Assembly (NCBI GenBank): GCA_963556145.1
Contig: OY744463.1
Coordinates: 2,418,001-2,482,000 of the forward strand
DNA from: Hygrocybe punicea
Lineage: Eukaryota > Basidiomycota > Agaricomycetes > Agaricales > Hygrophoraceae
Reading direction: 5' to 3'
DNA: 64,000 nt
Part shown: positions 1 to 64,000 of the stretch, piece by piece
Position numbering within the stretch: position 1 is the first letter of the stretch
How the letters are laid out: each line of letters begins with the position of its first letter
The notes under the pieces: generated by a model
The model's database searches: none
What the model was told of the DNA's origin: nothing
The model's input: only the letters and a program-made list of their open reading frames with translations
Made by a program: the position numbers and the translations under genes

Positions 1-1241
1 TTAGTCTTCATCGGTTTTTACAACGTGTGGCTCGACATCCAACTCTGCAGCGAAGCACCCTTGTCCGAGCATTCTTTGAGTCAACGGAATGGGTAAGTAC
101 AATTTTATTTCACAGACAGCAACCTTGATTCAGTCTTGACAGCACGTCCACATGCACCAACATTTAGCACATCCTCCCGGCCCGGAACCCTCTCCTGGCA
201 TTTTGGACAACATATCAGATACTCTCTTGAACGCGTTCGCTCGTGTCCGCAAACCGGATGAACGCTTTCTCATAATGAGCGATGGTGTTGATAAGTTTGA
301 AGAAAACCTCACCCGTTCGGAACGAATATGGAATCGCGGGCGAGGTAGAATTAGTGGTAAGTCAACCCTTAACGCGTCAACGCGTCACCTGTCGAGAATC
401 TGAGGCTGAATGAGATGGCAATCCGGAAACTGGTGAAGATCTCACTGCCGATTATCATGATCTCGCAGTTGCTGTCCAGGGTCTAGGATTCCTAGAATCA
501 GGTATCACGGATCCCTTGAACCACTTCTCAAACACATTACTCGAATTTTCGGCACTGCTGAGACACACGGTATGTCATTTGTGATTTCAACGGCTCATCA
601 TGCTTCGTTGTAACCTATTCCTCAGACCCAAACCACAACTGATCCCTTCCTTGTGCACCTCCATTCACTTCTTACGTACTCACACGCAAACCGCGCTGTC
701 TTAAAACTGCGTGACCAAAAGCAATTGGACTTTGAGGAACTGTCTGACTATCTCTCAGGCGTCACAGTCGAGCGTGACCGACTGGCAGCAATTATCAGTG
801 GGTATGCAGGAAGTACTGGGCTTGGACTCGGTGCATACCTTAAAGACAAAGTGGATGCACTGCGTGGCGCGGATGATGACAAAAGTAGGGTGGAGAAGAT
901 GAGAAAACTGGATATCAAGATTAAAGAGGTGAGAGTTTGGTATTGTGGGATGCCCAATGCTGAATGATAATAACCAGCTCCAAGATGCTGTTACTACTGC
1001 GCATGAAACGTCTGATTCCTTTAGTGATGAGACGCTACGGGAACAAGCCATCTTCCGGTTTGCAAAAGAGTCAGAGATGAAGGAGATGTTAGGAAACTTT
1101 GCAGACGGCGAAATTGAATTCTATAAGACAGTGGGTGTGTCCTTGTATTCGGAAATATTTTGCTCATATCTTGCGACTCAGGCTATGGAGGAATGGGAGA
1201 GGATTATTCCTATTATCCAACGAATACGGGTGGACGTTTAA
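1..1241 (+). CDS. SNX4: Sorting nexin-4 (Snx4/Atg24), 3' part
   Basis: Six exons can be read: 1-92, 143-356, 415-569, 626-928, 978-1130 and 1182-1241, all with GT...AG introns and consistent phase. The joined frame starts in the last helices of a PX domain (ARHPTLQRSTLVRAFFESTEW region) and continues through a long helical region (LDNISDTLLNAFARVRKPDE, LGFLESGITDPLNHFSNTLL) to the end IIPIIQRIRVDV and a TAA at 1239. This matches the C-terminal BAR domain of fungal Snx4/Atg24. The family binds PI3P through PX and curves endosomal membranes through BAR, in retrieval of Snc1-type SNAREs and in selective autophagy. The 5' half, including most of PX, lies before the window. The assignment rests on recalled family sequence, not on a search. 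Confidence 0.88.
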
Positions 1242-2425
1242 ATTATCTTCAGGGCGTCTCTCGAAATTTCACGGTATGAAATATAGATACCAATTACAAT
1301 AATAAGGGGGGAAATAGCATCCATACTGTTGCCCCTTGCTCCTATGCCGCGGTCTCTTTCCCTTTTGTATACAAGCCGGATTTCCTTTCCCTTTCCAGCT
1401 TTTCTGCTGACTCTTGGACCGCTAGAGATAACTAAATGCGTCTCAGAGGCGCAATACAACTTGGACAGCGCTGCACTTGCATTGATAATCCCAGTGTCAA
1501 CGGCTCGCACCACATGAAGTTCCGCTTTATCAGACACGCCTCTCGTCGTGTGTTGCGCGTCAGCAGGCATCCATGGTGGAGGATCCTGAAAAAGATCATT
1601 CAAGAAAGGTTTCCACTCGCAAAAAAAACCGAGTACCTTGCCGTGTGCGACTGAAGGAGCTTTGTCGTCTTGTAATTCAAGAATGATGGCGAATGATGCG
1701 TCGTCTACAAAGTGCATATGAAGGGTGTACACTACCGCCAAAGGCTTCGAACAAACCACCCAAATACATTTGGCCAAGTTGAGATTCGATCATGTTAAGT
1801 TTGATCAGGAAAGACCGAAAGTACTGCCCGAGAGAGGTGTCGGACATCGCATCCTCGATACTTTTGGGGTGGAAAAAAGAGTCAGACGATAAGAGCACAA
1901 TGCATAGAAGGAGAGAACCTTGCATCCTTCTCGAACGGTTCCACTTGTATCATGTTTTGGATCGAAAATATGAAGCGTTCGAAGACGATCTGCTCCTTGT
2001 TTTTGATTACCACCACTACTTTATCTACGTTTCCCTCGACGTACGGTCAGACCTGAATCGTTTCCGCGATTCACAAGTGTCGCAGAGACATACCAGCACG
2101 AGTTCCTCCCCGATGGCTTTCACGGCCCCAGATATGTATTCATTGAGCGCGGGATGACGCGATTGAAAAACAGGTGTGTCGTATTTTTTGCGACGCACAA
2201 ATAGATCTGCAGGGTATATCTGTCGCACATACAAGATGGTATGGATTGCAACCTCGACTAGCAGAAGATATGAAACCCAGATCGGGGAAGTCGTTTGGCG
2301 CTGTGTTACTCACTGAACTCAGTGATTCCTCTTGCTGTCTCTGTTGTTGCAAAGTTGTGCAGAAGTAAAGCAAAAGTTGAAGATAACGGCGTACGGTTGA
2401 AAGTCAAGGAAGAATCATTGGACAT
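1238..2425 (-). CDS. REV7: HORMA-domain protein, Rev7/MAD2L2-like
   Basis: On the minus strand exon 1 runs 2425-2314, an intron spans 2313-2258, and exon 2 starts at 2257; the join reads RGITEFIEVAIHTILYVRQIYPADLF. Further exons read RKKYDTPVFQSRHPALNEYI, TIDKVVVVIKNKEQIVFERFIF, GQYFRSFLIKLNMIESQLGQ and DPPPWMPADA...RAVDTGIIN. These are the successive core blocks of Rev7/MAD2L2, a HORMA protein that links Rev3 and Rev1 in DNA polymerase zeta (translesion synthesis). The C-terminal end is uncertain. The open frame runs to 1238, but family members end soon after the VDTGIIN block, and a GCAAGT (possible GC-AG donor) directly follows it at about 1480. Internal exon limits between 1650 and 2100 are approximate. 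The 3' end meets the SNX4 stop in a convergent arrangement. Confidence 0.8.
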
Positions 2426-2673
2426 CTTGCAAGTACCCGCATAGGAGTACTAGTACAGCCCCTCAGCACTACACCCGCACTGGCAGCTGCAATGATTCGG
2501 TACGTTTTGTACATAGTTTGAAATTGCTGGACTCATAGCATCCTACCCGACAGGAGTGGTGCGGAAGAACGTAATCGTACATAATACATCGCGGAGATAT
2601 CAACGAACTCCAGTATTCACGATGGGAAAATGAGGATAAATTCAGCACAGATGCACATAACGGGTACCGATAG

Positions 2674-4758
2674 TTAGCGGTCAAATTTGGCGGGGAGTTC
2701 TTTGTTTATGCCGTGGCATCCTGCTGCCCTTCGTCGGGCTCGACATGACGGTCCAAGGTGGATCTGCACATAAATCGCCGGTCCAGCGAGTAGACATATT
2801 CCGCCTACGAGTGAAAAAGTCCATCCGACGCCAATGGCTCTCAGAATGATATCAAGAACAGATACCATAGCTGCTCCTAGAGAGCATCGGACGAGGTTAT
2901 TCTAACAGACATGATCAGCCATTGTCAACTGCAAGGTTAGATCTCATAGCTTACGCATGTCGTTACTGTTGATCCCTGGGTTGGGGCCAAGTCAACTAGC
3001 AAAGTCTGCGTCATATTCAACATAGCGATTGCCGTGTAGCCGACTATCGGTGAGGAATATTCAGCGGTTAAAGGAGTCCGTATCGGGTGACTTACACGCG
3101 AAATGTAAGGATAAAGGTCCTGCAACGGAGACCTTCCGGTGCATCGCCCAACCATACCCAATACAACATGCAACGAAGATTGCAAGATAGATTGGCATGC
3201 TTCTGAGCCTAGCTCTCTCGATAGGAAACCTTTCCTCGCTGGAGATATCCTCTGGCGACATGGATTTCTCTGCTGCTTCTGCTTCTCTGATGAGTTGGTT
3301 CTTGATCTTCTCATAGTCCCAATCGAGCAGTTTACCCGTGATTATGCCCCCAAATAACATACCGCCGGCAACAGCTAGAAAACATAGCCCAATTTTCGTC
3401 TCGGACAAGTTGTAGATTTGGTGGAAAAGCGTTGCGAGTAACAGCGTAGAAGGCAGCAAAGAGAATACCATTGTATAACAAGAGCAGGTTGATGTCGATG
3501 TAGGTGAAAAGTCTGAAGGGATTCGCGAATGGCTTTTTCGGGGGCCGCTCACTGGATAATGTCCTTTCCTTTCTACGACCTAGAATCGGTATAAGGGGGC
3601 GATGCCACTTCGAGGGTGTGATGTGCCCATCGCCTACGAGAGCTCTCAAAGTTTCCGGCAGCAGCCTAATAATGTGTGTCATTTAACAGCATGTGGCGTA
3701 AGGCAGATTGCAGAGGAAATACAAAGAAACCAGAATATGGACCTGTCATTAACGGTCCATGGGTGTCCACGTTATTACCAAAGTTATAAACAGTTACCTC
3801 CAGCCCAATTTATCTGCAAGCGAGCCTCCAATTACGGGACCGAGAGCAGGACCGACCTGTGTGGTTTGTCAACGCAGTGAAACCAGGATAATGGACGACT
3901 TGCTAGAGGCCCGGTGATGAAGAAACCGTAGATTCCTCCACGCTCCTCCGGGGTTGAAATGTCGCCAATTACACCGGCGCCTGTTTTGGAAAGAAAGATG
4001 AACAGATTGTCCGGCAGAACACGCGTCTGGTCAACCTAGCGCGATGGTGCTGGCAGATCCTGCTGCTTGGATGCAGCGAAGAAGTATAAGGAGCCAATAT
4101 GCAGACGTGGGCACAAGTGCCAGGCCGATGCATGAGCATGTCAAAACAAACAAACAAGCAAGGAATATTGGTCTCCGCCCCACGTCATCTGAGAGTGTAC
4201 CCCAGAACATTGGTGCTTAGGAGCCAAATTATTGAGAGGTACGCTCAAAATTTGATGATGGACACACAGACACCCTGTAACACCAGGTAAACCGTTACAG
4301 TGAGATTAATGAATTCCGTCGATTTGTCGAAAGCCACCGAGATGGCAGGAATGGCAGGGAGGTATATATTTGCGGTGAATGGGCTGCCAGACAAATTAAA
4401 TTTATGGCAAATATTTCATATATGTGACTGGCAGACCTGAACAACCCTGCAAAGGCAATGATAGAGACAATAATCCATTTGTCACTTTTGGTGAATGAGC
4501 TATATGGTATTGCAACGGGCATTGGAATCTGGAATGAGGTGGATTTGATGAAAGGTTATGGGCTGAGGGAGAAATGGTCGAGATGGATTGGATGAACTAG
4601 TATGCTGACGATGTTCAATATAAACGAGTGAGGTTGATGCAATATACAGAAAAGGGGAGGGTACGTGCCTCGTTGATATTGCGGCCTCTTTCGTCAAGCA
4701 AATGACGGTCGTGGCCGAGGTTCGTACGAAGGACGGACATGCTTATGCAGGAGGACAT
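2674..4758 (-). CDS. Major facilitator superfamily transporter (DHA1/drug:H+ antiporter type)
   Basis: The minus strand gives a series of exons with membrane segments in the order expected for a 12-TM MFS protein. The N-terminal start is ATG at 4758 (alternative 4740, HDRHLLDERGRNIN). Middle exons carry a PEERGGIYGFF-like loop near 3,930-3,960 and LPETLRALVGDGHITPSKW. The C-terminal half includes NPFRLFTYIDINLLLLYNGIL, FHQIYNLSETKIGLCFLAVAGG, PIYLAIFVACCIGYGWA, GYTAIAMLNMTQTLLVDLAP and VLDIILRAIGVGWTFSLVGGI, with stop at 2674. The PET motif plus the long charged central loop fits fungal DHA1/QDR-like exporters at the plasma membrane. The substrate cannot be read from sequence. Exact intron borders in the N-terminal third were not resolved. 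Confidence 0.8.
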
Positions 4759-5149
4759 GCCGTTTGGCTCCGAGTCTGCTTGAACAGTAACTCCGGCGAG
4801 AGACAGAATAGGAATAGGTTTTATCTAATATTGGCTTGACGTTAGTATCGGCCCGAAGACATTAGATAGTGAGTCATTCTGGCTGACCTTACACAGGGAT
4901 GGGACGCTTTCACTCTACAAAGATTATGATTCATTCGTACGGTCGATATGCTAGCCAATGAAAAAATGAAAAAGAACCATCAAAAACCAGCCTTCAAAAC
5001 CGCAGCGTAAAGTCACGCGAGGTTACAATCAACTCGGTCCGAGCCTTGCCAGTGCAGTAGCCCGATGTTGAACGAAACAGAAAGTATCATCCTTCGACGA
5101 AGAGTGTACTTCACGATAAGTGAGGAGTTAAGAAGTGTCTCCAAGTGAT

Positions 5150-5830
5150 ACTATAAAGAAGACTCACTATCATGTCCATCGGCGTCAATAATCTTTCCTG
5201 CCACCAATTGCTCAACCTCTTGGTTGCTCCTTGATATTATCTCGACAACACTGGCGACGTCACCAACGAAGACGGGTGGAAAACCACCGCAAAATACGGG
5301 CAAAAAAAAGGCAAAACCAGAGAGATACGAGCAAATCTCTGTCTCCGCTGTCAACAGAAGACATGATAGCCGGGAAGGATATTGAAGAAGTCATCGCCAT
5401 GCCCAAAGACGGTACTCGACCTGACGACGGTAGCATCAGGACATACGATATGTCCAATACAACCTTTTCAGCTGGTGCCTTCGTTCTCGTGTTCGGTTGG
5501 GATCGGCGCCAGTGGCACTAACTTGTATCAATTTGGCGGCCGGGGCAACATTGGTGGCACCTTTCCATTGAATCACTTCGAGATTCTTCCTTGAAAGATT
5601 CCAACTAGTGAAACGACAACATCAGCGCCTCAGAAGCCATCGTAACACCCGCAGCGATATAAGGGAGGAACCGTTTCTCATCGACGACAGCTTTGAGAGA
5701 CGCGTAAACTTTCTCAGGATGTCGGGAAGTGACCTGGATACGTCGGAGTAAGTTCGACGTTGGCTTTGAGTTAGCTAGCGCTTTCGCAATGTTGAATCCT
5801 TACAAAAGGTGTCAGCTTTACTACTTAGTA
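5150..5830 (-). pseudogene. NDUFA9-like atypical SDR, decayed
   Basis: Blocks of an NAD-binding SDR of the NDUFA9 (complex I 39/40-kDa subunit) type appear in order but in different frames. They are VTSRHPEKVYASLKAVVDEK (about 5,690-5,750), GADVVVSLVGIF (about 5,600-5,635), EVIQWKGATNVAPAAKLIQV and ATGADPN (5,510-5,580), ATVVRSSTVFGHGDDFFN (about 5,390-5,440), then FFLPVF...PPVFVGDVASVVEIIS and VAGKIIDADGHD (5,165-5,310). Stops and shifts separate them, including an A8 run at 5302-5309 where the frame must change. No ATG with a continuous N-terminal glycine motif is visible. I read it as a pseudogene or truncated duplicate; small introns could explain some but not all of the breaks. A C-rich tract sits just upstream at about 5,862-5,879. 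Confidence 0.55.
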
Positions 5831-6060
5831 CAGGTTGGCTGTGGCAAACCTAGAAACCCGGCCCCCCCCCGCCCCCGCAGATAACAACTTTCTTGAGATC
5901 ATTAAGGTTTATTTAACGTTGCTGCGTACGGGAATTGCCGAATGTAGTTGATTGAAGGCTCTTGCCAAACTACAATAAACAAACACCTTGAAGTCAGGCT
6001 GCGACAACGATCCCCTTGAAGAACTCCACACAGTAATATCACCCGAATAATATCTTCAAG

Positions 6061-7310
6061 ATGGGTGGTGGTGACTTGAACATGAAGAAGTCCTGGCATC
6101 CGCTCCTGTTGAAGAATCAGGAGCGGGTGTGGCTTGAGGAAAAGAAGGCTGTACGTTGGCATTTTGACCATTTCTGTCGTATCTTGACTCACAGAATTCT
6201 TCTTGCAGCTTGAAGAGAAGAAGAAGCTCGATCAGCTGCGCAAGGAAAAGGAAGAGGAGCGGCAGCTGCAGGAGCTACAGCGACTCCAGGAGGAGCAGAC
6301 TGGCAAGAAGAGAACGGAGAAATTGGAATGGATGTACTCAACCCCAGCGACAGGGAGTAATCAGAATCCAAACGACTTGGAGGACTATCTCCTTGGTAAG
6401 AAGCGTGTAGACAAGATTTTGACCGGTGACGAAAACGCCAAGGTAAAGTCCTGAACTCTCTAGTCAGTATTGTGGTCTTACCTTTTGTTTTCTTAAGCTT
6501 GGTGCTACCCACAAGAATTTCATTGCAGTTCAGAATGCCAACACTGCTCGAGATGTTGCCGCCAAGATTCGTGAAGATCCCTTACTCGCCATCAAACAGC
6601 AAGAACAGGCCGCTTACCAAGCCCTCATCTCCAATCCCCTCCGCTTACGGGAGTTGCAAGAGCGGAACGGTATTAAGCCGAAGAAGGATAAAAAAGAACG
6701 AAAGCGTGAGAAGGACGAGAAGAAGAGATCATCCCGTTCTCTCCACGACGACCACAGGTTTCGTCATGATGACTCCAGAACTCGGGGCAGAAGCAGAAGT
6801 TTGGACCGTCATGCTCAAAATAATAGCAAACGGCCTCGAAGTCGCAGCCCCACGTATTCCCCTCCCTACAATAAGCGCTCACGTATGAGCCCGGAACTCG
6901 AATACCGTCATGTTCGAAGTGGTGGCAACGGGCCTCGAAGTCGTAGCCCCGCATATGCCCCTTCATACAGTAAGCGCTCACGTATGAGCCCATCGCTATC
7001 TCCGCCAGCACCACGGCGCGCAGATTCTGACAGGAGCAGGAACGATACAGCTGTTGTTCAAGGTCGTGCTACACGTCTAGCAGCCATGTCCTCTAACGCT
7101 TCGACTCTTGCCGTGGACAGGAAAGAACGGCTTCAGACTATGCTTGAGAATGAGAAAGCTCAACTCGACGTGGAAGAACGGGCAAGAGCCAAGTCTAAAG
7201 GAATGGGCAACTTTTTGAGCGGCGAACAGAAGAAAGTGTTTGGTGCTGCTGGCGGTTTGGAAGAGAGACTGAGAAGAGGAAGGGGTGCTCTGGTGCACAA
7301 CACGGATTGA
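6061..7310 (+). CDS. CWC25: Pre-mRNA splicing factor Cwc25
   Basis: Three exons: 6061-6150, 6209-6442 and 6498-7310. The ATG at 6061 gives [20 protein letters not shown], the hallmark N-terminus of Cwc25, followed by [20 protein letters not shown] and the conserved [11 protein letters not shown]...[16 protein letters not shown] block (Cir_N/CWC25 region). After these comes [17 protein letters not shown]. The C-terminal half is basic and RS-rich (two copies of an [22 protein letters not shown] repeat near 6,840 and 6,940), then a helical tail with [11 protein letters not shown]. Cwc25 joins the spliceosome after Prp2 action and promotes the first transesterification. The first 90 nt exon encodes just the N-terminal 30 residues. 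Fungal homologues often have the same layout. Confidence 0.92.
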
Positions 7311-8506
7311 CATGTAAGAAACACATTTGGCCATCACAATAAAATTAATGCCATCGAACCCATTATGAAAGAAAATCTATTGATGCGTCGCCAGTCCAAA
7401 TAATTGCACAAATGCCATATCGAAAAGCATCTGTTTCGGACTCCAGCGATCTTCTTCGACCAGCTTATTCGAAACGGAGAATACGAGAGGGGAGGAGAGC
7501 GAGTGGTATCCCCAGAAGAGATCGTGCGAGAACTTCCTATCGGAAAGACCCTTCGACTGGGCAACCTTTGGATAAACAAGACCAGCCTGAAAATAACAAT
7601 TTCATGAAGTCAGCCTCCCTGGGCGAGTGAGGATGAATGGGAGTATGCGCACCCGCCGTGGACGGTCAGCCGACGGCACGGACAACTGAGCAGCGAACCG
7701 GATATGAGTTGCAGGTGAAGACATTCTTTTCGAAAGCGTTGGGGATAGATCAAGTAGAGCAAAAGAAATGATGAAAGCAATCCGAGGCCGCCTGCAAACG
7801 TAGCAGCTAGGGAGAAAGCTAGTTGGCCTTGAAAGCGGACGTAAACAATTGAGACTTTATATAAATGGGCCTGGACAGTCCAGATTCAAATGGCCATCCG
7901 CGTCCACGGAACAATGATATAGGTTCTGATAGCTGGATCCACCGCTTGGATTTTACGATGCTCCCACCCATTTCTTCCGTTGCTAACTGCGGTTGCAATG
8001 GGTCATCCTGTGCCGCCCTTTATGTAGCTCATTGAATAAGAAATCCGAGTCGGGATACCTCACTTGAAGCCATCCATGAATCCAGTGCACATAGCTGTGT
8101 GCTAGCAGGAAGGTTGTCCATCGAGCCCGAGGTTCAAAGCTTCATATTCGAGTTATAGAATTCTGCGGAGAAAAGGTACCTGCAAGGATCCTGAGGACTC
8201 GCGATCGGGCATGTCGACATTGTGTGCGCAAGAGTCGGACAGCAAACTGATTACAAGCTGAAATCATAATGCCCGTACTAGGTTTTAGAGTTCGACCCCC
8301 CATATTTCAGATTCACGGTGGTAGCTCGGCGCTCGGCGCTCATGATTCATGGCGTTTGTGTTACATATTCGAATTGGGACGAGGTTCCAGGTGTACGTTG
8401 TTGGGAATAGGCCATTGAGCCAGACATGTCTCCGTGGCGGCTTATTTGGTCGTTGTTTGTAGACACCGGAAACGCAGTCTGTTCTAGTTACTTTCACGTT
8501 GGCGGC
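7311..8506. other. Intergenic, no supported gene
   Basis: About 1.2 kb between the CWC25 stop and the next ATG. Short open frames on both strands (for example 7334-7579 minus and 7404-7607 plus) show no recognisable domain or codon signal. A TATATAAAT at about 7,856-7,864 and the 5' region of the following gene are the only suggestive elements. I see no RNA gene. Confidence 0.5.
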
Positions 8507-9450
8507 ATGTCTCAACCAACAGGCGACCAGGACGACCGAGAATACGGAGAAACTGACCGCTTGAACAGCGTCGAAGCTGATACTCCTACTGAACCCCAGT
8601 TTGCATCTATCATTTCCTTCTGCAACTTCAACCAATTGATGAACTATCAACACGCAGGCCAAGGCGCTCGATCTATGCCCTCACACGCAGCGAGATCACG
8701 AAAGGGCTTGCCAATCGCTTTGTGCATTCGCGGATATATATTTTTCTGTACCTGGGCATGGCAGCACTGTCGGTAACGACGGTAGTGTTGAGCATGTCGG
8801 ATGGATGTCCTGGCATTGCATTTTACGTCCTGGAAATTATCATCAACACATCCATGATCCTCGAGGTCGGAATTCGGTTTGTTGCCTTTGGCCGGGTCGG
8901 TGCATCTTCACAACTTTTGTGTGGCAAACAAATTCAATTCAATGTTCTCGAATCGTAGCAATTCTGGAAATCTCCATTCAATGTGATGGACCTCATACTC
9001 ACTTCATTCTGCGCCATAACTTTGCTCGTTCTCGCGTTTGCGGGCTGTGGCTCCACAAGCAAGCAGGAAGAGTTACTGGATACACTGCTGCTTGTTGCGC
9101 GTAATGTTCTCCAGTTTGGGCGTCTAGCGGCGGTGATGAGACAGCGAGTGTTCATGCTGTCGTCTCGCGTGCATCTTATTAATTCCCATGGTATACGTTA
9201 CAGGTCTGGGCAATCCATATTTTCTAGGCCCAAGCCCATCGACCTTTCCGCTGCGCGGCGGGCAGGTATTGACTTGGACTTGGACAGCGAGGATGACGAT
9301 TCAGAACTCGGGCGACCCCTTGTGCGAAATCCAGTATTATTTGACGCTGGTGCGGAACAGAGGCCAGCGGATGCCGTAACGGAGATGCCTCGCGCTGTCC
9401 AAGCAGTGCATGATCGGGATGCTCAGGATGTGTGGGCGGAATTGGGATGA
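8507..9450 (+). CDS. Small voltage-sensor-like (S1-S4) membrane protein
   Basis: Exons 8507-8598, 8658-8895 and 8959-9450 join in frame: an acidic N-terminus (MSQPTGDQDDREYG), then RRSIYALTRSEI, a TM segment YIFLYLGMAALSVTTVVLSM, a second TM FYVLEIIINTSMILEVGIRF, and a third TM FNVMDLILTSFCAITLLVLAF. The next segment is a positively charged helix LLLVARNVLQFGRLAAVMRQ that looks like an S4. The tail is acidic (DLDLDSEDDDSELG). The S2 E, S3 D and S4 Arg pattern suggests a voltage-sensor domain without a pore, a type present in fungi as a conserved uncharacterised protein. An ion-channel function is inference. A further intron between about 9,137 and 9,205 is possible, but the frame stays open through it. 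Confidence 0.65.
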
Positions 9451-10159
9451 GCTGATTTAGCAAGTGCAAGTGTTTTAGGCTTATGCATATCAGTGTTGCG
9501 TTAATTAGTCTTTCGTAATGTGTATATAAAGCTGTCTGTCTGGAACAAGTGGATGGGCATGAAACCGCAAGCAGTACAAGTGTGGTGTGTGTGGGACAAA
9601 AAGCAATTGTTGCCGAGTGGCCGCTTGCAATTGGGGGCGGACTTGGACTTGGGCAGCAGCATGGATGGCTATTGCAGTATGTCTGACCACGATGGAGTGC
9701 CGGCTGGCAAGGGCATCAGTGCAGATGCTATAGCAATCTTCTCGAATTGGAATTCCATCAAATTTGGGTCCTGCGACTGGTCCGACCGTCGTGGCAACTC
9801 ATCAGCGGTTGTCTGTAGAGGCCTTGCAGGACGTACCACTGGCAGTGAAAAAGTCAGCGCATATTGAAACGCGTCAATTGATGCAGGCACCAGGCTTTGC
9901 TCCACTTGTAGTGCAAATTATGTACAGAGCCGTCGTGGGGCGGCGGTCAGTGCTAGTGATCCACGTTTTTTTCCGATTATGGCAGCGGATTCCTGTTTCT
10001 GCACCCCCACCATGGGACTCTTTCCCGTTTTTCTTCTTCTAACCCACTCCTTTTCTGATCTTGTAAAATAATCAATCAAGGCTGCGCCATCCACTGCCCA
10101 CTGCCCGCTAGCCCTCCAACACTCCAACACTCTGTCGATACACTCCTTCGCCCCTGTCA
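9451..10159. other. Intergenic and 5' leader, no supported gene
   Basis: A TATATAAAG lies at about 9,523. Open frames at 9520-9867 (+) and 9669-9905 (-) overlap each other and have no domain, and I do not support either. A pyrimidine-rich stretch at 10,010-10,150, ending directly before the ATG at 10160, looks like the promoter/leader of the next gene. Confidence 0.45.
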
Positions 10160-12704
10160 ATGTCTTCCGATGCATCTTCACGGACTCGGTGGTTTTCCTC
10201 AAAATTCCTCAATCCATCCAAGTCTAGGAAAGACCGCAGTCGTTCCTTGTCCGAAAAACCTCCAAAACCTTCAACTTCCTTCAAGTTCAACACATTCACC
10301 TCTGCTTTGGGCTTTAAACCCAAGAAACACCCCTCATTGGCAATCCAGGACCCCCCGCCGGTTCCCATATATCCTGTCCAGCAACCACAACCCACGAGCC
10401 ATCCCCATGTTCGACAGCCAACACCCCATCACACGAATAGACCCCCATCCAATTCTGTCTCCTCAACGCTCAGGTCGTCCCTGGAACCACGAACTCCCGC
10501 AGATGTGCCCAGGGAACCGTTGCCATTTCGACATTCTCTCTTGACGCTGTCGGATTCTGATCCTTTTGCCTCCCATGGCCTGTCTTCCTCGACCATACAG
10601 TCAAAACACAACAGAAAATCCGTGATTTCCGACCGCCCATCATCTGAGCGTACCTCAAAGCAGTTTACAACAACACTATTCTTACCAGACTCGTATACTC
10701 CTGCATTCTCGCAATCTGCGACGGACATTCGGACCACGCTTGTCTCGTCAGGCTGGCAATCGGACGTTTCTAGTTGGCCAAGTACACCCACGTGCGCTCC
10801 TTTTCACTTTTCGTACTTTTCACTATGCTGACAATGATTTCAGCAAAGGAGACGTACAGGATAAGACATCTCCGGACGGTTCAACAAACAGCGTGCAGAA
10901 TACCAACCAAGAAGCGACTCCTCAGCCCAGAATCCGTACACTGTCCAAGTCCGGTTCCTCCTCTACCTTGACGGATCATAAGCGGGTGGTTCCTGTCTCA
11001 ACGGCGTCTGCTGTGCTCTCAAGAGCAAAGAGTACAGCTGACGTCTGCAATAATAAACCCACGGGAGATGGTCTCAAACCACACAAGTCAGTCTCACTTG
11101 GCACCTTGTCTTCGTCTCGTCCCTCTAGCGCCGTTTCATCTATCCGACCACACATCGTACGTCAAATGTCCGCTTCCCGCCTTGGCAAACCCCCGTTTGC
11201 CCCACCTGCTCACCATTTACCCCCTCCCCCCGTCGAGAACGCCTCTATCGACGACATATCCTCATTCATTATCCCCGCAGATATAACTACGCCATCTTCC
11301 TCGATCTTGTCATTTGTATCATCGCTTTACCCTGATCACGACGATCCTTTCCTTCATGTTTTTGGTTCAACAAGCGAGGTCAAGGAGGAAGGTTATACTC
11401 CAATCCAAAATCTTCGTACATCACGCGAGGAGAACAAGGAGTCTCACAAACCCCTATCACCAAAGGCTTCCACTTCTGCTTCGTTACTTCCTCCTACCGA
11501 CGGTTCTGTCTTGACTCGCACGCTGAAAAAAGCAGCGTCCCATCAGTCAATCTCGTCGAAACGTGGAAGCACCAGCTCCATTTGTACTCCGCCCGAGGAA
11601 GGATCCGACAAACACCCCCGGAAACAACGCTCATTTAACCACCCTCGTTTGCATCAATCGCACCGTAACCCGATGCCTCAGCATCCCCCTAATTTTGCGA
11701 GTTTTGCATCGCACATGGATCCTAACGAGATTGTTGAAAAGCATAGGGAGAGCACGGGTGGTGGTTCGACGCCGAGCAGGAAGCGGCTTTTCTCCGCTTC
11801 CAGCATCCGGCGTTCAACAACAAGTCAGAGTGAACACCTTGAAACTGATGTGAGATCCGTGTTGAGCTTACCGCTTGAGAGTGAACGCACACAGGATACA
11901 TTCTCTCCGAACCCTATCTCCCCCACAGCCCCCTCGTTGCGCGGTTCCGTTGGGGACGAACCAACCTCACCAAGCAGTCCCGAGTACGTTCCTCAACAAA
12001 TCATGTCACCCGCAGAGATGCTCCGGGTCGAAGCCAGTATCGAAGCTGGGATGGACGACTACGTAGTTAGGCGCCAGCGAAGTGTCCCGTCGGCAACGAC
12101 CTCGGCCACCTACCCTTCCGATATGTTCAGCGACTATTCGTTTCCTACTGGAGGTCTTTCACCACCGTCTTCGACACGTCCATCGGCGGCTGTACTTGGT
12201 CACAGCAGAAACAAGGGACATTCCTCGCGCCGCAGTCTTTCCATGAGAAGCAACGAACGATCGTCGCCATGTGTCAGCCCTCGGCCATCTACCTCCCATA
12301 TGTACATGACTCCGCCGACCTCCCCTACCACCTCTTCATTGTTGCTTTCGCCTGCATCCCCCGAACGCAAGCCAGTTAGTTTGCCTCCACCCCCTCGGAC
12401 CCGACTCTCGCGACCTGCAACATATTTTGGCCAACTAAACCGTCTGAGCATCGTTCCTCTCGTCCCCCTATCTCCGCCACCTCCACGCAAAAATGTGCAC
12501 TCGAGACCGTCGTTGGAAAGTGTCGTGCTGCGTCGATCTATCACGAGGAAGCCCTCATTTCTTGAGATAGAGGATGAGATGGACAGGGATGGCGACCGGC
12601 CTTTGGATGACAGCTTCTTGGATTTGAACCGGGAGTCTTTTGATACTATCCGAAGTATGCCGGAACCAGACGGACCTTTCAACGAGCCGCCGATTTCATT
12701 GTAA
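10160..12704 (+). CDS. Ser/Pro-rich protein of unknown function (830 aa)
   Basis: Two exons, 10160-10791 and 10844-12704, join in phase to 831 codons including the stop. The protein is low in complexity: many Ser, Pro, Thr and Arg, with SP/TP sites throughout (typical CDK/MAPK targets), short basic patches (RKDRSRSLSEKPPK, KRLFSASSIRR) and a more ordered acidic end (LEIEDEMDRDGDRPLDDSF). I see no catalytic or membrane domain. Such proteins are often phosphorylated cytoskeletal or signalling scaffolds in Agaricomycetes, but nothing here proves that. The minus-strand frame 12200-12811 is a shadow. The gene is convergent with SLA2, with about 250 bp between the stops. Confidence 0.8.
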
Positions 12705-12953
12705 CTGTTTCCCGCCAACCGTTTGGGCCTATTACCATAATCCTTTCTCTCTCCTTTTTTTTTTCTTTCCGTTGCTGCAGTTATACATACTTTTATTATA
12801 TACTCTTTCATCGTCTATAATTGGATGTTCGTCTTTATTCGTATGTATGCTCTTTTCGCCTACTTACAGTGTTAACCAAGCTTGTTCATTATCAAAATAA
12901 AATCCAATGTTCAGAATAATGTACAAGAGGGGTCATGAGTAAGTTATCCTCCA

Positions 12954-15900
12954 TCAATCAGTTTCATCCGTATGGTACCCTGCTCGTCTCATGGCTCCCA
13001 GTCGGTGCCGAGCCGCACCCAGATCTTTCTCCAACTTCAGGATCTCGACTTGCTGCTCCATCTCCCGCTTCTTAAATTCCAGAACGGCCATGTTCTTGTA
13101 ATCGACACCCTCTTCCTCCGACTGCTTCGCTGACACTGCTTTGACCTGCCGGACAAGGGCCTTGCAGGCTTCCGTGACGGCTTTCGCGGCAAGCTCGAGC
13201 CGTTCTTGTGTCTTTGACATCAAATTCGCCTTGACACGGGATGCAGCGACAAGTTGGGCAGTGGCAGCGGCTACCTCGTTTGAAGCAACAATGAGTTGCT
13301 CCAGCGAATGTGTCCCGGACAGCACACCATCCGCGCTCTCGATAAGGAGGTTGGTAGCGAACGCAACCGCTTTCGCAGCCGAAATCAGACCCTCCGTCCA
13401 TCGATTATTCCGCTTATAAAATTGCTGCGTGGTACTTGAACCCTTTCCCTGCGCCACGATTTCCTGCTGAGAATCAGTGGCTGCCTTGATGAGGCGGGCG
13501 ATGGCGCTTGTGATGGCGAGAGCAGCCGCGAGGATGGAGTCGTGGACCTTTAAATCGATGGCGTCGAAACGAGAGGAGTCCCGAGGTCGGGCCATGAGTT
13601 CTTGAAGCCGCTGTGTGGCAAGCTCGATAGCTCGGGCAGCACTGGACATTTCCTGCTCGACGATGTCACCAATGTCCCCATTGGCTCGTGCCAGCGCTCC
13701 AGAGCTGGCACCCTTCGGGATGAGCGCATCGACTACTTCAGAGAGCTTGGTGAGAGCGCTGCGGACTTCTCCATTATTACGCATCGCCACCTCTTTTCTC
13801 TGCCTTGGCTGCAGCAGATCCAATTTGTACGATTGCAGGTTTAAGAAAAATCGCAAACCAATGTCTCCAGCGGCTTTCGCAACATTGATGATCTTATCAG
13901 AAGCGTCATCGTCGTTGGCGAGACGAGTGATGCCTTTCGAGTTGATCAAGACGTCGGCGAGAGATTGGGCGAACTCGTTGGCTCCTTTGATGACCTCGAC
14001 GTGGTCACCGCCAACTTCGCCCCCAAGATATAAATTGTAGATTGTGGCGAACTCAGTTGCATTGTTCACAGCCTTTTCCACCATCGACAAGGTGTATTCA
14101 GGGGTAGAATTGAGATTCCCCGCTTGCGTTGGAGATTCCAGTTCATAGATGGCATCGTCGACTTTTTGCACACAAGCCTGCAAGATAGAGTCTAAACAGG
14201 AACATATAGACTCAGCCGGACTCAAAATGCTGTAACGAAAGATGGCAAGACGAACCGATGATCTGGTTCAGCTTCTTTCTGTTGTCGAGAATAAGGGTGT
14301 CGATTTGAGCATTCGTGGTTTCATCGACGATACCTTGCTCCTGCATCTTGAGTCAGACCGGTGCCACACTTGACAATACAAGATGCTTGCCTGGCGAGCG
14401 TCAGATAGCTCCTTGATTGTACTGTCCAGACTCTCTTGTAGGATCATGATCTCTTGATCCTTCTCTTCCTTGATACGCTCTATGTCGCCACCAGTGTTAT
14501 TCAATTTTATCAATAAGTCGTCAATCTGAAGTTGTTTTGCCTTGATAATGTTATACATATATGAGCAAAACGAGATAAACTGAAGATAGTTCTTACCCGC
14601 AATGAGTCCTCCAGCTCCGACAACTGTCTGTTATATTTTGAGAGCACGCTGGACACCTCGGAGCTTTTGCTGCGGGTTGCATCTTCCGCACGTTCATTAG
14701 CAAAGTTCAGGTCACGACGAACACGATCGATTTCGTCTTTGTGAGAAGACTTCTGCCTGTCCAAGTCAAATCTTGCCCGATCTCGCTCACGAAGCATGTC
14801 GGCCAGTTCCAAATTCTTTGCCTTGAGATCACGCTCCATCCTTTCCATACGGTCAACGGCCTCCTGGGCAGAATTCGCCTTGAGCTGCATTTGCTTGAAC
14901 TTCGAGAGCATATCAAGATGCTCAGTGCGTAGCTGACTGTACAGTTTGGCGAGGGCATCATACTTGTTTCGCCACAGAGTGACTTGGTCTTGGAGTTGCT
15001 TGATCAAATCGTCTTTGGATGACATCTGCGAATTAATGTGGGTGGTGACGCCGCTCAGTTCCCCTTCCAATGCCTTGACTCGCTGTTGCAGCCCAGAGGT
15101 CAGTACCTACAATATTCAAAGAGAGTAAGGGCACGAACACGGTCATACTGTTCTAGTAGAAGTTGATCGCGCTCATATTGTCCTCTCATTGCAAGTAGCT
15201 CCCTCTCCAATTCGTGGGCTTGCTGTGCGGCTTGATTGGTATATTGCATCATTTGTTGTTGCTGAAGCAGCTGCTCCTGCGCTAGTCGTTCCTTTTCCGC
15301 CTGCTCGCGTTGTCTCTGTTCGAACTCCCGCTGCTGCTGCGCCTCCATTTCAAGACGGCGACGCTCCTCTGCTTCACGTGTGGCTTGCAGAGCATTTTGT
15401 TTTTCCTCGTACTGTTTAAGCAACCGAAGTTGTTCATCGTGTTGAGCAGCATCGAGAGAAAGGGCAACAGGGGGTGGCGTGGTTTTCGTAGCTGTTGTAG
15501 GACGGGCAGGGAGATCTGGAGCGCTACCGCCATCCAGTAAGTTGGGAGGATCCTGGATAATGAACGTGAACGATGGTACCACTATAAACGGAACAGTTTC
15601 GTACTTGTCCTAACTTGGGCACATTGATCAAGCCAGTTAAGTATTTCAGATTTGAACACTCGTAGTAAAACTTTCGAAGACTGTAGTGCTGAGAGGTGTA
15701 GCGCTGCCTTAGAGGCTCCAAAGCTTCTGTGTCATTAGTTCCTATGCGTTGATAATCGATTCAGTAAAATATCAAAAGATAAGAACAGGATATACTTCGG
15801 TGCATCGCCCGCAGCATGCTTGTGATAAATCTATAGATACCCCAGCTTTCCTTGACTAAAGGAACCAAGGCAGAAATACGACATTCATTGTTTGTAGAAT

Positions 15901-16761
15901 GCCTGAAGTGTGTGAAGACCATCTTTTGGAAGGACTCGATCTGATCCTGTAAGCCCATAAGGTCTGAAATTGTTTCATAGCTAGGCCAAATTCAACCACT
16001 GACGTCCTAAGATTAGTGATTCACGTACCCTTCGTTAGGATCGTCGATGCCCTTTAGTGTAACGTATTCCTCGTACTCAAATAAACCATTAAATTCTGGT
16101 CTCAGGCGATGAAACCTGAGCTTAGCCAATAAAAACTGAACATATGTTCTGATTAATGGTCCATAACCTAAGGAATAGTTCATGGATACGTGTATGCATA
16201 TAAAAAATCGACATACCGCGTTGAGTTTCAGTCCCAACAGTGCGAGCGCAGGTCTCGAGCCATCCTGTCTGACCATGAGCTTCCTTAATGGTCTATAGTG
16301 TATTTCAGTGATATCAAGAGAATCGCGACGCAGTCGTCATCTAACATACAACTGGATGACCCTCCTGCAACACCTTGTGAACAGTGATCAGTGCTTTAAA
16401 GGTCTGTACTTCATCCGCCAAAATAGGCTGAACTCGAAGTCCGCTCCAGAAGGATGTCGAGGAGTGATAATCCCAAGTAAACACGATGCATTCTATTTGG
16501 AGTAAGCCGATGACTGAAGAACTGAAGGTACCACGCACTCCGGACATGCTTCTGCTTTGGAGCAGTTTCTTCCGGACTCGTAGCCTTCTTTATATTAACG
16601 ACGAGCTCTTGCTCAGCCTTATCCTTGTCGACCGGCCGAGTTGGATAATGAATATCGTCCCCACCGTCATCGAAAGCAGTCTGACGTGTTCGGCCACCTG
16701 CAAACCTGAGCCGCAAAGTACAGTGATCAAATAACGTTGTGTATACATAGACCACTCACAT
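12954..16761 (-). CDS. SLA2: Sla2/End4 (HIP1R family) endocytic adaptor
   Basis: Minus-strand exons encode, in order: an ANTH domain (FAGGRTRQTAFDDGGDDIHY, VQPILADEVQTFKALITVHKVL, EFNGLFEYEEYVTLKGIDDP, RRINALEPLRQRY-like, FYYECSNLKYLTGLINVPKL), a Pro-rich linker (about 15,470-15,545), a long Glu/Gln coiled coil (14,270-15,460), and a C-terminal I/LWEQ (THATCH) actin-binding domain from about 14,225 to the stop at 12954. Sla2 links PI(4,5)P2 membranes and clathrin/epsin to actin at endocytic sites. The first coding exon contributes only the AT of the start codon (16761-16760); the G is at 16705 after a 54-bp intron with GTGAGT...CTCAG. An in-frame TAA upstream excludes an earlier AUG in exon 1. 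The gene diverges from SURF1 across a 99-bp gap. Confidence 0.9.
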
Positions 16762-16860
16762 TTCCTTCTCTCCCAAGTTTTATCTGACGGAGAGGCTGCG
16801 GTGACAATTGTGTTTGGATTCTGGTATCACATCGTGGGAACAACATCCGAGTCCACTATA
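16762..16860. promoter_or_regulatory. Bidirectional SLA2/SURF1 promoter
   Basis: Only 99 bp separate the SLA2 start codon (minus strand, 16761) from the SURF1 ATG at 16861, so the two divergent genes must share promoter DNA, and their 5' UTRs may overlap the other's promoter. No clear TATA box is present. The strip begins pyrimidine-rich (tttccttctctccc at 16,761-16,774). Confidence 0.6.
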
Positions 16861-17897
16861 ATGCTTTTTCTGCGATCCACTCGAAGCCTTTTCCTTGGCC
16901 GCCTCTTTCACCGAAACTTAAATCTCCCTTCGCGAGTAATCCATCCAGAAGGGGCTAAAACCCCGTTGTCCTACAAAGCAAGACGTGAATCTCTGCTTAC
17001 CCCAACCATACTGCTCGTTGCTTCTATCCCGGTTTTCACCTTCGTGTTGGGAACTTGGCAACTTCAGAGACTTCATTGGAAGGTAGCACTCATTGAGGAA
17101 TTGGAGGAGAAACTACAATCTGAACCTTTATCCCTACCGAAACAAGTCAAGTATTTCATTCTCCTTCGATATCCTTTTCCTCTCTCAAATGGATCTATTC
17201 AAATAGTCTCGCTGCCATCCCGGAGTTCCTTTATCGCAAAGTCCTTTTGAGAGGCAGATGGAAACATTCCCAGATGATGTTGCTGGGTCCCCGTTCACGA
17301 GACGGCACAAGTGGCTTCCACGTCGTTACGCCGCTTGTGCGGACAGATGGGTCAACAGTTCTTGTTGATCGGGGATTCATTTTGAACGATTTTGCAAGCC
17401 GCTTTCGATGCGCAGAAGATGACGGTGAAGTGGAAGTCATCGGAGTTCTCAGAACTTCCCAAACCCGAAATAGATTTACACCCGACAATCATCCCGAGAA
17501 AAATGAATGGTACTGGGCTGATGTTGTTGCCATGTCGGAATTTGCTGGTGGAGAGCAGGCAAACGTCCAACCTGTGTTTGTGGAGGAAATTTTTGGTGAG
17601 TCGGAGATTTCCTGCGATACGCTTTGAGTACAAACAGTTCACAGAGGGTCACGCTGGGGATGCTGCTACAAGAGAATTGAAAGGGATTCCAATTGGTCGT
17701 GCTCCGACAGTTGATGTGAGGAATGCACACTTGTCATATGTCATCACATGGTATGTTTCTTGGTGAATATTACGTGGGATTGGTCGACCGATGACTTCCA
17801 CAGGTATTCCCTATCGGCATTTACGACAGCCATGTTCATCCGTCTTTTGGTTAACAAAAGACGCTCCGCCGGTCGGCCCCTTCCGCGTTCATTATGA
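16861..17897 (+). CDS. SHY1: SURF1/Shy1 cytochrome c oxidase assembly protein
   Basis: Exons 16861-17150, 17207-17595, 17645-17750 and 17804-17897 join in phase. The product starts with an Arg/Leu-rich mitochondrial presequence (MLFLRSTRSLFLGRLFHRNL). Next come the first membrane segment PTILLVASIPVFTFVLGTWQ with the family signature LGTWQLQRLHWK, the intermembrane domain (FLYRKVLLRGRW, LLGPRSRDGTSGFHVVTPL, VLVDRGFI, RFTPDNHPEKNEWYWADV, NAHLSYVITWYSLS) and a second TM segment near the end. Surf1/Shy1 acts in the inner mitochondrial membrane in maturation of Cox1 and haem a insertion. Both membrane anchors and the signature blocks are present, so the gene looks intact. Its ATG is 99 bp from the divergent SLA2 start. 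Confidence 0.92.
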
Positions 17898-18287
17898 AGC
17901 TTGATATCCAAGGTAGCCCCAGGCACCAACACTTTCAATCCAACGGGCAACCCTTATAATTATCAGGAAATCAATGGCAATTTCGCGATCTCTGCTAAAG
18001 CCCTGGAAGCAGAGAACAAAGACATAAATTGAAATATAAAACAGTCACCCTCGACAATCACAAAACACTTCCACCCTCGTTGCGATCACATTCGGGATTT
18101 GCCGAGATTTCCTTTGCCAAAATCAACCCGACAATGGCCTTCACAAGCTCAGTGATACCTCGGGCCACTATCAGCCGCTGATCAGATTGGGATCAGGCCA
18201 TTCAAAGACTTCGCTGCTGTGGCCAACGTTATTTCCTCCAATTCGGAAGTCACTGCTTTCCACAACTGTGGCCCGTTGCTGGAAATA

Positions 18288-19295
18288 ATGCTTATAAGGA
18301 TTTCCTCTGGGACTATTTTTATTTCGCTTCACTCGACAACGTCTCGATTCACTCTAACTTGCCACTCCATTATAATGACACTTTCCGGCCTTTATATTCA
18401 CCCCCAGGTCTCTACCAAATATGTCACTGGACCCGACACCATAAATTCCCCAGCTCATCGTAGACATGCACATTTCGAAACATCTTCTTTGCAAGCTCGC
18501 CGCTCCATGACGCAAAGCAGCAAGAATACACTCCAAAATCCACCATCTAAGCATTTTATTCCGGGATATAATGCCGGTTGCAATGTAGTCAATGCGTCAG
18601 ATCGCCACCGCTATGAAGAGGGTAAGGATATTATTATGTCAGATGGCATGCCGGCTGACTGCATTCCTCTTCTAGAAGAACGGATACGCCGGGATGTTGA
18701 ACGTGCGATGCGTGCTCAAAACCGCGCCAAACCGACGAATGCGGTGGATATAAATTTTCCGCAGATGACATCCTCGTCTGTTCATTCTTCCGTCCCGCGG
18801 GCCAGTGCAGTTCCTACCCTGTCGTCTCCCCAGTTACTTAGGGCTTACAATAATCCAAAAGAATATGGGGCAAGCTATCGGTCTTGTTCGTCTTCCCTCC
18901 ATGGCAACGTTTCGCGAGGTTTGTGTTGCCGGTTGATATTTTGATTAATTTTTGATGTTGCATCAGTTCGCGGGCCCCAGTTCCCCATGGTGGACGCAGA
19001 AGCCCGTTCACAAAATTCATGCGATGCGACGTCCTCGCGCTCCAGCGATTTCGAGACTTCCTATCATAAACGCCACCGAAGATATTCTACCCATGGTGAT
19101 GTCGCCACGCCTATTCCGGTAGGAAGGCTCGCCCCTTTGTCACGCTTCAAACCGTGTAATAGAGCTCGGTCTGACTCGCTGTCAGCAGCCATCGAAGGTA
19201 AACCTTGTGTGGGGACTGCAGGAGGCACCGTGAAGAGTCATATCAAGCCAGATAAACCTCGGCTGAATGCGATATCGATTACGACGAATCTTTAG
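18288..19295 (+). CDS. Unknown protein, two exons
   Basis: Exon 1 ends at 18918 and exon 2 begins at 18967; the join G|TT reads VRGPQFPMVDAEARS and stays open to 19295. The first ATG in frame is 18288, with a second at 18372; the start is not decided. The sequence is polar, with a helical stretch LLEERIRRDVERAMRAQNRAK and Ser/Arg-rich parts. No domain is recognised. A TATAAAA sits at 18,035-18,041. Short direct repeats (ttcaagcttcaa) lie between this gene and the next at 19,376-19,413. Confidence 0.5.
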
Positions 19296-19469
19296 AATCC
19301 ACCGACGTTGCGTTACTTTTAGTTTCCAATGATACCACGTGATTTGTTACCTTACAATCGTGACCGTCTTCGAGCCTCAAGTTAAAGCTTCGAGCTTCAA
19401 GCTTCAAGCTTCAAAGGGCGTGCAGCTATCAAATAATTCACTCTGCGCAAGTCGACTTGTACTCTGTTC

Positions 19470-22400
19470 ATGGCGGACGCTGAGCCATCTCAGCCCCCAA
19501 TAAGCACCGCTACGGCGTCCACTTCACGACCCTCTCAAACACAATTTTCTGACCAAGACCATGCGAGCCCACCATTCACAGAGGACCCAATTAACCATTT
19601 CCCCATAAGCGTTTCTTCCGGAACTTCGAAACCATCTTCATCTCTGGTGTTCAAAACTCCTTCCCATCTTGTGCACAGAGGATACCCCCTTCGTCCACCA
19701 GATACGACCGACACACTCTCAGATCATTATCGCCCTAGACTGTATCGTCAGGGAATCCTCAAGGGTGTTTCAAGATCGGGAGGAAATCTGGGGTATGCTC
19801 AAGATTTGACGGAGAAGGGCAAAGGAATATTGGAGTCGGAGACATTTCTGGGGGAATTCGATGAACACCAACGTTTTTATGATGATTATGATTTACGTGA
19901 GTCCTTGCATGACCGACCCTCTGTATGTTCTAATTGACCTGAGCTTGTAGCTCACGATGGCGAGTCCACAACCACGAACTGGTGGCCTTTCTTACGATCT
20001 TTGTTTTCTGTAGATCCCAGAATTCTGCAAGATGTTCAACGGGCATTGAAACTTAAGGCTCGCCGTGAGGTTCGTATTAAATCAGGACAGTCACTTTTTC
20101 ACATGAATGCTGTACCAACGTCGGATGTCGCCTCCGGATCATCATTATCTAGCAATTCCTCACCTCGACACCTATCATTCCCACCCTCAACCACAATCAT
20201 CTTCCCACCTCTTGGTCTCAGTCCTAAGAAGGAGCCTGAGGTCGACTTCAGTCCTTCCACCGGTCTCGCCTTGTCTGTGCCACTCCACCCTGTCCCTCAT
20301 TTATCAATTGACGGCAAATCACTGGACTGGACGGGTACATTGTCTGACGATGAAAAGCCTGAAAGACGTTGGACGCTATCCATATCTAAGCGAAAGGATA
20401 AAGAAAGTGTCCCAGTGTTGAGCAGCATAGCTTTGCAGGAATCGCTTTACGCTCGTGCGCCACTTTTCAAAATATCACTGTCATTGATTAACTAGTTTAA
20501 AGAAAAAATTGGTAGAATCAAAGCGCAAGCAAGCCCGCCGACCTTGCGCAAAGCTGCGATCACCAGCGAGCAACTTCGGAGAAGGTATAATGTCTTATCT
20601 GAGTCATTCTCGCCAGGATCAAAGCACCTCAATATTGCAAGTGTCGCCCGGTGGTACGGAGAACTAGATGGGCTCGTAAGAACGTCTTTGGAGAGAGCAG
20701 AACCATTCACCTGGTTAAAACATCTGGATAAGCCTGGAACGAAACCGTCAACGCGTTTAATGTGGCATCTATCAGCCCTAATAGTGGAAGAATATTGTCG
20801 CTTTCATGCCGCCCAAGCGAAAGCGAAAAGGCGACTACTATTGGCGGAGCCATCAACTGAAGTCCCACCGAGATCTCAACTTGCATTAGATATCACTTCA
20901 CGCCTTTCACCCGAGCTCCCAATATCCAGCAATCGTTCCTTTGAGGATCAGGTCTCCTTCAATCCTCTTACTGAATCGGCCCGAAATTCTTTGGAAGGGG
21001 ACCGTGTTGAAAGTCCTAGAGTTCACAAGTACTGGTTACCTGGTCCAATTGAATCGACACCTAACTCAATATACAGCATACACAGCGGATCTTCCCAACA
21101 AAACCAACCTATCATATCCTCACCTACCAGTAGTCACCTCCATATACGCGGCGACTTGATGCCGACCATTCCTCGACAAGGTCCAAACCGCAGTGACGAT
21201 GCTTTATCTTCAGCTCGTAACTCTGTATCAGATCCTTCCGAAAGTGATGGGAAGAGGGTTCGCAATACTAAACGTCAACCTCATTTGGGTCTGCAATCTG
21301 ATCGTGAAGCGTCAGCTGTAGACTCAGGTATTAAATTCATAATATCTGGTGATTCTTCACCAGCGGAGAGAGGTAGGGCACCAGGTACCATACAACGCTT
21401 GTCTAGTAGTGTTCAGGCATCCGAGGTCAATCCGGATAACGAACTTGTCATCCACCGAGGAGATACTACCGGCCTCGTATCACATCCACTCAATTCGGAG
21501 AACGGTCATCGTGTCCTTGGTCGACGTAGAGTTGGGACATCGCTGCCCTCGACTGATCAGCTCGCCGTACGGTCCGAAAAGCTGCGTCAGCAAGAGGCAG
21601 ACGAGGAGAAGACCAACCATGAGTACGAGTTGAAGGCTCGGTAAGCATGATTATTGCAGCTTCAATATTCAATCATTAATTCCTGCACGCTTGCCCATAC
21701 AGAGTTCTCGACGATGCAGTGGCTCATAATAACACAATCCGTCAATTACTACATCGCGTTGCAGCGGGAGTCCGAGAACATGATACGATTCAGGCTAGCC
21801 TCATGAAGTTGCTCGGTGTGCCATACAAGAACCTGCCGCAAGAGCTGCTGGATGCATTTAGCCATGACCCCGCCGCAGTCACAGGAGCAACTCGCAGATT
21901 CCGGGGTTGGAGAGCTGTGGAGGATACCCATGACCGCTTGGTTCAGCAACGTGATGCTTTTCAGAATTTCCTTGCTGTTACAGTCAACACTACTATTTTT
22001 CCGGCTCCGGGAAGCGTTCTTCGTCAGCCCATCGCATCTTTGCTTCAATCTTTACAGGCACTCGACAGCCACCAGCAGGAGATCGCAGTTAAAGCCGCGG
22101 AAGTGGCAGACGTCTTGGCGAAAGTCAAGGCTGTCCATGCAGCGGTCAAGAAACAATACAACGACACGTTGTCTCATACCTCCGGTGAATATCCTGAAGT
22201 GCGTCTCAAGCCCATTATGTCGAATTTGTTCTGACTGGATGTTTTCCAGCTTTCGGACATCGTCGCGCTAGAGGAAAAGTACAAAGATCAATACCAACAG
22301 TTTTGGGAGCTTGGCATGGACGCCCTGACTTTCTTGTTAGACACTGTGACACCATTCTGGAGAAACTACGGTAAAATAATTGGGAAAGACGTCCAGGATT

Positions 22401-22744
22401 TCCTTATAATCCCCTTATATCGAAACGAGTTCACAGGCGAAGCGAAGAGGTATCCGATCGAACGATTTCCTAGGCGGTCGATTCGACACCGGATGGGGCT
22501 GTTGCTGTTCTTTGTGCTTGCCGTTGCTGTTACATTCCTCCAGGCTCGTGCGGCATTGACTTCCATCATTCACTTCAGGCTGCGCAGCATTACTCACAGC
22601 GGCATACGGTGGTTGATATTGCCATTCTTTTGGATCAGTATCATCATCCAGTCGGCCGCTGTTTTCACCGAATTTTGCATCGTGATCTCGCAATTGGGAG
22701 TGGTGACCTGGTGGATCGGGTGGTCAGTAAATCTAGTTGATTAG
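19470..22744 (+). CDS. Large unknown protein with C-terminal membrane segments
   Basis: Exon 1 is 19470-19896 and exon 2 starts at 19951 (join reads DYDLPHDGESTTTNWW). Further exons cover 20001-about 20470, about 20501-21640, about 21703-22200 and about 22250-22744. The N-terminal half is disordered and Ser/Pro-rich. A conserved-looking middle (SEQLRRRYNVLSESFSPGSKHL, VARWYGELDGLVRTSLERAEPF) leads into helices (VLDDAVAHNNTIRQLLHRVAAG). The C-terminus has hydrophobic segments LLLFFVLAVAVTFLQ and WLILPFFWISIIIQSAAVF, ending in SVNLVD. This predicts a membrane-anchored protein with a large cytosolic part. Function is unknown. The junction near 20,470-20,501 was not resolved to the base. Confidence 0.65.
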
Positions 22745-22819
22745 GGTTGGTTATCGAAGTGCTGTCTCGGATTGGATCATTCATCATGCATAATACCACA
22801 ACATAATAAAAATATATCT

Positions 22820-24765
22820 TTATTCGCCAGCCAACACAGATATTTGCTCCGTCATCACCGGTGGAGGTCGCATTATACTATCAGAAAGCGATGTTGCAGG
22901 TATGGTGGGTGGCGTCGTTGGGGGTTTGTGGGTAAGGCCGCTGCCGCCGGCTTGTGGTATGTCCGCTGTTGCTTTTCCAGCATCAGCACATGGACGACAA
23001 AATCCTAGAAACAAACGTCCAGTGACCAAACTATTGTAGGCGAACAACGAACTTACGTCCACCCATGATGAGAGGTACGTCGACCTGACCGCATGTGAAA
23101 CAAGCTATCTGGTTCATGGTAGGGGCATTTTTGGGTTGTAATTGCCGTCGTCGTTTATTAACGGGAGTGGTCGGCGTTGGCGAGTCCATGATAGCGGCAG
23201 GAGGCTTTCGCTGAGGTCTGCGTTTTGGCCGACTAGCTGCCCCTTGCCCAGGTTTGATAGATTTTGTATTGTATGGTGGATTTGCGGCCTGACGGAAATT
23301 ACCTTAGCAACTTTTTGTTTGGCATTGAGAAATAAAACTATCACGTTTTGAATTTGGGCAAGGAGAGGACCCGGGGGAAGCTGGAATCCTAGAAAAACAC
23401 GTTCGGGAGCTTTCTGCAATCTGAAATGAGTTACATACCTACCAACGGAGAACTGATTACTCACAAGTTCTTCAAGAATCTTGCAGTTCTTCTTCATGTT
23501 GTCTTCACCACCAGCCCACCTACTTACGGTATCCCAGACCGCTATAGGGGCCCTCTTGAAATGGAATGTGACGAGTTGCAATGGTGCATCATCACCAGCA
23601 ACTTCTCTCTTCTCTGGATCCAGTGTTCTGGCAGCGCCTATATTGAATGGAATACTAGTGGAAACGAGTATGTCATATGTTGCGTCTGCAGACCAAGTGT
23701 CGAGTACACGCTCGCATACGACATGTCCTCGTGGAAATATCCACCTCTCCGAAGGTGACTCTTGAAACTCAATGACTATGTCAAACTCTCTCACAGGTGG
23801 TAGCAATGTGTATGGAGAATTTTGTGATCCGTACGACACGAGTTGAGAATTCGCGCCGATAGAGGAAGTGTCAGATGACGTGGGTTGTGATACGAGGGAC
23901 GACGGGGGAGTGGTATCAACAACCGAGAATGGGGTCGCTAAAGATTGAATAAGCAGACCGAGAGTTTTCAATTGATCGGGATTTGCTTTTCCGGCAGCAG
24001 CCAACTGAAGCAAGTTTGCAAGTGTAGGATTAGAGGATGCAGCAGAATTTACTTGATTTATTAGGGTGGGCGTGATCGAGACAGAGGAAGTGAGGGATGA
24101 AAGTAGCGGTTTAGATGAGGGCTGGGAGATTGACTCCGAGATCGATGCTTTCTGGGCGGGATTTTGATTTCCATAGGTGTGATTTAAACCACCGTAAGGG
24201 GTTGTTGCCTGCCAAGAACTGCTGCTGATACCGTGCTGCGCCTGGTAGGCGTATTCCTGTTTCGATGGCGATGCAGGTTGTTGCGGCGGTAGATAGTGGA
24301 CCTCAAATATTGTAGTGTCTGAGAAAGTGTGGGGACCGATCTCGATGTCGCATCTACCGCGAGTTTGGATTGTGTGCGGCAAGGGCACTATTTCAGGAGG
24401 CTTGTTGCCGCGGGCCCTGCTGGAAAACTTCGGGAAAGTCGATGACATCCATTTGTCACGCGCTAAACACACCCAGTCAAAATGCGTCAATCTTGGACAT
24501 AAAGGGCATATACACTGTCTGAGGGATTGAAGAATCACTGAACTGAATAACTGGGAGTTGAGCCTGAGTGAAAGTGTTCATCAGCGAAGAGTCACCTTTC
24601 AGCGGTACTTCTCAATCCCGATGAATTTCCCTGGTCATCGCTGTCGTAGAGTTCCCAGCCAGGTTTGTCTCCGACGGGCAGCTTGGGTGGTGCGCGAATC
24701 ATGGACTACTACTCATCAGGAAATCGGGGAGGCGCCGGTATATCCAGGCGGAGTTGATAATTCAT
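22820..24765 (-). CDS. Unknown protein with C-terminal Cys-pair motif
   Basis: Minus strand: a short first exon from ATG 24765 (MNYQLRLDIPAPPRFPDE), one or two further small exons (AQLPVIQFSDSSIPQTVYMP near 24,500-24,560), then a long part from about 24,440. This reads GNKPPEIVPLPHTIQTRGRC, IGPHTFSDTTIFEVHYLPP, a Ser/Gln-rich linker, and an ordered region WIFPRGHVVCERVLDTWSAD, TFHFKRAPIAVWDTVSRWAGG, PERVFLGFQLPPGPLLAQIQ. The last part carries two cysteine pairs (ACFTCGQVDVP...GRFCRPCADAG), a compact zinc-binding candidate, then a polar tail to the stop at 22820. Nuclear function is possible (basic stretch RPKRRPQRKP) but unproven. I do not recognise the family. Confidence 0.6.
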
Positions 24766-25280
24766 AAGCAGACTTGCAATGTCTTATCTGGCCAAATAAA
24801 TGCATTCAAGCACAATATAATTATTGTGATGGTTGATCATTTGCATTCATATTGGCTTAAAATTGATAAGGGGTTACCATATACTCCTAATTATTCCTGC
24901 AACATACCAAATTTTCAAAGTCTTGTGGAGCCTTGGCCATACAATATAGGCCATTATAAACATGTAATTATTCCTGTGAAATATCAAAATATCAAAGTCT
25001 TGTGGAGCCTTGGCCATACAATATAGGCCATTATGATAAACATGTAATTATTCCTGTGAAATATCAAAATATCAAAGTCTTGTGGAGCCTTAGCTAATAG
25101 CCATACAATATAGGCCATGACGATAAACATGTAATTATTCCTGTGAAATACCAAATTTTCGGAGTCTTACAAAATTTCAAAATGTATTTCGGGACCTATG
25201 TTTTTCCGAGTGGCTCATAGCTTGAATCGTGTAATCTAATATATGACAAACTGGAATAAGGCGTTATGCGACGGAGTAGA
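24766..25280. other. AT-rich intergenic strip
   Basis: No gene is seen. Most of it is occupied by the tandem repeat at 24,889-25,175 described separately; the rest is AT-rich unique sequence. Confidence 0.5.
24889..25175. repeat. AT-rich tandem repeat, about 76-87 bp unit
   Basis: The motif taattattcctg recurs at 24,889, 24,965, 25,045 and 25,132, so the unit grows from 76 to 80 to 87 bp. Each unit also holds atatcaaaatatcaaagtc, ttgtggagcctt and gccatacaatataggcc. The longest unit contains a small internal insertion (tagctaatag). Confidence 0.85.
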
Positions 25281-28187
25281 CTATTTCAACTCGAGTTCAG
25301 CCAGACTTTGCAATACGTTTCCTTCCTCACGTTGCTTCTGCCGTACACCCGCCCTGTGCCCCCGCCTCCGAGTTTTCACGCGTCTGGCCTTGGGTTTAGG
25401 GGTGCTATTGCCTTGCGGCACCTGAAGGGCCGATGAGCCGCCCAGGGATTGGGCCAAGGGGTTGACCGGGACGTGTTCAAATTGGCTACTGTTACTGTCC
25501 GCAGATTTAAATCTTTTGGGTTGATCCCCAGACAGGGAATCATGCGCCGCTCGCTTCAACATTCGGAGGTTGTCATCGGATGGACCAGGCATTGATTCAG
25601 GAGAGGCTAAGATATCTGGCTCTGAGGTTGTGGGACTTGGGTCATTTCGAAGAATCACAAAGGCGGTATCTGGCGGATTGGGTTCCCTAGTATCCGTGGA
25701 TTTTCCGGTATAACCCGCAACATCCTGCAGGTCTCCATCAATATCCCCCAATGAAACGCAGTCATCGTCGTCAAAGGCGATTCCAGGAGTAGTTTCTGTG
25801 GACTATTCGGGAGGGTTTGCTCAGTATGGGTTAGAGGTTGTCTAGATAGTATGCACCGGCATCTGCGCTATATCATCTTCCTCACGGTCAATCGTTGATG
25901 TATGTATGCTGTCGCCAGTAGATTCTATATCCATTTGCGCCTCCGGTTCAGGGGCTACCAGCAAATCGTCCGCGGCGTGAATCATGGGTGTTTCGGATAT
26001 TTTCTCGATGTCGACAACTTGGTGTTCACTCGGAGCCTATACGGAACAAACCATAAGTATGGAATGGTAAATATAGTGATGGGACATACACTGCCTTGTT
26101 GTGGAGCTATTTCAGCCGCAGGTTCAGCCGACAGTGGCGGGTCTTCCTTGAGACCAGTTACGAAGGAGGGAGTGAGAGTGATTGGGGGGGATGTGGGATT
26201 CTCATGTGGTGAATCTTGGGACGGCACTGTAGTCGGTTCAAGAAATTCTTCGTATTCGTCTGCTTCAAATGGCTCGATGTCATGATTTGGGAAGCTGGTG
26301 ACCTTTTCATCCTTCATCGGCAAATCCTCAATAGATGGTGTCGGTGCGGTCTGACCAACATAGCCCTTCGTTGGAAATTTGCTCATATACATCCAATGTG
26401 ACGGGGTGGTCAGCACGAGCTTCTCTAAAACCATTTTGAAGTATTTCATACGTGGAGCAGGCATCCCAAACTCCTCGGGATTGGGCCTCAAACCGGGAGG
26501 GAATTCCGGGTTGTCATTCATATGGAGAACTCTCCGGTGCACTCGATCGTAGAAAACATGGGTGCAGTCCGCCAGTAATGGCGATTTCTTCGAGTCAAAA
26601 GTCGTCAGTTCATACTCAGGGGGGGCCATAGAATCGACGTACCTTCGAAACACAATAAAGATAGAGGGAACCGTCGTTGATGTCAATCTCATCGACCCAA
26701 TGACTCCAGGGTCCATCGCCTACTGCGGCAACGGGAGGAGGACGAACCCATGGTACCCGTCTGGGGGCTAGTTCGACTTCATCGAGAGGTGCGACGATGG
26801 ACGAGCGATTTGATGATGGATCACCAACGGAAGTCAAAGGAGGTAGGGTAACAGGGGGCTTGCAAGGTTCACTATTGGCCCAGGAAGACATCGTTGCAGA
26901 GATTTCGGATGAAGATGACCACGTCACTTCGCTGTCGACGAGCTGGGGAGATGCGGTAGGCCACAGGGCAACAGTACCTCCAGAACTTGTGATAGGTGGG
27001 CGACTCGAAAATTGCGACGGCTTGTAGCCGCGAGCCGGCGAGGGTGCCCGATTCACTGAACTACCCGCTAATGAGCTGTATCCAACAGCTCGGTCCCATC
27101 CTTGACTCCAGGACGATGACTTGACTCGCTGCCTTTTAAAACATCCAACCGTTTTATCTTCGTCCTCGTCATTATAGTCGCCTATGAATGTAGCCCCCGA
27201 TTTATGGGCAAAGGTGTCGTATCTGTTGCTTGGGGTAGCCTTGCCAGTGAGCTCAAGAAACATTTTTTCTACGAAGTCGCAGTAGGCGAATGTTTGGCGA
27301 TAGTCCCTGAGAGTGGACATCCTTGACTTCGGGAAATCTTCACCGGGAAGGTATTCGTGCACAAAGAAACAAGGAACTCATCCGTGAGTCAGGAACCAGA
27401 GTGCAATTGCTTCGTTCGAATGCAGGCCATTCAGCCAAACTCCCATGAAACGATCATCAGCGGGTGGTACCGGAGTGACGTGCAATTGTTCGCAGTTGGG
27501 GGGCCAAGAATGTTGTATTTTTTTTGCCATTGCAATCCACGCCGCTTTGTGTTTCAGACCTCTCTGAATATGTGTAACCTCGTCAACAGCGTCTTCATAC
27601 GTTATAGCGCCTTCTAGTTTGGACATACAGTCTAGAGTGGGGTCGACGGGATAGCAGGTGCCAATGATGCTATTTCGAATTGCCGTCACCTGCCATAACT
27701 CTGACATGTGCGTGTCTAGCATGAGGATGCGCGATTTCAGATCAGAGACAAAGTTACTGTGCAGAACGCCCGAGAGACTTTGGGGGCGCCAAATTCGATA
27801 GACCGACACAAATTCAACTGGCGGGTCGACTGGTGGGGGCTGGAGGAGAATGAAGGCATGCCAGGGGTACGCGTGAGTGTAGTATTGCGGGGAGACAGTT
27901 GGGTCGAACCGGCCGAGGTGTCCATCGAAGCGTCTCCGCTCCGGATTGGCATGAGGCTTATGTGTAAATTGGGGCTTGGCCCTCCCGGGCAGATACGGGA
28001 CTTGGAGCAAATTTGGCGACCATACTTCCCATCGTCGAGAATTCATGGCAACATCTCGCCCGGTGTAGGTTGAAAATGGTGGAATATCGAATTCCAACTG
28101 GTCATCCACCGTGGGTACGCGGTGGTAGCCACAAAAACTGGCTAGTCGGGGGGTGGAATACGTATATACATTCGAATTGGAGGTCAT
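25281..28187 (-). pseudogene. Lineage-specific unknown protein, broken by a stop and a frameshift
   Basis: Reading begins at ATG 28187 (MTSNSNVYTYSTPRLASFCG) and runs through a well-formed N-terminal region (WHAFILLQPPPVDPPVEFVS, GVWLNGLHSNEAIALWFLTHG). It then meets an in-frame TGA at 27380-27378. The same frame continues at once with VPCFFVHEYLPGEDFPKSRM, so the stop interrupts an otherwise continuous protein. A second break lies in a C7 run (plus-strand G7, 26619-26625): losing one base would join FYGPP to EYELTTFDSKKSPLLADC. After that, at least two more exons (25,860-26,040 and 25281-25751) encode acidic and basic low-complexity sequence ending in KARRVKTRRRGHRAGVRQKQ. No known domain was recognised. 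It could be a decayed gene, or the frameshift alone could be a sequencing error in a homopolymer. Confidence 0.6.
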
Positions 28188-28252
28188 CTTGAGGTCGGCG
28201 GGAAGTGAACGGATGGACAACCAGACGACGTGTGCCGGAGCAGCGCGGCAAA

Positions 28253-28690
28253 TGCGGGAAAGTCTTCAACAGCGGCGACAAACGCGCTGTGATTCCAGGG
28301 AAATGTTCAACAGTGGTGATGAATGCGCTGCGAGGCCAGGTAAGTCTTGAAAAGCTTGAAAACCTGAGGGGCTCAACAGCAGCGTTGACAAACGCACTGC
28401 GATTCCAGGGAAATGTTCAACAGCGGCGATGAACGCGCTGCGAGGCCAGGTAAGTCTTGAAAGGCTTGAAAACCTGAGGGGCTCAACAGCAGCGTTGACA
28501 AACGCGCTGCGATTCCAGGGAAATGTTCAACAGCGGTGATGAACGCGCTGCGAGGCCAGGTAAGTCTTGAAAAGCTTGAAAACCTGAAGGGCTCAACAGC
28601 AGCGTTGACAAACGTGCTGCGATTCCAGGAAAATGTTCAACAGCAGCGATGAACGCGCTGCGAGGCCAGGTAAGTCTTGAAAAGCTTGAA
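28253..28690. repeat. 110-bp tandem repeat, about four copies
   Basis: The block gaggccaggtaagtcttgaaa starts at 28,332, 28,442, 28,552 and 28,662, exactly 110 bp apart. Each unit contains gggaaatgttcaacagcggc, gatgaacgcgctgcgaggcc and gggctcaacagcagcgttgac; the last two are themselves related, so the 110-mer may have arisen from a shorter unit. Confidence 0.9.
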
Positions 28691-28889
28691 GCGCTACAAG
28701 TTCAAAAGTTGGGCTTGAGTTCAAGCTCCGAATCAAAAGTCAACAAGTGTTCCGAGTCCCACCGAACTTACGCGGCGAGGCATCCCAGGCCATTGTTCAA
28801 CTCGTTGAGCCTGAGTCGCAGCGCGTTGACCGCAGCTGTTGACATATTGCCTCCGTCGCCAAAATCCACTGCTACCCACCTTCGGCCTG

Positions 28890-29230
28890 TCACTGCATCG
28901 CGGCACGATCATCGCAGCCATTGAGCTTAATTCTCTCACTCATCATGATCTCCCTAAGTTCACCAGTTGGACTCCTACGTCGTCAACAACGCTTCCCACT
29001 TACTTGCCATTGTCTGAGTTCCTCGCGGCGCGTTCATCGCAGCCGTTGAGCATAGTTTACTTACCACTGCTCGTCTTCCCAAGTTCCCCGGTCTCCCGTG
29101 CTGTCGCCCATACACCTGTCCTTTCATTGCGGCGCGTTCATCGCAGCCGTTGAGCTTCATTCTCTCACCACTGCTCATCTCCCTGAGTTCACCAGTTGGA
29201 CTCCTACGTCGTCAACAACTTATTTGAATT
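28890..29230. repeat. Inverted relatives of the 110-bp repeat
   Basis: Three copies of cggcgcgttcatcgcagccg-like sequence (about 28,902, 29,026 and 29,131) are the reverse complement of the core gatgaacgcgctgcga in the upstream array. Two are followed by the same extended block (ttctctcac...catct ccct.agttcaccagttggac, then tcctacgtcgtcaacaac) at 28,920-28,990 and 29,158-29,218. The two regions face each other as an imperfect palindrome about 1 kb long. Confidence 0.7.
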
Positions 29231-29463
29231 TAATCATTTATAATCCCATCCTCCTGATGCCATGAGTCACCGCTGCTCTTGACTGGCAATACTTCTCACC
29301 ATTTAATCCAGTCTTCTTCGCAGTTTTCCGGTGGATCAACCGCTTATGTCTCATCTGAGTTCAGGAGTTCGGAACGAGGTGCTCCGTGGGAAGGTTGATC
29401 CTAACCCTCACATAATGATGGATATCTTTTCGTCTCCCGCCATCCTTCCTATACACACAAAGC

Positions 29464-30363
29464 ATGGATCCCGGGTTTGTTCCCAATGATGAGGACCTCC
29501 ACCAAATTTCTTGGCTATTTTCTCCCGAAATTTCGGCCAGATTCACCTCCGTCAATCTATCTCTCCCTGAATCGTCCCTAGACACCATTGTTTCAGCTGC
29601 GACGTCTAACGGGCCCAATGATGACTTTACCCCGTACGGTAGCACGACTCTCGTGACGGAGCCCAGCCCTGATTTCTCAACCCAATTGAGAGATCTTACC
29701 TTAACGGCTAACCGAATTGAGCAACTGCTGCGCGATGGCCGACCTGCACCCTCAGTCCCAACCGAATGTGTCAGTCAGGACATGTTCACTCGCAAGTTCA
29801 AGCTTTGGGGATCTATTTTACCAGATATAAAGTTGACGACTGTCTCCCTGGCTTTCCGATCCCAGAACCTGCATTGGCCAAATGACAACGAATTACCCAA
29901 CCTCCTCCCATTTGCATATCAGGCCATTCACATGATTTCCACAGCACATTCATCAAGGGAGGCCACTGCCGAGCTTGGTCAGTTTCTTATAATTTCAACT
30001 GAGTGGGGACATCTAACTCTTGAAATATAAGAATTGGTGTCAGGATACTTCAACATTATCACGCAATGGCTAATAGATGCCGTGATTGTGTATCGGAACT
30101 TTGTACGATACGAAGCTCACAAATTAGCCCGGTTCTATGGCCTTCATGACGACAACGACGATGTAGAGGCTCCGGGCCGTCTAGACCCGAATCCTCTTCA
30201 TATCCCACTTCGTCCCCGTCCATTCCCATTCACGTATCGTCGATTCCGCCCGATTCCGGTTCTCTCCGTCGATTCCACTCCGGATTCCGCCTCCGGAATT
30301 GTTCCTACACGCAATGCGATGTCTCTAACGACCCGGAATCAGTACATATATAGTTACATATGA
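29464..30363 (+). CDS. Unknown protein; 3' end runs into LTR3
   Basis: Exon 1 is 29464-29977. The intron 29978-30031 has GTCAGT, a CTAAC branch point at about 30,013 and AAG. Exon 2 opens at 30032 and reads ELVSGYFNIITQWLIDAVIV, then HKLARFYGLHDDNDD. From 30162 on, the coding frame lies inside LTR3, so the last 66 codons (Pro/Arg-rich) are LTR-derived and the true C-terminus was probably lost. The N-terminal part is acidic and polar (MDPGFVPNDEDLHQISWLFS). No domain recognised. It may be a gene truncated by the retroelement or a fragment carried with it. Confidence 0.45.
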
Positions 30364-30776
30364 TATATCTTCGTTTCCCGTTACTTAGTACATAGCACCA
30401 TTCCTCCTATACTCCGCTCCACTCCACTCCTATCAGTTACAGCCTTCGCTTGTAGTACATAGTTACTACAGCACAGGATCTCTCCCAGTAGTATAAAAGA
30501 TGTACCCTTATACTACAACCATATATCATATCATATCCCATCATATAGAAAATACAGGTTATTGCTCCCCTTCAGTTCTATTTCTTAGTCTTCGCTTCGT
30601 ATCGTCTCCATATTAGTCTTCGTACTCCACTCCCTTCACTTCCCCTCTGATCCGGAACCCCAGATTCGGGTTGGATTGACTAGACTACATAGACACTAAA
30701 CTCCTCTGATCACTTCTTAGCTGATCACCACTTTCGTAGATTCCCATTCGGGTCTACAACAGAACTCGCCGTCACA
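30162..30776 (+). repeat. LTR3, plus orientation
   Basis: It starts TGTAGAGGCTCCGG, like the LTR1 and LTR2 starts, and ends ...gtctacaacagaactcgccgtcaca. The last 70 bp match the 3' ends of the LTR3 copies at 55,727 (reverse) and 56,584. A TATA box (gtagtataaaa, 30,487-30,497) is embedded in a dyad TAGTATAA...TTATACTA. The flanks acga and actg do not match as a 4-bp target duplication, so this copy has recombined or been rearranged since insertion. Confidence 0.7.
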
Positions 30777-30778
30777 AC

Positions 30779-31273
30779 TGCAAGCGCTTGAAAAAGAAGT
30801 GCATATTGGCGGCAAGGGGCGCGATTGGAGGGGTGAAAAAGACCGCACGAAAGGGAAAGGAGAAGGCTCGTAACCCGGCCGCGAAACGCAAGATCATCCC
30901 GATGGTTGAAATCCCGGTCAAGCGCAAGGTACCAGTCAAGGGGCCATCAAGTAGTAAGCGGACGCTCTCGGAGGTGGAACCCAACTCGGAATCAGAGGCG
31001 ACGGATCCGAAAGAACTCGAGGTCCCGAGGCACGTACTGAAATGGCCCCGGATAAGTGAAGACTTCGAGGAAAACCTCAACTATATGTGGCAGGTCGCCA
31101 ACAAGTCCCAGAACGACATCGCGATGGCCGCGGAACAACTCGCCACATACACGGCCGCGGTCAATTCTCGTCTCACAACGATAACCCAACAACTCAACCG
31201 GATCCGCGCCAACCACGCACTCCTCATTACGCAACTCGAAATTGTGGGCGTCAAAACCCAGGGAACAAAGTGA
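30779..31273 (+). CDS. Antisense ORF of element B (zinc-cluster-like, 5'-truncated)
   Basis: Directly after LTR3 the frame reads CKRLKKKC, the second half of a Zn2Cys6-like cluster, then a Lys/Arg-rich linker (ARKGKEKARNPAAKRKIIP), a Ser/Glu stretch, and a helical C-terminus rich in heptads (AMAAEQLATYTAAVNSRLTT, QQLNRIRANHALLITQLEIV). It is antisense to B's pol and converges on it, at the same place as the better preserved antisense gene of element A (47261-48657), with which it shares the order Cys cluster, basic region, acidic region and coiled coil. The first cysteines are missing because LTR3 abuts the fifth Cys codon. It is probably non-functional in this copy. Confidence 0.55.
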   Translation, partial: CKRLKKKCILAARGAIGGVKKTARKGKEKARNPAAKRKIIPMVEIPVKRKVPVKGPSSSKRTLSEVEPNSESEATDPKELEVPRHVLKWPRISEDFEENLNYMWQVANKSQNDIAMAAEQLATYTAAVNSRLTTITQQLNRIRANHALLITQLEIVGVKTQGTK

Positions 31274-31603
31274 CGGGTTCTGTGGAGGAGAAGCGTCGGG
31301 AGGCCAGCCGGTCTGTACATAAATGTGTAGTAAAATTTTGACACTTTTTCAGACTGAGAAACGAATAGACATAAAAAAGAAAATCGACACTCTATCAGCT
31401 AGGTCCCCACTGGCAAGGGTGAAGCCCGAAGACTTTCCAAGCACGGCGTGATCGGGACTAATCGCATCATTTGAGTTCGTGAAATAAAAACGAAAAGGGG
31501 AGCGGAAACAGAAGGAGTCCAAAACTGAAACAGATAGTATCCCACCGGGTAGACCTGATGAGTACCAGCGGGTTGAAACCGGACCAAAACGGGGTACAGG
31601 TGG

Positions 31604-31867
31604 CTAATTGTCGTCAACGGGTTCATCAAACACTGGTAATTCGTCAGCTGGAGAGGCGGATCCGTTAGATGAGACGTCGGGTTTGTGCGTGTTCACCGGA
31701 AAGCGCAGAAAGCCGTCAAGGGAGATCGAGAGACGCGAGCGGTTATAGTATGGTATAAGCCGGAACGCCGCGTACCAGGTTCGAGAAACAGTTCCGTCTA
31801 ACTCGGCAAGAATGTAAGACTGACCCTCCGTCTTGCGGACGACAATCATTGGACCAAACCAACGCGG
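31604..31867 (-). pseudogene. Element B pol, C-terminal fragment
   Basis: Minus frame PRWFGPMIVVRKTEGQSYIL...RTWYAAFRLIPYYNRSRL is the end of a Ty3-type integrase (the GPxxVV module after the catalytic core), stopping at 31604. It begins exactly where LTR1 of element A ends. Together with the pol ending at 49,594 it forms one uninterrupted reading frame once A and one copy of GCGG are removed. The 330 bp between this fragment and the antisense ORF contains no gene. Confidence 0.85.
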
Positions 31868-32661
31868 TGTAGAGGGTCCTCGACCCTCTGAGGCCGTAAC
31901 ATCGATATCTAGCGAATCCGCTCGAACCCGACGTCTCTAGCAATCTACGTTCGAACCCGACGCAACCCGACGCAACCCGATGCATACCGACTAGCACGGC
32001 CGCTCACGTACCTGGTCGGTCTATCTCCTAAACTCGCGGAACTTCAAATATCAAAGATAGATCTCATCGGACTGGGATCCCGACATCGGACTTGCCTTAT
32101 TCACGCCTAGCGTCTCCCTTATGGGGATATAGTAAAGTATTTTGCATCTTTTACGGTTTTTATATCTTCCACCCATTTTCCCTGTCATCGTCGCCTTGCA
32201 ACGCTCTTCCTACTTCCCCATTTTTATTCTCCTTTGTTTCCTCTCATCGGCCGAGGACTCTCGTCCGAATCTAGGTACAGAAATTTGTAGTATAAAAACG
32301 GTGCCCAAGCGCCGTCTCAAAATAAGAAACCAGTTCCCCCGTTTTCCTCTCTCTGAGAATTAGTCTCTCAGTAAAATCCATCGCACATACTACTCGTCAG
32401 TTTCCTCGACGCTCTCCCCGTCCTTCTACCGTCTTAATCTCTACGTTTCTCGTCACCCGACACCCGACCCGCCGTACCTGACATCGTCGGCTTCATCGGC
32501 TTCGATTGGTCTCGATAGATTTCAGTAGTTTACTCGGCGGCTTCTTACCTTTTATATCCTATTATCTTACTGAAGCTTGTTAGACTATTCCTAGTCACTT
32601 CTACGCTGACCCCACAGGCCTAGGATTATTATTCCGCAGCCACCCTGACCTCGCCTTTACA
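31868..32661 (+). repeat. Element A 5' LTR (LTR1)
   Basis: 794 bp, TG...CA. It starts with a perfect dyad AGAGGGTC-CTC-GACCCTCT. TATAAAA is at 32,291-32,297, followed at once by a 7-bp stem (32,298-32,304 with 32,309-32,315). It is 29 bp longer than the 3' copy: a 19-bp segment near 32,070 and one 10-bp unit of a cgcaacccga repeat near 31,975 are missing in the 3' copy. Confidence 0.9.
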
Positions 32662-32663
32662 TC

Positions 32664-32681
32664 TGGAGCCCACCGCGAGGA
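32664..32681 (+). other. Primer binding site of element A
   Basis: TGGAGCCCACCGCGAGGA lies 2 nt after the LTR. Its complement ends in ...GGGCTCCA, as expected for a tRNA 3' end with CCA. The identical 18-mer follows the LTRs of elements E and B. Which tRNA it matches was not determined. Confidence 0.8.
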
Positions 32682-32687
32682 ATAGTC

Positions 32688-34919
32688 TAGCACCACCATA
32701 GCTTCCTCTTCCCGTATCCCTCCCTCTGACCGTCGTCTTCAAGATCTTCCTCGAAGAACTCTTCAACAAGAACTCTCTTTAGCTGCCTTCGACCCGACAA
32801 TCGACGACGACTTCTTCCAGCTAGTACCCGACCACCTCGCTCGACATAACAATCTCCCGCTCATCTCAGGGTCAAACACCCCCCTATATCTTTCATCCGA
32901 CAGTCTCGAATCGGTCGATATACCGATAATTACCATTACACCCGACTCATCCGATCTCAGTTCGACACCCGCATCGCCTACGTCCCCGACTTCGACCTCG
33001 TTAGAACCCCCGTCCACATCTTCACTCTCGACATTGAAAACTCCGTCATCGTCATCGTCTCCGTCTTCGCTCTCGACATTGAAAACTCCGTCATCGTCAT
33101 CGTCCCCGTCTTCGTCTTCGTCCACGCCGTCATCGCCCACGTTACCCGACCCGCTCATCGTACACCCGACAACCGCTTCATCGACATCTCAGCTCCTTCC
33201 ACCCACAATGACTTCGACCTCTGGATCTTCGACCGCTCCCCACGTTACCGCTCCCCATGTTACTCCACGACAAATGCCCGCTCGCGGTCACTCCACGGCC
33301 CCGACCTTCGACGGGAACCCGCTCAATTTAAACCGTTTCTTCGAAGAAGTCGAGATACTTGCTGCCGATGCCGCTCTCGACGACGCAGGACGCATCAAGC
33401 ATAGTCTGCGCTATGCGTCGCTTAGCGACTACGAGCTTTGGGCAAGTTTACCTAGCGCGACCGGCGTCGATTATGCCGCATTCAAAAGGAGCGTACTCAT
33501 GCTATACCTGGGCACGGAAGACGATCACCGGTACACTATGGCAGATCTCGACCGTCTTACACACACCCAAACCGCTTACGGTATCCGTACCCGCGCCGAA
33601 CTTGGCGAATATTACCGCGAGTTCATCCGGATCTCAGGATTCCTCTTAGACAAGGGTCGAATCTCTCCTCGAGAATGCAACATCGCGTACGAGAACGGCT
33701 TCCATGTCGAGCTTAAAAAGGACATCAAAACCCGTCTGCAGTACCAAAAACCGAACCATTTCCATAGCGACCCTTACGACTTCCAGGACTTCCACAATTG
33801 CGCCCACTTCCTGCTGGCCGGAACCGCGGCCGAACCGTCCACCGTCTCTCGTCTATCGTCAACGTCGCCTGCCGCCATCCGGTACTCGACTCCAATAGAA
33901 CCCGCCACCCGCTACCCGCCACCCGCTCGCTACGACCCGGTCATTCCTAAAGCGGAACCGGTCGAACCTAACGTATCCGACCTCTTTCGTCTCGTTTCGC
34001 AACAACTCGCTGTCCTCACGCAAGCCCTCACCGAACGTAACAACCCCCCAAAGCCGTGTGCAAATAGGACTGAGCCGACCACCGCGGGACAGGGTTTCAC
34101 CAACTTCAACTGCCTCTTTTGCGACGACCCGTTCCATCGTATACGCGATTGTCCCATCTGCGAGCAGTACACTCGAGACGGAATATGCCGAAAGAACGAG
34201 CACGGCCGCATCGTGTTGCCTAACGGAATGTATCTTCCAAAGGCTATCGTCGGCAAAAATATGAGGGAACGCTTCGACGCGTGGCACGCACAGAACCCCG
34301 GCAACCGCGCTCCCCCTGCCCGCAACCCCACAGAACCGTTCCAATGCAACCCGCCGCCTCATGTCAAAGCTAACTTCGTCTCCGCCGTCGAAGTACCCAC
34401 ATACGAACCAGAGGTCACCACCGAGTACGCCGACATCTTTCAGTCCACGACGTCCCACATCGACAACGACAACGAACAAATCAAGGTTGTGGAAGCCGAA
34501 GTGCAGCGGCTTCGTAAACGGGTTAGATTCGATGGTGTAGAGATCCCATCGAAGGCGAAAGGCAAGTCTAGGGAAACGTTTCCCAATCCGCCCGCCACTT
34601 CCACGTCCGTCCCCGCCGCGAAACCCGCCGAGAAAACGTCTACCAGACCTATCAACGAGCAGCCGATCACCATAGTCCCCCCTTCGAACACGCGGCTGAC
34701 CGAGCCGACCGCCCTTGTACCGCGCACTCCCCAGAACCTTCCTGCATCGCACCCCCAATACCGCTACCAAGCCCCCATCGAAGATCCCGGTATCGCCAAA
34801 TCCGTCATCGACCGCGCGCTCGATTCTCAAGTCTGCATTTCGCAGCGAGAACTTTTAGCCATGTCGTCCGACGCCCGCCGTCACATGAAGGACCTCACTA
34901 CGTCGAAAAAGGTCACCGC
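32688..34919 (+). CDS. gag: Element A gag, N-terminal and central part
   Basis: Open from about 32,688 (after a TAG) to 34,919, where LTR2 interrupts it. First in-frame ATG at about 33,207 (MTSTSGSSTAP); upstream sequence is open and similar to B but has no AUG. The capsid-like region begins at PARGHSTAPTFDGNPLNLNR and includes LRYASLSDYELWASL, LDKGRISPRECNIAYENGF and DPYDFQDFHNCAHFLLAG. It has a CCHC zinc knuckle (CLFCDDPFHRIRDC, about 34,112-34,153), a Pro-rich linker, and ends at DLTTSKKVTA in this segment. Gag coats the RNA in virus-like particles. The remainder of gag is in the inverted segment 35,829-37,063. Confidence 0.85.
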
Positions 34920-35828
34920 TGTAGAGGGTCGACGTCCCTCTGAGTCCGTATCATCAATATATCACGAATCCGGACCAACCCGATGCCGCCATTCGACTTG
35001 CATTCGAACCCGACGTAACCCGACGCAACCCGACGTGACGTGACGTGACGTGACCAGACGTGACCGACATAACCCGACGTATGCCGCTTCGTCACAGCCG
35101 CTCTCAGACCAAATCCGGCAGCCTCAAACGCCTCGGAGTTCCAATTCCAGGAGATGGATCTCTTCGGACTCAATCCCCGACTTCGGATTTACTTTATTTA
35201 TGCATCCCATCGTCCTTTCGGAGATATGTAGGACTTTCTAGATCTTTTCCTTGCATATTCGTTTTCCCCTCCATTTCCTGTCTTCGTTGCTTTGCAACCC
35301 CCCTTTCCACATCCCCATTTCAACCTTTCTTTGTAGCTTACCATCGGCCGAAGTAGACACATCCGAAAGTAGATTACTGTTTCCTGTACTATAAAAACGG
35401 TCCCCGACGACCGTACAAAATAAGATACCCTTAGTCCCCGTTTCCCTTTAGTCAGAATCACCTTTAAATCCCTTCAAATGCTCGTCCACGTAGATCCTTA
35501 GCTTTTTATAGTTCACTTCGTCGTCTTTATCGTTGTTTCCGTATATTCGTTCATTGTTTCCGACCCGACCCGACCCGACCCGCCGTACCCGACATCGTCG
35601 GCATCGTCGGGTTCTTTATTATTTGTCCGTTTTCACTCCGTTCATCGCCGGCTTCGTCGTTATTAGTCCAGTTTTACGCGGCGGCTTTACTTTTACTAAC
35701 ATTCCCTTCTTTTTACTTCTATTCCCGACACTGATTTATCCAGTCACTTCTACGCTGACACCCACAGGTTAGGATCTTTATATTATTTCTTTATATAGTT
35801 CCGAAGCCACCAAGTACCCGCATCTACA
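34920..35828 (+). repeat. LTR2 copy a (inversion junction)
   Basis: 909 bp, TGTAGAGGG...CATCTACA. It contains a (GTGAC)n run at about 35,031-35,065, TATAAAA at 35,390 with an adjacent 6-bp stem (ACGGTC/GACCGT), and a (CGACC)n run near 35,563. The flanks do not match each other (ccgc left, tcgg right) but pair with the flanks of the other LTR2 elements after inversion. Its 3' part carries the alleles of copy c (41,495), not those of copy b. Confidence 0.9.
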
Positions 35829-37063
35829 TCGGCGGGAAGTAGTCCGTATTGAACTGGCCTTTCTCGGATTCGTTCCAGGCGAAGGCGGCTTCTTGCGTTT
35901 TGATGACATGGTGGCCGAGTTTTTCTTCCTCAGGCCAAAGGAATCCATCCGAGTTCATCGGCATCGCGTCGTGTCATTCCTGGGTATAGCGGGTGCCGGG
36001 TGTAAAGTCGGGCGGGTGAGTCGGGAGCGTGGGTAAATCGGCTAGCGGGTCGCCGGTGATCTCGCGTATGATACGGTATTCGTTGGGGAGAGTGGTAGAA
36101 ATTGGGTGGATACGATCGGCTACCTTCTTATACTTTTTCTTGGTAACGACTCCTTTTAGGTCCCTGGTAGGGGGGGTGGTATACGAGATATAAGTAGCGT
36201 GTTCAGTAGAGGCTTTGTTACAAATATCCGAAGAAGAAATATGTGACGCAGGAGCGGAGACGGAACAAGACGAAGGAAAGGTATCGGTAGTACGTAGCTG
36301 ATTTTGTACATCGGTCAACAATGAAATGTACTGGGTGGCAGTCTGAGGCTGAGACGAAGAGAAATCTAAATCGATAGAAAAACATAAGTCCTCTTCTAGG
36401 GGAAACAGCAAAAGGGAAGCATAGTTCGTGGTATAGGTGTGGTCGCTTTCGAGTGGCGGCTTCTCATCTCCCGGTGCGTCCTTCCCGAGAGGTATCTCCG
36501 GGTCCTCGACTTCTAAAAATCCGGCTTTCCGGTGTCGGACCGCTCTCGTCGGTTCTTTTGGTTGTGCTCGATGGTGGGCAAGGTGACGACGGCGCCGGTG
36601 TTTGGATCCGTGATCGTGACTTGTTGTTCTCCGTTTTTATAATCCTTCGTAAGGGCCTCGGAAAGCATGAAGAACGGGCGGCCGATGAGGATTTCGTAGG
36701 GGGCGTCGTCGACGACTTGGACTTGGAGGAAAAGATCGACGTCGCCAAAAGTGAATTTTAGGTTGGCGATCCGGCCGAGGGTGTCGTTGTCGCTTTTATT
36801 TGCCGACTGCATCCGCATCTTCATATTTTGGAGGCCGTAACCGAGTTTCTCCCAAATATCGCGCCGCATGCCAATGATCATGGAACCGTTGTCGAGGACG
36901 CACTCGAATACGAATTTGCCGTTGATGAGCGGGTAGACCGCACGGAGAGGGACTGAGTCACGGCCGACGACGAGCGGGACGTTTTCCTGACAGTGTTGAC
37001 AGGTGCGAGTGGGGATTTCGGGTGCGTGAAAATGGAAAACCTCGACGTTGTTACTCTCGGCGG
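35829..37063 (-). pseudogene. Element A gag end, protease and pol start, inverted
   Basis: This piece is in minus orientation although A is on plus. It contains the end of gag with a retropepsin-like motif (FECVLDNGSMIIGMRRDIW, about 36,840-36,915) to a TAG at 36513-36515, then the pol N-terminus in the -1 frame (FSIDLDFSSSQPQTA, RDLKGVVTKKKYKKVADRIH) to FNTDYFPP at the edge. There is one in-frame TGA (35,974-35,976) where B has Arg (TQERH). Reversed, it joins in frame to gag at 34,919 (KVTAESNN) and to pol at 42,404 (FPPIHIPTLP). The motif DNGS replaces the usual D-[ST]-G; B has DGGS. Confidence 0.88.
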
Positions 37064-37973
37064 TGTAGATGCGGGTTCTTGGTGGCTTCGGAACTATATA
37101 AAGAAATAATATAAAGATCCTAACCTGTGGGTGTCAGCGTAGAAGTGACTGGATAAATCAGTGTCGGGAATAGAAGTAAAAAAGAAGGGAATGTTAGTAA
37201 AAGTAAAGCCGCCGCGTAAAACTGGACTAATAATGACGAAGCCGGCGATGAACGGAGTGAAAACGGACAAATAATAAAGAACCCGACGATGCCGACGATG
37301 TCGGGTACGGCGGGTCGGGTCGGGTCGGGTCGGAAACAATGAACGAATATACGGAAACAACGATAAAGACGACGAAGTGAACTATAAAAAGCTAAGGATC
37401 TACGTGGACGAGCATTTGAAGGGATTTAAAGGTGATTCTGACTAAAGGGAAACGGGGACTAAGGGTATCTTATTTTGTACGGTCGTCGGGGACCGTTTTT
37501 ATAGTACAGGAAACAGTAATCTACTTTCGGATGTGTCTACTTCGGCCGATGGTAAGCTACAAAGAAAGGTTGAAATGGGGATGTGGAAAGGGGGGTTGCA
37601 AAGCAACGAAGACAGGAAATGGAGGGGAAAACGAATATGCAAGGAAAAGATCTAGAAAGTCCTACATATCTCCGAAAGGACGATGGGATGCATAAATAAA
37701 GTAAATCCGAAGTCGGGGATTGAGTCCGAAGAGATCCATCTCCTGGAATTGGAACTCCGAGGCGTTTGAGGCTGCCGGATTTGGTCTGAGAGCGGCTGTG
37801 ACGAAGCGGCATACGTCGGGTTATGTCGGTCACGTCTGGTCACGTCACGTCACGTCACGTCGGGTTGCGTCGGGTTACGTCGGGTTCGAATGCAAGTCGA
37901 ATGGCGGCATCGGGTTGGTCCGGATTCGTGATATATTGATGATACGGACTCAGAGGGACGTCGACCCTCTACA
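37064..37973 (-). repeat. LTR2 copy b (3' LTR of E, inversion junction)
   Basis: 910 bp. It differs from copy c at a T/A (37,077), an A6/A5 run (about 37,180), a T/C (37,234) and a C/T (37,607). The first three lie in its 3' part and are absent from copy a as well. Confidence 0.9.
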
Positions 37974-38524
37974 TCTCCAGGGTACTTTAAATAAAGACCA
38001 TCCCTGGTCGATACTACGTGGACTCGGGACTCGGATGCGTGAGATGAGGCCGACGTGGTGGTCGTGGAATTGGGTTCGACAGGACGAGGTGGGTTGTGGA
38101 CAATGCGAAGGGGGAGAGCGGGTGGTGACTAGTGGAGAGTCGGAGGGCGGAGAACAAAGGCGGGTGATGCCGGTGTCCGGAAATACATAGAAAAGAAACT
38201 ATAGTGACAATATAACCAAGCGGAAATGAAGGAAACAGCGGAAAGCTATAAGGGTGGGACAAATATGCAGCGGAAATGCAAAATAGATAAAAGGGAATAA
38301 ATGCCGGTGATCGGAAAGGAAGGGACGCAATAGAAATCAAGTCGGGATAAAACTAAACGTGACATAGGATTGGGGGCGGGTGACGGAGACGAGTAAGGCA
38401 GGAGCGGAAACGAAATAAAACACAAGCGGATGACAAAGACGATCTAGGCGGGTCGAGTTAGGGTCGGCGGCTTTGGTGGCTGTGTCAACGGGTGGCGGAA
38501 ACGGTGGCGTAGGGGTAGACATGA

Positions 38525-38735
38525 TATGACGACGGTGGTTGTTCAATACGATATGACGAAAACGGAGGTTCGATAGACGACGACGGAGGTTCGATATACG
38601 ATGGCGGAGGTTCGATATACGATATGACAAAAACGGAGGTTCGATGGACGACGACGGAGGTTCAATATACGATGGCGGAGGTTCGATAGACGGCGGCGGA
38701 GGTTCGATAGACGATGGCGGAGGTTCAATATGTCA
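38525..38735. repeat. Short tandem repeat in element E (about 20 bp)
   Basis: Variants of ggaggttcgatagacgacg repeat about ten times. On the minus strand (sense for E) they encode NLRRRLS/VYRTS-type repeats in different frames. Confidence 0.8.
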
Positions 38736-39503
38736 ATACTAATATGGGGGCGATAATCAACGGATGTGAAATCAGCCTCATACTAGGCGGTTCAGCACCG
38801 GCTTGGACCCGTGGGGAAGCATTCTCCCCTATGGAACTGAAATATAAAGTCGGGTGGGTTGGGAATCGAAGCCGAGACAGGGAACGTTGTGTCTGGGTCG
38901 AAATGGTGGCGGAAATGGTGGGTCATGGAAAGCGGAGAGCGATGTCAACAGGTGGAATGCGGGTGCGTGAGCGGATGAGTCGGGTGCGTGGGGAATGAGT
39001 GAAGCGGTGCGTCGGGTTCGTAAGCGGGTGCGGCGGGTTCGTAAACGGGTTTGCTGAGTGCGACGGATTCATAAGCGGGTGTGTCGGGTACGTCGGGTGT
39101 ATTATGCGGGTGTCGGGTGTGTCGGGAACAAGTGTATTTCTTTTTATCTTTCTTTTATCTCTGACGTTTTTCTTTCTTTTTATTTATTTAATCTATCTAT
39201 GTATATATTTCTTATGCCGATGGACGGTGACGGGTTTTCGTAGGGTCGGGTTCGGTGGGTATGGGGGTGCGAAGGTGGCGGGTATGGGATGTGAAACCGG
39301 AACCGGAACCAGATGCTCGAATCGAGCACTGGTGCTCGAATTGAGCCGGAACCGGAACCGGATGCCGCGGAATCGTTGGGAACGAGTCCGGGTTCGTAGT
39401 CGGGTGCTGTGATGCAGGTCGCGGATCCGGATCCGGAACCCGGTGTAGCGGATTGGTCGAAAACGGGTTGTCGGGTGTGGCGGTATGGCATAGGGCCACG
39501 TAG

Positions 39504-39950
39504 GGAGACGGGGCGGACGACGTGAGCGGATGAGACGGAACGTGGTTGCGAGGCGTGGATCATGGTTGCATGGGGTTGTTCGACGCTGCGGGTTGTCGAG
39601 GGAAGCGGGTAACGGGTGGTCGAGGTCGGCGGTACGGGATAGGGCAATGTTGGGAAACGGAGGCGGATGACGTGGGCGGATACGAAGGGACGTGGTGTTG
39701 CATGACGTGGATCGTGGTTGCGTGAGGTCGTTCGAGGGTGCTGGAGGCCGGGGGAGCGGGTGACGGGTGATCGAGGCTGGGGTATGGTGTAGGGAGATGT
39801 TGGAGACGGGGGCGGACGGCGTGGGCGGGAAGATGGATTGGGGTGATACGGGTGGCGTCTTCGTGATGTTTTCGTGGCGGATAGTTGCGTGGGGATTTGA
39901 CAATGGTCCGTCGGGTCGTGGAACGGGTTTGGGCGGCCGGTGGTCACGGT
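39504..39950. repeat. 149-bp tandem repeat in element E, three copies
   Basis: Starts at 39,504, 39,653 and 39,802 (gagacggggcggacgacgtg and variants), 149 bp apart each time, with about 75-80% similarity by eye. Confidence 0.75.
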
Positions 39951-40366
39951 TTCACGGGCGTAACCCAACGGGGGCTTCGTTTGGGCTCGCGAAGGGACTT
40001 GAGGGACGTCGTGGGGTTGGTCGAGGGCGTAGGTGATCGCAGGGGAGTGGACGAGGACGGGGACGGCTGGGGGTGAATGGAGGTCGACGGGGGGTGACGT
40101 GGCCGCTTGCGTGGGACGACGAGGGACGAGAGCGGAGTCGTTTGGGACAGGTGAGGGCCATCCAGAGGTGCGGGGGCGTGAACGAGAACGTGGGGGTGGT
40201 TGTACGCGGCGGTCGTTGGCCTCGGATGGTGGGTATGATGTCGAGTGACGTGGCATGTTGTTGATGGCTCGAGGGCGGCGAGGACTACTTGTACGGCGTC
40301 ACGACGGATGATGTGTGGTCCTGGGATGCGGTACGAGGCAGCGGGTGGCTCAACGGGGGCGTGAGC

Positions 40367-40840
40367 GGCCGGGGATGTCGAGTACGGGGGGCACGAAGAA
40401 GGATGACGTGGTGACGCGTGAGGGCTCGATGACGGCGAGGATGGCTCGTGAGGGCTCGCGAGTGGTGTCGTGGGGCTGTAGGAAACGGTACGAGGCAACG
40501 GGAAGGTCCAACGAGGGCGTAAGCGGCCGGGATGTCGAATAGGCGGGGGCACGAAGCGGGGTGACGTGGGACACTGTGGGAGCGTCGATAACGGCGAAGA
40601 CGACTCGTGTGGGCTCGCGAAGGGCGCTGTGGGGACTCGGAGAGCCATACGAGGCTGCGTGGGGGTAGCAACGAGGGCGTGAGCGGCCGGGTATGTCGAA
40701 TAGGCGGGTGCATGAGCTGGGATGACGTGGCGACGCGTTGGGGACTCGATAATGGCGGAGACGGCTCGTAAGACCTTGCGAATGGCGTCGTGAGGCTGTA
40801 GCACGGTGTTGAGGGCTCGATCGCGGCCGGGTTGCTCGCA
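40367..40840. repeat. About 159-bp tandem repeat in element E, three copies
   Basis: The block ggccggg.atgtcga recurs at 40,367, 40,525 and 40,685. Each copy also contains gatgacgtgg, ggctcg and gaggc.gcg blocks in the same order. Confidence 0.75.
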
Positions 40841-41474
40841 CAGACTCGTGAAAGGCGCTGACGTGTTTTGCTGGTAACTTCGCGGGCTCAGACGATGGGG
40901 GCGTGTCAGGGCTTGTATTCGGTGACAAGTGCGAGTTCTTAGACGCGAGCGGCTGGGGGTGCACAGGCTAAACCCATTGCACGGCGCTCCGTCTGTTCCG
41001 AGTCGTGTTTGACGCGCGAGTGCTGTTGGGCGGGTCGTTGGGGCTTTCCGGTCGCGGTTTTTCGACGGTTATCGGTGGGGAGTGGGATTCCGAGCGTGTT
41101 GGGGATCTATAAACGAGCGTGGATGGTGGATGTGACGAGGTTCGAGTCGTTGAGCGACAAACGAGGGCGTATCGGGTCGTGGCTGTGCAAGGTTCCTAAA
41201 GCGGTAAACGGGCGTCGGGTCGGCCGCACAAGAGCGGGTTAGAAGTTGTACGTGAAACTAGACAGTTGTGGTCGTAACAGAAGAGGAGATAGTAATAAAA
41301 TCAAACCCTAATGATGGTGTGATAGTTGGAAATTGGATGTCGGAGTGTTGGGTGTCGAATGTAAAGAAGTCGGGTAATGGGTGTCGGATGTGTAGAGTGC
41401 TGCGGCAGGGCTTGTTGCGAGATGACGAAAGGAAATGAAGTGCTGTGGAATGAATGAATGATGACACTGAATTA

Positions 41475-41492
41475 TCCTCGCGGTGGGCTCCA
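41475..41492 (-). other. Primer binding site of element E
   Basis: Reverse complement of the same 18-mer seen in A and B, 2 nt from the LTR. It fixes 41,495-42,403 as the 5' LTR of E. Confidence 0.8.
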
Positions 41493-41494
41493 GA

Positions 41495-42403
41495 TGTAGA
41501 TGCGGGTACTTGGTGGCTTCGGAACTATATAAAGAAATAATATAAAGATCCTAACCTGTGGGTGTCAGCGTAGAAGTGACTGGATAAATCAGTGTCGGGA
41601 ATAGAAGTAAAAAGAAGGGAATGTTAGTAAAAGTAAAGCCGCCGCGTAAAACTGGACTAATAACGACGAAGCCGGCGATGAACGGAGTGAAAACGGACAA
41701 ATAATAAAGAACCCGACGATGCCGACGATGTCGGGTACGGCGGGTCGGGTCGGGTCGGGTCGGAAACAATGAACGAATATACGGAAACAACGATAAAGAC
41801 GACGAAGTGAACTATAAAAAGCTAAGGATCTACGTGGACGAGCATTTGAAGGGATTTAAAGGTGATTCTGACTAAAGGGAAACGGGGACTAAGGGTATCT
41901 TATTTTGTACGGTCGTCGGGGACCGTTTTTATAGTACAGGAAACAGTAATCTACTTTCGGATGTGTCTACTTCGGCCGATGGTAAGCTACAAAGAAAGGT
42001 TGAAATGGGGATGTGGAAAGGGGGGTTGCAAAGCAATGAAGACAGGAAATGGAGGGGAAAACGAATATGCAAGGAAAAGATCTAGAAAGTCCTACATATC
42101 TCCGAAAGGACGATGGGATGCATAAATAAAGTAAATCCGAAGTCGGGGATTGAGTCCGAAGAGATCCATCTCCTGGAATTGGAACTCCGAGGCGTTTGAG
42201 GCTGCCGGATTTGGTCTGAGAGCGGCTGTGACGAAGCGGCATACGTCGGGTTATGTCGGTCACGTCTGGTCACGTCACGTCACGTCACGTCGGGTTGCGT
42301 CGGGTTACGTCGGGTTCGAATGCAAGTCGAATGGCGGCATCGGGTTGGTCCGGATTCGTGATATATTGATGATACGGACTCAGAGGGACGTCGACCCTCT
42401 ACA
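41495..42403 (-). repeat. LTR2 copy c (5' LTR of E)
   Basis: 909 bp. The outer flank ccga (42,404-42,407) matches, after inversion, the flank of copy a (35,829-35,832, reverse complement ccga), giving the 4-bp target duplication of E. Confidence 0.9.
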
Positions 42404-42617
42404 CCGATCCACATTCCCACCTTACCGCACGACCCGTGGGTCCATCGCAATATCCCAATCCCACCCGGCATCCTTAACGAAGTCATCGGCATCATCAAAG
42501 ACAAAATTAACGCCGGTACCTATGAACCCTCAAATTCGTCATACCGCTCCCGCTGGTTCTGCGTTTTGAAAAAGGATGGGAAGTCTCTTCGAATCGTCCA
42601 CGATCTACAGCCGCTTA
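42404..42617 (+). pseudogene. Element A pol, start of RT
   Basis: Reads IHIPTLPHDPWVHRNIPIPP, INAGTYEPSNSSYRSRWFCV and KSLRIVHDLQPL, the N-terminal fingers of a Ty3-type reverse transcriptase. It is broken at 42,617 by element F and continues at 44,288 without loss: LQPL is followed by NAVTIRDPAVPP. Confidence 0.88.
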
Positions 42618-42850
42618 GTGTTGCCGTAGTTCGGTTCTGAACCTAGCCGAACCCGGTTCAAACCCCGAACCGAACCCGGGGTTCAGTCTAAGTTCAGCCA
42701 AATGCTGAACTGGACCACAGGTTCGGTTCAGGGTTTTGAGGCCGGCCGGATTTCCTGAACGGCTCCAAACCGCGTCCAAACCGCGAACGCGGATATTTTT
42801 AAGGTATTTATTTCATTTGTTTTTCGTATTTCTTTACTTACTTTTTCGTG

Positions 42851-43280
42851 TTATTGTCTATTTCAGGCAAGTTGGCGGAGCCTAAAAAAACTCCGAAATA
42901 AATCGCAAACGGAAATTTGAGATATCTCACCGAATATTCAACGGAATAGAAATGCAATGACATTTTTTTCAATCCGAGACCAGACGGTGCCTGTCTGTCA
43001 CTGACCGAGGTTCAGAAAGTCATGTTCTCAGTGAATCTCAAATTTTGGATTTCGGCAGCCACAGTACCATCAATCATGGTAAAAAGTCACTTTGGGAAGG
43101 TATACCACATTTTTAAGGCCTCGGTATACAATAGATTCATAATATCAATTTTTGCAAACATTTTGGTATTGCTCCGATGACAATCCATTATGTCTTCAGC
43201 GAGTTGCAAGTTTTTTCCGGTGGATTTGCTTTTTTAGACATTTTTTTAGGCTCCGCCAACTTGCTTGAAATAGACAATAA
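42851..43280. repeat. 430-bp unit with 40-bp inverted ends inside F
   Basis: 42,851-42,890 and 43,241-43,280 are reverse complements over 40 bp with a single mismatch (core ggcggagcctaaaaaaa). The interior is AT-rich and non-coding. No target duplication is clear. It may be a nested MITE. Confidence 0.8.
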
Positions 43281-43494
43281 ACGGTATCATGTGACCATTA
43301 CACGAAGGTTTCTTCACCAACAACAACAATGCAAGGCCAATGAACGCGACACAATGTCGCGTTCATGGACACAGGTAAGTTTTACCATTTATCTTAACTT
43401 TACTAATATTATCTGTTACAGGAAACTCAACCGCGACCACATCGCGAGCACACCACCGCGGCACAAAATGGATCCCAACGCCAACGCGATGCCA

Positions 43495-44035
43495 ACGGAC
43501 GCGGGACAGCCGCAACACCACCACCACCACCACCACCACCACCACCACCACCAGCGGCGGCGGCAACTGCAACAGCAATGGCAACGGCAACCAGGCAACG
43601 ACGACGGCAACAGCCAGCAGCAGCGCCGGCAGCAACGGCAGCAGCAGCAGTGACAGCAGCAGCGGCAACAGCAGCAGCAGCAGCAGCAACGCCGGCAGCA
43701 GCAATGCCAGCAACAGCAGCAGCTGCTGCTGCTGCATCAAGCCATCCAACGCGGGACAGCGGCAACACCAGCGGCGGCAACAACAACAGCAACGACAACC
43801 ACGATGGCCAGCAGCAGCAGCAGCAATGCCAGCAGCAGCAGCAACAGCAGCAGCAGCAATGCCGGCAGCAGCAGCAACAGCGGCAGCAGCAACGGCAACA
43901 GCAGCAGCGACAGCAGCAACGGCAACGGCCACAACAGCAGCAGCAGTGGCAGCAGCAACGGCCACGGCAGCAGCAGCAGCGCCGGCAGCGGCAGCAACAG
44001 CAGCAGTGGCAGCAGCGCCGGACGGCTCCCCCGCA
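43495..44035. repeat. CAG/CAA/CAC triplet-repeat tract
   Basis: More than 500 bp of interrupted CAG, CAA and CAC triplets, open in several frames on both strands (poly-Q, poly-A, poly-S, poly-H). Frames open in all directions here reflect composition, not coding. If the preceding intron is real, one plus frame (after KLNRDHIASTPPRHKMDPNA) could encode a His/Gln-rich peptide. Confidence 0.75.
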
Positions 44036-44287
44036 GCCCATCTACCTCGCGAAGTGCAGCGCCGTATCAATTGATACGTGCCTGCCATTCGCGAGGAGAA
44101 CAGAGCTCACGGGGTGAGCCCACCTCGGTCCGGGGTTCAGACCGCGTCTGAACCCAGACCGAACGCGGACAGACGGTTCGATGCCGTCTGGGTCCAGGTT
44201 TAACCATGCGCCAAACCGGACCCCAAGTTCAGTTCGCGGTTCCGCCAAAAAGGGTCGGAACCGGACCGAACTGAACTTCGGCAACAC

Positions 44288-47056
44288 TACAGCCGCTTAA
44301 CGCCGTCACTATCCGCGATCCCGCCGTACCGCCCATGACCAAGCACTTGGCCGAGGCCTTTGGCGGCCACTCTTGTTATGCTTCCTTCGACCTCTTTGTC
44401 TCTTTCGACCAACGCCTCATCCACCCCTCGTCTCGGGACTACATGACCTTTCAGTCTCCACTCGGAACGCTTCGACTTACGCGGATTGCTATGGGATACA
44501 CAAATTCCCCGCAGATCCTACACGGTGACTCCACGTACATCCTCCATGACGAAATCCCTCATCTTGCCGTTCCATATATGGACGATATTCCCGTCAAAGG
44601 GCCTCCAACCCGTTACAAGCAACCCGACGGTACCTACGAGACTATACCCGAGAACCCGGCAATCCGACATTTCATTTGGGAGCACTTCCAAGGTGTCAAC
44701 CGCGTCATCCAGCGTTTCCGCTATGTCGGCGGTACCTTCAACGGCAAAAAACTCGAGTTGTGTTGACCCTCAGTCATCATTGTTGGCCACCGATGCACAT
44801 ACGAAGGAAGAGTAGCTGACGACTCCAAAGTACAGAAGATTTGCGATTGGCCACTGCCGACCAACCTCACCGAAGTTCGCGCCTTTCTCGGCATCTGCGG
44901 CGTCTTGCGTATTTTTATCAAGGACTTCTCGCTCCACTCCCGACCCCTCGTCCGTCTTACCCGCAAAGGTATACCCTTCAAATTTGGTGAAGAAGAAGAG
45001 ACCGCCGTCGACTACCTCAAAAACGCCGTCATTACGTCGCCAGCGCTGCGTGCTATCGACTACACGCGTGAATGGGAAGTGATTCTCGCCGTTGATTCAT
45101 CCGTCCTTGGAGTCGGCTTCGTTCTCATGCAAATCCGCGCTGACGGAAAACGTTATCCGAATCGCTTTGGTTCAATATCGTGCGAACGAACGCGAAGCCC
45201 AATACTCCCAGTCCAAGCTCGAACTCTACGGCCTCTTCAGGGCCCTCCACGCCTACCGAATCTTCATCATCGGCGTCCGCAACCTCACTGTTGAAGTCGA
45301 TGCGAAGTACATAAAAGGGATGCTCAACAACCCCGACATTCAGCCCAATGCAACGATCAACCGATGGATAGCCGGCGTGCTCTTATTTGACTTTAGACTC
45401 GTTCACATACCCGCTTCCGCACACGGTGCACCCGACGGACTCTCCCGACGTCCCCGCGCTGCAGAAGACCCCGAGGAGATCAACGATTCCGACGATTGGC
45501 TCAACCACTCCTACGGTTTCTTTATGGAAGTCGTCAACTACCGACCCGTCCCCATACCGTCTAAGCCGATTGCCGTATGCGGCTGCTGCCGTGCCACAGC
45601 CAACCAACTCCAAGAATTGCCCGCCGTCCTCGTCTACACAAATCAGGAAGCCGTTTCTGACATACCGCGATCCGATAAAGCCCGCGCGGCCGACGCTCGT
45701 CTTGCTCTCGTCGAGATCTGGTTACGAGATCTAACCCGACCCGCGAACTTCACGGACGAAGAATACCGTCTGTTCTTACGATACGCCCTTGAATTCTTCG
45801 TCACCGATAACAAGCTTTGGCGCAAAGACCGTCACGGAAAACACAAACTTGTCATACCGCCCGACCGCCGGCTTCAGTTACTCAAAGACGCTCACGACTC
45901 TCTCGGCCACAAAGGTATATTCTCTGTCCGCGCTCGGCTACTCGATCGTTTCTGGTGGCCGCACCTCGACCACGACGTTAAGTGGTACGTCCAGTCTTGC
46001 CATCAGTGCCAAGTACGGCAAATGCGTTATCATCACATTCCGCCCACCGTCGCTACACCGGCCTCACTATTTCGTAAAGCGTATGTCGACACAATGTTTA
46101 TGCCACGATCCGGCGGCTATCGATACATCGTCCAAGCCCGTTGCTCCCTGTCCGCCTACCCTGAGTTCCGCATGTTACGCCGCGAGACCGGCTCCACCAT
46201 CGGCACGTTCTTGTTCGAAGACATCTTATGCCGTTGGGGCGCTCTCGAAGAAATTGTTACCGACAACGGCAAGCCGTTCGTAGAAGCGCTCGACTATCTC
46301 GCCTCCCGCTACGGTATCCGCCACATCCGCATTTCGCCCTATAACTCACAAGCGAATGGACCCGTTGAGCGTCGCCACCTAGATGTCCGGGAGGCCATTA
46401 TGAAAAGTTGTGACGGAGATGAAAAGAAATGGCACACCGTAACCCACTCTGTATTTTGGGCCGAACGGGTCACGACACACAAAAGCCTCGGATACTCATC
46501 CTACTACATCGCACACGGAGTAGAACCGCTGTTTCCATTCGATTTTGCCGAAGCTACGTACATGGTTCCGACGCAAGATACGATGTCTACGACCGACCTC
46601 ATAGTCATCCGCGCCCGACAACTTCGTAAACGAGAAGCCGACCTCGATCGGGTCAAAGAAAAGCTTACCAAATCTCGGCTCGCGTCCGCCCGGCAATTCG
46701 AGCAGAAATATGCCAACACGATCAAAGTTTACGACTTCGAACCCGGTAACCTCGTTCTCGTCCGAAATTCATGTATCGAAATGTCTCTCGATCGTAAAGC
46801 AAAACCGCGGTACTTTGGACCCATGGTTGTTGTCAGGAAAACAGAAGGCGGATCCTACATACTCGCCGAACTCGACGGTGCGGTTTCTAAATCTCGATTT
46901 GCCACTTTCCGAGTCGTACCCTACCACGCCCGCTCAAAAATATCGATACCGTTGGATGACTTCTTACAATACCCCGATGCCGACGATACCGATTCAAACG
47001 ATCTTGATGATCCGACGTACCCGCCCTCTATAGACTCCTCACCCGACGACGATTAA
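44288..47056 (+). pseudogene. pol: Element A pol: RT, RNase H, integrase (two lesions)
   Basis: Contains the RT core with YMDD (about 44,575-44,586), then an in-frame TGA at 44764-44766 (LC*PS; B has LCRPS). RNase H starts at WEVILAVDSSVLGVGFVLMQ. An extra C at 45,183 shifts the frame (B reads WNDRESRYSQSK). From 45,184 on the frame is open to 47,056: end of RNase H (VEVDAKYIKGMLNNPD), integrase zinc finger (HDSLGHKG...CHQCQ), catalytic core (VDTMFMPRSGG, TDNGKPF, PVERRHLDVREAI) and a C-terminal module ending in SPDDD. The element makes no full Pol from this copy. Confidence 0.9.
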
Positions 47057-47260
47057 GCATTTCATTCTGTCCACGTTATACCCCCATTTTATTTAGTTCC
47101 TCTTAGTTTTCTAACGATATGACGAATGATGCGAATAGTCCTATGTCTTCGGGAGCCGATCAGCTTTCCTTAGCTGGGTGAACAAGCTGACACATCTTTT
47201 ATGTACACGATATATTTTTTTATATATACAATGGGCTCATTATTTTTATATATAAATATT

Positions 47261-48657
47261 TTACAGGCGGCCGGTCTCGTAATCCCGCTTCAACATTGCC
47301 AACCTTGAGGTCGACCGTTCGAGATCGACGCGAAGCCGCTGGAACTCTTGACCGAAGTGGACGAGGTGACGGTTGACGTTGGTGCCCAGGGCTCCCAGCT
47401 CCTCCGTAAGGACCGCTAGCCGCGCCGACACTTGCTCGTAATTCTCCATCGTCAAAACGAACGGGTTCGCTGCCGAGGCTGTCCTAAGCCTTTTCGTCGG
47501 CCGCTCTTCCTCCGACTCCTCCTCGTCTTCGTCATCGTCCTCGACCGACTCCACGTCCTCGACCCGCGGTTTGCTCGTTGAGGCCCAGGCAGGCCTACTG
47601 CGGATGGGCTTTGTCGTGAATGACAACGGCTTCCTCGTGCCGACCGCGACCTCTTTGCCCTTTCCGGTATCCACCTTGCGCCGACCCCCGCCCGTCCGGT
47701 GTGTAGTGTTAGTACATCTCTTCTTCAGCCTCCGGCATCATTCGCACACGTAGCCCGTGACGCCTCGACACGCCTCTTGCGCCTTGACGCAGTTGGTGCA
47801 GGGTTGTAGGGGAAACGGCCCGGTGAACTGTTACCAGGATCAGTGACTAAAGAACAAATGAACCGACACAAGAACTCACCGTCGTACCAGCCAAGTCTCC
47901 GGTCTCTATGCCCGGCGTATCTACGTCTTCTACATCGGCCGGTGTCTCTGGTGCCGGGTCGACGGGGCCTTCCTCTGGCTCAACTGCGGCTTCACCCTCC
48001 GGAATCGACTCAGTCCTTGGTTCACCCGCGACCGATGCGTTTGCTTCAGCTCGCCGTTCTTCGCTGAGCCGCCGCCGATACGCGGCTCCATCCCTTTCAA
48101 CCCGGTCCGCTTCTTGATTCCAGTGCTGCTCGTGTTGTTCTATTCTAAGCCGCTCCCGCCTTTCCTCTGCCGCCTTTCGCCTTTTCTCCGCCTCCGCTCG
48201 TGCATTTGCCTCTGCCATCCGTCTGGCCTCCTCTTCCCGCGTAGCCGCTTCTTCATCCGCCCGCCATCTGGCTTCTTCCTGTTCCTGCCTCTCCCGGTCT
48301 GCCGCTTCTTTCAGCCACTCTTCGACATCGTTGGCGTACGATTGGCGGTCGGCCCATAACGGTGGTGTTACTGGCCTCGTACCACCAGCTCGGAGTTCCA
48401 CGACGATTCCATTATAAGCACGCTGGCGGGACGACATGAGCTATCTTAGGACACGCGTAGTCAATAAGGAAACTCACCAGCGCCTTCTTGCGGCCGCTTA
48501 ACCATTGTTGGGCCATCCCCTCGTTGCTGTCCACCATCGTTACGAGGTCGTCGCTATGAAACACGGTGACTGCGTTGACGGCCTCTTCGTAGTCCGCCCG
48601 GACATCGGGTTCGATGCTTTCGACGAAGGCGAGGAAGTTGTCGTAGACTTGGGACAT
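47261..48657 (-). CDS. Antisense zinc-cluster-like gene of element A (contains one stop)
   Basis: Three phase-0 exons: 48657-48478 (MSQVYDNFLAFVESIEPDVR...SGRKKAL), 48440-47880 (acidic/basic coiled coil, EARWRADEEAATREEEARRM) and 47827-47261. The introns are GTGAGT...ATAG (37 nt) and GTGAGT...ACAG (52 nt, with a CTGAT branch). Exon 3 starts FTGPFPLQ and carries Cys spacing C-x2-C-x6-C-x7-C-x2-C-x6-C (CTNC...CRRLKKRC), the spacing of a Zn2Cys6 cluster, followed by a basic region, an Asp/Glu run and a heptad-rich C-terminus. A TGA (47740-47738) sits between the fourth and fifth Cys, where an Arg codon CGA would fit. It lies between pol and the 3' LTR, antisense to pol. Role unknown; a DNA-binding regulator is inference. 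Confidence 0.6.
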
Positions 48658-48815
48658 TGTGAACGTGTGATGATGTAGAGGAAAGGTCGGATCAACAACG
48701 AGAATTTTTTTATTTTTTTTTACTTTGCCGTTGTTTGGCCGCTCACGTGATTGGCCACATTCGCGACCCGCATTCGGAGACCCCATATTCTCGACCACGG
48801 ATGGTCTCTATTAGA

Positions 48816-48828
48816 AGACCCAAGGAGA
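48816..48828 (+). other. Short polypurine-like tract before the 3' LTR of A
   Basis: AAGACCCAAGGAGA directly precedes TGTAGAGG. Element E has CCCTGGAGA at the same place (37,974-37,982 on the minus strand). The GGAGA core is the likely plus-strand primer. Confidence 0.45.
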
Positions 48829-49593
48829 TGTAGAGGGTCCTCGACCCTCTGAGGCCGTAACATCGATATCTAGCGAATCCGCTCGAACCCGACGTCTCTA
48901 GCAATCTACATTCGAACCCGACGCAACCCGACGCATACCGACTAGCACGGCCGCTCACGTACCTGGTCGGTCTATCTCCTAAACTCGCGGAACTTCAAAT
49001 ATCAAAGATAGATCTCATCGGACTTGCCTTATTCACGCCTAGCGTCTCCCTTATGGGGATATAGTAAAGTATTTTGCATCTTTTACGGTTTTTATATCTT
49101 CCACCCATTTTCCCTGTCATCGTCGCCTTGCAATGCTCTTCCTACTTCCCCATTTTTATTCTCCTTTGTTTCCTCTCATCGGCCGAGGACTCTCGTCCGA
49201 ATCTAGGTACAGAAATTTGTAGTATAAAAACGGTGCCCAAGCGCCGTCTCAAAATAAGAAACCAGTTCCCCCGTTTTCCTCTCTCTGAGAATTAGTCTCT
49301 CAGTAAAATCCATCGCACATACTACTCGTCGGTTTCCTCGACGCTCTCCCCGTCCTTCTACCGTCTTAATCTCTACGTTTCTCGTCACCTGACACCCGAC
49401 CCGCCGTACCCGACATCGTCGGCTTCGTTGGCTTCGATCGGTCTTGATAGATTTCAGTAGTTTACTCGGCGGCTTCTTACCTTTTATATCCTATTATCTT
49501 ACTGAAGCTTGTTAGACTATTCCTAGTCACTTCTACGCTGACCCCACAGGCCTAGGATTATTATTCCGCAGCCACCCCGACCTTGCCTTTACA
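48829..49593 (+). repeat. Element A 3' LTR (LTR1)
   Basis: 765 bp, TGTAGAGGGTCC...CTTTACA, with TATAAAA at 49,223 and the same adjacent hairpin. Apart from the two short deletions and a handful of substitutions it equals the 5' LTR. Confidence 0.9.
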
Positions 49594-52500
49594 GCGGCTT
49601 TGACTTCCGGTCTAGAGACATCTCAACCCATGAATTCCGGATGAGTACCAGATCGCCGGGTCGCAAGTCGTAGCTTTTGATCATATTCGCAAATTTCTCT
49701 TCAAACTGTCGAACGGATTCGAACCGTGACTTGAGTACACGATCCCTAATGGCGTCAAGGTCCTCTGGCCATTTCCATAGTTGTCGGGCACGGAGAGCAA
49801 TAAGTTCCGGCGTCGTCATAGCACTTTGCCGTGGAACCAAATATGTTGCTTCAGCTAAGTCGAACGGAAAGAGGGGCTCGACACCGTGAGCCATATAATA
49901 TGACGAATACCCGAGGTCCCGGTGGGTTGTAACCCGTTCTGCCCAAAATACCGAGTGTACAACGGTGTGCCAACTCCGCTCGTCGCCATCGCATGTTTTC
50001 ATTATTGCTTCGCGAACATCCCGATGACGACGTTCGACGGGTCCATTAGCCTGTGAGTTGTAGGGGGAAATCCGGATGTGTCGGATACCAAAACGGTCCG
50101 CGAGGTAATTGAGTGCGTCGACGAACGGAGGGCCGTTATCCGTGACAATTTCTTCCAAAGCACCCCACCGGCACAGTATTTCTTCGAAAATAAAGGTGCC
50201 TATGGTAGAACCCATTTCCCGGCGCAGCATATGGAACTCCGGATACGAAGTAAGGGAGCATCGAGCTTGTACAATGTAGCGGAAACCGCCGGATCGAGGC
50301 ATGTGCATGGTATCGATGTATACTTTACGAAATAATGAAGCCGGAGTCGCAACCGTAGGCGGAATATGGTGGTAGCGCATTTGCCGGATTTGACACTGGT
50401 GACACGACCGGACATACCACTTGACGTCGTGATTCAAGAATGGCCACCAAAACCGATCCAAAAGATGAGTTCGAACAGAGAACACCCCCTTGTGTCCGAG
50501 GGAGTCGTGCACCTCGCGGATAAGTCGAAGCCGTTTACCAACGGGAACCACGACCTTATGTTTTCCGTGAGCGTCCTTCCTCCAAAGTTTATCATCGATT
50601 AGGAAGAACTCGAGCGTGTATCTCATGAATTGGCGGAATTTCTGGTCGGAAAATCCAGGTGGATGCTCTAGTGTTCGAAGGAATTGTTCGACAACGCGAA
50701 CCCGATCGTCAGCGGCAACAGCATTTGCTGTCCGAGGGATATCAGCATCGGTTTGTTCCACAGAGTACACGGCTACCGGGTTTGTCGCGTAACTTCGGTT
50801 CTGGCAGGCCGTACATAAAACACGGGTGGATGAGTCACATCGGGGTGATCTGTAGTTGACCACTTCCATATAAAAACCATATGACCGGTCAATCCATTCT
50901 TCAAAATCATCGGTGTCGGGTGGATCGGCTTCAGTTCGTGGCCGGCGGGAGAGCCTGTCCGCGGCGGAGTGGTCAGAAGCCAGTACGTGGACTAGTGTGA
51001 AATTGAAAAGTAAAATCCCGGCGATCCACCGATTAATTGTGGCGTTTGGCTGAATATCTGGGTTGTTCAACATCCCCTTGATGTATTTAGCGTCGACCTC
51101 GACGGTCAAATTACGGACACCAATGATAAACACCCGGAAGTAGCGTAAGGCGTGGAAAAGGCCAAACAATTCCAGCTTAGACTGGGAATAGCGTGACTCG
51201 CGATCATTCCATGTGATGGACCCAAAGCGGCTCAGGTAGCGCTTTCCATCATCGCGGATCTGCATGAGGATGAACCCGACACCTATAACCGATGAGTCCA
51301 TGGCCAATATAACTTCCCAATCTTTTTCGTAATCGATGGCGCGCAAAGCGGGTGACGTGACAACGGCATGTTTCAAGAAGTCGAATGCGGATAGTTCCGC
51401 GTCCTGGAAATCAAAGGGTATTCCTTTCCGGGTGAGATAAACCAAGGGTCGAGCGTACAAAGCAAAGCCCTTGATGAAAATCCTCATAAGTCCGCAAGTA
51501 CCGAGGAAGGCGCGTATATCAGTCGCATTCCTAGGCAAAGGCCAATCGCAAATCTTCTGAACCTTCCCGGCATCGGGGACATGACCTTCGTAAGTGCACG
51601 TATGACCAACAACAACCACAGATGGGCGGCAAAGCTCCAGCTTCTTGCCGTTGAACGTTCCGCCAATGTACCGGAAACGTTGTAGGACTCGATTAACACC
51701 CTGAAAGTATTCCCACACAAATCGTCGTATTCCATCGTTTTCCAGTATAGTCTCGTAGCCGCCATTGGGTAATTCGTAACGGGTTGGGGGGCCTTTCAGA
51801 GGAATATCATCCATAAATGGGATTGTTACGTGCGGGATTTCGTCGCGTAAAATATATGTGGTATCCCCGTGCATGATCTGGGGTGAATTCGTATATCCCA
51901 TTGCGATGCGTGTAAGACGGAGTGTACCAAGTGGGGATTGAAAGGTCATGTAGTCGCGCGAATCTGGATGCACAAGCCGCTGATCGAAAGATACGAAGAG
52001 ATCTAAGGCCCTGTAACACGAATGTCCGCCAAAGGACTCGGCGAGTTGTTCCGTCATTGGGGGCACCGCGGGGTCCCGGATAGTGACAGCGTTGAGCAGC
52101 TGTAGGTCGTGCACTAAGCACAAGCTAAGACCGTCCTTCTTAATAACACAAAACCATCGGGAACGGTAAGAAGAATTGGAGGGCTTGTAGGTACCAGCGG
52201 CAATCTTATCTTTTATAATCCGGACGACTTCTGCCAGAATTCCGGGCGGTATAGGGATATTTTTGTGAACCCAAGGCGTGTGGGGAACGGTCGGGATATG
52301 GATTGGCGGAAAGTAATCGGTATTGAATTGACCTTTCTCGGATTCGTTCCAAGCGAACGCGGCTTCTTGTTCTTTGATAAGAAAATGGCCAAGTTTTTCC
52401 TCTTCCAGCCATAGAAAGTCATCCGGGTTAATGTTGTATTTGTTGTGGCGTTCCTGGGTGTAGCGGGTTCCGGGCGTAAAATCGGGTGGACGTGTCGGAA

Positions 52501-52993
52501 GCGTGGGTAAGTCGGCAAGTGGATCACCAGTGATGTTACGAATAATCCTATACTTGTCCGGAAGAGTGGTGGAAATGGGACGAACTCTGTTCGCGACTTT
52601 CTTGTACTTTTTCCGGACAACGACTCCTTTTAAATCGCGTTTGGGCGGGTCGGCGTTAACCTGGAATACATTATGTACAGGTTTAGTTTCTGAGGATACT
52701 TTTACAAGATGAGAATAGAGAGATGACAATATAGATACCGCGTCCGAGGTTGAAGACGGCGGTTTTGAGGAGAAATCGAGCTCGAAAGAGAAACAAAATT
52801 CTTTAGAAGTGGAATCGGTAGATGATGAATCAAAATGAAAATAGAGGGACGGGTCAAAAGGCGGGTCGGAATCCGAAGACGGAATAGAATCGGGAAGGGT
52901 ATCATGAGAACAAATTGGATCGCTTGCGAGTTCCGGCTTATCATTCGTAGGCACGACATCTCCTCGGAATGTGTCCAATTCCTCGATAATCAA
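49594..52993 (-). CDS. pol: Element B pol (RT, RNase H, integrase), cut by element A
   Basis: Open for about 1,133 codons from the gag/pol junction to DRKSKP at the LTR1 border. It has an N-terminal acidic linker, KGVVVRKKYKKVANRVRPIS, RT with FMDD (about 51,807-51,818), RNase H (WEVILAMDSSVIGVGFILMQ) and an integrase with HHCC (HDSLGHKG...CHQCQ) and DDE residues (YIDTMHMPRSG, TDNGPPF, GPVERRHRDV). No stop or shift is seen, so pol was intact when A inserted. The missing C-terminus lies at 31,604-31,867. No AUG is needed at the start if the -1 shift operates. Confidence 0.92.
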
Positions 52994-55662
52994 AAACCCG
53001 GTTTCCGCGTGTCGGATCGGGCACGCCGTTCTTTTTCGTTGTGTTCCACCGTCGGAACAGTAACTATTGCATTGGAATTAGGATCGGTAAGCGTGATAAT
53101 CTGATTGCCGTCGCGGAAATCCTTTGTGACGAGATTAGTTAACGTGGCGAACGGACGACCCAACAAAACTTCATATGGGGTGTCCTCGATGACTTGGACT
53201 TGGAGGTAAATATTGAATTCTCCAAATCCGAAACGAAGATTTGCAATCCGTCCGAGCATATCATTGTCCATTGAATTGGCGGATTGTAAGACGAGTTTGT
53301 GATTTTGCAATCCGAGACCGAGTTTGTTCCATAAGTCGCGCCGCATACCGATGATCATAGATCCCCCATCCACAACACATTCAAACCGGTATTTTCCATC
53401 GATGAGCGGGTAGATGGCACGAAGGGGCACAGCGTTTTCGGCAACAATGAGTGGAATATTCTTGTGGCAATCATCACACGGGCGGGTCGGGACGTTACTT
53501 GTCATTGCTTGGTGGAAAACCTGGGCCGGATTTGCTTCGTTAGGAATCTTTTTCGAAGTAGTAATTTCCTTGAAATGTTGGCAGATATCCGGTGCTATGG
53601 CCAATAGTTCGCGTTGTGAAACCCTGATTTCCGTATCGAGAGCCCGACTAGCCACGGATTTCGCCAGACGAGCATCCTCGACAGGAGCCTGATAATGATA
53701 TTGTGGCGGGGTCAGAAAGGGACCGGTTTGTGGAGCGGGTGTTCGTGGAATCGAAGCTGTCATGGCCGAAGGAGGTTGCGGTTGTGCAGAAGAAGGACCG
53801 GCTACCGGCGGGTCCACAGGTGCGGAAGGAACGGGTTTAAGAGACGGATTGGGTGCTCTCCCTTTCCCTTTGGAGTAGCAAGGTGGAATCTCGACCCCGT
53901 CGAATCGGACACGCTTACTTTTCACCTTCTGAAGTTCCGCTTCCAAAACCTGGATTTCCTCTTCGCAGTCATTGTCGTCAGGAACACATACGTGGTCGTG
54001 AACTGTGGAATGATAGACCTCGTTAACAAAAGGGAGAGGAGCGTCTTCGTTGGGAACATCGACAACTTCCACGATGTTGACCTTCATATGAGGAGGGGGG
54101 TCGCGTTGCGTCGTGACTGCTGCTTTCTGTCCGGGGTTCTGGGCATGCCAAAGGTCGAAGCGTTCCCGAAGAGTTCGGCCGACAATATGACGAGGGATAA
54201 AATATCCGTTGGGTAAGACGACACGACCGGCCTCGTTGCGGATACACTTTCCATTGCAGATATATTCGTCGACGTGGGGGCATTGCGGAATCAAGTGCAT
54301 CGGGTCGTGACAAAAATAGCAACATTTTTCCGCCGGAGGCGGTACTGATCCGTTGTCTGTAAGGCGGGGAGCTGGGGGACGTGGTATAGGATTCGGATGC
54401 GAATGCTGGGCGGCCATGGTCTGGGTAAGCATCGCTATTTGTTGCGTCATAAGCCGCATAAGATCGGCCATGCCATTATCGGGTGGTTCCGCTTTTGGTA
54501 CAACGGGTTCGGGAGTGGGACGAGTACACGTGGATCGGGTAAAGGATCCTTGGTCGGCTGCGGTTCCGGCCAACAGGAAATGAGCGCAATTGTGAAATTC
54601 TTGAAAATCGTAAGGATCGTCGTGGAAATGGTCGGGTTTGCTATACTGCATCCTCATTTTAACCTGCTGTTTGAGATCAGGGTCGAATCCGGCCTCGTAC
54701 GCCAGATTTCGTTCACGTTCTGAGATCCGTCTCTTGTCAAGTAAGAAACCCGCGATACGGAAAAATTCTCTATAATATTCTCCCAACTCTGCGTGGGTAC
54801 GGATCCCATGTCGGGCTTGTGTAATAGTAAGTCGATCGAGGTCCGCGACTGAATATCATCGATCATCCTCAGCACCGGGATATAATTGTATAACCGCTTT
54901 TCGAAAATCATCAAAATCGCCACCGGCCGCTGTCGGTAAACGATCCCAAATCTCGAAGTCAGCTATACTGGCATACCGAAGACTATATTTAATTTTGCCC
55001 CTGTCGTCGAGTTTGGCCTCGTCTGCTAAGAGGTCAACTTCGTCGAAGAAACGTTTAAGATTTAACGGGTTCCCGTCAAAGGTTGGAGCCGTGGCGTGGC
55101 CACGTGCAGGCATTTGTCGGGTAGTGGCCATAACGGGTGTAGGAACAGGGATCGAGGACGTAGATGTAGATGGGATGGGAACAACGGGAACCGGAATCGA
55201 TGATGTAAAAACTATAGGAGACGAGATCGCAATATTCGACAAATCGGGAAGCGGAACACTAAAATTCGTGGATAACGATGTCGAGGAGGCAGATGAGACG
55301 ATACTAGATGTCGGAACAGGATCGGGAGACGAAATTGAAGACGGGACGATAGACGGAACGGTACTAGAAACGGAAGCCGATTGTTGTTGAGCGGAAGATG
55401 ACGAAGTTGGTGTGGAAGGGGGTGAGCTTAATTCGGAAGATTCGTCCGAAGAGATGCGGATGACCGGGATTTCGAGGGGTAAATCGATAGGTTCTGGACT
55501 ATTGGACGGAGTAAATAAAGGGGTACCGGATCCGGACACAAGTGGAAGGGCTGTGTGCGATGCTAGGTGCTCGGGTACATCAAATAAAACTTCCTCTTGG
55601 TTTGTCGGATCGTTAACGGAAAGCGAAAGTTCTTCTCGAAGGGTTCGTGTATGTGACCGGAG
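52990..55662 (-). pseudogene. gag: Element B gag-protease (one stop)
   Basis: The frame is open from a TGA at 55,663 down to 52,990 except for one TGA at 54858-54856 (EDDR*YSVADLDRL; A has EDDHRYTMADLDRL). The first ATG, MATTRQMPARGHATAP, is at about 55,130; upstream residues (RTLREELSLSVNDPT, LPLVSGSGTPLF) match A but have no AUG. Capsid-like region, then CCHC knuckle (CYFCHDPMHLIPQC, about 54,285-54,330), Pro-rich linker and protease-like CVVDGGSMIIGMRR (about 53,345-53,385). The last codons are in the slippery run GGGTTTT followed by TGA; pol continues in -1. Confidence 0.88.
53000..53006 (-). promoter_or_regulatory. Candidate -1 frameshift site, gag/pol of B (approximate position)
   Basis: The last gag codons are CCG GGT TTT TGA. 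G GGT TTT has the X XXY YYZ form with the stop directly after it, and the pol frame is GGG TTT TTG ATT, that is -1. The site lies just upstream of the stop at 52,992-52,990 (about 52,993-52,999). In A the equivalent is G GAT TTT TAG at about 36,513-36,522. Confidence 0.6.
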
Positions 55663-55706
55663 TCAGGAAGTAATAGGGGACCTGGGTTGATTTGTACTTG
55701 AACCAC

Positions 55707-55724
55707 TCCTCGCGGTGGGCTCCA
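55707..55724 (-). other. Primer binding site of element B
   Basis: Reverse complement of TGGAGCCCACCGCGAGGA, 2 nt from the LTR3 end. Confidence 0.8.
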
Positions 55725-55726
55725 GT

Positions 55727-56416
55727 TGTGATGGCAAGTGTGGTTGTAGATCCGAATGGGAATCTACTGTGAAGGGTGATCAGCTAGTAGAAGTGATCAA
55801 AGGAGTGGCAAGTAGATAATCCGAGGTCACGTAAGTGGGAACCGGAGAGGATTGGACCTTTCCGATTGGTCAGGTTGGTTTCCGATTGATCGGGTTGGTG
55901 TCCGATTGGTCGGGTTGGTGTCCGGATTGATTTGGGTGTCGGATCCGGTTGGGTCGTGGAGTTTGACGAAGAGTTTTTAGGTATAGTAAGGGCGGGTTTG
56001 TTACGGGATAACGGAAAGTGGTGAGAGACTTAGTACGAAAGGGTTCTGTGCGTTTTGGGGTGAAGAGTCAACTTGTATTATTGGTACAACTATCTCTACA
56101 TGTTATAGTACTTAAACAAGGCGGTGCTCTGCACAGGCCAGTTAGGAGAAGAGGCAGTAAACGTCAAATCTACTGAAACATATCAACCCGATCAGTGTCT
56201 CTACGAAACGTGATAGGAACTGTAGTATAGGAGTGAACCGGTGTTGATGATCGTGGTGATGAGAACGTATACAATCGGGTTGAGCGCCACCCTGTGTTAC
56301 AGATCAGATCCGGATCTGGGTTTGGTGGATTTTGGAACGTATTTCGATTGGGTTCATTATAGGTCTTTGTGCGGATTCGGGTTGTGTCGTATATGTCGGG
56401 TTTTCGTGTATAGAGG
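55727..56416 (-). repeat. LTR3, minus orientation (5' LTR of B), cut by gap
   Basis: Begins (3' end) at 55,727 next to the PBS and runs to the N gap, so at least 690 bp. A cluster of gattggtcgggttggt-type repeats lies at 55,865-55,935. The last bases before the gap (gtgtatagagg) look like the start of the AGAGGG palindrome that opens LTR1 and LTR2. Confidence 0.75.
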
Positions 56417-56516
56417 NNNNNNNNNNNNNNNNNNNNNNNNNNNNNNNNNNNNNNNNNNNNNNNNNNNNNNNNNNNNNNNNNNNNNNNNNNNNNNNNNNNN
56501 NNNNNNNNNNNNNNNN
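56417..56516. other. Assembly gap (100 N)
   Basis: Exactly 100 N, a usual placeholder length, so the true size is unknown. It lies between LTR3 in minus orientation and the 3' end of LTR3 in plus orientation. Confidence 0.98.
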
Positions 56517-56584
56517 ACTTCTACTAGCTGATCACCCTTCACAGTAGATTCCCATTCGGATCTACAACCACACTCGCCGTCACA
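56517..56584 (+). repeat. LTR3 3' end, plus orientation
   Basis: acttctactagctgatcacc...cgccgtcaca matches the ends of the other LTR3 copies. It is followed by ac and then by gag-like sequence, not by the PBS. Confidence 0.8.
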
Positions 56585-56585
56585 A

Positions 56586-57941
56586 CGCATTTCCGGTGTC
56601 TTGTTTGACAACGGCCATCTAACGGATAAGCAATGGAACACATACTTCGCCAACAGATTCGACTCAGACCTTCGTCTACGTATTGAAGAACGCCTCCATT
56701 ACCTTCTTCCCTGTCATTACCACGACGATCCATACCCAGTTGATATTTTCCACGACGCCACGTTGTTTCTCCTTTCCGGTTACCGTTCCGTTCTGGAATC
56801 CGTTGTCACTGCAGCCCCCGTTGCCATTTCTAGTCCCAATTCCGGTCTTGCTCCCGTACCTGTCGCAGTCATTTCGCCTCTGGAACAGATCCCGTCCTCG
56901 ATCCTGTCCTCGATCCCGCCCACTGTCGTTCGTTTTGTCCCCCACGTTCATTCCGGTCCTTCGTATACTCCGTCCCCGTCATCGTGTTCCCCGTCCCCGT
57001 CCATTCCGGTGCCCGTCGAGACCGTTATTTGTTTACAGGTTTTGTTGTCCAGTCCCGTGTCGCCCCCGTCCGATCCCATTCTCGATTTATCGATGCCAGT
57101 CACCAATTTATCCAATTTGTTTCCTATTTCGTCCCTGTCGTCTCCAGTTTCGTCCCCTCCGGTTTCCGTCCACGAACTCGTACCGGACCCACTCCCATTG
57201 TCCTCGGATTCTCCAGAAATAGACATTCCATCCCCGATATTGCCGCCATATTGTCCTCCGTCACCATCTATCGAGATTCCGTCGACTTTGGTTGAGTATT
57301 CCGTACCCGTTCCCATTCCGGACTCCATTCCACCCCTTTTATTTGATTTCAATTCCGGTTCCAATTCCGTTATGTCGACCCCTTTGTTCCCAGTTCCCCT
57401 CGTCGTTCCTGCTCCCGTATCGTCTCCGGTTCCCTCCTCGCCCACTTGGGGCACTTTGTCATTTCCGCCCGCTTGGGGCACCCCGTCGTTTTTAGACCCG
57501 TCACATGGCACACCCGTTATATGGAATCGTGTTGGTGTCGGCACTCCGGTTCTCAAATTTTTATTGTTCCTCGTTTCTGTCTTCATTCTACTTTGTCATT
57601 GCATTCTGGACCTCCGCCCCCTCGACTCCTTGCTCAAATATTTGCAAGAAGTTCTCCGCCTCCTCTCGTCGTTCCGCCTCCAACCTTCTTTCAGAAACTC
57701 TTGTGGGGATATAGACCGGTTTCCGCCTCCTATTTTTGCGTTTTCGTCTTCCGTTCCGGTTTCCGTTTCCGCTCCCATTTCTCATTTATTTATATTTTCG
57801 TTTCCATTTCTTGTTTCCTTTGTTTCCCGCTCGTTCCGGACCCATTTCGTTTCCGTTGTATTCCGGTCCCGTCCTCCTCCTCGACCCCCAGATTCCAGTT
57901 ATCTTATCTCGTCGTTCCGTTTCCCTCTTTTCCGTTTATAG
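56586..57941 (+). pseudogene. Gag fragment of another Ty3-type element (element D)
   Basis: Reads RISGVLFDNGHLTDKQWNTY, RIEERLHYLLPCHYHDDPYP and IFHDATLFLLSGYRS, which aligns with A gag RISGFLLDKGRISPRECNIA...QKPNHFHSDPYDFQDFHNCAHFLLAG. After this the frame is open but becomes a Pro/Ser/Val-rich repeat (VPVPxSIP), and no zinc knuckle, protease or RT follows. It is a truncated or non-autonomous relative joined to the LTR3 end. The remainder to about 58,060 is pyrimidine-rich with no gene. Confidence 0.65.
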
Positions 57942-58169
57942 TTTTATTATGTACTCTATTTTTCTTTATGTACATTGTCCCGCATTCCGTTTTCCCTTTC
58001 CGTCCATTCCCTTTTATTCCCTTCTCCCTTCGTCGAGTTTGGTGTTGATTAGGTCGAGTTGACCCAGGATATGGGCCTGGTTCGCGCGTAGTCGATTTAG
58101 CTCCTTTGTCCAACGGGTCAGTAGACCCAGTCGTTTTGGTTAACCCGATCGCAGATATAGTTGCAAAAG

Positions 58170-60050
58170 GTAGGTACACATAGCGCAGTTGCTTGCTGGG
58201 GGGGTAGGTTAACCCAAAAGACAGCTCTTGCTGGGGAAATGTGGTGTGGTAGGTTGACCCAGGTACAGATCTTGCTGGTCAAGGGCGCCTGGGTGGGTCA
58301 ACCCGGTGTCAGCTCTGCCATGGGGTAGGTTAACCCAGGGCAGCTATTCCAGGATGGATGGGTTGACCCAGGTCCAGCTGTTCAAGCCATGTGGGTTTAC
58401 CTGGCTTCAGTTATTGCTGCAGCACTGGGTTGACCCTAGACCAGTTCTTGCTGCACACTGGGGTTGACCTGGACCCAGCTGTTGCTGTGGCATTGGGTTG
58501 ACCAGGGCCCAGCACATGCTGGAGGGGGTGACTGGGGTCCAGCGATTGCTGGGTTGACCTGGCCCCAGCTCTGGCTGCAGGATTGGGTTGACCTGGCCCC
58601 AGCTCTTGCTGCAGGATTGGGTCAACCCAGGTCCAGCTCTTGTTGCAGCATTGGGTCAACCCAGGTCCAGCTCTTACTGCTGCACCGGGTGCACCCAGGG
58701 CCAGCTTTTGCTGCAGCACTGGGTCAACCCAGGGCCAGCTATTGCTGGAGCATTGGGTTGACCTGGTCCCAGCTCTTGCTGCAGCACTGGGTTGACCCAG
58801 GTCCAGCACCTCCTGCAGGGCTTGGGTTGACCAGGGTCCAGCTATTGATGCAGCACTTGGTTGACCCAGGTCCAGCAATTACTGCGCCATTGGGTTGACC
58901 TGGTCCCAGCTCTTGCTGCAGCACTGGGTTGACCGGGGTCCAGCTATTGATGCAGCACTTGGTTGACCCAGGTCCAGCACCTCCTGCAGGGCTTGGGTTG
59001 ACCAGGGTCCAGCTATTGATGCAGCACTTGGTTGACCCAGGTCCAGCAATTACTGCGCCATTGGGTTGACCTGGTCCCAGCTCTTGCTGCAGCACTGGGT
59101 TGACCGAGGTCCAGCTATTGATGCAGCACTTGGTTGACCCAGGTCCAGCAATTACTGCGCCATTGGGTTGACCTGGTCCCAGCTCTTGCTGCAGCACTGG
59201 GTTGACCCGGGTCCAGCACTTCCTGCAGGGCTTGGGTTGACCGGGGTCCAGCTATTGCTGCAGCATTTGGTTGACCCTGGCCCAGCACTTGCTGCAGGGT
59301 AGGTTGACCTGGTCCCAGCTCTTGCTGCAGCACTGGGTTGACCGAGGTCCAGCACTTCCTGCAGGGCTTTGGTTGACCGGGGTCCAGCTATTTCTGCAGC
59401 ACTGGGTTGACCCTGGCCCAGCACTTGCTGCGGGGTAGGTTGACTGGGGTCCAGCTATTGCTGCAGGGCTTGGGTTGACCAGGGTCCAGCTATTGCTGCT
59501 CCACTTAGTGTATTGCACGGGTACGGGTAAACCCGCGGGTTTTGCCACGGGTACGGGTACGGGTAGGGTACGGCTACGGATTCCTGGACCCGCCAGCTTT
59601 TTTTTAAGCCCTGGATCATCCAAAATGGTCAAGTAATGAGCTAGATATGCTCAAAATACCTCATTGGAGTATTTTGAGCATATCTAGCTCAATACTTGAC
59701 CGTTTTGGACAATCCGGGGCTTAAAATGATGGGTAAAACCCGCGGGTTTTGTACCCGCAGGTACAACGGGTGTGGGTATGGGTACAGCCAAAAATACCCG
59801 GGGGTTACCCGTGCAATACACTAGCTGCACTAGGTAGACCCTGGCCCAGTACTTGCTGCAGGATAGGTTGACCGGGGTCCAGCTATTGCTGCAGCACTTG
59901 GTTGACCCAGGTCCAGCAATTACTGCAGCATTGGGTTGACCTGGTCCCAGCTCTCGCTGCAGCACTGGGTTGACCAGGGTCCAGCTATTGCTGCAGGGTA
60001 GGTTGACTGGGGTCCAGCCCATTCTGTAGCGTTGGTTTGATCCTGGACCC
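58170..60050. repeat. 34-bp minisatellite
   Basis: The unit ttgacc.ggtcccagctcttgctgcagcactggg repeats every 34-35 bp (for example 58,861, 58,895, 58,929, 58,963, 58,998), about 50 copies, with irregular units at 58,170-58,440. Larger blocks of three to five units are also duplicated. Minus-strand frames through it (PGSTQCC-, GPGQPNAA-type) are repeat artefacts. It is interrupted at 59,506-59,823 by a MITE. The same unit in reverse orientation fills 63,590-63,955. Confidence 0.9.
59506..59823. mobile_element. Fold-back MITE, TA target duplication
   Basis: TA|GTGTATTGCACGGGTA...TACCCGTGCAATACAC|TA, 314 bp between the TAs. The whole element folds back: outer TIRs, mirrored gggtaaacccgcgggttttg parts, and a perfect 23-bp inverted repeat at the centre (59,637-59,659 with 59,669-59,691, 9-nt loop). 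No ORF. A second copy starts at 63,960 and runs off the window. Confidence 0.85.
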
Positions 60051-60519
60051 ACTCAATCGGCGGGATTACACAAAAATGTCCTCTGTATAAATAACATTAC
60101 AATAATCCAAAATATGGAAAAACATGGTATGGGTCCTTGTAGCCCTTGAAAAATAGAACAACTTTCCCTCTACAACCATGTCAATCCAAGCATTTCTTGT
60201 ACAGATATTCATCATACAAGTTACAATGACTCAATTCAACAATTCCCCTATAACTTTCTATATAACACATATTTTGAAATTGTAAATGGAGGGAACAGTG
60301 GCCCTTAGGACATAGACAAACTGTCCCTCTCAAACTATGCAATTTGGTGCAGTATTTCACAAGTTATCATTTTACTAGGACCTCCTTCTTTAAAAGATTT
60401 ATTTTTCAAAAAGGTCATTGTATATGCAAATAGCAATAAAGTAGACACATAAATTTAATAATAATTATATCCAAATACATAATTAAATAGTAAAGGGCAG
60501 GAGGCAGATGAGAGGAAGA

Positions 60520-60715
60520 TAGGTGGGTGTGGAGTGGGAGGAAGGTGGTTGTGGGTGTGGGAGGAAGGTGGGTGTGGAGTGGAGGAAGGTGGGTGTGGGA
60601 GAAGGGAGTGGGAGTGGGAGAAGAGGGAAGGTGGGAAGGCAGCAGGCAAGGGCAGCAGGGAGAGGGAGAGGGAGAGGGAGAGGGAGAGGGAGGAGGAGAG
60701 GGAGGAGCGTCGGAA
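60520..60715 (+). repeat. G-rich purine tract (GGGAGA)n
   Basis: gtgggagg-type repeats, then at least six gggaga units (60,659-60,700). Four or more G3 runs with short loops make a G-quadruplex possible on the plus strand. The mirror tract on the right arm (62,925-63,110) is C-rich on plus. Confidence 0.7.
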
Positions 60716-60721
60716 GTACAG

Positions 60722-61160
60722 ACCGGTTGCGTTCCCGTTGTCCTCGTCGTCTTTGTCTACGTCTCCGCCGTCCTCGTCCTCGTCGTTCCCGTCCCAGTCG
60801 TCCCCGTCCCCATCGTCCCCGTTTCCGCCGTTCCGGTCCCTGTCGTTCCCGTTCCCGTCGTTCCTCTCGGTGTCGTCATCGTCCTCGTTGTCGTTGTCAT
60901 CGCCCGTAGTCCTCGTCGTCCGCCAGATCGTCGTCGTCGTCTGCGTCGTCCTATCGTCCCCTCGCTAGCCGTCCCCGTCGTTCCCGTCCCCGTCGTTCCC
61001 GTTCCCGTCGTCCCCGTTCCCATCGTCCTCCTTGTCATCGTCATCGTCATCGTCGTCGTCATCGTCGTCGTCCTCTCGTCCTCGTTGTCGTCATCCCCGT
61101 CTCCGTCCCCGTCGTCGTCCTCGTCGTTCCCTGGATGCTCCCGTCGTCCTGTTGTCTCTT
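60722..61160. repeat. GTCGTC/GTCCCC microsatellite, left arm
   Basis: Degenerate trinucleotide/hexanucleotide repeat (cgtcgttcccgtcc and variants). Open in several frames because of its period of three; not treated as coding. Confidence 0.8.
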
Positions 61161-62479
61161 CGCTGGCCGTCTCCGTCCCCGTCGTCTTCCCTGGCTGGCC
61201 GTCTGTGCCCTCGTCGCCTCTGTCCCCGTCGTTGCCTGCCATCCGCCGTTTCGGCCCTTCAGTTGGGTGTTGACGTGACATGGCGCGGGCATGCCTGTTG
61301 CGGTTAATTTCAGGCGCGGCAGTGAGAAAGTCCTTCATAAAAACAATAATATTATCTAGCATAGTAATAGTAATAAATTTTGAGAAATCTACTTACCTTC
61401 TACTTGATTTTGCTGCTGTTGCTGTTCTCGTGGACGCATCGTGGAGTACGCGACGATTTGAACCCACGCCGGAGGTTGCTGATTGCCCAAACGGGCGCGA
61501 GTTGCCTTATATGTAACCAAGATATTACTTTTCTCAGTGTAATTGCATGGAGCACAACAACTGTGTAGCACATTTAAGACCATGTAGAGATAGAATTAGC
61601 CTCTAACTACATCCTCCCCAAATTTTGTATTTTATTATGGCATACATAGAGAGATATCCATGATTCATTGATACCTCCCTGCCAATTCTGGACCCTTAAA
61701 GTGCTACTTTACCAATATTGCTCTGAAAAATATGAGAATAATTTGGAAACTACTATGTAAAGTATCTATTGTATTGATGATCAGTGCCTGGCACTTGGTG
61801 GTCCCGGAATCTGTTGTAGCCAAGAAATGAAAGGTTCAAAGTAAAGCTGAACTTGAAGTTCGGACGCGGTTGATGGGTCAGCCACAATGCACAATTCTGT
61901 GCATTTGCTTGGCTGAAACAAAGGTCCTGGTCCACCCACAATCAGGCACTTATGTGTACCACAATGAGTACTCATTAAAGTACTCCTTAGATTAATTTCA
62001 GATTTTTAAGACATAGTTAGATCATTAAGGGTCCAATTCTGGCAGAGGAATGGAATAAATTGTGAATAGCTCTTGATGCAGGGCCGAATAAAATACAAAT
62101 TTTGGTATGAGGGTAGATATACCATATTTACACCTTTTGAGGATCTCACTTCGGGGATGCATGCATTGTTGTGCATGCTAGAAGATTCAAAAGCTTCAGC
62201 GACACTTCCATGTTTGGCAACTCGAACCCGTTTGGGAAATCGGCAACAGCCGGTTGGCTTTCCCGCGCAAGTTCAAAGCTTCGACTCGTTGATTTCAACA
62301 ACGCGTCAACGCGTCAGACGGGTGCAGAGGAGCACCCAAGGTAAATTTCTGATTTGAACATTTTTGTCTTCTTTGCTAATTGTTGACCTTTTGCAGCTAC
62401 ACCACGCCAAACACAGGCGAATCCAAAAACCCATCACCAGAACACAACGCGCCAGCAAACAGAACGGAAGCCGACGAAA

Positions 62480-62905
62480 ACGGCCACCGTGAGGATGGCG
62501 GAAACGAGGATGCGCCAACGACCAGGACGGACGGCCGAGACAACCACGACGGCAACGACGAGGTCAGTCGACGAGGTCACAGACGGCCGGCGACGGGACA
62601 ACGGGACGGAGAAGGATAGCGACGGGACGACAGGACGACGGAGACGACGACGACCATCCGGGGGACGACGACAACCATCCAGGTGGCGACGAGGACGACG
62701 ACGGGGACGGAGCCGCGGATGACGACGACAACGAGGACGATGACGACGACGACGGGAACGACGGGAACGGGAACGACGGGAACGGGAACGACAGCGACGG
62801 GGACGACGGGGACGAGGACGGCGGAGACGCAGACGAGGACGACAGGACGAGGACGACGGGACGAGGACGGCGGAGACGTAGACGAAGACGACGAGGACAA
62901 CGGGA
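62480..62905. repeat. GACGAC microsatellite, right arm
   Basis: Reverse-complement counterpart of the left-arm microsatellite (gacgacgacgaggacgac and variants). Confidence 0.8.
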
Positions 62906-63959
62906 ACGTATGTACATTCCACTCTCCTCCCTCTCCCTCTCCCTCTCCCTCTCCCTCTCCGTCTCCATCTCTGTCTCCCTCCCGTCCCTGCTGCCTTCCC
63001 ACCTTCCCCCTTCTCCCACTCCCACTCCCTTCTCCCACTCCCACCTTCCTCCCTCTCCTACTCCCACCTTCCTCCCTCTCCCACTCCCCTATCTTCCTCT
63101 CACCTGCCTTCTGCCCTTCACTATATAATTATGTATTTGGATAAAATAATCATTAAATTTATGTGTCTATTTTAAGTAATAGTGAGGATATATATATTGA
63201 TTCCAATGGAGAATTGAGCAATATTAAATAGAAAAGCACAATATTTGAAGTGGGGTAAGTTCTGATTTTGTCATAGATTGTCATTGGGAATAAATAGCTC
63301 CTGTAATGGCTGATAGCTGATAGTGAAAGTAAGATATTGTGCATTGTCAAAATAATAATGTTTTAATTTTGCTATTCCCTGTGCTTTTAATAAGTGCATT
63401 CAAATTATATTATGTGGTACATTGTGTGTCATGTACAGATTGAAAAATTTTGAGGACTTTATATGGCAGTTTCTGAGTAAATATTGGCTTGAGCTGGTGT
63501 GAGCTCTGTCAATGTTGTGAACATGAAATAATTGCAGGCAGACTGGGGTGTGGCTCAAGCCTGTGGACCAACATGAGCCCACATGGCAGCAAGAGCTGGA
63601 TCCTGGTCAACCAAATCCTGCAGCGAGAGCTAGGCCAGGGTCAACCCAATTCTGCAGCAAGAGCTGAGCATGGCAACCCAGTGCTGGAGCAATAGCCAGA
63701 CCGTGGTGAACCCAATCCTGCCGATTGAGTGGGTCCAGGATCAAACCAACGCTACAGAATGGGCTGGACCCCAGTCAACCTACCCTGCAGCAATAGCTGG
63801 ACCCTGGTCAACCCAGTGCTGCAGCGAGAGCTGGGACCAGGTCAACCCAATGCTGCAGTAATTGCTGGACCTGGGTCAACCAAGTGCTGCAGCAATAGCT
63901 GGACCCCGGTCAACCTATCCTGCAGCAAGTACTGGGCCAGGGTCTACCTAGTGCAGCTA

Positions 63960-64000
63960 GTGTATTGCACGGGTAACCCCCGGGTATTTTTGGCTGTACC
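63960..64000. mobile_element. Second copy of the fold-back MITE, cut by window end
   Basis: TA then GTGTATTGCACGGGTAACCC, identical to the inverted end of the MITE at 59,506-59,823. It sits at the mirrored position in the right arm. Confidence 0.8.

What the first reader, a model, noticed from the sequence alone, without database searches (positions are those of the whole stretch)
47261..48657. Spliced antisense zinc-cluster gene carried by a Ty3-type retrotransposon
Between pol and the 3' LTR, on the opposite strand, three phase-0 exons encode a protein with Cys spacing 2-6-7-2-6 like a fungal Zn2Cys6 cluster, then basic, acidic and coiled-coil parts. Because its introns are antisense to the genomic RNA they survive retrotransposition. 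Element B carries the matching tail (CKRLKKKC, basic, acidic, coiled coil) at the same place, so the gene belongs to the element lineage and was not picked up once. A DNA-binding accessory protein could bias integration or control element or host transcription. Antisense ORFs are known in some plant Ty3 elements; I do not know a described fungal zinc-cluster case.
Basis: partly seen in the sequence, partly recalled or inferred. Interest (0 to 1): 0.85.

Follow-up and report, generated by a model that had tools for sequence, protein, structure and literature searches.

The report
Antisense zinc-cluster gene in fungal retrotransposons
Families of jumping genes in this fungus carry, on their opposite strand, a spliced and conserved gene for a probable DNA-binding protein, kept even in family members that have lost their replication enzymes, which suggests the protein controls the elements that encode it.

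Summary
The window copy (47261-48657, minus strand) has an in-frame TGA inside the cysteine cluster, so it is broken; and intron 1 most likely ends at 48423. The gene itself is real. In the 92-Mb genome 150 copies of its last exon were scored, 132 without a stop in that exon. In 50 copies the splice sites are kept wherever present (48 of 48, 50 of 50) and pN/pS is 0.17/0.42/0.24 for the three exons; pol gives 0.20, upstream non-coding DNA about 1. Three element families share the architecture at 25-40% identity: six invariant cysteines (C2C6C7C2C6C), basic and acidic stretches, a C-terminal coiled coil, two phase-0 introns at the same places, and an upstream CACGTG. JGI contig proteins match each family. 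New here: family C has LTR, a gag-like gene and this gene but no pol in a 4.3-kb unit. The cluster resembles fungal Zn2Cys6 but scores just under the Pfam cut-off, and its basic half is the second one. Best reading: a family-specific DNA-binding regulator of the elements, a fungal counterpart of plant antisense aORFs. DNA binding and transcription are untested.

The parts
47261..48657 (-). antisense gene, whole (3 exons, ATG to TAA); this copy carries one in-frame stop
48478..48657 (-). exon 1 (60 codons)
   Evidence: pN/pS 0.17 over 50 copies (2 lack it, 1 is shorter), no stops
48423..48477 (-). intron 1, GTGAGT..AG, 55 nt
   Evidence: donor and acceptor kept in 48 of 48 copies (2 of 50 lack the region); homologous intron in B (60 nt) and C (49 nt)
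47880..48422 (-). exon 2, charged, Glu/Arg/Ala-rich
   Evidence: pN/pS 0.42; 543 or 534 nt in 48 of 50, two truncated; 6 of 50 have a stop
47828..47879 (-). intron 2, GTGAGT..AG, 52 nt
   Evidence: 50 of 50 copies keep GTGAGT and AG; homologous in B (45 nt) and C (52 nt, CTAAC branch-like site)
47261..47827 (-). exon 3: Cys cluster, basic, acidic and coiled-coil parts, stop codon
   Evidence: pN/pS 0.24 over 50 copies, 564 coding nt in 50 of 50
47714..47800 (-). cysteine cluster C2C6C7C2C6C
   Evidence: six Cys invariant in 18 of 18 A/B/C sequences
47738..47740 (-). in-frame TGA inside the cluster of this copy
47276..47464 (-). C-terminal long helix (coiled coil)
   Evidence: AlphaFold helix 122-184 of exon 3, pLDDT about 88-98 (on L026)
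48744..48749 (.). CACGTG upstream of the antisense ATG
   Evidence: within 160 nt of the ATG in A 47/49, B 12/14, C 9/10 genes with exon 1 found
48793..48806 (.). GACCA-N4-TGGTC palindrome 23 nt inside the 3' LTR boundary
   Evidence: 75 of 90 loci; the 15 misses are L001-L008 (PF00172 loci) and 7 element loci; 348 genome matches to a longer form against 0 for the reversed control
48829..49593 (+). 3' LTR of element A; its first 205 nt hold three CGGGTT on the gene strand
31868..32661 (+). 5' LTR of element A; GCGG at both element ends
   Evidence: 94.6% to the 3' LTR
44287..47056 (+). 3' part of element A pol (RNase H and integrase by Pfam from 45092 on)
30779..31273 (+). remnant of the element-B antisense gene (end of the cluster to the stop), cut by an LTR-like stretch at 30158-30780
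49589..52993 (-). element B pol, interrupted by the insertion of element A
58017..58121 (-). tail of a family-C antisense gene beside a family-C gag piece (56585-58121)

Best explanation
It is an accessory gene of a lineage of fungal Ty3-type elements. Shown by sequence: the gene lies antisense between the last sense gene and the 3' LTR, has two intron-like gaps with conserved splice sites, is constrained as a protein, and recurs in three element families, one of which has no pol. Inferred: it is transcribed towards pol from a promoter between the 3' LTR and its ATG (conserved CACGTG), spliced, and translated into a protein of about 426-475 residues. That protein dimerises by its C-terminal coiled coil and binds DNA with a Zn2Cys6-like cluster. 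Inferred with less certainty: it recognises sites in or beside its own family's LTRs (repeated CGG-cored hexamers in U3 are candidates) and turns those elements on, or keeps them from being silenced. Each family needs its own version, which would explain why pol-less elements that can borrow pol still keep gag and this gene.
For: Copy number and intactness: 150 scored of 481 candidates, 18 of the 150 with a stop in exon 3 (my count of its table). Purifying selection in the gene frame at pol strength; B pair L041/L054 dN 0.13, dS 1.56, ratio 0.08; C exon 3 0.22 against a C gag segment 0.24. Conserved introns in A, B and C. Opposite-strand pol beside the gene in 50 of 50 A loci and 17 of 19 B loci; no pol within 1.5 kb in 11 of 11 C loci, and gag in 10 of 11 with a B query, the eleventh (L063) with a C query. 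C tandem unit of 4334 nt with no pol. Six invariant Cys; PF00172 matched by 16 of 18, best E 0.00052. Coiled-coil helix. CACGTG in 68 of 73 genes with exon 1 found. Repeated CGGGTT in U3: P 0.002 and 0.013 in two B copies, 0.016 and 0.18 in two A copies; CGGAAT P 0.032 in one C copy.
Against: No transcript, splice-junction or protein data. Cluster below the Pfam cut-off and permuted; the best PDB match by sequence, the AlcR zinc cluster, has E 0.3 and an unrelated growth factor follows at 0.31. AlphaFold weak over the cluster (pLDDT about 66-72 in the 188-aa model, mean 53.8 for the 50-aa model); no fold match. The CGG repeats were found after the fact; two of seven stretches gave P above 0.4 (L054, L090), one control stretch (A LTR end, 0.16) is no worse than the window's own U3 (0.18), and copies are not independent. 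The palindrome by the LTR also occurs in a neighbouring element (37055-42406) with no detected gag, pol or antisense gene, so it is not tied to this gene. A nuclear role is inferred only from composition.
Confidence: 0.5

Rival explanations
1. The protein is a structural or replication helper, for example a nucleic-acid chaperone, an RNA- or genome-packaging factor, or a tether that carries the integration complex to chosen chromatin, instead of a transcription or silencing regulator.
For: Kept together with gag in pol-less family C at similar constraint (0.22 against 0.24); Cys/basic and coiled-coil make-up also fits nucleic-acid binding without sequence choice.
Against: Encoded antisense with its own putative promoter and introns, an odd layout for a particle protein; a Zn2Cys6-like cluster usually reads sequence (recalled).
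Confidence: 0.27
2. The locus acts as an antisense RNA (control of sense RNA by pairing or small RNAs) and the open frame is secondary.
For: Antisense transcripts of retroelements can act as RNA; the plant aORF review raises the same option (PMC7264820, passages).
Against: Codon-level constraint in the gene frame at pol strength, and amino-acid conservation at high synonymous distance.
Confidence: 0.08
3. A host-directed counter-defence protein, for example a blocker of methylation or heterochromatin machinery, that works in trans without binding element DNA.
For: Differences among A copies are transition-rich (ts/tv 4.2) and 55% of transitions are of CpG/TpG/CpA type although 35% of C+G lies in CpG, as if copies are methylated; fungal DNA transposons carry TET/JBP genes thought to serve escape from silencing (PMC12730594, abstract).
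Against: A function shared in trans would let pol-less C elements lose the gene, yet they keep it.
Confidence: 0.13
4. A chance open frame or a captured host gene fragment drifting without function.
For: The window copy itself is broken; no family match above a curated cut-off.
Against: pN/pS 0.17-0.42, three families, conserved introns, homologues on JGI contigs.
Confidence: 0.02

Closest known systems
[quoted passage not shown] PMC7264820 and PMC11963269, passages)
   Same: Same place and orientation; some products nuclear or predicted to bind DNA; Grande gene23 has its own upstream promoter.
   Different: Retand proteins carry the TRP28 domain; the terms zinc, intron and fungi do not occur in the main text of either paper. 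Here the host is a fungus, the gene has two conserved introns and a Zn2Cys6-like cluster, and it persists in pol-less elements.
Fungal Zn2Cys6 binuclear cluster proteins (PF00172; Gal4, AlcR)
   Same: Cys spacing, basic stretch in the cluster, coiled coil downstream.
   Different: Score below the Pfam cut-off; basic loop in the second half; cluster about residue 248 of 426 instead of near the N terminus (recalled for Gal4); long low-confidence stretch before the coiled coil.
VANC sequence-specific anti-silencing proteins of Arabidopsis VANDAL transposons (PMC10398659 abstract; PMC5735166 listing)
   Same: Proposed logic: an element-encoded protein that acts on non-coding repeats of its own family.
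   Different: Plant element of another class (recalled) and another protein family; no anti-silencing shown here.
Retroviral antisense regulators such as HTLV-1 HBZ (mentioned in PMC11963269, passages)
   Same: Regulator encoded antisense, with a nuclear role.
   Different: HBZ is a bZIP-type protein of an animal retrovirus (recalled); no sequence relation tested.
Gag-only non-autonomous LTR elements (TR-GAG; search listing; definition recalled)
   Same: Family C has LTRs and a gag-like gene but no pol.
   Different: Family C also carries the antisense gene at similar constraint to gag.

Membership tests
Fungal Zn2Cys6 cluster (PF00172) | Six Cys spaced C-x2-C-x6-C-x5-12-C-x2-C-x6-8-C | tested here: met
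   18 of 18 sequences from three families; spacing rule recalled
Fungal Zn2Cys6 cluster (PF00172) | Score above Pfam's gathering cut-off (21 bits) | tested here: not met
   19.8 bits, E 0.00087 for the first sequence; best of 18 E 0.00052 (bits not shown); 16 of 18 match at E up to 10; 11.3 bits in the whole protein
Fungal Zn2Cys6 cluster (PF00172) | Basic residues between Cys2 and Cys3 | tested here: not met
   the basic run lies between Cys5 and Cys6; in the first sequence that half aligns to profile positions 2-14
Fungal Zn2Cys6 cluster (PF00172) | Two-helix, two-zinc fold | tested here: inconclusive
Fungal Zn2Cys6 cluster (PF00172) | Zinc and CGG-type DNA binding | not testable with these tools
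   needs protein; CGG-cored repeats in U3 are only a lead
Antisense aORF (aORF-3R) of Ty3/Gypsy elements | Between pol and 3' LTR, opposite to gag-pol | tested here: met
   A 50 of 50, B 17 of 19 loci with opposite-strand pol; family C has a gag-like gene instead
Antisense aORF (aORF-3R) of Ty3/Gypsy elements | Present in most copies of the element | tested here: inconclusive
   elements were found by the gene, so the share of elements without it was not measured
Antisense aORF (aORF-3R) of Ty3/Gypsy elements | Antisense transcription from its own promoter | not testable with these tools
   only a conserved CACGTG upstream
Retand-type TRP28 protein (PF04195) | TRP28 domain | tested here: not met
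   no PF04195 among the Pfam matches to the three spliced proteins at E up to 1

The most novel reading that the evidence does not exclude
Ty3-type elements of mushroom-like fungi evolved their own family-specific transcription or anti-silencing factors: spliced antisense genes whose protein reads CGG-cored repeats in the LTR of its own family. Self-recognition is so strict that non-autonomous elements which borrow pol must still carry gag and their own copy of the factor. The antisense placement is what lets a retrotransposon keep an intron-bearing gene through reverse transcription.
Probability: 0.33. Interest if true: 0.85.

Novelty: new variant of a known kind. Interest (0 to 1): 0.7.

Why it matters
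Antisense accessory genes of LTR retrotransposons have been described in plants, with functions not yet determined (PMC7264820, passages). This is a fungal case with a recognisable type of DNA-binding domain, introns and strong selection. A hundred and more copies, three diverged families and a pol-less derivative make the question of what such genes do testable: one can ask which DNA each family's protein binds and whether specificity follows the LTR. If the self-specific regulator reading is right, it would be a retrotransposon counterpart of VANC-type anti-silencing and would explain why non-autonomous elements keep a non-structural gene. Fungal genome annotations may also count such copies as host genes (inference).

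Tried and rejected
Chance open frame: rejected by pN/pS and by the upstream non-coding control. CGG/CCG density over whole LTRs: A not above shuffles (31 against 27.7; 32 against 29.7), C 26 against 16.1 and 14 against 10.0, while pol, a control, also exceeds (116 against 93.0), so density alone is no evidence. AlphaFold of exon 3 and of the cluster: coiled coil clear, cluster inconclusive; PDB second look compared one chain and returned nothing. Full-length profile search of the protein database: none; its length limits leave out single-exon frames, and the exon-3 profile then found four. NCBIfam: only chance-level matches. Host species not identified. Host origin of the gene not found: the result tables are capped at 150 rows and filled by element copies.

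Full report
WHAT IS THERE. The window is G000:C3:2418001-2482000 of a 92.2-Mb, 42-contig genome. PF00172 scores over its cut-off in 18 places in that genome and in none of 14 control genomes, which fits a fungus; the species was not identified. Element A, on the plus strand, has LTRs at 31868-32661 and 48829-49593 (94.6% identical) with GCGG at both ends. Its pol has RNase H and integrase domains in Ty3 order (order recalled). It was inserted into element B (minus strand), whose pol stops at 49589 and resumes below about 31873. Between the end of A's pol (47056) and its 3' LTR the minus strand reads exon 1 (48657-48478), intron 1 (48477-48423), exon 2 (48422-47880), intron 2 (47879-47828) and exon 3 (47827-47261).

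CORRECTIONS. The window copy is broken: TGA at 47740-47738, inside the cysteine cluster. Copies without this stop exist.

COPIES. With exon 3 as query, 150 of 481 candidates were scored and listed, at 91-100% identity; by my count of the table 18 of the 150 have an in-frame stop in exon 3. The sample therefore leans to well-kept copies. Exon 3 has 564 coding nt in 50 of 50; exon 1 has 180 nt in 47 of 50 (one 169, two absent); exon 2 has 543 or 534 nt in 48 of 50 (two truncated), the difference being an in-frame 9-nt gap. Stops: exon 1 0 of 50, exon 2 6 of 50, exon 3 1 of 50.

SELECTION. pN/pS in the gene frame is 0.17, 0.42 and 0.24 for exons 1-3. The other two gene-strand frames give 0.64-5.2, and the non-coding stretch upstream (with 72 nt of the LTR) 0.94-1.12 on the gene strand. 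The short stretch downstream of the stop is erratic (0.40-2.93). One opposite-strand frame is low in each exon (0.25, 0.45, 0.31) but holds 2.0-5.1 stops per copy; its wobble positions coincide with those of the gene. Pol in the same 30 loci gives 0.20, and the gene in those 30 loci 0.18, 0.39 and 0.20. Family C exon 3 (10 copies) gives 0.22 at mean pS 0.37; family B exon 3 (12 copies) 0.39 (other gene-strand frames 0.70 and 0.85); the B pair L041/L054 gives dN/dS 0.08 at dS 1.56.

THREE FAMILIES. Spliced proteins of A, B and C align end to end, B and C being 33% and 25% identical to A; B and C are 40% identical in exon 3. Introns sit at the same places, all in phase 0, with different sequences and lengths (A 55/52, B 60/45, C 49/52 nt), and C has CTAAC branch-like sites. 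One C copy (L059) has lost its intron-1 acceptor. Outside this genome an exon-3 profile found four proteins on JGI contigs of 1.4-3.4 kb: P0001 is B-like (73-76% to the better B copies), P0002 and P0003 are C-like (84% and 75%), and P0004 is A-like (65%, a fragment without the cluster). So each of the three lineages has a relative elsewhere; whether by common descent or transfer was not tested.

CARRIERS. Pol lies on the opposite strand about 206-248 nt from the stop in 50 of 50 A loci, and on the opposite strand in 17 of 19 B loci; no pol was found beside 11 of 11 C loci (and at a laxer threshold). C loci instead have a gag-like gene related to B gag (39-47% over the matched part) in 10 of 11; the eleventh, L063, matched a C gag segment. 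Two of the 11 C loci (L060, L062) are identical. The C gag frame has no Pfam match, so 'gag' rests on similarity to B's. A C tandem unit (L090) repeats every 4334 nt and holds one LTR-like stretch of about 600 nt, a 473-codon gag frame and the antisense gene, with no pol. So C is non-autonomous yet keeps this gene at about the same constraint as its gag (0.22 against 0.24). This is the strongest hint to function: pol can be borrowed, gag and this gene apparently cannot.

PROTEIN. The six cysteines are invariant in 18 of 18 aligned sequences. PF00172 is matched by 16 of these 18, more than any other Pfam family, and is the top family for the first one, but below its cut-off; the half that matches the profile's start is the second half, where the basic residues are. 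The best PDB match by sequence is the AlcR zinc cluster at E 0.3, not significant, with Epigen next at 0.31. AlphaFold gives a confident 63-residue C-terminal helix and only weak helices at the cluster; the PDB second look had one chain to compare and returned nothing. The whole proteins have no other Pfam match of note. I therefore call it Zn2Cys6-like and do not file it as a member.

REGULATORY SEQUENCE. Upstream of the ATG CACGTG occurs within 160 nt in 47 of 49 A, 12 of 14 B and 9 of 10 C genes in which exon 1 was found (1 not found in each family), at 88-94, 91-92 and 103-115 nt; the chance per gene is about 0.04, though copies are related. Just inside the 3' LTR lies GACCA-N4-TGGTC, found in 75 of 90 loci; the 15 misses are L001-L008 (the PF00172 loci) and 7 element loci. 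The longer form GACCANNGATGGTCTCTAT has 348 genome matches against 0 for the reversed control. A form of it with one mismatch also lies beside the LTR of the 37055-42406 element, where I found no gag, pol or antisense gene, so it is probably a cis signal of the elements at large. In U3, CGGGTT occurs 3-5 times in four of five A and B stretches (2 in L054) and CGGAAT 4 times in one C LTR and 2 in the other; P for the commonest hexamer by shuffling was 0.18, 0.016 (A), 0.002, 0.013, 0.63 (B), 0.46 and 0.032 (C); three control stretches gave 0.998, 0.16 and 0.33. This is a lead only.

DECAY. Differences between A copies are transition-rich (ts/tv 4.2) and 55% of transitions are of the CpG/TpG/CpA type, while 35% of C+G lies in CpG. 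This fits methylation-linked decay of inserted copies (inference).

LITERATURE. Plant Ty3 elements carry antisense ORFs at the same place: Grande, RIRE2 and Retand (PMC7264820, PMC11963269; passages read). In two fungal surveys that I opened by keyword the terms antisense and zinc do not occur (PMC3248453, PMC3411680; passages). Eight searches of the open-licence library showed no title or abstract start about an antisense zinc-cluster gene in a fungal retrotransposon; five of the lists were cut (20 of 70, 20 of 52, 20 of 48, 15 of 55, 8 of 10), and subscription papers and Repbase reports are not covered. VANC proteins and TET-bearing fungal transposons are functional parallels (PMC10398659 and PMC12730594, abstracts).

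VERDICT. A real, selected, intron-bearing antisense gene family of fungal Ty3-type elements and of a pol-less derivative. The regulator reading is the best supported, at about even odds, and sequence-specific self-recognition is the most novel reading that is not excluded.

Noticed in passing
L090; G000:C35:1851876-1869766; G000:C2:6030652-6042873: Family C units (LTR-like + gag-like + antisense gene, no pol) occur as a head-to-tail run of five at exactly 4334-nt spacing on C35; three more lie close together on C2.
   Followed up: partly
34917-42406: A further LTR element (LTRs 37055-37973 and 41493-42406, no detected gag, pol or antisense gene) plus an inverted extra LTR (34917-35830) interrupt element A; a piece of pol at 35836-36393 is inverted relative to A's pol, as if flipped between inverted LTRs.
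   Followed up: partly
43363-44117: Low-complexity CAG/GCA-type repeat (poly-Gln/poly-Ala/poly-Cys frames) lies within the pol region of element A, between pol pieces ending at 42634 and starting at 44287.
   Followed up: no
48793-48806 and 37996-38009: GACCA-N4-TGGTC palindrome about 20 nt inside the 3' LTR, shared by several element families including one without detected coding genes; its sense strand could form a 5-bp hairpin near the plus-strand priming site.
   Followed up: partly
58361-60067 and 63714-64000: 34-nt tandem repeat array with an inverted 287-nt exact copy at the window end.
   Followed up: no
28267-28690: Direct repeat with a 110-nt period, copies about 94% alike.
   Followed up: no
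L026, L041, L058 (spliced): The N-terminal 57-60 residues (exon 1) and the start of exon 2 form a second conserved block in A, B and C with no Pfam match; its role is unknown.
   Followed up: no
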